Made by a program: the position numbers and the translations under genes
The notes under the pieces: generated by a model
What the model was told of the DNA's origin: nothing
Seen by the model: only the letters and a program-made list of their open reading frames with translations
Databases searched by the model: none
Virus record (IMG/VR): IMGVR_UViG_3300044591_000458
Span: 1 to 32,105 of that record
Length of the DNA stretch: 32,105 bases
Strand: one strand, 5' to 3'
From: a virus
Shown here: positions 1-32,105 of the stretch, one piece after another
Numbering within the stretch: the stretch's first letter is position 1
Layout: every line of letters begins with the position of its first letter

Positions 1-98
1 ACTTCAAAATTTATGAAGACAATTACGTTGCACCAACAGAACCAAAACCACAATCAAAACAAGAATTTAAACCATTGTCAGACGACGATTTATTTTAA
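1..98 (+). CDS. SSB-like acidic-tail protein, 3' fragment (copy of 31948-32045)
   Basis: This is the C-terminal part of the protein encoded in full at 31812-32045, cut by the window edge. It ends in the acidic tail LSDDDLF and stops at 96-98, two bases before the DnaA-like start codon. It is not a separate gene but the redundant end of the circular contig. Confidence 0.9.
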   Translation, partial: FKIYEDNYVAPTEPKPQSKQEFKPLSDDDLF

Positions 99-158
99 TT
101 ATGAACCAAGAACTACGAAACGAATTGGTGCAATGTTATAAGAATAATTTGCAGAATT
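1..158. repeat. Terminal redundancy, left copy
   Basis: These 158 bases recur at 31948-32105 with two differences (G at 127 and G at 154; A in both cases in the right copy). The overlap means the contig closes into a circle of about 31,947 bp, as for a circularly permuted or circular phage genome. Both differences fall at third codon positions of the DnaA-like gene and are synonymous (TTG/TTA Leu, CAG/CAA Gln). Confidence 0.95.
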
Positions 159-532
159 TACGAATCCTTCACAGAACGTTAGTAAATGCCAAAATTATAA
201 CAGAAGATTTTGCAGTTAGTTCAGGAATCACAGACATAAAGCCAAACAGATTGGTTGAGTTAGTACAAGACGTTTTTGAAACAGACATTGTTGCAAAGAA
301 TCGTAAACAGTCAACCATATTTGCCCGTAAAGCTGCGGCATACATTTTAAGAAAATACACTCAATTATCTTTAAATGAAATTGCACCTTTAATTGGGGTC
401 GGCGACCATACAACAGTTATATACAATATTCAAACCGCTTCAGATTTAATGGACACCGAAGATTGGTACAGAGAAAAATTAATGCAAATTGAAGAAGATA
501 TTGAAAATTATAATAACTTTGTAAAGAAATAA
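101..532 (+). CDS. DnaA domain IV-like DNA-binding protein (no ATPase domain)
   Basis: A protein of 143 residues. Residues about 65-125 resemble domain IV of bacterial DnaA, the helix-turn-helix part that reads DnaA boxes. The signature GDHTTV lies at residues 101-106, next to LIGV, and an ARKAAAYILRKYT helix precedes it at about 75-88. The AAA+ ATPase domain of full DnaA (over 400 residues) is absent. The first 60 residues are helical and unrecognised. In DnaA the DHTT loop contacts the box DNA, so sequence-specific DNA binding is a strong inference. Possible roles are recruiting or blocking host initiation, binding the phage origin, or regulating transcription; two DnaA-box-like 9-mers lie in the phage promoters at 8205 and 29581. 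The gene follows the SSB-like gene across the circle junction with a 2-nt gap and precedes the structured RNA at 533-625. Confidence 0.85.
   Translation: MNQELRNELVQCYKNNLQNLRILHRTLVNAKIITEDFAVSSGITDIKPNRLVELVQDVFETDIVAKNRKQSTIFARKAAAYILRKYTQLSLNEIAPLIGVGDHTTVIYNIQTASDLMDTEDWYREKLMQIEEDIENYNNFVKK
489..521 (+). promoter_or_regulatory. Candidate Bacteroidetes-type promoter at end of DnaA-like gene
   Basis: TAACTTTG at 514-521 matches the Bacteroidetes -7 consensus TAnnTTTG, and a TTG at 489-491 lies 22 nt upstream as a possible -33 element. Transcription would begin near 527-530, just before the first hairpin of the structured RNA. The -33 part and the slightly long spacer are weak, and the site lies inside coding sequence. 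Confidence 0.45.
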
Positions 533-625
533 ACAAAAGCGTTATGGTACAACGCAGTTAAAAATATATTGGGTCAACGGATTCACGGCAAGTACCATTT
601 GCCGAAGTCCCGCGACCCTTTTTTT
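533..625 (+). ncRNA. Structured RNA with two complementary 7-nt hairpin loops, ending in a terminator-like stem
   Basis: Hairpin 1 pairs GCGTT (539-543) with AACGC (551-555) around the loop ATGGTAC (544-550). Hairpin 2 has an apical stem CGGCAA (586-591) / TTGCCG (599-604) around the loop GTACCAT (592-598). The two loops are exact reverse complements over all 7 nt, so a kissing complex is possible. Hairpin 2 extends through a middle stem (579-583 with 606-610, one G-U) to a base stem GGGTC (571-575) / GACCC (614-618), followed by seven T (619-625), as in an intrinsic terminator. The next start codon is at 629. It could be an attenuator in the leader of that gene or a free small RNA of about 95 nt. 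I do not recognise it as a known family. Confidence 0.7.
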
Positions 626-628
626 ATT

Positions 629-1318
629 ATGGCTATATTTAGAAAAATTCACGTCAGCTTTTGGAAGGACGAATTTATTGAAAGCTTAACGCCTGAACAG
701 AAGTTTTTTTATTTGTATTTAATGACTAATGACCGTACGACACAATGCGGTATTTATGAAATTACAATAAAACAAATGTGTTATGACACGGGTTACAATG
801 AAGACACAATTAAAAAGCTAATTGAATTCTTTACGAAATGCGGAAAAATACAATATTCTTTGGCTACAAAAGAAATGGCAATGAAAAATTGGGCAAAATA
901 CAATGATTCAACTTCGCCAAAGGTTAAAGCCTGTATAAATAAAGAACTTTTGAAGGTAAAAGATACAGTATTGATACAGTATATATACAGTATGGATACA
1001 CATACGCAAGAAGAAGAAGAACAAGAAGAAGAAGAAGAACAAGAAAAAGAACAAGTTGATTTTAAAATTTTGTTTTTAGATAAGATTGAACCATTTAAGG
1101 GTTTATTGGGGGAATCATACCAAGAATTTATTGATTATTGGTGCGAATCGTCAAAAAGTGGTAAATTACGTTATCAATCAGAAAAATTTTTTGAACCGAA
1201 GCGTCGCGTTAATACGTGGCTTCAAAACAAAGTAAAGTATGGAAATACAAAAAATACTGACGCAACCGCTGCAAGTCGCAAAAGAATGCAAGACTTACAA
1301 AATTGGGTTAATAGCTGA
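629..1318 (+). CDS. Phage replisome organizer-like protein (wHTH N-terminal domain)
   Basis: 229 residues from ATG 629. A TTG 60 nt upstream is in frame but would place the start inside the terminator-like stem, so I reject it. The N-terminal 100 residues (IFRKIHVSFWKDEF, then CGIYEITIKQMCYDTGYNEDTI) fit the winged-helix domain of phage replisome organizers and DnaD-like initiators, with the usual pattern of an organism-state helix followed by an HTH. Residues about 125-145 are a run of Glu and Gln (coded by gaagaa repeats), a flexible acidic linker. The C-terminal part (about residue 150-229, F-ExKRRVNTWLQNK) is like the end domain of such proteins. It would bind the origin and help load the helicase. 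It overlaps the next gene by 80 nt. Confidence 0.65.
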   Translation: MAIFRKIHVSFWKDEFIESLTPEQKFFYLYLMTNDRTTQCGIYEITIKQMCYDTGYNEDTIKKLIEFFTKCGKIQYSLATKEMAMKNWAKYNDSTSPKVKACINKELLKVKDTVLIQYIYSMDTHTQEEEEQEEEEEQEKEQVDFKILFLDKIEPFKGLLGESYQEFIDYWCESSKSGKLRYQSEKFFEPKRRVNTWLQNKVKYGNTKNTDATAASRKRMQDLQNWVNS

Positions 1319-1982
1319 CGAAGACCTGCCAATTGTCGAAGCGTTTAAAGGCGACAAATTAAACTTAGTTTCGCCGGTTACATTAAGGGAAAACTTAGCT
1401 TATATTTTTACTTTGATAGGTTTAACCCGTTTGCCGGACAAAATGGAATTGGAAGTTATTGAAGATTACATTCGTACAACTTACCCATATTTTACAGTAC
1501 AGGAAATGCGCATTGCTTTTAAAATGGCAATTCAGGGACGATTAGAATGCAATACAGACCATTATGAGAAGTTTTCGCCTAAATATATATCCCAAATTTT
1601 AAACGCATACAAAGTGAAAGCAAACGAAATTCGCCGTAATTTACCCCCGCCGCCTGAACCGCCCGTTAAGCAATTGACAGACGACGAAATTGTTGAATTT
1701 ACTAAAAACGATTGGTTGACAGGTAAACGTAAAGATTTTAACCGTGTTTTTAATGCTGACAAAGTATTTGCAATCCTTTTAAAACAAGGGAAATTAAAGT
1801 TTACAAAAGAACAGATATTAGAAACGATTAAAGTTGTACGTGAAGACAATTTATACAGACTTAACCGAATGAATCCTATTGAAGCCAAAGAATTCAGCAA
1901 AAGAATAAAAAATGAAGATCATATTGAATCACAATGTAAAAAATTAGCGTTAGTTAAATATTTTGAAAATTTATCAAATTAA
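1239..1982 (+). CDS. Probable replication protein, family not identified
   Basis: Up to 247 residues if ATG 1239 is used; no other ATG lies before the likely conserved core, but the first 25 residues overlap the previous gene and may not be translated. The core (EDYIRTTYPYFTVQEM ... AFKMAIQGRL ... FSPKYISQILNAYK) is all-helical and of a type that commonly follows the replisome organizer in Bacteroidetes phages. A proline-rich hinge (LPPPPEPPVK) at about residues 135-144 splits the protein in two. By position it may be a helicase loader or accessory replication factor, but I cannot see an ATP-binding motif. It carries the only GATC I found in the window (1917-1920). Confidence 0.6.
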   Translation: MEIQKILTQPLQVAKECKTYKIGLIADEDLPIVEAFKGDKLNLVSPVTLRENLAYIFTLIGLTRLPDKMELEVIEDYIRTTYPYFTVQEMRIAFKMAIQGRLECNTDHYEKFSPKYISQILNAYKVKANEIRRNLPPPPEPPVKQLTDDEIVEFTKNDWLTGKRKDFNRVFNADKVFAILLKQGKLKFTKEQILETIKVVREDNLYRLNRMNPIEAKEFSKRIKNEDHIESQCKKLALVKYFENLSN

Positions 1983-2169
1983 ATACAGACATTTTGGAAC
2001 TTTAAAATATTGCTATACAGACAATTTTATTGACTTTTACGCAAATTATCCTGAAGTTGAAACCAAACAAAACAGACTTTTATTTAAAAAAGAATTTTAT
2101 GAAAAAGTGCAACAGGTGCAAACAGAACTTGGATTGGGACAAATTCAGGAAGGACAGGCGAAACGCTGA
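1963..2169 (+). CDS. Small protein of unknown function, TTG start
   Basis: 68 residues. There is no ATG in this frame; translation would begin at TTG 1963, inside the end of the previous gene, so translational coupling is likely. The codon choice between 1983 and 2098 is typical of the other phage genes (for example GAC AAT TTT ATT GAC TTT TAC), and the protein begins with a plausible KIYQIKYRHFG strand pair. Without it 116 bp would be left unexplained in a very compact region. Its last 24 codons overlap the zinc-finger gene in another frame. The function is unknown. Confidence 0.5.
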   Translation: MKIYQIKYRHFGTLKYCYTDNFIDFYANYPEVETKQNRLLFKKEFYEKVQQVQTELGLGQIQEGQAKR

Positions 2170-2260
2170 CGGATATTATGGTTATTGTAAAGTATGCGCA
2201 AAAGAAGTAAACGACCAATACAAAAACAAAATTAAAGAAGGAACTATAAAAGCTTTTTAA
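2099..2260 (+). CDS. Small zinc-finger protein
   Basis: 53 residues from ATG 2099. Four cysteines in two CxxC pairs (C4/C7 and C30/C33) separated by a basic stretch resemble the zinc-binding half of endonuclease VII or HNH-type nucleases, but the His-Asn catalytic part is missing, so it is more likely a nucleic-acid-binding zinc ribbon. It ends one base before the VRR-NUC gene starts, suggesting a joint role in DNA processing. An in-frame upstream TTG at 2030 exists but is less likely than the ATG. Confidence 0.6.
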   Translation: MKKCNRCKQNLDWDKFRKDRRNADGYYGYCKVCAKEVNDQYKNKIKEGTIKAF

Positions 2261-2575
2261 ATGGATATAACCGCAAACGAACTTACGAAATGGGCGAAAA
2301 AAAACCTTGAATATGTGGGTTACCGATTAAACAGGGTAAACAATATTCCATTTGGAAAACGTAAAGGGACAATTCAAAAAGGGTGGTCTGACTTACAAGG
2401 CTACACCGAAAATGGTGTTTATGTCGCGGTTGAAGTCAAAAAGTTAGGGGATAAACTAAGCGAAGAACAAAAAGAACGATTAAAAGATATTTTTGAATGT
2501 GGGGGGATTGTTTATATTTGTACAGAAGTAGAAAATAAACCTGCTTTAATTGAATGGTCAAAAATAAAATTTTAG
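2261..2575 (+). CDS. VRR-NUC / PD-(D/E)XK nuclease (Holliday junction resolvase-like)
   Basis: 104 residues, the usual size for the stand-alone phage VRR-NUC domain. The motif GTIQKGWSDLQGY ... VAVEVKKLGDKLSEEQ places the catalytic residues at D44, E58 and K60, with the conserved Gln at Q70. This family cleaves branched DNA with a divalent metal; in phages it resolves recombination or replication junctions before packaging. The ATG is directly after the stop of the zinc-finger gene, and the end overlaps the sigma-like gene by 22 nt. Confidence 0.8.
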   Translation: MDITANELTKWAKKNLEYVGYRLNRVNNIPFGKRKGTIQKGWSDLQGYTENGVYVAVEVKKLGDKLSEEQKERLKDIFECGGIVYICTEVENKPALIEWSKIKF

Positions 2576-3054
2576 CTGAATTTTGGGACTTAAAAGAAGT
2601 CAACGAAGCATTTGCTAAAATGCAGCCGGAAGAATTACAATACGACCTGAAAGCAGAAGTTTTTTTAGTTCTTTGTGAAATGGACGAACAAAAGTTAATT
2701 GGATTGTATGAAAGGAATGAATTAAAATTTTATATTGTACGTACAATGCTGAATATGATTAAAAGTGACAGAAGTAATTTTTACAAGAATTACCGAAACC
2801 ATATTGAGTTTGTGCCAACAGAATTAAATAAAGAAATTCAAAGACTGAATACAGAACCGACGGATTTGATTGATAAACTTGAACGAAACTTGGAAGGGTT
2901 ACATTGGTACAATAAGGAAATATTGAAACTTTATGCAATTGATTTTAAAAAGAATGCAAAAGAACTAAGCCGTAAAACCGGTATTCCTTATATGTCAATT
3001 GTACGAACTATAAATAAAACCAAAAAACAAATGAAACAAAACATAAGAAAATGA
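2554..3054 (+). CDS. Phage sigma factor-like protein
   Basis: 166 residues. Residues about 25-85 (YDLKAEVFLVLCEMDE ... FYIVRTMLNMIKSDRS.FYKNYR) follow the pattern of sigma-70 region 2 in small phage and ECF-type sigma factors. Residues about 134-158 (NAKELSRKTGIPYMSIVRTI) form a helix-turn-helix like region 4. The middle is a variable linker. Such proteins could redirect host RNA polymerase to phage promoters or act as anti-sigma decoys; which one cannot be told from sequence. It overlaps the nuclease gene upstream and shares ATGA with the membrane protein downstream. Confidence 0.6.
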   Translation: MVKNKILAEFWDLKEVNEAFAKMQPEELQYDLKAEVFLVLCEMDEQKLIGLYERNELKFYIVRTMLNMIKSDRSNFYKNYRNHIEFVPTELNKEIQRLNTEPTDLIDKLERNLEGLHWYNKEILKLYAIDFKKNAKELSRKTGIPYMSIVRTINKTKKQMKQNIRK

Positions 3055-3290
3055 TTTTATCAATTTTAACTGCTATCTGTGCATCATTATTTTTTATTGA
3101 TATTCACAACCTACAACATAAATGGGGAGTCAATTTCAAGCCCTTTAATTGCGGAAGTTGCTTGGCTGCGTGGCTTGCACCAATACACTATTTCGCACCT
3201 GAACTAATACAAAATATTACTTCAACAATCTTTATTGCCGGCTTTGCTGCGCCAATTGTATCAAAATTAATTTGGAATTTATGGAAATAA
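3051..3290 (+). CDS. Small membrane protein with CxxC
   Basis: 79 residues with hydrophobic segments at about 1-18 and 52-72, and a middle segment FNCGSCLAAWLAP (C34, C37). The family is unknown to me by function. It starts with ATGA overlapping the sigma-like gene and is probably translationally coupled. It may sit in the inner membrane; superinfection exclusion is a possibility but there is no direct support. Confidence 0.6.
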   Translation: MILSILTAICASLFFIDIHNLQHKWGVNFKPFNCGSCLAAWLAPIHYFAPELIQNITSTIFIAGFAAPIVSKLIWNLWK

Positions 3291-3658
3291 AACAAGAACA
3301 CCGCGAATGGTTGGACGCTAACATTGGTAATTATGAAACCGCAAAGAATGGTTTTATAAGAAACCTTGAATTGCCTGACCTACAAATGTACGAACACATA
3401 TACCGTACATATTTAGACCCAAACTTTTTATTGTCTGTTTGGTGTGGCGCTTGCAAGTTTGAAATGATAATGCGTTTGTATAAATGGTACGAACAACAAC
3501 CCAAAAGTTTACCAATAGAAAACAATTTTTATGAAAATATTGACGTTTCTAAATTAAAAGATATTTCAGACAGGGTTGAATTAAAAGAAACACCTGAAGG
3601 AATTGAAGTTACTTTAAAACCTGAAATAAAGAAACGCGGACGTAAACCAAAAAAATAA
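3281..3658 (+). CDS. Hypothetical protein with basic AT-hook-like tail
   Basis: 125 residues from ATG 3281. The in-frame TTG at 3272 adds only three residues and is disfavoured. The N-terminal domain has a conserved-looking VWCGACKFEMIMRLYKWYE helix near residue 54. The C-terminus ends in KKRGRKPKK, which resembles an AT-hook (RGRKP core) and suggests contact with the minor groove of AT-rich DNA. It overlaps the membrane protein gene by 10 nt and the acyltransferase gene by one base. Confidence 0.65.
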   Translation: MEIKQEHREWLDANIGNYETAKNGFIRNLELPDLQMYEHIYRTYLDPNFLLSVWCGACKFEMIMRLYKWYEQQPKSLPIENNFYENIDVSKLKDISDRVELKETPEGIEVTLKPEIKKRGRKPKK

Positions 3659-4140
3659 TGGCTAATTTTATACACCCAACCGCCATAATTGGCGACAACG
3701 TTGAATTAGGCGACAACAATTACATTGGCGCTTATTGTATCATTGGCGACCCCGCTGAACATAAAAAATATTGGGGTCAACCGAAAGGCAAAGTTATAAT
3801 TGGTAACGGCAATATGATAACAGGTTTAGTTACTATTGACGCGGGAACTGAAGACCCAACGATTATTGAAAATGGTTGTTTCATAATGAAACACGCGCAC
3901 ATTGGTCACGATTGCCATATTATGAATGACGTAACGATTAGCTGCGGCGCAAAAATTGGGGGACATTCTGTTGTTGGCGAAAAATCAAATATTGGATTGA
4001 ATGCAGTTTTACACCAATTCAGCATAATCAAAAAAGGTTGTATGATTGGTGCAAGCGCTTTTTTCAAAGGGGTATCAGAACAGGAAATGAAATATGCCGG
4101 CGTGCCTGCGCGCAAGCTTGGTTCAAATATAAGAAAATGA
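3658..4140 (+). CDS. LpxA-like left-handed beta-helix acyltransferase
   Basis: 160 residues made of hexapeptide repeats (IHPTAIIGDNVELGDNNYIG, then VIIGNGNMITG, HIGHDCHIMNDVTISCGAKI). This is the left-handed beta-helix fold of LpxA, LpxD and sugar acetyltransferases. The HAHIGHDCHI stretch (about residues 81-90) is like the LpxA active-site region, where a histidine is the catalytic base. LpxA itself is about 260 residues; this copy lacks the helical C-terminal domain, so it is shorter than the cellular enzyme. It is the first gene of a cassette with two glycosyltransferases, so it probably acylates a sugar or sugar nucleotide. The target (host surface glycan, virion protein or DNA) is unknown. 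Confidence 0.75.
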   Translation: MANFIHPTAIIGDNVELGDNNYIGAYCIIGDPAEHKKYWGQPKGKVIIGNGNMITGLVTIDAGTEDPTIIENGCFIMKHAHIGHDCHIMNDVTISCGAKIGGHSVVGEKSNIGLNAVLHQFSIIKKGCMIGASAFFKGVSEQEMKYAGVPARKLGSNIRK

Positions 4141-4814
4141 ATATAGCCGTAATTTTACTAACCCTAAACAGAAACGACTTAACCAAACGCGTTATTGACC
4201 AAAATTTTAAAAATTCAGGTTATAACGCCGAATGCTTTTTAGTTGACAACGGAAGCGACCAAGTCCCGTATGAAATGTACAATTGGACAAACTGCAATGT
4301 ATCTTCTAAACTAAGGGGAATTGCAGCCGGTGTAAATGCCGGATTAAAAATGACCAAAGCATACGACGGCGTTTGTATTTTAGCAAATGATATTTTGCTT
4401 CCTGAAAATTGGCTTTTAAAGTGGGTTAATTATGCAAACCTAATACCAAAGACGGGCATTATTGGGATTCATTGCGTTGAAAATTTGCCGCCATTAACAG
4501 ACGGAGTGCATAAAGTACATACGCCATTTGGCGACAATTATCTTACAAGGGAATTAATTGATACCATTGGCGGTTACAATGAAGAATATGACCCTTATGG
4601 AATGCAAGACCAAGACTTCGCTGAACGCGCAAATATTGCAGGATTTACAAATTATTATATTCCCGACCTACGTTCTGAACATATTGGACACGACGTTGGC
4701 AATGGCACAGAATACCGCAGAATGAAGGACGAAAGTTTAGCACGTGCGCAATCCATTTGGGAAAAATACCAACCAATTTACCATACAGAAAAAAAGATTA
4801 AATGCGCATTTTAG
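4137..4814 (+). CDS. Glycosyltransferase, GT-A fold (family 2-like)
   Basis: 225 residues from ATG 4137, which overlaps the stop of the acyltransferase in ATGA. An upstream in-frame start at 4038 would lie inside that gene and is rejected. Features of GT2 enzymes are visible: VILLTLNRND at the N-terminus, VDNGSD at 36-41 (nucleotide-binding D37 and D41), VNAGLK near 66-71, ILAND at 81-85 as the DxD position, and YGMQDQDFAERA around 154-165 with the likely catalytic acid, then HIGHD at 182-186. The enzyme would transfer a sugar from a nucleotide sugar. It overlaps the next glycosyltransferase by 13 nt. Confidence 0.8.
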   Translation: MNIAVILLTLNRNDLTKRVIDQNFKNSGYNAECFLVDNGSDQVPYEMYNWTNCNVSSKLRGIAAGVNAGLKMTKAYDGVCILANDILLPENWLLKWVNYANLIPKTGIIGIHCVENLPPLTDGVHKVHTPFGDNYLTRELIDTIGGYNEEYDPYGMQDQDFAERANIAGFTNYYIPDLRSEHIGHDVGNGTEYRRMKDESLARAQSIWEKYQPIYHTEKKIKCAF

Positions 4815-5809
4815 CAATTACAAGTAAAACAAGCGGCGTCGGTTACCATAGAATCATTATGCCAATAGTCAATATGCAAAAAGACTATTGTTTAATGACT
4901 GACACATTAAGCGAAGAAACATTTGAAGGGAATTATGATATTGTGGTTATGAATCGTATGTTGGCAAATGTAACGCCCGAACAAATGGACGGCTTCCGTA
5001 AAAAATACGGGTTCAAATTAATTGTTGATAACGACGACTTTTGGCACTTAGACCCTTCGCATTTATTATATGAACGATATATTTTAAATAACATACCGAA
5101 ACAAATTATTGATTGGATTCGTATTGCTGACCTTTGCACCGTTACGCACGAACGATTAGCAGAAGAAGTTAAACTGTACAATTCAAATGTTGAAATTGTG
5201 CCAAATGCCATTCCATACGGCGAAGAACAATTTAAAGATTTTAAAAAGGATTCAGACATTGTTCGTTTGTTTTGGTCAGGTTCAGGCACACACGGTAAGG
5301 ATATGGAAATTTTACGCAATCCAATGAAGCGTATTAATTTTCCGGTACGAACTGTAATTGCAGGATATAACGAAGGCGAAAAACCAATTTGGGACGGAAT
5401 GATTGCAGCATTTACTAACGGGTTAAAATTAAACCCGACGATTTACAATTATAACGAAGTCACTTCATATATGGCGGCATACGCGGATTCAGATATTTCA
5501 TTAATTCCTTTGGTAGATTCCAAGTTTAATTCAATGAAGTCAAATTTAAAGGTATTAGAAACCGCAGCAAAGAAGAACCCCGCAATAGTTAGCAACGTAC
5601 ACCCGTACAGGGGTTTTTATCCTGCCTGTCACGTAAACAGTCAAAAAGATTGGTATTATTGGATTAAGTTATTAGTAAATGACCCTGACGCCCGAAAACA
5701 CTACGGCAACGCTTTGTACGAATACTGCAACAAGAATTTCAATTTACACGAAGTAAACAAACACCGATTCGCTATTTATAGTAAACTAATAGGAAATGCC
5801 GGTAATTAA
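4802..5809 (+). CDS. Glycosyltransferase, GT-B fold (family 4-like)
   Basis: 335 residues, normal for a GT-B enzyme. The N-terminal Rossmann half begins RILAITSKTSGVGYHRI. The hinge carries VEIVPNAIPYG (about 130-140), and the C-terminal nucleotide-sugar-binding half has LFWSGSGTHGKD and KSNLKVLETAA (about 247-257), the place of the E-x7-E region. This fits family 4 transferases that retain anomeric configuration. Together with the acyltransferase and GT-A gene it forms a translationally coupled glycan cassette. It overlaps the next gene by 14 nt. Confidence 0.75.
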   Translation: MRILAITSKTSGVGYHRIIMPIVNMQKDYCLMTDTLSEETFEGNYDIVVMNRMLANVTPEQMDGFRKKYGFKLIVDNDDFWHLDPSHLLYERYILNNIPKQIIDWIRIADLCTVTHERLAEEVKLYNSNVEIVPNAIPYGEEQFKDFKKDSDIVRLFWSGSGTHGKDMEILRNPMKRINFPVRTVIAGYNEGEKPIWDGMIAAFTNGLKLNPTIYNYNEVTSYMAAYADSDISLIPLVDSKFNSMKSNLKVLETAAKKNPAIVSNVHPYRGFYPACHVNSQKDWYYWIKLLVNDPDARKHYGNALYEYCNKNFNLHEVNKHRFAIYSKLIGNAGN

Positions 5810-6215
5810 ATGTTCAAACGGGAAATATAGAATTGGGTCAGGCGCTTGCATATATGACACCGAAGAAACTGCGCAACGCGCTTGGGCAGCAATTAGGGTT
5901 TCAATGGTAAATTCATATAACGATTACCCAAAAGCGGCAATATTAAACGCACAAAAGGCATTAAATATTAGAAACGAATACAAATTAAGCTGCGGAACGC
6001 CTGTTGGTTGGGCGCGCGCCAATCAATTAGCAAGCGCGGAAAATATATCCCGTGACACAATTTCAAGAATGGCGTCTTTTGAAAGGCACAGACAGAATTC
6101 AAAGGGCGACCCTAAAAAAGATTGCGGCGCTTTAATGTGGTTGGCGTGGGGTGGCGATGAAGGGATTGAATGGGCGCAAAAGAAGCTTAAACAAATAGAT
6201 GAAGAAGCACGTTAA
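5796..6215 (+). CDS. Phage protein with SNGK and CGTPVG domains, role unknown
   Basis: 139 residues with two parts. Residues 1-38 (IKCSNGKYRIGSGACIYDT) form a small beta domain often seen at the start of phage head-protein genes. Residues about 45-135 (YPKAAILNAQKAL, CGTPVGWARANQLA, ISRDTISRMASFERHRQ, CGALMWLAWGGDEGIEWA) are a helical domain that in other phages is fused to head maturation proteases or Mu F-like proteins. Here it is a separate gene ahead of the terminase block. A role in head assembly or packaging is inferred from those fusions only. Confidence 0.65.
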   Translation: MPVIKCSNGKYRIGSGACIYDTEETAQRAWAAIRVSMVNSYNDYPKAAILNAQKALNIRNEYKLSCGTPVGWARANQLASAENISRDTISRMASFERHRQNSKGDPKKDCGALMWLAWGGDEGIEWAQKKLKQIDEEAR

Positions 6216-6456
6216 AATTTACCTTGAATACTTTGGCTACGGAATAGAAGATTTTATTGCGTGCGAAGTATGCGGGCAAAAGGCGGTTGACATACACCAT
6301 ATAGACGCGCGGGGAATGGGGGGAACGAAGAACCAAGATACAATTGACAATTTACAGGCGTTATGCCGACAATGTCACGTTGTTATGGGCGACACAAAAA
6401 CACATTATCAATATTTAAAGGACATTCATAACAAAGTATTAAATGGCAAAAGTTAA
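6199..6456 (+). CDS. HNH endonuclease
   Basis: 85 residues. Zinc ligands are two CxxC pairs (C22/C25 and C56/C59), the HNH core is DIHHIDARGMGG with H33/H34, the middle Asn/Asp segment TIDNLQALC, and H60 closes the motif. HNH proteins encoded next to TerS and TerL take part in cos cleavage in HK97-like phages, and this one has that position, 132 bp before TerS. It overlaps the upstream gene by 17 nt. Confidence 0.85.
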   Translation: MKKHVKIYLEYFGYGIEDFIACEVCGQKAVDIHHIDARGMGGTKNQDTIDNLQALCRQCHVVMGDTKTHYQYLKDIHNKVLNGKS

Positions 6457-6565
6457 GTCAGACAGTCGCAAAGTATCATTCGGAAAAAGGAAATGCGGAC
6501 ACGCAAAGAAATCTTATAATAAGCACACACCAAGACCAAAACAATACAGGGGTCAGGGAAGGTAA
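6443..6565 (+). CDS. Small basic protein, unknown function
   Basis: 40 residues, with 14 Lys or Arg, ending RPKQYRGQGR. ATG 6443 overlaps the HNH stop by 14 nt. Small basic proteins of this kind, ending in a YRGQGR-like tail, sit between HNH and TerS genes in Bacteroidetes phages as far as I recall. Binding to DNA or RNA near the packaging site is plausible. It is too short for common ORF cutoffs. Confidence 0.65.
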   Translation: MAKVKSDSRKVSFGKRKCGHAKKSYNKHTPRPKQYRGQGR

Positions 6566-6588
6566 ACTGTGTTTAAACTGTGTAAACT
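6563..6588. repeat. Short direct repeats before TerS (possible packaging site)
   Basis: TAAACTGTGT occurs at 6563-6572 and 6574-6583, with a partial third copy TAAACT at 6583-6588. The period is about 10-11 bp, one helical turn. The repeat ends directly at the TerS start codon, between the HNH and TerS genes, which is the usual area of cos or pac sites. The function is inferred. Confidence 0.4.
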
Positions 6589-6960
6589 ATGGCAAAAAAT
6601 ACTTCAGGTTTAAAACCATTTAAGGCGGGCGAAGATACAAGGCGAAACTTGGAAGGACGCCCAAGAAAATACGTTAGTCTGTTAAAAGAACAGGGTTACA
6701 AATTAGCCGAAATAAACGATTCAATTCAGGCGCTTATGTCAATGACACCAAAAGAATTGGAAGCAGTGACAAAGAACCCTGACGCAACCGTACTTGAAAT
6801 GACAGTTGCAAAGGCAATCATAAAGTCAATGAATAACGGAAGTCTTTATTCAATGGATACTTTACTTTCACGCGTTTACGGTAAACCAAAAGAACAGGTT
6901 GACGTTCAACAGGATTCAAGAATTGAAGTTGTATTTGTTGACGGCAAAACCATTTTGTAG
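6589..6960 (+). CDS. terS: Terminase small subunit
   Basis: 123 residues, directly upstream of the large terminase. The N-terminus (SGLKPFKAGEDTRRNLEGRPRK) and the helical core (SIQALMSMTPKELEAVTKNP, EMTVAKAIIKSMNNGSLYSM, LLSRVYGKPKEQ) match the small DNA-recognition subunit found in Bacteroidetes phages. It would bind the packaging site and bring in TerL. The start is ATG 6589, right after the short direct repeats. Confidence 0.75.
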   Translation: MAKNTSGLKPFKAGEDTRRNLEGRPRKYVSLLKEQGYKLAEINDSIQALMSMTPKELEAVTKNPDATVLEMTVAKAIIKSMNNGSLYSMDTLLSRVYGKPKEQVDVQQDSRIEVVFVDGKTIL

Positions 6961-6983
6961 TATAAACGGCGTATCTTTACATT

Positions 6984-8135
6984 ATGCGCATTGAACTGCC
7001 AACCCCACATATTAACCAAAGACAAATATTAGAATCGTCAAAACGATTTATTGTCGTTATGTGCGGACGTCGTTTCGGTAAGTCTGAATTGTCACAAATA
7101 CTTGGAATTACAGAAGCTTTAAAAGGCGGTTCTGTTGCATACGTTACACCGACTTACGGATTGGCGCAAGTATTCTTTGAACGCCTGACAAAGACGCTGC
7201 CATTCAAAAACAATATTTCAAAGCTAAAAATATACTGTCCCAACGAAGGGTCAATTGAATTTTTCACAGGGGAACGATTAGACAATTTACGCGGACGCAA
7301 ATTCCATTTGGTTATTATTGACGAAGCGGCTTTTATTTCAGACTTAGAAGACGGTTGGAATAATAGCATTCGCCCAACGCTGACAGATTATGAAGGACGT
7401 GCGGTTTTCCTTTCAACCCCACGCGGGAAGAACTTTTTTTATTCCCTGTTTATGAAGCAGGGCGAAAACGATTGGCAAAGCTTCAAATTTAGCACATACG
7501 ACAACCCGCATATAAACCCCCGCGAAATTGACGAAGCACGAATTCAGTTGCCGGAAGTTGTATTTAATCAGGAATATTTAGCAGACCCCGCAGAGAATAG
7601 CGCCAACCCTTTTGGGAACGCATTTATCAAACGTTGCATAAAACCTATTTCAGCGCATCAAATTGTTTCATACGGGATTGACCTTGCGAAGTCTGTTGAC
7701 TTTACGGTTATCATTGGCTTGGATAATGCCGGCAACGTGGCTTATTTTGACCGCTTCCAATTGGATTGGCATAATACCAAAGAAACAATAAAAAGATTGC
7801 CGCCTGCGCCTATAATCGTGGATTCAACGGGTGTTGGCGACCCGATATTGGAAGACTTGCTTCGTGAGGGCGTAAATATTGAAGGTTTGAAGTTTACAAG
7901 TCAGTCAAAACAACAATTAATGGAAGGTTTAGCGTCAGCCATTCAACAGGGCAAAATTGGATTCCCTGAAGGGGTTATTGTGGACGAATTAGACGTGTTT
8001 GAATATCAGTTCACGGCAAATGGCGTTAGGTATTCAGCGCCTTCCGGATTCCACGACGACTGCGTTATGGCATTGGCTTTGGCTTGGCAAAACCACAATA
8101 TAAAGCGCGGTTCAGGGCGTTATGCCTTCGCATAA
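6984..8135 (+). CDS. terL: Terminase large subunit
   Basis: 383 residues. The N-terminal ATPase has Walker A GRRFGKS (28-34), Walker B LVIIDEAAF (D113, E114) and a coupling motif STPRGKNF (144-151). The C-terminal RNase H-like nuclease has SYGIDLAKSVDFT (D233), PIIVDSTGVGDP (D280) and FHDDCVMALALA (D358, D359). All catalytic elements are present. The protein is a little shorter than the 420-500 residues usual for TerL. It pumps DNA into the prohead and cuts it. The stop codon abuts the first ACCGTT operator-like site at 8135. Confidence 0.95.
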   Translation: MRIELPTPHINQRQILESSKRFIVVMCGRRFGKSELSQILGITEALKGGSVAYVTPTYGLAQVFFERLTKTLPFKNNISKLKIYCPNEGSIEFFTGERLDNLRGRKFHLVIIDEAAFISDLEDGWNNSIRPTLTDYEGRAVFLSTPRGKNFFYSLFMKQGENDWQSFKFSTYDNPHINPREIDEARIQLPEVVFNQEYLADPAENSANPFGNAFIKRCIKPISAHQIVSYGIDLAKSVDFTVIIGLDNAGNVAYFDRFQLDWHNTKETIKRLPPAPIIVDSTGVGDPILEDLLREGVNIEGLKFTSQSKQQLMEGLASAIQQGKIGFPEGVIVDELDVFEYQFTANGVRYSAPSGFHDDCVMALALAWQNHNIKRGSGRYAFA

Positions 8136-8225
8136 CCGTTTATCCTTATTATTTACCGTTCATCACATTTTTAGAAAAAACATTAAAAAAGATTTGGTTG
8201 GTAATGTGTAGAAGGTGTATATTTG
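8135..8225 (+). promoter_or_regulatory. Control region A: tandem ACCGTTYATC sites and TATATTTG promoter
   Basis: ACCGTTTATC at 8135-8144 and ACCGTTCATCAC at 8155-8166 start exactly 20 bp apart. The promoter has TTTG at 8193-8196, a 21-nt spacer and TATATTTG at 8218-8225 (perfect TAnnTTTG). The spacer holds TGTGTAGAA (8205-8213), one base from an inverted DnaA box. The same arrangement recurs at 29532-29601. It probably drives the gene at 8247 and those after it. Confidence 0.75.
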
Positions 8226-8246
8226 TGTTAACAAAAGCAAATAACA

Positions 8247-8480
8247 ATGACAACTTTAACAACACAAATGACAATCGGTTTTAAATTCCAAGTAAACGGA
8301 AAAAACTTTACAAAGTTAGTATGTAACAGAAACAGATTCGTTGACGTTACTTTGGTTAACGATTTATACAACGTGAAAGCTTATACTTTGAAAGGAATTA
8401 ACGAAACAAAAGTTTCTGAATTAAACGGTATCTTTATTGAAGATTTACAAAAAGCAATCGTAACAACTTATAACGCATAA
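8247..8480 (+). CDS. Hypothetical small protein, first gene after promoter A
   Basis: 77 residues, beta-rich (FKFQVNGKNFTKLVCNRNRFVDVTLVNDLYNVKAYTL), with no motif I recognise. It starts 22 nt after the TATATTTG element. Being the first gene of a unit with a strong promoter suggests high expression soon after that promoter fires. Its counterpart after the second copy of the promoter (29644) is not similar in sequence. Confidence 0.7.
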   Translation: MTTLTTQMTIGFKFQVNGKNFTKLVCNRNRFVDVTLVNDLYNVKAYTLKGINETKVSELNGIFIEDLQKAIVTTYNA

Positions 8481-8489
8481 TATCCCCCG

Positions 8490-8514
8490 CAGGGGTGCGA
8501 CTGCTAAACGCACA
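8490..8514 (+). promoter_or_regulatory. Conserved hairpin element CAGGGGTGCGACTG...CGCACA, copy 1
   Basis: CAGGGGTGCGACTG is followed by a variable CTA and AACGCACA. GTGCG (8495-8499) pairs with CGCAC (8509-8513) around a 9-nt loop. A run of C at 8484-8488 could also pair with the GGGG. The element matches the copy at 29840-29864 at all but three loop positions. It lies 18 nt before the next start codon and may control translation or RNA stability. Confidence 0.6.
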
Positions 8515-8531
8515 TTTTAAAACCTTAACTT

Positions 8532-8684
8532 ATGGCAAACAAATTAAAAACACCACAGGAAAAACATTTAGAATTATTAGCAGAACGTCAAAAGCAATAC
8601 GCAAAAGAATCATTGGGTATGGGTTGGTTCTTCGCTATTATTACGGCGGCTTTATTGTTAACCGCTTTAATTGAAAACTTATAA
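8532..8684 (+). CDS. Small single-pass membrane protein
   Basis: 50 residues: a charged helical N-terminus (LKTPQEKHLELLAERQKQYAKE) then a membrane segment at about 31-47 (GWFFAIITAALLLTALI). The codon use matches its neighbours and it is followed by another start two bases after its stop. The function is unknown. Confidence 0.65.
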   Translation: MANKLKTPQEKHLELLAERQKQYAKESLGMGWFFAIITAALLLTALIENL

Positions 8685-8686
8685 TT

Positions 8687-8854
8687 ATGCCTTATTCAAC
8701 TTGCTGCGGTGCGCATACCAATTTTCCTGAAATTGACCTTTGCCCTGACTGCTTAGAACATTGCGATTGGGAAGAAGAAGACGAAGAAGAATTGGAAGCT
8801 GACCAAGAAACAGAAAACCAAATTGACCAAGCTAAAATTGATTCAAATGCCTAA
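8687..8854 (+). CDS. Small zinc-ribbon protein with acidic tail
   Basis: 55 residues. C6/C7 and the CPDC pair (C19/C22) plus C26 form a likely zinc knuckle, followed by a strongly acidic run (EEEDEEELEADQE). Proteins of this CCGA...CPDCxEHC type occur in many Bacteroidetes phages without an assigned role. It overlaps the next gene by 8 nt. Confidence 0.65.
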   Translation: MPYSTCCGAHTNFPEIDLCPDCLEHCDWEEEDEEELEADQETENQIDQAKIDSNA

Positions 8855-9002
8855 TTACTACGAACTTAAACAGACAACGTTAATGGAATTGGAAATTGCG
8901 GAATTAATCGCAAAGATTCAACGCCTTGAAAAAGAATTAGCTTTAAAAGAACAGGAAATAAAACAATTAAAAATGCTTACCTTAGCGTTAGCAGACCAAT
9001 AA
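8847..9002 (+). CDS. Small coiled-coil protein
   Basis: 51 residues, almost entirely one amphipathic helix (LMELEIAELIAKIQRLEKEL ... EQEIKQLKMLTLALADQ) with heptad spacing of Leu and Ile. ATG 8847 overlaps the zinc-ribbon stop. It is probably a dimer; the role is unknown. Confidence 0.6.
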   Translation: MPNYYELKQTTLMELEIAELIAKIQRLEKELALKEQEIKQLKMLTLALADQ

Positions 9003-9090
9003 TATTGTCCCCGTCCAAATTCAACAATCATTTTTAAACAGGGGTGTTTAGGTTATGTAACGGGCGGGGATATTTTAAAAGCTTATAACA
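9003..9090 (+). promoter_or_regulatory. Structured leader before wHTH gene
   Basis: A long-range stem is possible between TCCCCGTCC (9008-9016) and GGGCGGGGA (9062-9070), with one G-U pair. Inside it, TAAACA (9035-9040) pairs perfectly with TGTTTA (9045-9050) around a GGGG tetraloop. An alternative pairing ATTGT (9004-9008) / ACAAT (9024-9028) would compete with the outer stem. The loop includes CAGGGGTG, also found in the elements at 8490 and 29840. Leader control of the next gene is inferred. Confidence 0.45.
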
Positions 9091-9450
9091 ATGATAACAA
9101 ACTTTGAATTCCTGACAAGGGAAATGACCGACGAAGAAAAAAAATTAGTGCCTATCCTAATAAAAGGATTTAACACTAAAACAAAAGATAACCCAATTAA
9201 AGCGCCTGAAATAGTACAGGCAATCAATGCTAAACGCGAAAGCTTAGGTTTGAAATCTAATTTTTCAGAAGTTAGATTGCGTAAAATTGTTAACTTTATA
9301 CGTGCAGAAGGTATTTTGCCATTAATAGCAACTTCAAACGGTTATTATTGCAGCAAAGACAAAGAAGAAATTAAAAGTCAAATTGAAAGTTTAACACAAC
9401 GCGCAGACGCAATTATGTCAAGTGCTAACGGACTTAATAAATTTTTATAA
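9091..9450 (+). CDS. Winged-helix-like DNA-binding protein
   Basis: 119 residues. Residues about 15-90 (EEKKLVPILIKGF ... IKAPEIVQAIN ... FSEVRLRKIVNFIRAEGILPLIATSNGYYC) read as a winged helix: a helix, a recognition helix, then a beta wing ending in GYY. The C-terminal helix (EIKSQIESLTQRADAIMSSANGLNKFL) is typical of phage wHTH proteins of this kind. It may be a regulator of the late operon. It sits after the structured leader. Confidence 0.6.
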   Translation: MITNFEFLTREMTDEEKKLVPILIKGFNTKTKDNPIKAPEIVQAINAKRESLGLKSNFSEVRLRKIVNFIRAEGILPLIATSNGYYCSKDKEEIKSQIESLTQRADAIMSSANGLNKFL

Positions 9451-9451
9451 T

Positions 9452-9610
9452 ATGAAAGAACTGAACGAACTTCGCGAATGGGTTTGGTCACAATGTTTGA
9501 CAGGTCAACCTTTTTCCTGTGCAGACGTTATAAATAAGATTGACGAAATGTTGGAATCTGACACAGATATTGAAGAACTTTTATTAACTTCGTTTTATGA
9601 AATGGAATAA
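9452..9610 (+). CDS. Hypothetical small acidic protein
   Basis: 52 residues from ATG 9452; a GTG at 9422 is in frame but lies inside the previous gene. It is acidic and helical (ELNELREWVWSQC ... DTDIEELLLTSFYEME). It overlaps the tail chaperone gene by 14 nt, so it belongs to that operon. The function is not known. Confidence 0.55.
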   Translation: MKELNELREWVWSQCLTGQPFSCADVINKIDEMLESDTDIEELLLTSFYEME

Positions 9611-10271
9611 TTTAACCCTTTGGCAGTACCAACAAATAATGCCAATAATTACCAACCCTGAAAAAGATTGGACAGAATTAGACAAAGAAGTTAAGCTATT
9701 ATGTATCGTCACAGGTTTAACAGAATATCAGATTGACAGTTTAGCAATTGAAGACTTAAAAGAACTGCGCAAAGAATTAGCTTTTTTAGACGAACCAATT
9801 GAAGGTAAGCCGGTTGACTTTATTGTTATAAATGGCAGGCGTTATCGTATGAATTACGACATTAAAAATATGCCTGCGGCGCGTTACATTGAAAGCAAAG
9901 TATTCAGCAAAGATACATTGGCAAACCTGCACAAAATAGCTGCGTCAATGGTTATTCCGCAAAAGAAGACTTGGTTTGGCAAATGGGTTGACGACAAATA
10001 CGACGCAAGTAAGCACGAAGAATATTCGCAGGATATGCAAGAAGCGAATTTCATTCACATTTATCATTCGTTGGTTTTTTTTTATCAAATTTACAGAAAT
10101 TGGATAGAAATTTCAATGGATTATACGATTCAGGAAATGACGAAGGCGGGAGTGACACAACAACAAGCGGAACAGGTGGTTCAGCTTTTATCAGAATCTA
10201 CGGGTGGCATTATACCGCCAAACTTGTTGCCGAACACGAAAATATTAGAACTTCGGAAGCTTTTGAAATGA
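9597..10271 (+). CDS. Tail assembly chaperone, zero-frame product (gpG-like)
   Basis: 224 residues, helical. It plays the part of lambda gpG, coating the tape measure before tube assembly. This is inferred from its place upstream of the tail genes and from the frameshift signal. Codons for residues 160-163 (V F F Y) run over nine T, which make the slippery heptamer T TTT TTT at 10076-10082. The normal product continues 62 residues past the slip to TGA 10269-10271. These extra residues (NWIEISMDYTIQEMTKAGVTQQQAEQVVQLLSE...) are helical and well coded, so both frames appear to be used. Confidence 0.75.
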   Translation: MKWNNLTLWQYQQIMPIITNPEKDWTELDKEVKLLCIVTGLTEYQIDSLAIEDLKELRKELAFLDEPIEGKPVDFIVINGRRYRMNYDIKNMPAARYIESKVFSKDTLANLHKIAASMVIPQKKTWFGKWVDDKYDASKHEEYSQDMQEANFIHIYHSLVFFYQIYRNWIEISMDYTIQEMTKAGVTQQQAEQVVQLLSESTGGIIPPNLLPNTKILELRKLLK

Positions 10272-10357
10272 AGACTATTGAATTTCTGAACATAATGGCA
10301 TATATGAAAGCCAAGAATTCACACGACCGCGAAGAAGCAAAAAGATTAAGAATGTAG
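9597..10357 (+). CDS. Tail assembly chaperone, -1 frameshift product (gpGT-like)
   Basis: After slipping at 10076-10082 the ribosome would read TTA TCA AAT from 10082 and stay open to TAG 10355-10357, giving about 253 residues. The -1 extension has an acidic Gly/Ser/Thr linker (NDEGGSDTTTSGTGG), then YGWHYTAKLVAEHENI and TIEFLNIMAYMKAKNSHDREE. This resembles the second (T-like) part of chaperones in Bacteroidetes phages. The -1 frame has no credible independent start, only a TTG at 10100. The T part is expected to recruit tail tube subunits. The stop is followed 33 nt later by a terminator. Confidence 0.7.
10076..10082 (+). promoter_or_regulatory. Slippery heptamer T TTT TTT for -1 frameshift
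   Basis: Nine T span 10075-10083; in the zero frame they are read gTT TTT TTT TaT. X XXY YYZ is satisfied as T TTT TTT followed by T and A. I did not find an obvious strong stem in the 10 nt after it. Confidence 0.7.
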
Positions 10358-10390
10358 TTGGTTTTTATTGTTATAAGCAAAAGAAGAAGA

Positions 10391-10413
10391 CCCCGTTTTT
10401 TAGCGGGGTTTTT
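10391..10413 (+). terminator. Intrinsic terminator after the tail chaperone genes
   Basis: CCCCG (10391-10395) pairs with CGGGG (10404-10408) around an 8-nt T-rich loop and is followed by five T. It separates the chaperone operon from the tail operon. The 96 bp from 10358 to 10453 hold this and no gene. Confidence 0.85.
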
Positions 10414-10453
10414 CTATTGGCGGTATTTAGGTTTATTTTGGCTATTTATTGGT

Positions 10454-11176
10454 ATGAGTGAAGCAAAAGCACAGGCAGTCTTTTTAAGGGAAAAATATTT
10501 AAAAGAAATTGGGGATTATTACAACTTAATTGACCCGACTGAATATCCTATTGCTGAACAAATGTTAATGTATTACGGGAAGGTTTTTAATGATACGGTT
10601 CAGGCTAACTTAGACAAAAGCGGTTCAATTGCTTCGGGTAAAATTGGGGATTTGGTTGTACCAAGAATTAACAAGTTCGGGAATAATTACGAAATGGAGT
10701 TAGGATATGACCCCAAAAACCCTGCTTCGGTTTATTATAGGTTCGTAAACAAAGGGGTTCGTGGCGCAGGTGGGGAAAATGCAAGACCAAAAAAAGTATC
10801 TTCAGATTCGCCTTATAAATACAAAACACCGTTCCCAAATGAAAAAATGGCTAAGTCAATTTTGGAATGGTACAAATTAGGCAAAGTAAAAGCGCGCACG
10901 GATTCACAAAAAAAGAATCTAAGCGCAACGCAGACAAAGAATAGAAGATTAAAACAGGTTACAAGTAAGCCGTTGACATTAATGCAGGTTGCATACAGAA
11001 CGGCGGCGGCAATTAAAAGGGACGGTTTAAAAACAACAAAGTTTTTTGATAATGCAATTAAAACTGTATTTAACAAAGAATTTTTTGAAGTTATGGCTTC
11101 GGCTTTTGGTGGGGACGTTCAATTACAAATTAGACAAATTGGAAATAAAATAGAAAATGGCAATAACAGTAAATAG
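10454..11176 (+). CDS. Virion protein, HK97 gp10-like candidate
   Basis: 240 residues from ATG 10454; the open frame reaches back to 10358, but that would read through the terminator. The protein is basic in its C-terminal half (RTDSQKKNLSATQTKNRRLKQ) and ends with an RDGLKTTKFFDNAI...FNKEFF segment, a pattern seen in the neck or tail-completion proteins of Bacteroidetes phages. It is probably structural. It overlaps the next gene by 20 nt in another frame. Confidence 0.5.
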   Translation: MSEAKAQAVFLREKYLKEIGDYYNLIDPTEYPIAEQMLMYYGKVFNDTVQANLDKSGSIASGKIGDLVVPRINKFGNNYEMELGYDPKNPASVYYRFVNKGVRGAGGENARPKKVSSDSPYKYKTPFPNEKMAKSILEWYKLGKVKARTDSQKKNLSATQTKNRRLKQVTSKPLTLMQVAYRTAAAIKRDGLKTTKFFDNAIKTVFNKEFFEVMASAFGGDVQLQIRQIGNKIENGNNSK

Positions 11177-12371
11177 TGTACCGGCTACATATCCAAGTAT
11201 GCACGACGACCTTTGGTTTGTGGCTTCTTCAACAAATGTTGGGGTAACAAACTTTAAATTCGTTTACGACGTTTATATTAACGGCGCACAGGTAAGCAGA
11301 AACAAAGTATTCCCTGCGCCAAGTGCAGAAGGAAGTTACGGTGTATTTAACGCGTCGCCAATGGTGCGCGCATACGTTACAAACTATTTTGAACCGTCCG
11401 GAAATACGGTTTTAATGGCTTCTAACGACAAAATAAAGGTTGATTATCAAGTACGTATTGGCGAAGAAGTAAGCGGCGCAGTTACGCCTAATTTGGCTTC
11501 AGGTTCTTATTCTGCGTATAACTATTACGCGCCATTGTTCGGGGATATATTCACAGAAAACGGCGAAGTACCTTTGGTATTGTCTAATTACTACGACAAC
11601 TTATTAATTGAGAATTACACGGACGATTGGTTAAGCGACCGCGACAATTCAGATATTACCATTGAATACGGCGACCAATTCTTTATTACATTTTTAAAGA
11701 TTACAGGCGGTTCATATAAACTTTGGGTTCAACCAACAAACGAAGACGGAACTTTTGGAACTGCGGTAAGCGGTGCTTTGACAATGTCAGGACAATTTAA
11801 TTTATTTAATTTTCAGGCGGCGGCAATTAACGAATGGGCAGGTTCTGAAATAATAACACAAAATACTTACGGTTACAATGTTTATATTTCGCTTGGCGCA
11901 GCAACCACAAGGGTATTACGATTCAGGCAGGTATGTAACCCTAAGTACAGACAGTATAACCTTCACTTTCTCAACAGACTTGGCGGGTACGATACAATGG
12001 CTTTCAGATTGGTCAACAAACGAAGAAGTGAATTTCAACGTTCTTCATACAGACGCAACCCTTATCAATTATCAAATGGTCAAATGACCAATATTGACGC
12101 ATACAACAAATACAACGAAACGACGTATAACTTCGCTATTCAACACACGGACTATTATATGTTAACTTCAGATTGGGTTAATGACCAAGATTACGCTTGG
12201 TTGGCACAATTAGTAGCTTCGCCTATTGTTTATATGGAAGTTCAAGGTGCGTTTTTCCCTGTGACAATTAGAAACACGAATTATCAATATAAATATAAAG
12301 TATCGGACAAGCTATTTAATTTTGACTTAGAAGTTGAAGTTGGAAAATATTTAAACAGTCAGTACAGATAA
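11157..12371 (+). CDS. Tail/baseplate structural protein
   Basis: 404 residues, rich in beta strands, with no signal peptide. The most distinctive stretch is VCNPKYRQYNLHFLNRLGGY near residues 259-278, followed by MAFRLVNKRR, a pattern I associate with large tail-tip proteins of Bacteroidetes phages. It sits between the chaperones and the next tail protein and shares its stop with the start of that gene (TAATG). Whether it is a distal tail ring or an adhesin support is not resolvable here. Confidence 0.55.
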   Translation: MAITVNSVPATYPSMHDDLWFVASSTNVGVTNFKFVYDVYINGAQVSRNKVFPAPSAEGSYGVFNASPMVRAYVTNYFEPSGNTVLMASNDKIKVDYQVRIGEEVSGAVTPNLASGSYSAYNYYAPLFGDIFTENGEVPLVLSNYYDNLLIENYTDDWLSDRDNSDITIEYGDQFFITFLKITGGSYKLWVQPTNEDGTFGTAVSGALTMSGQFNLFNFQAAAINEWAGSEIITQNTYGYNVYISLGAATTRVLRFRQVCNPKYRQYNLHFLNRLGGYDTMAFRLVNKRRSEFQRSSYRRNPYQLSNGQMTNIDAYNKYNETTYNFAIQHTDYYMLTSDWVNDQDYAWLAQLVASPIVYMEVQGAFFPVTIRNTNYQYKYKVSDKLFNFDLEVEVGKYLNSQYR

Positions 12372-14431
12372 TGATTAGAACCGAAATATACATTGAAAAC
12401 GAATTGATTGATTTGTTAAAAGACATTGGAACGGATTTCACGTACACGATTGACGACGTGCGTGACTTCGGTTCAAGAAATACGTCTTTTAGCCGTACAA
12501 TATCCATTCCTGCAACTGCCCGAAATAATAAAATTTTGGGTTTTGCTTTTGACTTAGGTATGGCGCACGAACATAATATGGATTTGCCAAACGTTGCTTC
12601 AAACTTTACACCGTCACAGGCGGCGAAGTGCGAAGTATATATTGACAAAGTACAGATATTTAAGGGCGTTATTAGAATACTTGAAATCATAACTAACAAC
12701 GGTTCAACAGAATATCAATGCGCCGTATTTGGCGAATTAGGCGGCTTTATTACGGAGTTAGGGAATAAGCGTTTGGAAGACTTAGATTTTAGCGAATATA
12801 ACCACACTTGGAATGTAACAACAATACAAAACAGTTGGAATACAATAAACGGTTCAGGTTATTATTATCCATTGATTGATTACGGCGACGTTTCAACAGG
12901 TAAAGACGATTTCCACGTTTCAACGTTTCGCCCTGCATTATATGCAAAAGAATACATTGAAAAAATATTTGAAGGGACGACTTATACTTTGAATTGCGAC
13001 TTTTTCAATACAGACTTTTTTAAGAAACTTATTATCCCAAACAACAGTCAGGGAATACAAGGTACGAATGACCAATTTATACTTGCAACTATTGCAGCAA
13101 CTAAAACAATTTTAAACAGTAATACACCAACTGCACGAAATATAAATGTACCTTTTGATAATACGACTTTACTTAATTTTACGGAAAATGGAACTAAAAG
13201 CATATTTACTTATACTGACGGTACAAAGACTGTGCGCGCGTTGGCTTCCATAACCGGAGTTTATCAAACGGACGCTGCTTCTTCTATTACTGCGACTTTA
13301 TACGTTGCAGGTGTTGCCGTTCAGACTTTGACACAAAACACATTTTCAGCAAATAACCCTTATACATTTAGTTTTGATTGGACAGGTAATATTGCAAACA
13401 CTAACACAGTTTACATAAATATTAGCGTCCCCGTAACTGCCAATACTTATATTGTGACAGTGTCAAGTGCTAACTTTACTTTTACGCAGTTAGCCGCGCA
13501 ATTGGATTCTGTTGCGTATAATGGTACTGTTTCAATGAATAATAATTTGCCAAAGGGTATTTTCCAAAAAGACTTCTTTTTGTCAGTTTGTAAAATGTTC
13601 AATCTTTACGTTTATCAGGATAACATAAACGAAAAACAAATTAACATTGCACCTTTTATTGACTTCTATTCTGATGCCGTGACGAATTCTTTGGATTGGT
13701 CGCAGAAAATAGATATTGCTTCAACAATGTCAATTAAACCAATGTCACAGTTGAACGCGCGTTATTATGCCTATAAATACACGCCTGATTCAGATTACTA
13801 TAACGACAACTATTTGAAAAAGTACGGTCAATCATACGGCGACTTTATTTATGATTCTGAATTTGACTTCGTAAAAGATACGGCTTCAACACAAATTATT
13901 TTTGCACCTTCAGTATTGAAGTTGCATACAGGACAGGACAAATACCATACTGACATATACAAATTGTCAAATAATAATACACAGGAAGACCCAATGGATA
14001 GCGTTATTCGCGTCTTAATGGCGAAGAAGTTTACAGGCGTTTCACAATGGAAGATTCAAGACGACGGCGGCGGAACATTGGTTCAATTAACGGCTTACGG
14101 TTATGCGGGACACTTAGACGACCCAACCAACCCAACGGTTGACTTGAATTTTGGCGCACCAAAGGAATTGCAATTCCCTGCGTCAACTTACCCAACAAAT
14201 AACTTATTTAACACATATCATAAACCGTACATTTTAGAAATTACGGATATGGAATCTAAGCTTTTGACCTGTCGCGTTTATTTGAATGCACTTGACATTT
14301 ACAATTTAGATTTCAGTAAATACATTTGGATAAATGGCGTATTGTTTAGATTGAATAAAGTTGAAGCATACGACCCGACGGCATATAACACAACACAGGT
14401 TAATTTATTAAAAGTAATAAACACGAATTAA
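12371..14431 (+). CDS. Large tail protein (baseplate hub or distal tail candidate)
   Basis: 686 residues. The N-terminus (MIRTEIYIENELIDLLKDIG then DVRDFGSRNTSFSRTISIP) is a beta domain typical of tail proteins in Bacteroidetes siphoviruses. The middle (residues about 260-370) is Thr/Ser-rich and looks like an inserted beta-sandwich. The C-terminal 200 residues return to a conserved style. It starts and ends with one-base overlaps with its neighbours, so it is part of a strictly coupled tail operon. Hub or distal-tail roles are inferred by size and place. Confidence 0.55.
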   Translation: MIRTEIYIENELIDLLKDIGTDFTYTIDDVRDFGSRNTSFSRTISIPATARNNKILGFAFDLGMAHEHNMDLPNVASNFTPSQAAKCEVYIDKVQIFKGVIRILEIITNNGSTEYQCAVFGELGGFITELGNKRLEDLDFSEYNHTWNVTTIQNSWNTINGSGYYYPLIDYGDVSTGKDDFHVSTFRPALYAKEYIEKIFEGTTYTLNCDFFNTDFFKKLIIPNNSQGIQGTNDQFILATIAATKTILNSNTPTARNINVPFDNTTLLNFTENGTKSIFTYTDGTKTVRALASITGVYQTDAASSITATLYVAGVAVQTLTQNTFSANNPYTFSFDWTGNIANTNTVYINISVPVTANTYIVTVSSANFTFTQLAAQLDSVAYNGTVSMNNNLPKGIFQKDFFLSVCKMFNLYVYQDNINEKQINIAPFIDFYSDAVTNSLDWSQKIDIASTMSIKPMSQLNARYYAYKYTPDSDYYNDNYLKKYGQSYGDFIYDSEFDFVKDTASTQIIFAPSVLKLHTGQDKYHTDIYKLSNNNTQEDPMDSVIRVLMAKKFTGVSQWKIQDDGGGTLVQLTAYGYAGHLDDPTNPTVDLNFGAPKELQFPASTYPTNNLFNTYHKPYILEITDMESKLLTCRVYLNALDIYNLDFSKYIWINGVLFRLNKVEAYDPTAYNTTQVNLLKVINTN

Positions 14432-16902
14432 TGGCAGACGAAATAATTGGTATAAAAGTAACCACAGACGCCGCGCAGGCAACGCAAGAAGTTCAGAAAT
14501 TAGATACTGCTTTTGAAGCTACTGACCAAACGGTTAAAGGTTTAAGAACGCAGTTAAAAGAAGCGGTTGCGAATGTTGCTTTAATGGCTGACAAATTTGG
14601 CGCGACTTCAAAGGAAGCTATTAATGCGGCTAAACGTGCGGCTGACTTAAAAGACCGTATCGGTGACGCAAAAGCATTGACAGACGCATTTAATCCTGAC
14701 GCAAAGTTTAAGGCGGTTGCTTCTTCATTGGCAGGTGTTGCAGGTGGATTTAGTGCGCTTCAAGGTGCAATGGCTTTGTTTGGAAGTGAAAATAAAGACG
14801 TTGAAAAAGCATTATTGAAAGTAAATGCTGCAATGGCTTTGTCACAAGGTTTGCAAGCGGTCGGCGAAAGTATTGATTCTTTTAGACAATTGGGTGCGGT
14901 TATTAAAAGCACAACGACATTCCAAGAATTAAATAATGCAGCAACTAAAACGGCTGCGGTTGTTCAGCGTGCGTTTGGTGTTGCAACTGTTGAAACAAGT
15001 ACGGGATTTAAAGTTTTAAAAGGTGCTATTGTTGCGACAGGTATTGGTGCGCTTGTTGTTGCATTAGGCGCGGTTATAAACAACTTTGATGCAATTTCAG
15101 ATTGGATTAAAAGCAGTCCATTAGGTAGTTTAGCCAAAGGGATAGCAGGATTGGTTGAACAATTTACTGACTTTATTGGTGTTACAAGTGAAGCAGAACG
15201 AAACCTAAACAAAATATCAGCTGCTAATAAAAGAGCAAATGAAGATATTGCTAATAGAATTAAAATATTAAAAGCGCAAGGCGGTTCAGAAAAAGAAGTT
15301 TACGATTTAAGTACACAACTTATTGAAAATCAACTTAATGATTTAAGAAATGCAGCAAAGGTAAAAGGTAAGTTAACTGAAGAAGAACAAAAACAAATGC
15401 GCGACTTAAAAACCGAGCAATTAGTTTTAACGGCTGACTATAATAAAAAAGTTTCAGAAGAAAATAAGAAAGCAGCTGACAAGGCGCAAAAAGATAGAGA
15501 TGACGCCAATAAAAAAGCTGCGGATAAAGCGCAAAAAGATAGAGATGATGCTGCTAAAAAAGCAGAAGAAGACACGAAGACTGCAAATAAAATGCTTCTT
15601 GATTTGCAGAATGCAAAGAGTTTGGCATTAATAGAAGATGAAAATGCTAAGGCTTTAAAGCAATTAGAAATAGATAAGAAAGCTAAAGAAGATGAAATTA
15701 ATCAATTAAAGGTTTCGCAATCTGTTAAAGATGAATTAATTAAAACAAATAATGAAAAATTTGTTGCGGATAAAAATAACCTTGACAAAAAGATTAAAGA
15801 AGATACAGATAAAAAACAAAAAGAAGACGCGGATAATCTTAATACGTTTAATGAAAAAATAAAAGAAATTAAAATTGCCGCAGTTGAAGATGACGTTGAA
15901 AGAGCAAAACAAGAAAGATTAGCTAAACTTGATAAAGATTTAAGAGAATTAGAAGAAGATAAAGAATTCATAAAATTATCTGAAACTGAAAAGACTGAAA
16001 TTAGAAATCAATTAAAGCAAACCGCTGAAGAAGATATTACTAAAATTGAACTTGAAGAAGAAAGTAAAAGATTAGATAAAAAATTAAGGTTATTAGAATT
16101 AAACCTTGAAGCATTAACTAAAGGCACTCAATCTTATTATGACGCTAAAATTGAATTAATAAATGAAGCTGAAAAGAAGGAAATTTTAGAACTTCAAAAG
16201 CAATTTGACCAAAAGAAAATAAATGAAGAAGAATTTCAAAAAGCTTTAGCAGCTATTCAGGCAAAATACGCAAAACAAGTAAAGCAAACTAAATTAGAAC
16301 AATTAAATGAATATTTAGGTTATGCAACAACTACTTTAAGTGCTATAAATAATATATTTTCTTCGGCAAGTAAGATAAACCAAATGCAACTTGAACAAGA
16401 CCTTAAAAAGGTTAAGGGCAATGCAGTTGAAGAAGAAAAACTTAGAAAAAAAGCATTTGAACAAAATAAGAAAACACAAATTGCGCAAGCTATTATTGGA
16501 ACTTTACAATCGGCGGTTCAGGCATTCCAATCACTTGCAGTTATTCCGATAGTTGGTCCGGTTTTGGGTGCGGCAGCAGCAGCGGCAGCATTGGTTTTTG
16601 GATATAAGCAAGTTGCTTTAATTAAAGCACAAAACTATGAATCAGCATCAGAAGGCACAGTTACTTCGCCAAGTTTAGGCGAAGGTGGCGGGGGTTCGCC
16701 TGACTTAGGTGGTGGCGGTGCTGGTGGCGCAGTTCCCGACTTAGGTGGTGGTGCTTCGCCCGATTTAGGCACAAGTGGTGGCGGTGTAGGCGCAGGCGGT
16801 GGTGGTCAAACCCCAACAGTTCGTGCATACGTTGTTGAACGTGACATTTCAGACGCACAAAGCCGTGACGCAGAAATTCAAAACCGCGCACGATTCCAAT
16901 AA
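14431..16902 (+). CDS. Tape measure protein
   Basis: 823 residues. The order is a helical start, a hydrophobic segment at about 193-216 (LKGAIVATGIGALVVALGAV), a long charged coiled coil at about 250-660, a second hydrophobic segment at about 700-730 (IPIVGPVLGAAAAAAALVFG), and a Gly-rich tail with four xPxLG repeats. This is the classic layout of a tape measure that sets tail length and helps eject DNA. At about 1.5 Angstrom per residue the tail would be near 120 nm. Residues 345-374 are an exact 15-residue duplication. The coiled-coil part uses more GAT and AAA codons than other genes. Confidence 0.9.
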   Translation: MADEIIGIKVTTDAAQATQEVQKLDTAFEATDQTVKGLRTQLKEAVANVALMADKFGATSKEAINAAKRAADLKDRIGDAKALTDAFNPDAKFKAVASSLAGVAGGFSALQGAMALFGSENKDVEKALLKVNAAMALSQGLQAVGESIDSFRQLGAVIKSTTTFQELNNAATKTAAVVQRAFGVATVETSTGFKVLKGAIVATGIGALVVALGAVINNFDAISDWIKSSPLGSLAKGIAGLVEQFTDFIGVTSEAERNLNKISAANKRANEDIANRIKILKAQGGSEKEVYDLSTQLIENQLNDLRNAAKVKGKLTEEEQKQMRDLKTEQLVLTADYNKKVSEENKKAADKAQKDRDDANKKAADKAQKDRDDAAKKAEEDTKTANKMLLDLQNAKSLALIEDENAKALKQLEIDKKAKEDEINQLKVSQSVKDELIKTNNEKFVADKNNLDKKIKEDTDKKQKEDADNLNTFNEKIKEIKIAAVEDDVERAKQERLAKLDKDLRELEEDKEFIKLSETEKTEIRNQLKQTAEEDITKIELEEESKRLDKKLRLLELNLEALTKGTQSYYDAKIELINEAEKKEILELQKQFDQKKINEEEFQKALAAIQAKYAKQVKQTKLEQLNEYLGYATTTLSAINNIFSSASKINQMQLEQDLKKVKGNAVEEEKLRKKAFEQNKKTQIAQAIIGTLQSAVQAFQSLAVIPIVGPVLGAAAAAAALVFGYKQVALIKAQNYESASEGTVTSPSLGEGGGGSPDLGGGGAGGAVPDLGGGASPDLGTSGGGVGAGGGGQTPTVRAYVVERDISDAQSRDAEIQNRARFQ
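15463..15552 (+). repeat. Tandem 45-bp repeat in the tape measure gene
   Basis: Two adjacent units encode the identical 15 residues NKKAADKAQKDRDDA. The DNA differs at several synonymous third positions (for example GCA/GCT, GCT/GCG, GAC/GAT, GCC/GCT), so the repeat is old or selected at protein level. A third, degraded unit (AKKAEED) follows. Confidence 0.85.
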
Positions 16903-16930
16903 ATGATAAATATTAAAAATTAAACTATTT

Positions 16931-17530
16931 ATGGGTATGAATACTGAATTACCAATATATATGTTGGACATAACAGAAGACATTGAAGACGATTCGCAAG
17001 TTGACTTCATTGCTTTGGTTGACCGTCCGGCTATCCAAAAGAATTGGAACGCATTTAATAAAACACAAAAATTTGAAATTGTTAACGAAGACCGTCGCAT
17101 TATTTCAGGCGCTATTATGTTGGCTGACACTCCTATTTTTCGTAGTGACAGTACTTACGGTGATTACTACGTGGCTTTTAGTGCGGACACTATTCTTAAA
17201 ATTGTACAAAAATTCTTCAAAAAAGGATTCCAAAGCAATGTGAATTTAATGCACGATTCAAATGCACAATTTGACGGCGTGACTTTATTTGAAAGCTTTA
17301 TTTCAGACCCTGCACGTGGCATTATGCCAATGAAAGGATTTGAAGACGCACCTGTTGGCAGTTGGTTTGGGTCAATGATTGTTGACAATAACGAAGCGTG
17401 GGCGAAAGTAAAAAGTGGCGACATTGCAGGATTTAGCGTTGAAGGTTTATTTAACTACAAACCAAAAGAAGTAAATAAAGTTGCTTCAATGGTTGACGAA
17501 ATCAAAAAAATATTGTCACAGGTTAAGTGA
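16931..17530 (+). CDS. Prohead protease, XkdF-like serine peptidase
   Basis: 199 residues. Motifs of the XkdF-like peptidase family (related to the S78 proheads) are visible: SGAIMLADTPIFR (about 59-71), NLMHDS with the likely catalytic H108, and DIAGFSVEG with the likely nucleophile S169. It is followed by the scaffold and the major capsid gene, the normal order for head maturation. It would cut the scaffold and perhaps the capsid protein N-terminus. Confidence 0.8.
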   Translation: MGMNTELPIYMLDITEDIEDDSQVDFIALVDRPAIQKNWNAFNKTQKFEIVNEDRRIISGAIMLADTPIFRSDSTYGDYYVAFSADTILKIVQKFFKKGFQSNVNLMHDSNAQFDGVTLFESFISDPARGIMPMKGFEDAPVGSWFGSMIVDNNEAWAKVKSGDIAGFSVEGLFNYKPKEVNKVASMVDEIKKILSQVK

Positions 17531-17567
17531 TAAACATTTTATTTTTTAACTATATAATAAAAAAAGT

Positions 17568-18179
17568 ATGAACGCACAGGAAGCGATTTTAAAAATCAAA
17601 GCGTTGTTTGAAGACAATGCTGCGCCTGTTGAAGAAGTGAAAGCTGAAGAAACACCGATTGTTGAAGAAACAAAGGTTGAAATGGCTGAATATTCTTTAA
17701 TGGACGGAACGAAAGTTGAAATTTCAGCTTTTGAAATTGGCGGTTCTGTTACTATGGCTGACGGTACACCTGCACCTGCGGGCGAACACCAATTAGCCGA
17801 CGGGACACAGATTCAGTTAGACGAAAACGGTATTATCATTGAAATTTCTGCAAAAGAAGAAGAAGTGATGCCGGAAGTTGACACAGAAATTGAAGCTAAA
17901 AAAGAAGAAGACAAAAAGATTGCAGAAATGCAAGAACAATTTGAAGCACAAATTGCTGAATTAAAAGCAGCAAAAGAAGTTTCAGACGCAAAAGTATTGG
18001 AATTAGAAAATAAAGTTAAGCAAGGCTTTGCACAAGTAGCTGAATTGATTGAAGCACTTTCAAACGTACCAAGCGCAGACCCAATTCAAAAGCCAAGCAA
18101 TTTTTCTGAATTTGTATCAAACAATGATATTAAAGAAGAAAGATTAAATAAATATAGACAAGCATTATTAAACAATTAA
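17568..18179 (+). CDS. Capsid scaffolding protein
   Basis: 203 residues, very acidic and low-complexity (EEVKAEETPIVEETKVEM), with a beta region MADGTPAPAGEHQLADGTQIQL and a coiled coil at about 105-160. The C-terminal part (NFSEFVSNNDIKEERLNKYRQALLN) probably docks on capsid subunits. Its position between the protease and the major capsid gene supports a scaffold role. The 37 bp before it hold only AT-rich sequence. Confidence 0.75.
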   Translation: MNAQEAILKIKALFEDNAAPVEEVKAEETPIVEETKVEMAEYSLMDGTKVEISAFEIGGSVTMADGTPAPAGEHQLADGTQIQLDENGIIIEISAKEEEVMPEVDTEIEAKKEEDKKIAEMQEQFEAQIAELKAAKEVSDAKVLELENKVKQGFAQVAELIEALSNVPSADPIQKPSNFSEFVSNNDIKEERLNKYRQALLNN

Positions 18180-18191
18180 AATTAGATAACA

Positions 18192-19145
18192 ATGGCATTT
18201 AATGTATCAGCATTAGCTAACTATACAGAACAAAACGCAGCCCTTTTGGTTACGTCTTCTGTATTAGGTGCAAAAACTGCTTCTTTAATTAAGAGTGCAG
18301 GAAACGTTATGGTAGGCGTTAAGTCTTCAGAAACGATTAACATTATGGACACAGACGCAATTTTTCAAAGCGGGGGTAGCTGCGGATTTACTGCATCAGG
18401 TTCAACAACTTTCACACAAAGAACTGTGACTGTTGGTAAAATTAAAGTAAACGAAGCACTTTGTCCAAAAGACTTAGAAGCTAAGTATTTACAAAAAGCT
18501 TTACCTACCGGTTCAATGTATGATTCAATTCCTTTTGAGCAAGAATTCGCAGACAAGAAAGCGAAAACTATTGCTGCTCAATTAGAAACAGGTTTATGGC
18601 AAGGCGACACAGATTCTGTGAACGTTAACTTAAACAAGTTTGACGGTTTAGTAAAATTAATCGGCGCTGCTTCAGGTGTTGTTGCTGCTAACGCTTCAAC
18701 TTACATTTCAGGCGCACCTTTGAGTTCAATTACTGCTGCTAACGTAATCAGCATTTTTGACGGTGTTTACGCTGCAATCCCTGCGAAAGTAGTTGCTGCT
18801 GAAGATATGACTATCTTCTGTGGTCAGGATTTATTCAGAACTTACACAATTGCTTTAAAGAACGCTAACAGCTTCCATTATTCAGTTGACGCTAAGGCTG
18901 ACGGCGAATTTGTTTTACCGGGTACAATGATTAAAGTTGTTGCGGTTGCAGGTTTGAACGGTACTAATAAAGTTTACGCTACACGTTTAAGCAACTTATT
19001 CATCGGTACAGACTTATTGAACGAAGAAGAAAAATTTGAAATCTTCTACGCAAAAGAAGCTGACCAAGTACGTTTCGTTTCTGAATTCAAAATGGGTGTG
19101 AATATTGCATTCCCTGACGAAGTTGTGAAATTCGTATTGGCTTAA
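18192..19145 (+). CDS. Major capsid protein (HK97-fold candidate)
   Basis: 317 residues. The sequence (FNVSALANYTEQNAALL, INIMDTDAIFQSGGSCGF, IKVNEALCPKDLEAKYL, FADKKAKTIAAQLETGLWQG) corresponds to the capsid proteins I know from Bacteroidetes siphoviruses. It follows the scaffold gene by 12 bp and is followed by a strong terminator, as expected for a very abundant protein. Codons are more biased toward GCT, GTT and TTC than those of the neighbours. Confidence 0.85.
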   Translation: MAFNVSALANYTEQNAALLVTSSVLGAKTASLIKSAGNVMVGVKSSETINIMDTDAIFQSGGSCGFTASGSTTFTQRTVTVGKIKVNEALCPKDLEAKYLQKALPTGSMYDSIPFEQEFADKKAKTIAAQLETGLWQGDTDSVNVNLNKFDGLVKLIGAASGVVAANASTYISGAPLSSITAANVISIFDGVYAAIPAKVVAAEDMTIFCGQDLFRTYTIALKNANSFHYSVDAKADGEFVLPGTMIKVVAVAGLNGTNKVYATRLSNLFIGTDLLNEEEKFEIFYAKEADQVRFVSEFKMGVNIAFPDEVVKFVLA

Positions 19146-19151
19146 TTATTC

Positions 19152-19179
19152 GGGGGTTGAAATATACCCCCACTTTTTT
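19152..19179 (+). terminator. Intrinsic terminator after the major capsid gene
   Basis: GGGGGT (19152-19157) pairs with ACCCCC (19166-19171) around an 8-nt loop, and six T follow two bases later (19174-19179). Confidence 0.85.
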
Positions 19180-19200
19180 AAAATATTAAATTAATTAACA

Positions 19201-19722
19201 ATGAGTTGTGCTTTAACACAAGGATACACTTTAGATTGTCGCGATAGTTTAGGCGGTATCGTTGAAGTTTATTTTACTGAAGCTGCAAACGTAACAACAA
19301 CAACTGAAGCAAGCGGTGTTATTACTGCTTTGACTAAGGCTGCGGGAAAACGTTTTTGGAAATATGCTTTAGTAAAAGATACTTCAATGTTCAACCAAAC
19401 ATTAAACGCTTCTGTTGCAAACGGGACTGTTTTTTACGCGCAAGAACTTCAGATTATCCTTAATAAAATGCAGACTAACACACGCAACGAATTGTTGTTG
19501 TTAGCGCAAAATTCTTTAGTTGCAGTTGCAAAAGATAGCAACGGAATCTATTGGTATTTAGGAAAAACACGCGGTATTGATATGACTGCAAATGCAGCTT
19601 CAACAGGTACTGCGCAAGGCGACAGAAGCGGATTCACTTTAACTTTCACAGGTTCTGAACCTGCGTTAGCTCCAAGTGTAACTTCAGTTGTTGCTTTAGC
19701 TTTAGAAACACCGGGTTCTTAA
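19201..19722 (+). CDS. Major tail tube protein candidate
   Basis: 173 residues, beta-rich, starting MSCALTQGYTLDCRDSLGG. The middle (WKYALVKDTSMFNQTLNASV, VFYAQELQIILNKM) and the end (SGFTLTFTGSEPALAP) fit a tail tube fold: two sheets and a central helix. Its high-expression style codons and placement in a separate unit flanked by terminators on both sides fit an abundant tube protein. Confidence 0.65.
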   Translation: MSCALTQGYTLDCRDSLGGIVEVYFTEAANVTTTTEASGVITALTKAAGKRFWKYALVKDTSMFNQTLNASVANGTVFYAQELQIILNKMQTNTRNELLLLAQNSLVAVAKDSNGIYWYLGKTRGIDMTANAASTGTAQGDRSGFTLTFTGSEPALAPSVTSVVALALETPGS

Positions 19723-19753
19723 TAACTTTGTTTTTCATAGGTTTATAGGTTTG

Positions 19754-19786
19754 CCGCCGTTCCTTAATTGGTTCGGCGGTTTTTTT
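19754..19786 (+). terminator. Intrinsic terminator after the tail tube gene
   Basis: CCGCCG (19754-19759) pairs with CGGCGG (19774-19779); an inner CC/GG extends the stem around TTAATT. Seven T follow (19780-19786). Confidence 0.9.
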
Positions 19787-19814
19787 GTTTAATATGCAAC
19801 AAATTGTACTTTTA
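19784..19814 (+). promoter_or_regulatory. Candidate promoter for the portal operon
   Basis: TTTG (19784-19787), formed by the end of the terminator T run, lies 19 nt before TACTTTTA (19807-19814), which matches TAnnTTTG at seven of eight positions. Transcription would start just before ATG 19828, leaving almost no leader. Confidence 0.45.
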
Positions 19815-19827
19815 GCTATTTACTTAT

Positions 19828-20202
19828 ATGATTAGGTTAACCAAAGGTCAGACGCAAAATATTATTTTAACCTTAACTGAAAAACAGTTATTGACAAACC
19901 CAAATTATTTGTTTGTTTTCACAAATAGAAGCGCAAACACAGAAATAAAGTTTGTAAAGTTAAACGCGACTGACATAAGCCAATATAAAGACCGTTATAA
20001 TGAATTTAGCATTGTAACGAACACTAATTTTGGGTCAGCGTTAAACGGTCAATATGATTATGAAATTTACGAGCAAACAAGTACGACAAACACCAACCCA
20101 ACCGGTTTAAATATGATTGAATCGGGGATTATGGAGTTAGTCGGAACGCCTTTTGAATTTACGGAATATCAAACAACAGACACTTACACAATTAGACAAT
20201 AA
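19828..20202 (+). CDS. Hypothetical structural protein before portal
   Basis: 124 residues, beta-rich (LTKGQTQNIILTLTEKQLL, YLFVFTNRSANTEIKFV, FSIVTNTNFGSALNGQYDYEIYEQTS). The layout looks like an immunoglobulin-like or jelly-roll fold. It overlaps the portal start by one base (TAATGG). A virion decoration or fibre-associated role is possible; I recognise no function. Confidence 0.55.
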   Translation: MIRLTKGQTQNIILTLTEKQLLTNPNYLFVFTNRSANTEIKFVKLNATDISQYKDRYNEFSIVTNTNFGSALNGQYDYEIYEQTSTTNTNPTGLNMIESGIMELVGTPFEFTEYQTTDTYTIRQ

Positions 20203-21998
20203 TGGATTTACGCGTATTAACATTTGCAGAAGCACGCCAACCTGAATTTAAGGAAAAAAAGGGCGAAGGATATATTCAGTACGGCGACCGCAATGACTAC
20301 CCAATTTATTTGGTTGACTTATTCAATAAGTCGGCTAAACATAACGCCATTGTAAAAAGCAAGGTGCATTATATTACCGGCAACGGTTGGAAGGGCAGCG
20401 AAAGCGCTGAAACTTTCATTAAGAAAGTTAACCGAATGGAATCTTTGGACGATTTAACGCGCAAAGTTTCATTGGATACCGAATTATTCGGCGGTTATTA
20501 TTTAGAAATCATTTGGTCTGTTACAGGTCAATTGGCTGAAGTATGGCATTTAGACTATACTAAGATTCGTACAAATAAAGACAATACGCAGTTTTGGTAC
20601 AAAGAAGATTGGTCAGACAGAAACGAAAAACAAAGAGTTTACGCTGCATTCAATCCAAGCCACCCCGAAGGAAAACAGATTTTATACGTTAAAGAATACC
20701 GCCCAAATATGGGTATTTATAGTTTACCGGGTTACTTTGGTGCGTTAAACTATATTGAATCAGACATTGAAATTTCAAAACACGTATTAGGAAATGCGCA
20801 AACAGGATTTAGCGCAAGTAAATTAATTACGTTACCTAACGGCGAACCTTCAGACGAAGAAAAACGCAATATTGAAAAACGTTTTTCAAATAGATTTAGT
20901 GGTTCAGACGGTAAGAAGTTTATTTTGGCTTTCGTAAATGATAGCGCAAGAAAACCAATTATTGACGATTTGGGTGCTTCAGATATTACAAAAGAAGACT
21001 TCAACCGTGTTGATTCTTTAATTCAAACTAACATATTTTCAGGACACCAAATTACAACGCCTTCAATATTCGGTATTGCAGAAGCGGGAAAATTGGGTTC
21101 ACGTTCTGAAATGCGTGACGGTTACGAAATATTTAAAAATACTTATGTAAATAGTAAGCAAATGCACCTTGAAGGGGTGTTTAATATGTTGGCTAAATAC
21201 AGGGGAGTTTCTGAACCTGAATTAAGCATTATACCAACTGAACCAATTGGTTTTGAATTTACTGAAAACTTATTGAAGGAAATTGCACCGAAGGAATGGT
21301 TATTGGAAAAAGCGGGAATTGATATGACTAAATACCAAGCGCCGGAAGACACAGTTCCTGTTGTACAGTCAGCGCAATTTAAAGACGATTTCAGCGCCTT
21401 TTATGAGTTCGGCGAAGCAAAGCAAGGGTTCAATGTTTGGAAGCAAAAAACACGCTTTAACGACGATTCAGAATATCAAATGTTTGCAGACGTTAGCCAA
21501 TTACAAGCCAATGTTTTGGATTTAATGGCAAAGGACAAAAGAATTACGCCTGAAGTATTGGCTGAAACACTTGACCAAAACGTTGAAACAATTAATTTGG
21601 TTATCAAAACTTTGGTTGAAAACGGTTATGTTGAAATAAACGAATACGCAATAGGCGAAGGAATTGACGAAAACATAATTACAGAACACATACTTACTGC
21701 GCCATTGGGCGACATATTAGTTAAGGTTCAGCCGACAACAAAGGAATTATTAATTCGCTATTCTTACGAATGGAAATCAGGGTTTAATAATACAGATAAA
21801 AAAACAAGCCGTCCGTTTTGTGTGGCTTTATTAGACGCGGGAAAAATGTATTCACGTTCTGAAATTGAGCAAATAAGCGCAAGACTTGGTTATTCCGTTT
21901 GGGATAGGGCGGGCGGTTGGTACACAGTACCGGGAACTAACGAACACGAACCAAGTTGTCGCCACCAATGGGTTTCAAATATTGTAACAAGAAAATAA
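20202..21998 (+). CDS. Portal protein with extra C-terminal Cys/His domain
   Basis: 598 residues, longer than typical portals of 400-500. The N-terminal 400 residues (IQYGDRNDYPIYLVDLFNKS, HNAIVKSKVHYITGNGW, GYYLEIIWSVTGQLAEVWHL, TTPSIFGIAEAGKLGSRSEM) fit the HK97/SPP1-type portal family. Residues about 505-598 add a domain with SRPFC (C540) and EPSCRHQW (C586, H588), which resembles the end of Mu F-like minor head proteins and may bind zinc. The portal would form the 12-mer through which DNA enters and leaves. Confidence 0.8.
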   Translation: MDLRVLTFAEARQPEFKEKKGEGYIQYGDRNDYPIYLVDLFNKSAKHNAIVKSKVHYITGNGWKGSESAETFIKKVNRMESLDDLTRKVSLDTELFGGYYLEIIWSVTGQLAEVWHLDYTKIRTNKDNTQFWYKEDWSDRNEKQRVYAAFNPSHPEGKQILYVKEYRPNMGIYSLPGYFGALNYIESDIEISKHVLGNAQTGFSASKLITLPNGEPSDEEKRNIEKRFSNRFSGSDGKKFILAFVNDSARKPIIDDLGASDITKEDFNRVDSLIQTNIFSGHQITTPSIFGIAEAGKLGSRSEMRDGYEIFKNTYVNSKQMHLEGVFNMLAKYRGVSEPELSIIPTEPIGFEFTENLLKEIAPKEWLLEKAGIDMTKYQAPEDTVPVVQSAQFKDDFSAFYEFGEAKQGFNVWKQKTRFNDDSEYQMFADVSQLQANVLDLMAKDKRITPEVLAETLDQNVETINLVIKTLVENGYVEINEYAIGEGIDENIITEHILTAPLGDILVKVQPTTKELLIRYSYEWKSGFNNTDKKTSRPFCVALLDAGKMYSRSEIEQISARLGYSVWDRAGGWYTVPGTNEHEPSCRHQWVSNIVTRK

Positions 21999-21999
21999 A

Positions 22000-22596
22000 A
22001 TGAGCAAAAACACATTATTCATATCAGTACAGTCAATTAAGGACAGAACAGGGTTGCACGCAAACGTGGACGAAAAATTAGTTTTACCTGAAATTAAGAC
22101 GGCGCAGGATATGTACATTTTACCGGCTTTGGGTTCGGCGCTTTACAACGAATTACAAACCGCAGTTGAAGCAAACAGTTTCACGGCTTTACAGACGACA
22201 TTATTGGACGATTACATTGTTGATTGTTTGATTTATTACGTTATGTCTGAATTACCGCAAGGTTTATCATATCAGTTTTACAATAAGGGGTTAATTAGAA
22301 AAACAGGCGAAAATCAAGAAAGTCCTTCAATGCAGGATATGATTGACGTTGCCAATAGATACCGCGCACGCGCTGAATTCTACAAACAAAGACTTATTAA
22401 ATATTTAAAACAAAACAATGCTTTATATCCAAACTATTTAAACTTTGGTTCGGGCATTGATTCAATCAAACCTGACAACGAAGGATATACTGTTTCAATG
22501 TGGTTGGGCGACAATGGTTGCTGCGGCGAAGATTTTGACGGGAAGCACAGAAAATCGTTTGAAGAACGTTATCAGGGTAATATCGGTTGTTGCTAA
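22000..22596 (+). CDS. Head-tail connector protein (gp6/DUF6712-like)
   Basis: 198 residues: helical core (LFISVQSIKDRTGLHANVDE, TAQDMYILPALGSALYNEL, DDYIVDCLIYYVMSELPQGL, RARAEFYKQRLIKYLK) then a Cys-rich C-terminus (DNGCCGEDFDGKH ... NIGCC). The helical part matches the connector that binds below the portal in Bacteroidetes phages. The gene follows the portal with one base between. The paired cysteines at the end are unusual and could form disulphides or bind metal. Confidence 0.65.
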   Translation: MSKNTLFISVQSIKDRTGLHANVDEKLVLPEIKTAQDMYILPALGSALYNELQTAVEANSFTALQTTLLDDYIVDCLIYYVMSELPQGLSYQFYNKGLIRKTGENQESPSMQDMIDVANRYRARAEFYKQRLIKYLKQNNALYPNYLNFGSGIDSIKPDNEGYTVSMWLGDNGCCGEDFDGKHRKSFEERYQGNIGCC

Positions 22597-22599
22597 AAT

Positions 22600-22728
22600 A
22601 TGAGTAAACAAGTAAACATTAAAAACCAAAATAAGCTTAAAGTTTATTTGGCAAAAGAAAAAAAGAATGACATTAAACCAAATAGTCAAAGAACTAACAA
22701 CGATAGGCAACGACCACGAACAAATTAA
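22600..22728 (+). CDS. Small basic protein overlapping the tail terminator gene
   Basis: 42 residues, strongly basic and polar (KKNDIKPNSQRTNNDRQRPR). It starts 4 nt after the connector stop and overlaps the next gene by 62 nt in another frame. Initiation context is good but the second half reads as disordered, so it could be a short leader that couples translation. Confidence 0.4.
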   Translation: MSKQVNIKNQNKLKVYLAKEKKNDIKPNSQRTNNDRQRPRTN

Positions 22729-23116
22729 TTTTGTTTATTTCGGGGACGTTTGGGAACGTTTAAGCAATGGCGAAGTAACTTATCCTGCAATGTTTTTCAC
22801 TTTAAACGGTGCAAACGTTGCGGCAAAGGAAATCGGGTATTCGTTTAGTTTGTATTTTATGGACAGAATGTTAATGGAAGAAACAAACGAAACAGAAGTT
22901 TTATCAGATATGACACAGGTTGCCGGCGACATTGTTGCGCAATTAAGATTTCCAACGGATTATCAAAACGTTACTTGGACATTGAACCAAAATTTGCCTA
23001 TTACTTTTTATACTGAAAGCGACCCCGATTTATTGGCAGGTGTGAAATTGGACATTAACTTAACAGTACCATTTATTAACAACAGGTGTGAAGTACCTTC
23101 AAATTATACTTATTAA
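22667..23116 (+). CDS. Tail terminator/completion protein candidate
   Basis: 149 residues. The pattern (LNQIVKELTTIG ... INFVYFGDVWERLS ... YPAMFFTLNGANV ... YSFSLYFMDRMLMEE) with a C-terminal DLLAGVKLDINLTVPFINNRC is an alpha/beta fold of the type proposed for tail terminators (gpU-like) in Bacteroidetes phages. Its place between the connector and the fibre is consistent. The role is by analogy. Confidence 0.5.
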   Translation: MTLNQIVKELTTIGNDHEQINFVYFGDVWERLSNGEVTYPAMFFTLNGANVAAKEIGYSFSLYFMDRMLMEETNETEVLSDMTQVAGDIVAQLRFPTDYQNVTWTLNQNLPITFYTESDPDLLAGVKLDINLTVPFINNRCEVPSNYTY

Positions 23117-25146
23117 TGGAATCAAAAAAAATTAACCAATTAGCGACAGAACTTGCGCCGGTTTTATCAGACTTAACGATTATTGGCGACCCGACAACAG
23201 GTATAAGTAAAAAAATTACGCTTTCACAAATGGCGTCTTTGTTTACAGGTACGGTTGAAGAATATCCAAACCTTGCTTCGTTCCCTTTGGTTGGTACGGC
23301 TGACACAATTTATATTGCCTTAGATACAAACATTATTTACCGTTGGAATACAGGTACAAGCGCTTACGTTGAATTGTCGCCTAACGTTGTATCTTCTTTG
23401 GTGTTTAATGACGCGAACGGATTTGACGGGACGATTAGTTTGGTTGGTTCAGTTGCAACGCTTACAATTACGACTGCATTAACGCAAGGTTCAGTACCTT
23501 TTATTGGTTCTTCAGGTGCTTTAACGCAAGACAACGCAAACTTATTTTTTGACGATACTAATAACAGATTAGGAATTAATACTAATTCGCCAACAGGTGC
23601 TTTGGACGTTTTCGGTTCAGGCATTATTGGACGTTTAAACGGAACTTCAACTAATAACGCATTTTTAGGTTTTGCAAGTGCAGGTACTAACAAATGGTCA
23701 ATTGGTAACGTTCAGTCTGACCATAGATTTAGAATTTACAATGAAGCAACAACAAGTGAATTAGTTTCAGTTTTACAAACAGGCGAATTTGGTATTGGTA
23801 TTGCAAACCCAACAACAAAACTTCATATTGACGGCGGTGCAAGTGCTTTAATTGCTAACTTAGACGCAAACGTTTCTGTTGCAAAAAGTATTTCGTTTCG
23901 TTCAGATAATAGTGCAAGAATTAACTTAGAAGTTTCAGGCACAGAATCAGGTTCAAATGCAGGTGCAAATTTCTTTTTACGTGCTTATTCAGACGCAGGT
24001 GCTTTACTTTCTACACCTTTAACAATTACACGTTCAACAGGTGCAGCAACTTTTGCAAATAATATTGGATTAAGTGCTTCAACAGGTTTCCCAACTGTTG
24101 GTTTATTAAATAGAAGCACCGATAATAATTTATATATTGTTTCTGCTTCAGCCGGATTTACATTGACAGATTCTTCTTTAAATACAATGTATGCCGCTAC
24201 ACCAACAAGTCATACTTGGAATATTAGCAATAGTCAAAGAATGATTTTAAATTCTTCGGGGAATTTAGGCATTAATGCGACACCGATTTCAAGAGTACAT
24301 TTACAAGATACAGGAGGCCCAAGTGTTGTACCAACTTTAACAATTTCACAGGACGGGGATTTAGGATTAGATTGGGTTGCAGGTGCTTTAAACTTTTATT
24401 CGCAAGATACTTCTGCAAATTCTAAAGGGGGAATTGGACATATTAGAGTTGCCGCAGAAGCTGCATATAATACAGGTACAACGCCTTCTTATATGGCATT
24501 TTATACTCACCCAAATATTGCAAATAATAACACAAATTTAGGTGCTGCAACAGAAAAAATGCGTATTACAAGTGGAGGTGAAGTTCAAATTACAGGAACA
24601 GGTACTTTATTATTAAATGGTAGTACAAGTAATTTAATAAGAAGTAACGGAAATTCAAATTTATCTTTATATGCAGGAACAGGTACAAGTCCAACAGGAT
24701 TTATATATTTTTATGCGGGGAATGTAGAGAGAATGAATATTGCAAATGATGGTATTATTACACTTAGTAGTGTAGTATATAATAATACTACGGCAGGTGC
24801 AGCAAATATGTATATTGGTGGGACGGGTATTTTATATCGTTCAACTGCTTCTTCTTTAAGATTTAAAGAAAATATAAATGATTGGAATGAAAATGGTTTA
24901 GATACAATTTTAGCATTAAAGCCTAAAACATTCACATATAAAGAAGATTATTATTCTTGCCCAAATAGACAATTCTTAGGATTAATAGCAGAGGAAGTTG
25001 CAGAAGTATCATCTTTCTTAGCAGACTTTGAAAATGAAGACGGAAGTGGTCAAGTGGAGAATGTAAGATATGCAAACATAGTAGTACCATTAATTAAAGC
25101 AATACAAGAATTAAAAGCAGAAGTTGACATTTTAAAAGCTAAATAA
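23116..25146 (+). CDS. Tail fibre with C-terminal S74-type chaperone domain
   Basis: 676 residues. The N-terminus (INQLATELAPVLSDLTIIGD, KKITLSQMASLFTG) is a virion-attachment domain. The middle is a repetitive beta region typical of fibres (SGEVQITGTG, GNLGINATPISRVHLQD). Residues about 576-676 (SSLRFKENINDW, ALKPKTFTYKED, FLGLIAEEVAEV, VVPLIKAIQELKAEV) form a peptidase S74 domain, an intramolecular chaperone that trims itself off after trimer folding; cleavage usually precedes a Ser near SSLRFK. The 3' third is richer in AT and in ATA/AGA codons. It likely sets host range. Confidence 0.85.
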   Translation: MESKKINQLATELAPVLSDLTIIGDPTTGISKKITLSQMASLFTGTVEEYPNLASFPLVGTADTIYIALDTNIIYRWNTGTSAYVELSPNVVSSLVFNDANGFDGTISLVGSVATLTITTALTQGSVPFIGSSGALTQDNANLFFDDTNNRLGINTNSPTGALDVFGSGIIGRLNGTSTNNAFLGFASAGTNKWSIGNVQSDHRFRIYNEATTSELVSVLQTGEFGIGIANPTTKLHIDGGASALIANLDANVSVAKSISFRSDNSARINLEVSGTESGSNAGANFFLRAYSDAGALLSTPLTITRSTGAATFANNIGLSASTGFPTVGLLNRSTDNNLYIVSASAGFTLTDSSLNTMYAATPTSHTWNISNSQRMILNSSGNLGINATPISRVHLQDTGGPSVVPTLTISQDGDLGLDWVAGALNFYSQDTSANSKGGIGHIRVAAEAAYNTGTTPSYMAFYTHPNIANNNTNLGAATEKMRITSGGEVQITGTGTLLLNGSTSNLIRSNGNSNLSLYAGTGTSPTGFIYFYAGNVERMNIANDGIITLSSVVYNNTTAGAANMYIGGTGILYRSTASSLRFKENINDWNENGLDTILALKPKTFTYKEDYYSCPNRQFLGLIAEEVAEVSSFLADFENEDGSGQVENVRYANIVVPLIKAIQELKAEVDILKAK

Positions 25147-25553
25147 TGACAATATTTTTAACCATAGTATTTTTAATTCATTTAATTAGTTGGGTTTTAT
25201 ATCAAAAGTACCAATTTAATGAACGCGACCTTTATGCAACACAACCGCAGGAAGCATACGAACAAAACAAAAAGTGGCATTTTTGGAAGGGTATAAACCA
25301 TTTATCAGTTTATGCCGTTTTATGGGGAACTTTTGGTTTTTATGCAATGTTTGTTTTTGCGACTTGCTTTTGGCTGGGATTTGATATTTTGATAAATGTT
25401 ATTGTTTTAAAAAGACCTGCGTTTTATGTAGGCAAAACGGCTGACACGGATAAATTTTTACGCAAGGTTGCAGAACTTATAAAAATTAAACCTGAATATG
25501 TTTCGGCATTGATAAAAGTATTAATTTTACTAATATTATTCATTCTAAAATAA
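25146..25553 (+). CDS. Integral membrane protein of unknown role
   Basis: 135 residues with hydrophobic segments at about 1-18, 54-85 and 118-135, and a soluble loop (FNERDLYATQPQEAYEQNKKWH). It starts with a one-base overlap after the tail fibre. The placement at the head of the lysis block suggests a lysis or exclusion function, but nothing is proven. Confidence 0.6.
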   Translation: MTIFLTIVFLIHLISWVLYQKYQFNERDLYATQPQEAYEQNKKWHFWKGINHLSVYAVLWGTFGFYAMFVFATCFWLGFDILINVIVLKRPAFYVGKTADTDKFLRKVAELIKIKPEYVSALIKVLILLILFILK

Positions 25554-25557
25554 AACT

Positions 25558-25701
25558 ATGATTACTTTAAACGAACAACAAGTTGCAGAATTAAACAATT
25601 TCATTCAAGACCAATTGCCAACAAAATACGGCATTGTGTTATTACAATGGTTTAAGCAAATTCAAGACGAACAGAATAAAAAAGAAGAAAAAGAAGATTA
25701 A
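25558..25701 (+). CDS. Small hypothetical protein
   Basis: 47 residues, ending in an acidic-basic tail (QDEQNKKEEKED). Residues 1-37 form one or two helices (LNEQQVAELNNFIQDQLPTK). It is soluble and the start follows the membrane protein stop by four bases. The function is unknown. Confidence 0.6.
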   Translation: MITLNEQQVAELNNFIQDQLPTKYGIVLLQWFKQIQDEQNKKEEKED

Positions 25702-25880
25702 TGACACCGCATAGCAGTCAGGCCGACATTGGCACAGGAATAAGCGTTTTAAGCGCTATTGTTAGTATTTCAACAATACAACCGATTGTCACATTGATTG
25801 CCGGTTTGATTGCTATTGTTTCAGGTATAATGGCAATTCGCTATTATTACAACGCAACCAAAAAAGTAAAAAATGATTAA
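25701..25880 (+). CDS. Small two-pass membrane protein, holin candidate
   Basis: 59 residues with two hydrophobic stretches (about 11-27 and 28-46; VLSAIVSISTIQPIVTLIAG then LIAIVSGIMAI) and a basic end RYYYNATKKVKND. The size and charge pattern suit a small holin. ATG 25701 overlaps the previous stop, and its end overlaps the next gene by 8 nt. Confidence 0.55.
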   Translation: MTPHSSQADIGTGISVLSAIVSISTIQPIVTLIAGLIAIVSGIMAIRYYYNATKKVKND

Positions 25881-26424
25881 GAATTTAGTAATTGCAGTCT
25901 TATTGGTTGTTGTTGCTTTATTCTTATTTTCAGACCCTTCATACAATGGCGGTTCTGTGACCATTGTGCGTGACACAGTTTACCAACAGAAAACTTTTAC
26001 TAAGTATAAAAAAGGAAATGATATACAATCATATATCATTATGACCGATTCTGTACAGATTCCAATTCACGATACGGTTGAAGTATTAACCGATTATATG
26101 CGCAAATATGCGTATTCAGATACGATTCAAATTGATACGAATAATGTCGTATTCATACAGGACACAATAAGCCAAAACCGCATTTTAGGACGTGGATTCA
26201 GCGCCAAATTAAGCGAAAAAACTATAATTGAAACGCGCACTATTACGCCAAAGGTTAAGAATGCGCTTTATTTAGGCATAACAACCGATTTCAGACAGGA
26301 TAAAACAATTGACAACTTAGGTATTGGCGCAATTTATAAAGTCAAAAACAAAGCTTTAATTAGCCTAAATTTAAAAACAGGTCAAACTGTGAAATATGGC
26401 GTTGGATTCTATTTAAAATTATAA
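25873..26424 (+). CDS. Membrane-anchored periplasmic protein (spanin-like position)
   Basis: 183 residues with one N-terminal membrane segment (about 3-19: NLVIAVLLVVVALFLFS). The rest is beta-rich and exported, with repeated D-T-V/I-x motifs (RDTVYQQ, HDTVEV, SDTIQIDT, QDTISQ) and a C-terminal hairpin NALYLGITTDF, NLGIGAIYKV. This is a kind of protein often found in Bacteroidetes phage lysis blocks. It may bridge the periplasm; no catalytic motif is seen. Confidence 0.55.
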   Translation: MIKNLVIAVLLVVVALFLFSDPSYNGGSVTIVRDTVYQQKTFTKYKKGNDIQSYIIMTDSVQIPIHDTVEVLTDYMRKYAYSDTIQIDTNNVVFIQDTISQNRILGRGFSAKLSEKTIIETRTITPKVKNALYLGITTDFRQDKTIDNLGIGAIYKVKNKALISLNLKTGQTVKYGVGFYLKL

Positions 26425-26435
26425 TATGTAATAGA

Positions 26436-26738
26436 ATGGCAACAAGTAAAAAATTAGACGTTTCAGCGAATCCCCTTCCAATAAGCTTCAAAGATTTTAG
26501 TAAAAACCCTGTGGTTGGAACTATGTTTTTGGTAATTATTGGAATTTCTGTTTTATATATTGACATACGCGGAACGTTTAATAATCAGATTGAAGGACAG
26601 GGTCGTAAGATTGAAAAATTAGAAACCCGTGTTGACATTGTAAGTGACGCCTTGCGCCGTTGTGATTCTTCTTTGGCTTCAGCGACAACAAAACTTTCAA
26701 CCTTAGAACAATTGGGTAAGATTCAAAAAATTAAATAA
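26436..26738 (+). CDS. Inner-membrane coiled-coil protein, i-spanin candidate
   Basis: 100 residues: cytoplasmic start, membrane segment at about 28-44 (GTMFLVIIGISVLYIDI), then a periplasmic coiled coil (GQGRKIEKLETRVDIVSDAL ... ATTKLSTLEQL). This is the N-in, C-out layout of an i-spanin. It shares its stop with the start of the next exported protein (TAATGA). Confidence 0.5.
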   Translation: MATSKKLDVSANPLPISFKDFSKNPVVGTMFLVIIGISVLYIDIRGTFNNQIEGQGRKIEKLETRVDIVSDALRRCDSSLASATTKLSTLEQLGKIQKIK

Positions 26739-27055
26739 TGAAATATTTATTTATATTATTCTTATTTGGCTGCGGTGTTGCTGCACAAAAAACAAGCGAA
26801 GAAGTTGAGCAAGAACGTGAATTTCAACAACTTATGTCAAAGGTTGCAGAAACAAACAATCGTTCAGTTCAGGTTCAGGAAGCAGCAAGTAAAAAAGAAG
26901 CTGAATTAGTGACCAAAGCCGTTGAAAAAATTATAACCTTGAAAAACGACGTTAAAACATTAAAAAGCGAATTAAATGAAGTCAAAGCAAGGTTGGATTC
27001 TGTTTCTATTGATACCGGTAACAAATTTGTGCTTTTGCCAATATCCAATTACTAA
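26738..27055 (+). CDS. Exported coiled-coil protein, possible lipoprotein
   Basis: 105 residues with an N-terminal signal (KYLFILFLFGCGVAA). C12 could be a lipobox cysteine (LFGC, imperfect at -2), or cleavage could follow VAA. A long helix follows, ending DTGNKFVLLPISNY. The lipoprotein reading would make it an o-spanin partner of the previous gene. Its last 80 nt overlap the next gene in another frame. Confidence 0.5.
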   Translation: MKYLFILFLFGCGVAAQKTSEEVEQEREFQQLMSKVAETNNRSVQVQEAASKKEAELVTKAVEKIITLKNDVKTLKSELNEVKARLDSVSIDTGNKFVLLPISNY

Positions 27056-27371
27056 GAAGATAGGCGAAGATACAGTTGTAATAATGACATTGAATCAGGG
27101 CGAACAGATTAATAAAACTTTTAATAAGTACAGTCAGGATTTAGGTTTAATAAAAGATAGTTTAAAAATAAAGCGAATTCAATATGATAGTTTATTCAAT
27201 ACAATTTCTTTGGTCAAAGATTCGTTTTATAGTTGGAAATGGAAGTACACAGAAAACAAAAGAATTTATGAAGCTTATAACCTTAATCAAGGAAAAATTG
27301 AAAGGTTACACGCAGCAAGTAAATTAATATTAATCGGAATAATCATTTTACAATTTAGTCAATTACATTAA
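26976..27371 (+). CDS. Exported protein with C-terminal membrane anchor, u-spanin-like
   Basis: 131 residues. N-terminal signal (about 5-21: QGWILFLLIPVTNLCFC, with Cys at 19 and 21), a periplasmic middle with DTVVIMTLNQGEQINKTFNK and a coiled coil, then a C-terminal membrane segment at about 115-127 (KLILIGIIILQF). The two ends in different membranes are what a unimolecular spanin would need. It begins inside the previous gene, another feature of spanin loci. Confidence 0.5.
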   Translation: MKSKQGWILFLLIPVTNLCFCQYPITKKIGEDTVVIMTLNQGEQINKTFNKYSQDLGLIKDSLKIKRIQYDSLFNTISLVKDSFYSWKWKYTENKRIYEAYNLNQGKIERLHAASKLILIGIIILQFSQLH

Positions 27372-27373
27372 TT

Positions 27374-27589
27374 ATGAAACAATTTTTTCAGGAAGAAAAC
27401 GGTCAATTTAGTATGAAGCGTCTTTGCGGATTGCTTTGCACAATTGCTTTATGTGTTACAATGTACCATAATCAATTCAGCGACGAACACACCGCGCCAA
27501 GTACGATATTGGTTGAAGCGGTTGCAATGTTAGCTTTTGGAACGTTAGGTTTGACTTCAGTTGAAAAAATATTCAAGAAAAATGACTAA
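27374..27589 (+). CDS. Holin candidate, two membrane segments
   Basis: 71 residues. Segments at about 16-31 (RLCGLLCTIALCVTMY) and 45-63 (ILVEAVAMLAFGTLGLTSV) with a short loop between. It lies just upstream of the endolysin with only a micro-ORF between, the usual place for a holin, and I have seen proteins of this style next to M15 endolysins in Bacteroidetes phages. Confidence 0.65.
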   Translation: MKQFFQEENGQFSMKRLCGLLCTIALCVTMYHNQFSDEHTAPSTILVEAVAMLAFGTLGLTSVEKIFKKND

Positions 27590-27668
27590 TTACGAAAAAA
27601 GGGTGCTAACTTCAGTTTGCATTTTATATATAATATTCTTAATTTATTTATTTAAACATCTTTTATGA
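27582..27668 (+). CDS. Micro membrane peptide between holin and endolysin
   Basis: 28 residues: MTNYEKRVLTS then a membrane segment (about 11-24: SVCILYIIFLIYLF) and KHLL. It overlaps the holin stop by 8 nt and the endolysin start by 4 nt (ATGA type coupling). It could be an antiholin, a pinholin-like peptide, or merely a coupling leader. Confidence 0.45.
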   Translation: MTNYEKRVLTSVCILYIIFLIYLFKHLL

Positions 27669-28129
27669 AATTAAGTGAACACTTAGATTTGTCCGAAGTT
27701 ATAAGAAGTGAAAGCGCAAAACGCAACGGTATTTCAAATATGCCGACCGAAGCACATATTGCAAATTTTAAACTATTGGCTGAAAAAGTATTTGAACCAA
27801 TTCGCAACCATTTTCGTTGTCCAATTCATATTTCAAGTGGGTACAGAAGCGCAGAATTAAACAAATGCATTGGTGGGTCAGCGACAAGTCAGCATTGTCA
27901 GGGCGAAGCCATTGATATTGATATGGACGGAACGCCAAATGGTGTAACAAATAAAATGATATTTAATTATATTAAAGACAATTTGGAATTTGACCAATTG
28001 ATTTACGAATTTGGGAATGATACAAACCCCGATTGGGTTCACGTCAGTTATGAAAGCACGGGCAAACAAAGAAAACAAGTATTAAAAGCATATAAAGAAA
28101 ACGGGAAAACAAAATACAAACCTTATTAA
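27665..28129 (+). CDS. Endolysin, peptidase M15 family
   Basis: 154 residues. Zinc ligands H77 (SQHCQG), D84 (EAIDID) and H126 (DWVHVS) and the substrate motif SSGYRSAELNKCIGG (58-71) identify an M15 peptidase (D-Ala-D-Ala or L-Ala-D-Glu type) that cuts peptidoglycan peptides. There is no signal peptide, so release depends on the holin. C-terminal 20 residues are basic and may bind the wall. Confidence 0.85.
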   Translation: MKLSEHLDLSEVIRSESAKRNGISNMPTEAHIANFKLLAEKVFEPIRNHFRCPIHISSGYRSAELNKCIGGSATSQHCQGEAIDIDMDGTPNGVTNKMIFNYIKDNLEFDQLIYEFGNDTNPDWVHVSYESTGKQRKQVLKAYKENGKTKYKPY

Positions 28130-28870
28130 ATGACCAACCTAAAAACAAAACGCCGAAGACTATTTTTTGATATTGAAACTTCGCCTAACATTGGTTTATT
28201 TTGGGAAGCCGGATATAAAAAGAATATTGATTATTCAAACATAATTCAAGAACGTGCAATTATTTGTATCTGTTATAAGTGGGAAGACGAAAAAGAAGTT
28301 TATGCTTTACATTGGGACGCAAAGCAAAATGACAAGAAAATGCTTCAACAATTTATTGAAGTTGCAAATGTTGCTAACGAATTGGTCGGTCACAATGGCG
28401 ACAAATTTGACTTGGCTTGGATTCGAACAAGGTGTTTGTTTCACGGTATTGAAATGTTCCCAAAATATACAACTATTGACACTTTAAAGGTTGCCCGTCA
28501 AAAGTTTAGATTTAATTCTAACAGGTTGAATTACATTGCGGATTATTTGGGATTGGGTCAAAAGATTAAGACCGAATTCAATCTTTGGAAGGACATTCTT
28601 TTGCATAAGGATAAGGACGCAATGGAAGCTATGCTTAAATATTGTAAAAAGGACGTTGTATTACTTGAAAAAGTTTTTAAACATTTAAACACACATATTG
28701 AACCAAAGACGCATTATGGCGTTATATTTGGCGAAGACAGGGGTTCGTGTCCTGAATGTGGGTCGGACGATTTAATTAAAAATAATAAAGTCGTGACGGC
28801 AACAGGATTGACGCGCATTCAATATAAGTGCAAAACTTGTAATAAATATCATTCAAAAACGGACAAATAA
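28130..28870 (+). CDS. DnaQ-like 3'-5' exonuclease with C-terminal zinc ribbon
   Basis: 246 residues. RNase H-like exonuclease motifs are LFFDIETSP (D14, E16), GHNGDKFDLAWI (D94) and YCKKDVVLLEKVF (Y171, D175), so the DEDDy type. A zinc ribbon with C207/C210 and C234/C237 closes the protein. It could degrade or edit single-stranded DNA or RNA in replication or host takeover. It starts one base after the endolysin stop. Confidence 0.8.
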   Translation: MTNLKTKRRRLFFDIETSPNIGLFWEAGYKKNIDYSNIIQERAIICICYKWEDEKEVYALHWDAKQNDKKMLQQFIEVANVANELVGHNGDKFDLAWIRTRCLFHGIEMFPKYTTIDTLKVARQKFRFNSNRLNYIADYLGLGQKIKTEFNLWKDILLHKDKDAMEAMLKYCKKDVVLLEKVFKHLNTHIEPKTHYGVIFGEDRGSCPECGSDDLIKNNKVVTATGLTRIQYKCKTCNKYHSKTDK

Positions 28871-28871
28871 A

Positions 28872-29075
28872 ATGAGCAAAATACTATATAATATCATAGA
28901 CGATTTGTTGGCGCGTGAAGACAAAGGATTAAAGGAATACGGTACGACAATGGACAGAACCGATTTGACTGAAATTGATTGGTTGCAACACGCTTACGAA
29001 GAAGCTTTGGATTTAAGCATATACTTGAAAAAACTTATAAATATTAAAAAAAATGAAAATGCCAAAAGGTTTTAA
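28872..29075 (+). CDS. MazG-like small protein
   Basis: 67 residues. The part GLKEYGTTMDRTDLTEIDWLQHAYEEALDLSIYLKKLI resembles the single helical repeat of MazG-like or dNTP pyrophosphohydrolases (W-LxHAxEExLDxxxYL). It might clean nucleotide pools or tune (p)ppGpp signals, but is shorter than active MazG, so a regulatory or dimeric form is likely. It overlaps the next gene by 23 nt. Confidence 0.6.
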   Translation: MSKILYNIIDDLLAREDKGLKEYGTTMDRTDLTEIDWLQHAYEEALDLSIYLKKLINIKKNENAKRF

Positions 29076-29241
29076 TAAATGGACGCTTCAGCAACAGGAA
29101 GACTTTTTTTCTAAAAAGCTTCAGGAATTATATGCTATTGAACAGGACATAAGAAGAACGTTGGCAAAGATTCGCGGCGGCAACAGAATGGAGTTTAAAG
29201 AAGTTGAACGTCCTGACGAAGCCGAACTAAAAGGTTTATAA
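29053..29241 (+). CDS. Hypothetical small helical protein
   Basis: 62 residues (or 60 from ATG 29059). A helix with basic face (QEDFFSKKLQELYAIEQDIR) and an acidic tail. The start lies within the MazG-like gene. It ends with the one-base overlap of the next ATG. The function is unknown. Confidence 0.55.
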   Translation: MKMPKGFNKWTLQQQEDFFSKKLQELYAIEQDIRRTLAKIRGGNRMEFKEVERPDEAELKGL

Positions 29242-29501
29242 TGGAAGAACAGAAACCACATACAGAACCGGAAATTACCGAAGAAGGTATTGAGTGGGAA
29301 GAAGCCGAAACCACAACGCGCAGCGACTTAATTTCCTGCGCGTATTATGCTTATAGTGCAGTTGAAGATATTGATTTGACTTTGGTTTCAAAGATTGAAG
29401 CCAATAAAATACGTCGTATTAAAAGACAATCCATTGACATTATTGCCGAAGTTATTGGCGAAATGCACGCCGAAATATTTGATTTAGGCGAAGAAGACTA
29501 A
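29241..29501 (+). CDS. Hypothetical acidic protein
   Basis: 86 residues, very acidic N-terminus (EPEITEEGIEWEEAETTT), then a helical domain (SDLISCAYYAYSAVEDIDLTL, RIKRQSIDIIAEVIGEM). It is the last gene of its unit before control region B. The function is unknown. Confidence 0.6.
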   Translation: MEEQKPHTEPEITEEGIEWEEAETTTRSDLISCAYYAYSAVEDIDLTLVSKIEANKIRRIKRQSIDIIAEVIGEMHAEIFDLGEED

Positions 29502-29531
29502 AATTTTTAGTAACTAATTTATTTAGCAATT

Positions 29532-29601
29532 ACCGTTCATCATTTTATTTGACCGTTCGTCACTTTTTATTTGGTGGTTATGTGTATAACCTGTATATTT
29601 G
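29532..29601 (+). promoter_or_regulatory. Control region B: tandem ACCGTTCRTCA sites and TATATTTG promoter
   Basis: ACCGTTCATCAT (29532-29543) and ACCGTTCGTCAC (29552-29563) start 20 bp apart. The promoter has TTTG at 29570-29573, a 20-nt spacer and TATATTTG at 29594-29601. The spacer holds TGTGTATAA (29581-29589), the reverse complement of a perfect DnaA box TTATACACA. It precedes the gene at 29644 and the recombination block. The 142 bp from 29502 to 29643 hold no gene. Confidence 0.8.
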
Positions 29602-29643
29602 TTGTATAATAGTTCTTTATTTATTCATTCAAAACCAACACAA

Positions 29644-29832
29644 ATGAAAAAAACAACTACAAGCTTTGAAGAAATTGCAAAAATTTGGAAGCAACAACCA
29701 TTTCTTGAAAAACTTTTGTTCTTGATGAACAAATTAAAAATTTCAGAAGATGAAGCTAATAAATTAGCAAAATTAGAGTTTGAAAAATTGGCAATTGGAT
29801 ACAGATACCAAATTTATTTATTTTTAAACTAA
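29644..29832 (+). CDS. Hypothetical small protein, first gene after promoter B
   Basis: 62 residues from ATG 29644; a TTG at 29599 is in frame but lies on the promoter. Helical (SFEEIAKIWKQQPFLEKLLF, SEDEANKLAKLEFEKLAIGY). It has the same place in its unit as the gene at 8247 but is not similar in sequence. It may be an early host-takeover protein. Confidence 0.65.
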   Translation: MKKTTTSFEEIAKIWKQQPFLEKLLFLMNKLKISEDEANKLAKLEFEKLAIGYRYQIYLFLN

Positions 29833-29839
29833 AAAAATT

Positions 29840-29864
29840 CAGGGGTGCGACTGACCAACGCACA
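29840..29864 (+). promoter_or_regulatory. Conserved hairpin element CAGGGGTGCGACTG...CGCACA, copy 2
   Basis: GTGCG (29845-29849) pairs with CGCAC (29859-29863) around a 9-nt loop, with the variable ACC in place of the CTA of copy 1. It ends 6 nt before ATG 29870 and could overlap the ribosome-binding region. Confidence 0.6.
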
Positions 29865-29869
29865 AACTT

Positions 29870-30079
29870 ATGACAATAACAAACGAAACAATTGGCGAAT
29901 TGTATTTAAAAAACGCAATAAAAGCCGCAGATTATGCAGGCGCTTTGGGATTCAGTCGCGGAACTTTAAACCTTATTTTGAATTATGTAAGGGAAGGGAA
30001 TTTAAACCGCATTGAAGAACTAACGCACGAAGCATTGGAAGAAATTGAAAACGTATTTATCAAACATCAAATAAATTAA
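29870..30079 (+). CDS. Hypothetical small helical protein
   Basis: 69 residues (NETIGELYLKNAIKAADYAG, NLNRIEELTHEALEEIENVF), all-helical, with no motif I know. It starts 6 nt after the hairpin element, which may control its translation. It precedes the recombination genes. Confidence 0.6.
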   Translation: MTITNETIGELYLKNAIKAADYAGALGFSRGTLNLILNYVREGNLNRIEELTHEALEEIENVFIKHQIN

Positions 30080-30080
30080 A

Positions 30081-30335
30081 ATGAATCAGTTAGCAAAATT
30101 AGAAAACTTGCGTGACAATGTTCGTTATTGGGAATGGCTTTTTGATATTAGCGACAAGTCAAACGCACGTCAAAGATTGGAAGGTTTAAAAATTGCGCGT
30201 CAGCATTTAAAAAACCACAAAGCAAAATATTTCCCGCACCTATTGCAACAACCTAAAAACAATTTCCCAAAAGTTCCGTTTATTCCTATGTCAGATTGGA
30301 CAGAAAAATTTGAAGAATACGGCGATATGTATTAA
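30081..30335 (+). CDS. Hypothetical small protein
   Basis: 84 residues: a helical start (LAKLENLRDNVRYWEWLFDI, ARQRLEGLKIARQHLKN) and a proline-rich C-terminal half (FPKVPFIPMSDW). It starts one base after the previous stop. The function is unknown. Confidence 0.6.
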   Translation: MNQLAKLENLRDNVRYWEWLFDISDKSNARQRLEGLKIARQHLKNHKAKYFPHLLQQPKNNFPKVPFIPMSDWTEKFEEYGDMY

Positions 30336-30359
30336 ATTTATAAACCTAAAAAAACCTAT

Positions 30360-30980
30360 ATGAAATTAGTAAAAATTCAATCAGAATTAAAAGCGCCCAA
30401 AGGGCAGGTAAACAAATTCGGCAATTACAGATACCGAAGCGCAGAAGATATTATTGAAGCTGCGAAACCAATTCTTCACAAATACAATTGTGCTTTGCTT
30501 ATTAGCGACGAAATCGTGCAAGTATCTGACCGCGTTTATGTCAAAGCAACTGCAATGCTAATTGACGAAGAAAATGAAGAACTTCCAATTCGTGTTCACG
30601 GTTGGGCGCGTGAAGAAGAAGTAAAGAAAGGAATGGACGCCGCACAAATTACGGGTTCAGCTTCTTCGTATGCCCGCAAATATGCTTTGAATGGTTTGTT
30701 TGCAATTGACGATACCAAAGACGCAGACGCAACCAATGAACATAAAGACGAAGTCGGAAACGATAAACGTTTATATTTATTGACTTTGTTAGAATCCACA
30801 ACCTACGACGAACAGGCAAAAGAAAAATTAGCAGTTCGTATTGAAGCAATCACAACGCAGGAATCATACGACAAAGCTTTGACAAACCTTCAGTCAAATC
30901 AAATACAGGACAAAGACCGTATTGCAATGGGTTTGAATTACAATCAAAATGATATTAAGAAAACAACAAAAAGAAAATAA
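30360..30980 (+). CDS. erf: ERF-family single-strand annealing protein
   Basis: 206 residues. The signature AAQITGSASSYARKYALNGL with FAIDDTKDAD (94-123) and the N-terminal FGNYRYRSAEDI (20-31) are typical of Erf recombinases, which anneal complementary single strands during replication-linked recombination and circularisation. It is linked with the SSB-like and nuclease genes. The ATG is preceded by a 24-bp AT-rich gap and the gene shares its stop with the next start (TAATG). Confidence 0.85.
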   Translation: MKLVKIQSELKAPKGQVNKFGNYRYRSAEDIIEAAKPILHKYNCALLISDEIVQVSDRVYVKATAMLIDEENEELPIRVHGWAREEEVKKGMDAAQITGSASSYARKYALNGLFAIDDTKDADATNEHKDEVGNDKRLYLLTLLESTTYDEQAKEKLAVRIEAITTQESYDKALTNLQSNQIQDKDRIAMGLNYNQNDIKKTTKRK

Positions 30981-31375
30981 TGCGCGAATATACAATTGAA
31001 GAATTAACGAATAAAGCGGAACGAATGTTGGATTTTTTACAGAAACCGCTTCCAAAAAATGACACGCCGGATTATCACGATTTATTAATTAAACGTTTAG
31101 ACACTTTAAACGTGGCAATGACACAGTCAGGCGAATATAGAACCGCCGCAGAATATAAGATTGAATGCGTAATTGACGGCGAAATAGGCGACAAAATCGG
31201 GGAAATAATGGACGGTAAACTTGCAACGTCAACTGTCAATATGTGGATTAAAAGCAAGGCGCGCGAATGGTCACGTTTACGCAATGCGTTTGACAGAATT
31301 AACGCTTCTTCCGTACACCAAATAGACGCCATTCGTTCAATTCTTAGTTGGGAAAAAGCAAAAATAAACTTATAA
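30980..31375 (+). CDS. Hypothetical protein downstream of ERF
   Basis: 131 residues, helical (IEELTNKAERMLDFLQKP, GKLATSTVNMWIKSKAREWS, DAIRSILSWEKAK). It is coupled to the ERF gene by TAATG, suggesting an accessory of recombination. There is no catalytic motif that I can see. Confidence 0.6.
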   Translation: MREYTIEELTNKAERMLDFLQKPLPKNDTPDYHDLLIKRLDTLNVAMTQSGEYRTAAEYKIECVIDGEIGDKIGEIMDGKLATSTVNMWIKSKAREWSRLRNAFDRINASSVHQIDAIRSILSWEKAKINL

Positions 31376-31392
31376 ATATTAATAAAACATTT

Positions 31393-31593
31393 ATGGATAA
31401 AGAAGAAAAAATAATCAATTCCTTTCCAAAAAATAGCATTTACTTTACCTTAAAAGATGAAGCTAATCCTATAATAATAATAAGTAACGGAAAATTTTAT
31501 TGGAAAGATGAAGAAATAGACGATATATATAATATTTATGAAAGATTTAATGAATGGTTAACAAAAGCTGAATTTAATTACAAAAATAAATAA
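31393..31593 (+). CDS. Hypothetical small protein, AT-rich
   Basis: 66 residues from ATG 31393; a TTG at 31348 lies in the previous gene. The DNA is poorer in GC than its surroundings (runs such as ataataataata), a sign of recent insertion or different origin. Beta then helix (SIYFTLKDEANPIIIISNGK, NIYERFNEWLTKAEF). Unknown function. Confidence 0.55.
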   Translation: MDKEEKIINSFPKNSIYFTLKDEANPIIIISNGKFYWKDEEIDDIYNIYERFNEWLTKAEFNYKNK

Positions 31594-31596
31594 CCT

Positions 31597-31812
31597 ATGA
31601 AACAAGAAACCTATCAAGATTTAGAAAACGGAATGCAAAAATTGCTTCCAATGGAAAGACAAATGTTATTAGCTGAAGTTTACCATTATTGTTGGTATTC
31701 GCCCGAAGCTTACAACGAATTAAAGGCATTCCTTCAGAAATGGGAAGAAGGTTGCCAAGTAAAAGCAGTATTTTTTAAACCGGATTCAGAAGAATCCACA
31801 AATCAAATATAA
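31597..31812 (+). CDS. Hypothetical small protein
   Basis: 71 residues (LLPMERQMLLAEVYHYCWYS, AYNELKAFLQKWEEGCQVKA). Helical. It shares its last base with the start of the SSB-like gene (TAATG). Unknown function. Confidence 0.55.
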   Translation: MKQETYQDLENGMQKLLPMERQMLLAEVYHYCWYSPEAYNELKAFLQKWEEGCQVKAVFFKPDSEESTNQI

Positions 31813-32045
31813 TGTCAGAAGTAAAAAAAGAATCAATTGGCGCTTGGAAGCGTACAACGCCAAAGGGCGAAGTAATCAATTTCACAATTAACGGTCAGCG
31901 TTACAATATGTGGGTCAATGCTTATAAAGACAAACCCAACCAACCTGACTTCAAAATTTATGAAGACAATTACGTTGCACCAACAGAACCAAAACCACAA
32001 TCAAAACAAGAATTTAAACCATTGTCAGACGACGATTTATTTTAA
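31812..32045 (+). CDS. SSB-like protein with acidic C-terminal tail
   Basis: 77 residues. The N-terminal part (IGAWKRTTPKGEVINFTING, RYNMWVNAYKDKPNQPDFKI) looks like a small beta barrel, and a proline-rich linker leads to FKPLSDDDLF, close to the DDDIPF tip by which bacterial SSB calls in repair proteins. The domain is shorter than a full OB fold (about 110 residues), so it is either a minimal ssDNA binder or a decoy. It lies between the recombination and DnaA-like genes across the circle junction. Confidence 0.6.
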   Translation: MSEVKKESIGAWKRTTPKGEVINFTINGQRYNMWVNAYKDKPNQPDFKIYEDNYVAPTEPKPQSKQEFKPLSDDDLF

Positions 32046-32105
32046 TTATGAACCAAGAACTACGAAACGAATTAGTGCAATGTTATAAGAATAATTTGCA
32101 AAATT
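31948..32105. repeat. Terminal redundancy, right copy
   Basis: It matches 1-158 with A at 32074 and 32101 in place of G. See the left copy. Confidence 0.95.
32048..32105 (+). CDS. DnaA domain IV-like protein, 5' fragment (copy of 101-158)
   Basis: The first 19 codons of the DnaA-like gene, cut by the window edge. Its two synonymous differences from the full copy show two sequence variants of the same phage. Confidence 0.9.
   Translation, partial: MNQELRNELVQCYKNNLQN

Follow-up and report, generated by a model that had tools for sequence, protein, structure and literature searches.

ColE1 RNA I and RNA II carry pairs of 7-nt loops that are complementary over all seven bases. Among phage RNAs, the phi29 pRNA has covarying kissing loops that act between molecules and binds the portal, and the T4 leaders of the I-TevI type hide the ribosome site of a phage homing endonuclease gene in a hairpin. 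The purine riboswitch is a leader in which two 7-nt loops are in contact, followed by a terminator. In the pT181-type attenuators a leader terminator and a loop-loop contact control rep genes, and changes in loops and stems give orthogonal types (PMC3753616). Furthermore, kissing loops also join the molecules of the phage RNAs GOLLD and ROOL (PMC12286853).

Set beside these systems, the element described here is, as predicted by comparative analysis, a self-complementary two-loop RNA of about 90 bases that heads replication operons in many viruses of Bacteroidota-type bacteria. The window, that is, the whole stretch of DNA analysed, covers positions 1 to 32,105 of the IMG/VR record IMGVR_UViG_3300044591_000458. 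It belongs to a tailed phage, because terminase, portal, tape measure, Erf and DNA polymerase exonuclease genes are present, and the INPHARED phage collection holds no near relative of it at the DNA level. Two other observations concern the window. An E/Q-rich low-complexity stretch inside the initiator gene (974-1049) is 84% identical over 76 bases to Listeria phage LP-030-3, a match that looks like simple sequence, and two adjoining glycosyltransferase-like genes (phrog_2456, phrog_7162) lie at 4038-5809. The features of the locus are the following:

101 to 532, plus strand: upstream gene, a protein with the DnaA C-terminal domain (PF08299, DnaA domain IV, E 7.6e-14)
514 to 521, plus strand: -7 promoter box TAACTTTG (TAnnTTTG), Bacteroidota-type by its sequence
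539 to 555, plus strand: hairpin H1, stem GCGTT (539-543) with AACGC (551-555), loop ATGGTAC
544 to 550, plus strand: kissing loop 1, ATGGTAC, complementary 7/7 to 592-598
556 to 570, plus strand: single-stranded linker AGTTAAAAATATATT, from the segmentation of 30 elements; its ending TATT before H2 recurs among relatives
571 to 618, plus strand: hairpin H2, with basal stem, internal loop containing a short middle helix, and upper stem, supported by covariation
571-575 with 614-618, plus strand: H2 basal stem, GGGTC/GACCC
586-591 with 599-604, plus strand: H2 upper stem, CGGCAA/TTGCCG
592 to 598, plus strand: kissing loop 2, GTACCAT, complementary to loop 1
619 to 625, plus strand: T-run of seven T by sequence, putative intrinsic terminator (4-8 T in relatives)
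629 to 1318, plus strand: replisome organizer / DnaD-like replication gene (phrog_6251, E 3.3e-48; phrog_1701, E 7e-34)

A first, sequence-only reading had given the positions of the promoter box and of the two loops and had named both stems, the basal stem, the seven T and the ATG, and all of this was correct when checked. It had also placed the RNA between a DnaA-like gene and a replisome organizer, as the PF08299 match upstream and the phrog_6251 match downstream bear out. The start codon of the replication gene (ATG 629) lies 4 nt past the T-run. Regarding stability, the fold energy in the window is -28 kcal/mol against -17.5 +/- 3.1 for shuffled sequences (z -3.4), lower than in 200 out of 200 shuffles. 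The minimum free energy program adds two pairs within loop 2 in the window sequence only, but it is the 7-nt loop that relatives conserve.

Relatives were gathered in IMG/VR by scans with the downstream and upstream proteins, which gave many contigs. In nearly all the contigs near the window, two hairpins with fully complementary 7-nt loops lie between the upstream stop and the downstream ATG, and the relatives have a common plan: Bacteroidota-type promoter, H1, short linker, three-tier H2, T-run and the ATG of the replication operon. A scanner demanding loop complementarity and a T-run found 82 unique elements with 11 types of loop 1 (GTTGCAG, ATGGTAC, GTCGCAT, ATTGCAG, ATGCGAC, ATGCAAC, GTAGGAT, GTCGGAT, GTCGTAT, GTACGAG and GTGAGAT). 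The strict search, which asks for two hairpins, 7-nt loops complementary throughout and a T-run, had no match in 900 kb of dinucleotide-shuffled relatives, which rules out a chance origin of the element. Furthermore, a pattern search of the DNA only, blind to proteins, gave 45 stretches and both hairpins were present in 45/45. Nearly all these copies stand directly before a replication initiator or a Rep/DnaB operon; the gene behind them is a replication initiator, or encodes an HTH protein (PF13730) and has a DnaB-like gene after it, or, in a single stretch, is methyltransferase-like. At L323:6103 onward a DNA methyltransferase-like gene comes first behind the RNA, in place of the initiator.

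Five contigs (L035, L042, L046, L047 and L048) have more distant versions with 7-9 complementary bases in the loops, which stand at the head of the operon with one or two small genes between them and the initiator; another is found in the isolated Tenacibaculum phage JQ (L273; MT002873). The loop match of these distant versions consists of single cases and is weaker evidence, as the relaxed search gave 8 chance matches scoring at least 10 in 900 kb. In L038, about 644 to 530 nt upstream of the initiator gene, a putative H1 region is complementary to a later hairpin (GGCTAAAA..TTTTAGCC and flanks); this long complementarity is perhaps a variant attenuator of a more distant phage. The Vibrio phages sharing the C-terminal domain of the initiator, as well as one Porphyromonas phage, were without the element. 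A model search of 395 Bacteroidota genomes gave no match under strict filters run without a positive control, and shows little.

Regarding known families, Rfam 15 had no match in the window at the gathering score, and on 7 relatives it gave only one sub-threshold DnaX match (E 1.5). This agrees with the earlier statement that no family fits; judged by comparison with Rfam, the element is a new RNA family. A literature search of incomplete coverage found no description of it, so that an earlier description is possible.

The structure is strongly supported by covariation in an alignment of 30 non-redundant sequences. Standard pairs occupied 96.5% of the cells in the four helices (H1, the kiss, upper H2 and lower H2), 21 of the 23 pairs had double changes, and there were 229 double-change cells against 67 +/- 7 after shuffling. 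Over all four helices the covariation score was 0.870, compared with 0.207 for shuffled data and at most 0.192 for slid partners. In the H1 stem 5/5 pairs changed on both sides (98.6% paired), and in H2 the basal stem was paired in 90.0% and the upper stem in 98.9% of the cells, every pair having double changes; the pair of the middle helix covaries too. The kissing helix was 97.6% paired, its misses coming almost wholly from one misaligned row (L195), and all four standard pairs were used at two of its positions. The two loops thus co-vary across relatives, on which the sequence-only reading had staked its proposal. Loop positions 3-5 are the most variable, and U at position 2 and A at position 6 are almost fixed across loop types. 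These two bases could also pair inside each loop (544-550 and 592-598 in the window). In H2 of many types an internal loop with UGAA opposite GRAU recurs, a possible protein site or bend.

As an independent control, 100 loci chosen by protein were searched with a covariance model that lacked the kiss. The loops were complementary 7/7 in 60/60 unique complete sense matches, and the only exceptions were one truncated match and three antisense self-matches; the model was built from elements picked by the scanner, and members without the kiss and far-drifted in sequence could escape it.

Upstream of H1, the motif TAnnTTTG, which we take to be the Bacteroidota promoter type, was present in 70 of the 76 distinct upstream regions, nearly always at 3-22 nt and often at 3-4 nt, against a background rate of 0.985 per kb. 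Since it often lies 3-4 nt before H1, the RNA start is expected at or just before H1. The proposal that the transcript begins right at H1 thus suits the many relatives with a gap of 3-4 nt, whereas in the window the box ends 17 nt before H1 and the start is expected some nucleotides upstream of it. Behind H2, a T-run of 4-8 was present in 82/82 unique elements, where it was one of the scanner criteria, and also in the listed copies chosen without that criterion. The element has the features of an intrinsic terminator, a G+C-rich hairpin followed by a T-run, and its basal stem covaries. A reverse TAnnTTTG within 150 nt after the T-run occurred in only 2 of the 70 scored regions, and a separate antisense RNA partner was rejected, no antisense promoter of this type having been found. 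Finally, G-U cells numbered 53 and A-C cells 1, which indicates that the sense-strand RNA is under selection, rather than the DNA or an antisense RNA.

The genes around the RNA change more than the RNA itself. Upstream there are DnaA-C, SSB-like, methylase-like, HTH and other genes, the SSB-like, methylase-like and HTH names being read from the sequences without family search. A tie of the element to the dnaA gene is ruled out, since the RNA and the operon persist where the upstream gene is a different one. Downstream, the N-terminal domain varies behind a constant RNA (replisome organizer, Lin1244_N PF14297, or DUF1376-like, the last below cut-off). Between L079, L093, L101 and the window the N-terminal domains of the initiator are swapped, and the RNA upstream and the C-terminal domain are unchanged.

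A second class, with loops GTGAGAT/ATCTCAC and the same promoter, linker and H2 plan, heads NUMOD4/HNH homing endonuclease genes, of which one protein was tested against Pfam and the others are alike by appearance. This class was searched by its own loops, and its apparent loop constancy may follow from the query. The copies before NUMOD4/HNH genes are:

L326, 7441-7526
L327, 6268-6353
L328, 3935-4020
L333, 1236-1321

Their distance to the replication copy in the same contig is about 2 to 7 kb. Where both classes share a contig, the replication copy has the loop GTAGGAT (L326), GTTGCAG (L327), GTACGAG (L328 and L189) or ATGCGAC (L333). These four differing combinations are suggestive of an enforced orthogonality of paralogous leaders, although they are not proof. 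Because this second class heads HNH homing endonuclease genes, the RNA is better seen as a gene leader than as an origin, and the attenuator reading is strengthened, since the same RNA precedes a different kind of gene.

Loop types and phage lineages do not coincide. Between the window and L003, identity is 95% in dnaA and 93% in the initiator gene, but only 71% in loop 1 and 67% in H2. On the other hand, the window is only 80-81% identical to L013 or L041 in dnaA, yet 100% identical in loop 1 and H2. Near-identical phages with different alleles and distant phages with the same allele mean that discrete types cross lineages, as would be expected of specificity types or recombining cassettes. 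The loop type switched at least 13 times on the tree of the Lin1244-type initiator and at least 12 times on the dnaA tree, both counts possibly inflated by recombination.

We propose that this 5' leader of the phage replication operon would be a transcription attenuator with a loop-loop switch, a reading that we hold with about even confidence and that the order promoter, leader, terminator and ATG suggests. The sequence-only reading had offered an attenuator or a free small RNA; what stands of both is that the RNA is structured and conserved, that its loops really pair with each other, and that it has a promoter of its own and ends in a terminator at the start codon. Comparison establishes the structure and the pairing of its loops, the sense strand as the one that makes the RNA, the promoter, the T-run and the position; attenuation, the direction in which the kiss acts and action in trans are inferred. 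RNA polymerase would start at the TAnnTTTG promoter and make H1 and then H2. If the base of H2 closed, the polymerase would stop at the T-run, releasing a free RNA of about 90-100 nt; if it did not, the replication genes would be transcribed. The cis kiss between the loops of H1 and H2 would form while lower H2 is still open and, together with the short linker, would oppose closure of the terminator base and favour readthrough. Through a kiss in trans, terminated RNAs of the same type might then release the nascent H2 so that termination is restored, which would be a feedback on template number with a specificity set by the loops.

A crude worm-like-chain estimate gave a cost below 1 kcal/mol for the cis kiss with the lower stem open, whereas with H2 closed and straight-stacked the linker must be almost fully stretched or is too short. 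Kiss and terminator closure would thus compete, because the kiss is nearly free in one state and strained in the other; the estimate assumes straight stacking, and bends at the H2 internal loop may permit both states at once. The strain model expects linker length to rise with stack length, and this was absent (r -0.64, partly a boundary artefact). A search of only the pairs on either side of the upper stem of H2 recovered the middle helix, with no clear or conserved competing antiterminator helix. By itself H2 is already stable (-10 to -24 kcal/mol), so that termination does not require the kiss, and the terminator could merely end the transcript while the operon is read from elsewhere.

In a bolder form of the attenuator reading, which we consider rather unlikely, phages of one type would count their own genome copies by cis and trans kissing of identical leaders, without an antisense RNA, and would perhaps exclude or ignore other types. 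If so, the loop types would correspond in phages to the incompatibility groups of plasmids, and leaders that are paralogues within one genome would be kept orthogonal.

The alternative that survives best, though we find it doubtful, is an attenuator controlled by a protein or ligand, where the kiss would do no more than set up a fixed three-dimensional fold, and termination would be decided by a factor of phage or host that binds the H2 internal loop. The recurrent UGAA/GRAU loop of many types and the covarying middle pair favour it, and so does the loop-to-loop distance, which is nearly constant (38-42 nt in the 82 unique elements) as in a rigid fold. However, a pure scaffold needs no frequent loop switching between near-identical phages, and the internal loop differs between types, such as those of the window and L100. 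A free small RNA acting in trans on other phage or host RNAs, its place before the gene being incidental, is clearly unlikely: promoter and terminator make a free RNA probable, but in almost every case it immediately precedes the operon's first gene, its T-run adjoining the ATG. Besides, each loop 7-mer has 4 occurrences in the window, about the number expected by chance, and other loop targets within the window were therefore rejected. Improbable too are homo-oligomers, dimers or rings paired between molecules like phi29 pRNA or the GOLLD/ROOL cages. Two complementary covarying loops per RNA are typical of such RNAs, kissing loops are used by the GOLLD/ROOL oligomers (PMC12286853), and by the crude geometry cis pairing with a closed H2 looks strained; nevertheless, a small two-hairpin operon leader with a homing-endonuclease paralogue fits regulation better than a structural part. 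An origin or primer RNA for phage DNA replication, ColE1-like, would explain why most copies adjoin the replication initiator, but it is very improbable, being disfavoured by the same RNA before HNH genes about 2 to 7 kb away, and no DnaA boxes stand beside the element in the window. Finally, a DNA-level element (cruciform, operator or single-strand hairpin) or chance has a negligible probability, for the inverted repeats are visible in the DNA but the G-U bias rules out a DNA-level element, and the oriented promoter and T-run and the empty shuffled search contradict this reading as well.

The element is of interest for several reasons. A common and cleanly covarying phage RNA outside Rfam lies at the predicted switch of the replication operon of Bacteroidota-type phages, where RNA control is little known. 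If the loops act between molecules, this would be copy-number sensing by one RNA serving as its own partner, and the natural orthogonal types might be used as design parts for RNA circuits. A concrete question also becomes testable: whether kissing a terminator's own loop decides termination.

Regarding the known systems, the antisense attenuators of the pT181/pIP501 type resemble this element in having a terminator in the leader directly before the replication initiator (rep) gene and a loop-loop specificity step. They differ in needing an antisense RNA, whereas here no antisense promoter was found (TAnnTTTG searched) and both loops belong to one transcript, one of them capping the terminator. 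The parallel drawn earlier with ColE1 RNA I/RNA II holds for the geometry of fully complementary 7-nt loops and goes no further, since the ColE1 partners are a sense and an antisense RNA, RNA II being a primer for polymerase I, while here one RNA with both loops heads genes. Like phi29 pRNA, GOLLD and ROOL, it is a phage RNA with covarying kissing loops, although it has about 90 nt, is an operon leader with a terminator and has no Rfam match, and GOLLD and ROOL are large and of another plan. The purine riboswitch also has two leader hairpins whose 7-nt loops touch, but the present RNA has no three-way junction or ligand core, its loops are variable and paired over all seven bases, and it is again without an Rfam match. 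The T4 I-TevI-type leaders share a structured leader on a phage homing endonuclease gene; those hide a ribosome site, and the leader here has a promoter, kissing loops and a terminator and stands mostly on replication genes. Taken against these systems, the element is most probably a leader attenuator; the general kind is known, but its self-complementary switch is unusual.

Follow-up and report, generated by a model that had tools for sequence, protein, structure and literature searches.

The window (the whole stretch of DNA analysed, 32,105 bases of an IMG/VR virus record) contains a gene on the plus strand whose last third is open in two reading frames. The zero frame runs from an ATG at 9597 to a TGA at 10269-10271 and encodes 224 amino acids. 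At the codons GTT TTT TTT TAT CAA (10074-10088) it passes through an in-frame slippery heptamer, T TTT TTT (10076-10082), which lies within a run of nine Ts (T9) at 10075-10083. This run is the longest A/T homopolymer in the window, and no other A/T run in the 32,105 bases reaches nine. Starting at 10082, the -1 frame reads through 91 codons before a TAG at 10355-10357, giving an extension at 10082-10357, stop included. Past the slip, the zero frame codes 62 further codons (10083-10271 with its stop), and the 186 nt at 10083-10268 are read in both frames. Residues 1-162, encoded at 9597-10082, are common to both predicted products. A sequence-only reading of this DNA had described a perfect heptamer, 91 open codons in the -1 frame and a 62-codon zero-frame tail past the slip, and the locus bears out all three.

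The gene lies between a terminase gene (6984-8135) and a tape-measure-like open reading frame (ORF) at 14431-16902 (phrog_2854, E = 5e-8), which is downstream of it with three genes intervening. From 6984 to 25146 the order is terminase, the chaperone-like gene considered here, the tape-measure-like gene, protease, head protein, portal and S74 fibre; in this stretch the tail genes precede the head genes. The portal-like ORF (20202-21998) has sub-threshold winged-helix matches (HTH_24 and MarR_2) at residues 430-478, and two consecutive glycosyltransferase-like ORFs lie upstream of the terminase at 4038-5809. About 35 nt past the -1 stop, a pattern scan of loci from near relatives gave a candidate terminator-like hairpin with a T tail (10390-10416, plus strand). 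A similar pattern occurs at 37 of the 83 near loci, compared with 40 of 2000 random segments; given this enrichment, the hairpin may set the level of the downstream genes. A minus-strand hairpin is also listed at the same place.

Conservation and selection in near relatives

We assembled a set of near relatives by scanning viral contigs with both products and with profiles (the best 80 of 291 and the best 80 of 308 relatives in the profile scans), adding one contig (L298) from a MAG titled Chitinophagaceae bacterium. Loci too short for the gene, 13 of which are listed, were excluded, leaving at least 84 distinct full-length sequences with the window counted in. Two contigs, IMGVR_UViG_3300043436_001856 (63,203 bases) and IMGVR_UViG_3300002835_000289 (49,966 bases), each carry two different copies of the gene, approximately 31-33 kb apart, and both look like two related phage genomes joined.

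Among the matches listed, all 84 near sequences keep the 15-mer over the slip site, GTTTTTTTTTATCAA, and 83 of them have both stops at their standard places. The zero-frame stop is at +672 (81 sequences) or +678 (2 sequences), and the -1 stop is at +752, +755 or +758. In the remaining sequence, L061, the layout is broken by a deletion of 133 nt within the overlap. In all 83 near sequences examined, the +1 frame closes 6-15 codons past the slip. The silent sites of the T run show no changes where 11.1, 6.6 and 6.6 were expected, and position 10082, which is silent in both frames, is unchanged against 6.6 expected changes. Early -1 stops in homologues, which the sequence-only reading had named as evidence that would count against it, are absent: the frames are open in 83 of 84 near sequences and in all 54 of the more distant sequences (described below) whose zero-frame ORF closes within the contig.

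An ORF finder places the start of the -1 frame at TTG 10100, and the record of the Nonlabens phage P12024S gives the -1 part as an ORF of its own, as would be the case if the -1 frame were a separate small gene begun within the overlap rather than part of a fusion. However, the -1 residues L1, S2, Q5 and K6, all upstream of this TTG, are invariant in 23 near sequences, the T run shows no change at its silent sites, and in the window the TTG is imposed by a zero-frame Trp codon (TGG). On the invariant residues and the unchanged silent sites we rejected a separate gene, which we regard as extremely improbable.

To check whether both frames are used, we measured substitution rates in 81 near sequences (L061, L133 and L134 were left out). 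Rates are parsimony changes per opportunity, classed by their effect in each frame, with ancestral states also reconstructed by parsimony. Changes that are silent in the zero frame and alter the -1 frame have a rate of 2.28 in the core and 0.67 in the overlap, a ratio of 0.30 (95% interval 0.20-0.40). Changes that are silent in the -1 frame and alter the zero frame have a rate of 2.28 in the -1-only part and 0.68 in the overlap, again a ratio of 0.30 (95% interval 0.20-0.42). Changes silent in both frames occur in the overlap at 2.43, against a neutral rate of 2.28. Because these doubly silent changes proceed at the neutral rate, the drop is not an effect of mutation or RNA, and RNA-level constraint is ruled out as the source of the low silent variation. 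The ratio of 0.30 in both directions, together with the neutral rate of doubly silent changes, therefore indicates protein-level selection on both frames. Judged by these substitutions, two frames are kept by protein-level selection over approximately 190 bases. The synonymous-site check proposed in the sequence-only reading thus agrees with its claim of two used frames in the overlap, with silent variation down to 0.30 in each.

We also simulated evolution under selection on a single frame, with the acceptance of amino-acid changes fixed at 0.13. With selection on the -1 frame alone, a mean of 75.3 of the 81 leaves acquired a zero-frame stop; with selection on the zero frame alone, a mean of 62.2 of 81 had a -1 stop. 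In neither direction did any of 60 simulations leave the other frame open in all leaves. An overlap by chance is ruled out by the 15-mers (84 of 84), the stop pairs (83 of 84) and the simulations (0 of 60). An independent clade of eight sequences gave ratios of 0.18 (zero-silent) and 0.28 (-1-silent). In clade g482_678 (18 sequences) the zero-silent ratio was 0.21, and the constraint on the zero frame was not significant (0.73, 95% interval 0.42-1.46).

The constraint can be compared along the overlap with structure models of the two products. The zero product, as modelled well by AlphaFold2 (mean pLDDT 82.2, pTM 0.73), has a core of helices and a small sheet, a long helix at 152-183 that spans the slip, and helices at 188-201 and 213-223, with a low-confidence stretch at 203-211 in the tail. 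The -1 extension (mean pLDDT 71.6) is modelled as a short helix, a disordered linker at 16-31 and helices at 34-53, 57-61 and 65-90; its helical domain carries the motif YGWHYT...AYMKAK. The zero frame is below the neutral rate of 2.28 in all five bins of the overlap (0.31-0.97). For the -1 frame, constraint is weakest in the two bins opposite its predicted disordered linker (1.16 and 1.01) and strongest in the final pair (0.34 and 0.29), a pattern that agrees with the models.

These measurements also bear on the possibility that the zero-frame tail is a passive leftover, open by chance or through codon bias, with the -1 tail alone mattering. Two observations are in keeping with such a leftover: the length of the tail varies from 22 to 72 amino acids among relatives (25 in P12024S, 22 in the loci L467 and L468), and the model of the window product loses confidence at 203-211. 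Nevertheless, substitutions that change only the zero frame occur at 0.30 of the rate in the -1-only part and below neutral in five of five bins, and no leaf has a zero-frame stop where the simulation expects 75.3 of 81. We consider a passive tail very improbable.

The T run in distant relatives and the proposed frame switch

A profile search of genomes of the same family matched 3 of 394, including the prophage-like loci L369 and L370, both of which have T9 and both frames open. A viral scan from L369 returned the best 80 of 219 relatives, 70 of them distinct, and 60 of these 70 have a core identity to the window below 65% (46.9-60.6%). In the 60 far sequences listed, the run is T9 in 43 and T10 in 17. 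The zero-frame ORF closes within the contig in 54 of the 60; in these the zero-frame tail has 54-68 codons and the -1 extension 81-90. Three more searches of genomes (2 of 298, 2 of 395 and 4 of 204) added three prophage-like loci of 50-56% GC (L460, L463 and L465). Their zero-frame tails are 63, 63 and 72 codons long, and their -1 extensions (87, 82 and 85 codons) share the YGW motif; a fourth locus, L466, carries the gene of L465, with T9.

Taken together, the remote relatives mostly have zero-frame tails of 47-72 codons, with two lineages that have short tails (22 and 25) and one lineage without the run. L467 and L468 (31% GC) have T9 and a zero-frame tail of just 22 codons. L469 has T9 and starts as its near-twin L468 does, but its -1 frame closes after 69 codons; its layout, like that of L061, suggests an assembly fault or a damaged phage. 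The lineage without a T run, L464 (a contig in G1012), has a matching core (hhalign E = 3.9e-6) in a single frame, an ORF of 311 codons that ends in a stretch with weak similarity to the -1 domain (hhalign E = 0.073). From its sequence, L464 is a possible in-frame fusion, and A0A6J7WJY4, a viral protein matched by both fold models, is perhaps one too.

Every lineage that possesses a run has T9 or T10, and behind the run of at least nine Ts lies a conserved alternative frame. What is conserved across lineages is therefore a run of at least nine Ts, more than the heptamer alone, and RNA polymerase may be what switches the frame: slipping on T9, the polymerase would add one U (or drop two), and normal translation would then yield the same two proteins. 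Several features of the run fit such slippage. The codons around it differ among lineages (V-FF-Y, V-FF-L, V-FF-C, N-FFF-A, L-FF-Y, A/G-FF-L and N-FF-L), and the extra Ts sit 5' of the heptamer, 3' of it or on both sides of it, depending on the lineage. In the three prophage loci of 50-56% GC, T9 is the sole homopolymer of at least 7, and it is kept even though TTC outnumbers TTT there by approximately 4-5:1. The unchanged position 10082 is a further point of this kind. By a rough calculation that treats bases as independent, a heptamer would gain two flanking Ts by chance with a probability of approximately 0.09-0.22 per lineage.

A stimulatory RNA fold, which would aid a ribosomal slip, was looked for and not found: of eight segments folded, the seven that start right after the run gave z-scores of -1.13 to 1.24, with no convincing stimulatory structure, and a search of Rfam found no match. 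Nine is also the length at which selection against slippage shows in many bacterial genomes, according to PMC1088944. The slippage groups named there comprise IS elements and dnaX, and tail genes are not among them. Like Thermus dnaX and the IS elements, the present gene has nine identical A/T bases with a conserved frame behind them; those genes are expressed by transcriptional slippage, which for the present gene is a proposed mechanism. Among open-licence PMC papers, we found none that deals with this group of genes or with tail chaperones expressed by slippage.

On the other side, an in-phase T TTT TTT is present in any T9, so that the ribosome could slip there too, and the sequence by itself does not decide between ribosome and polymerase. 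Hydrophobic residues flanking the run, in either frame, may also lengthen it, and known tail-chaperone pairs are described as ribosomal in PMC5009743. We regard polymerase slippage as quite possible, if short of probable. The fuller proposal, in which slippage serves a tail-chaperone pair with overlapping selected C-terminal domains (approximately 190 bases) throughout a group of Bacteroidota phages and prophages that would be both old and widespread, is one we would put forward only tentatively.

Protein families, known systems and a proposed tail-assembly role

Foldseek with the zero product found 32 viral proteins at E <= 1e-3, and every one for which a name was available is uncharacterised; a match in Flavobacterium phage 6H has E = 3.8e-3. 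Another match, I6R9M9 (E = 3.3e-7), we take to be gp38 of P12024S from its phage and its length of 175 amino acids. Comparison of folds with the PDB (VIA-align, on Foldseek's own candidates) gave no Z of 5 or more, a result that still leaves room for a known fold, and comparison of sequences with the PDB gave no match up to E = 1. We also ran tblastn against 50,697 phage records with both window products and with the zero products of L369 and L388, and none had a match at E <= 1. The sequence-only reading had assigned the -1 extension a typical GT-like domain. This assignment was not confirmed: the extension from the window has no Pfam or PHROG match, and together with its relatives it matches, weakly, families of unknown function and no others. 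Pfam PF10109 (Phage_TAC_7, which includes P2 E and Mu 41) scores 14.7 bits in the window, below the curated cut-off of 25 bits, with weak matches in 14 of 37 relatives at E <= 0.1 (best E = 0.0023). A weak match to phrog_166 (tail protein) was also found. No sequence kinship was detectable with lambda G, HK97 gp13, Mu gp41 or P2 gpE (by hhalign for P2 gpE and Mu gp41).

The hallmark of tail chaperones is a gene upstream of a tape-measure-like one in which a -1 switch leads from a common product to a rarer one. In a G/GT-type pair, the gene sits immediately before the tape measure gene and after the tail tube gene, and the products are made in a set ratio and are absent from virions. The searches of the window found no tail tube gene. 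Here we find the in-frame slippery heptamer followed by a long conserved -1 frame; in place of an early zero-frame stop there are 62 codons, which makes the gene a variant of the G/GT pair rather than a strict member. With no kinship detected to known chaperones and Phage_TAC_7 below its cut-off, the likeness to G/GT lies in how the gene would work and does not extend to demonstrated family membership. From the layout and the weak matches, we infer a tail-chaperone role.

A dual-product gene could also have a job other than tail assembly, for example as a morphogenetic scaffold or adaptor. Such a job would fit the lack of a sequence link to known chaperones and the position of the gene, which is not directly before the tape measure gene: it is behind the terminase region in the window, directly behind the annotated terminase in P12024S, and in L460 and L370 it follows terminase-like ORFs (judged by eye). 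We nevertheless think a different job unlikely, with the -1 switch upstream of a tape-measure-like gene being the hallmark of tail chaperones and the weak Phage_TAC_7 and phrog_166 matches pointing the same way.

Lambda gpG/gpGT resembles the present pair in its common N-terminal core, its in-frame X XXY YYZ site and its late gene region, and its -1 extension of 144 codons is of the same order as the 91 here. The slip sites differ (GGGAAAG in lambda, T TTT TTT here), there is no sequence similarity, and the lambda zero frame closes 5 codons past the slip as opposed to 62. P2 gpE and gpE+E' share with our gene a -1 shift on a T run, described as T6G in PMC3931495, and of the weak matches that the relatives give, Phage_TAC_7 is the commonest. 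However, the annotated P2 shift (at 19685) is approximately 6 codons ahead of the gpE stop, compared with 62 here, and hhalign detects no relationship between the proteins. The chaperones annotated by SEA-PHAGES have a programmed frame change and belong to the same functional class, but the frameshifted ones in the training set described in PMC10885494 have a mean distance from slip to stop of 26 nt, compared with 186 nt here. A dual-coded ending, with the zero frame continuing for 186 nt past the slip, is thus strongly supported as a difference from lambda and P2.

Another close system is gp38/gp39 of P12024S (JQ823122), which has a related core (hhalign E = 1.4e-6), T9, a homologous-looking -1 extension and a position right after the terminase. 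Its zero-frame tail has 25 codons, compared with 62 in the window. The record lists P12024S_38 and P12024S_39 as two separate hypothetical ORFs; from the sequence of JQ823122.1 at 23136-23830 (L452), the two look like one frameshifted gene that was split in the record.

We lean towards a G/GT-like tail-assembly chaperone pair with a ribosomal -1 slip and two alternative selected tails. In such a pair, a late gene of what is probably a Bacteroidota-type tailed phage would give two proteins with residues 1-162 in common; the relative in the MAG titled Chitinophagaceae is what suggests this host group. The majority of expression would end in the zero frame, giving the 224-aa form with its conserved helical tail of 62 residues. 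A minority, at whatever rate the switch may have, would slip back one base at T9 and give a form of approximately 253 aa with a flexible linker and a small helical domain. Lambda G/GT (PMC5009743), in which the core coats the tape measure and the -1 domain recruits tube subunits, serves as the model for their roles. In the present pair, the probable partner of the common core is the tape measure protein, and the probable task of the -1 domain, which the rarer form carries, is to bring in the tail tube protein.

Such an arrangement affects how these genes are found. A predictor that uses the distance from slip to stop as a feature, as in PMC10885494, would tend to mark them down, and at least one deposited genome, that of P12024S, shows both parts as unrelated ORFs. 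The locus is also a clean natural example of two protein domains encoded over approximately 186 common bases with an internal neutral control, and with its T run one can test directly whether ribosome or polymerase switches the frame. A textbook chaperone pair consists of a short form and a short-plus-extra form. Here both forms end in tails that are under selection; the common form is therefore not simply truncated, and the C-termini are alternatives rather than short and long versions. A role for the second, zero-frame tail would have to be built into models of how tail length is controlled.
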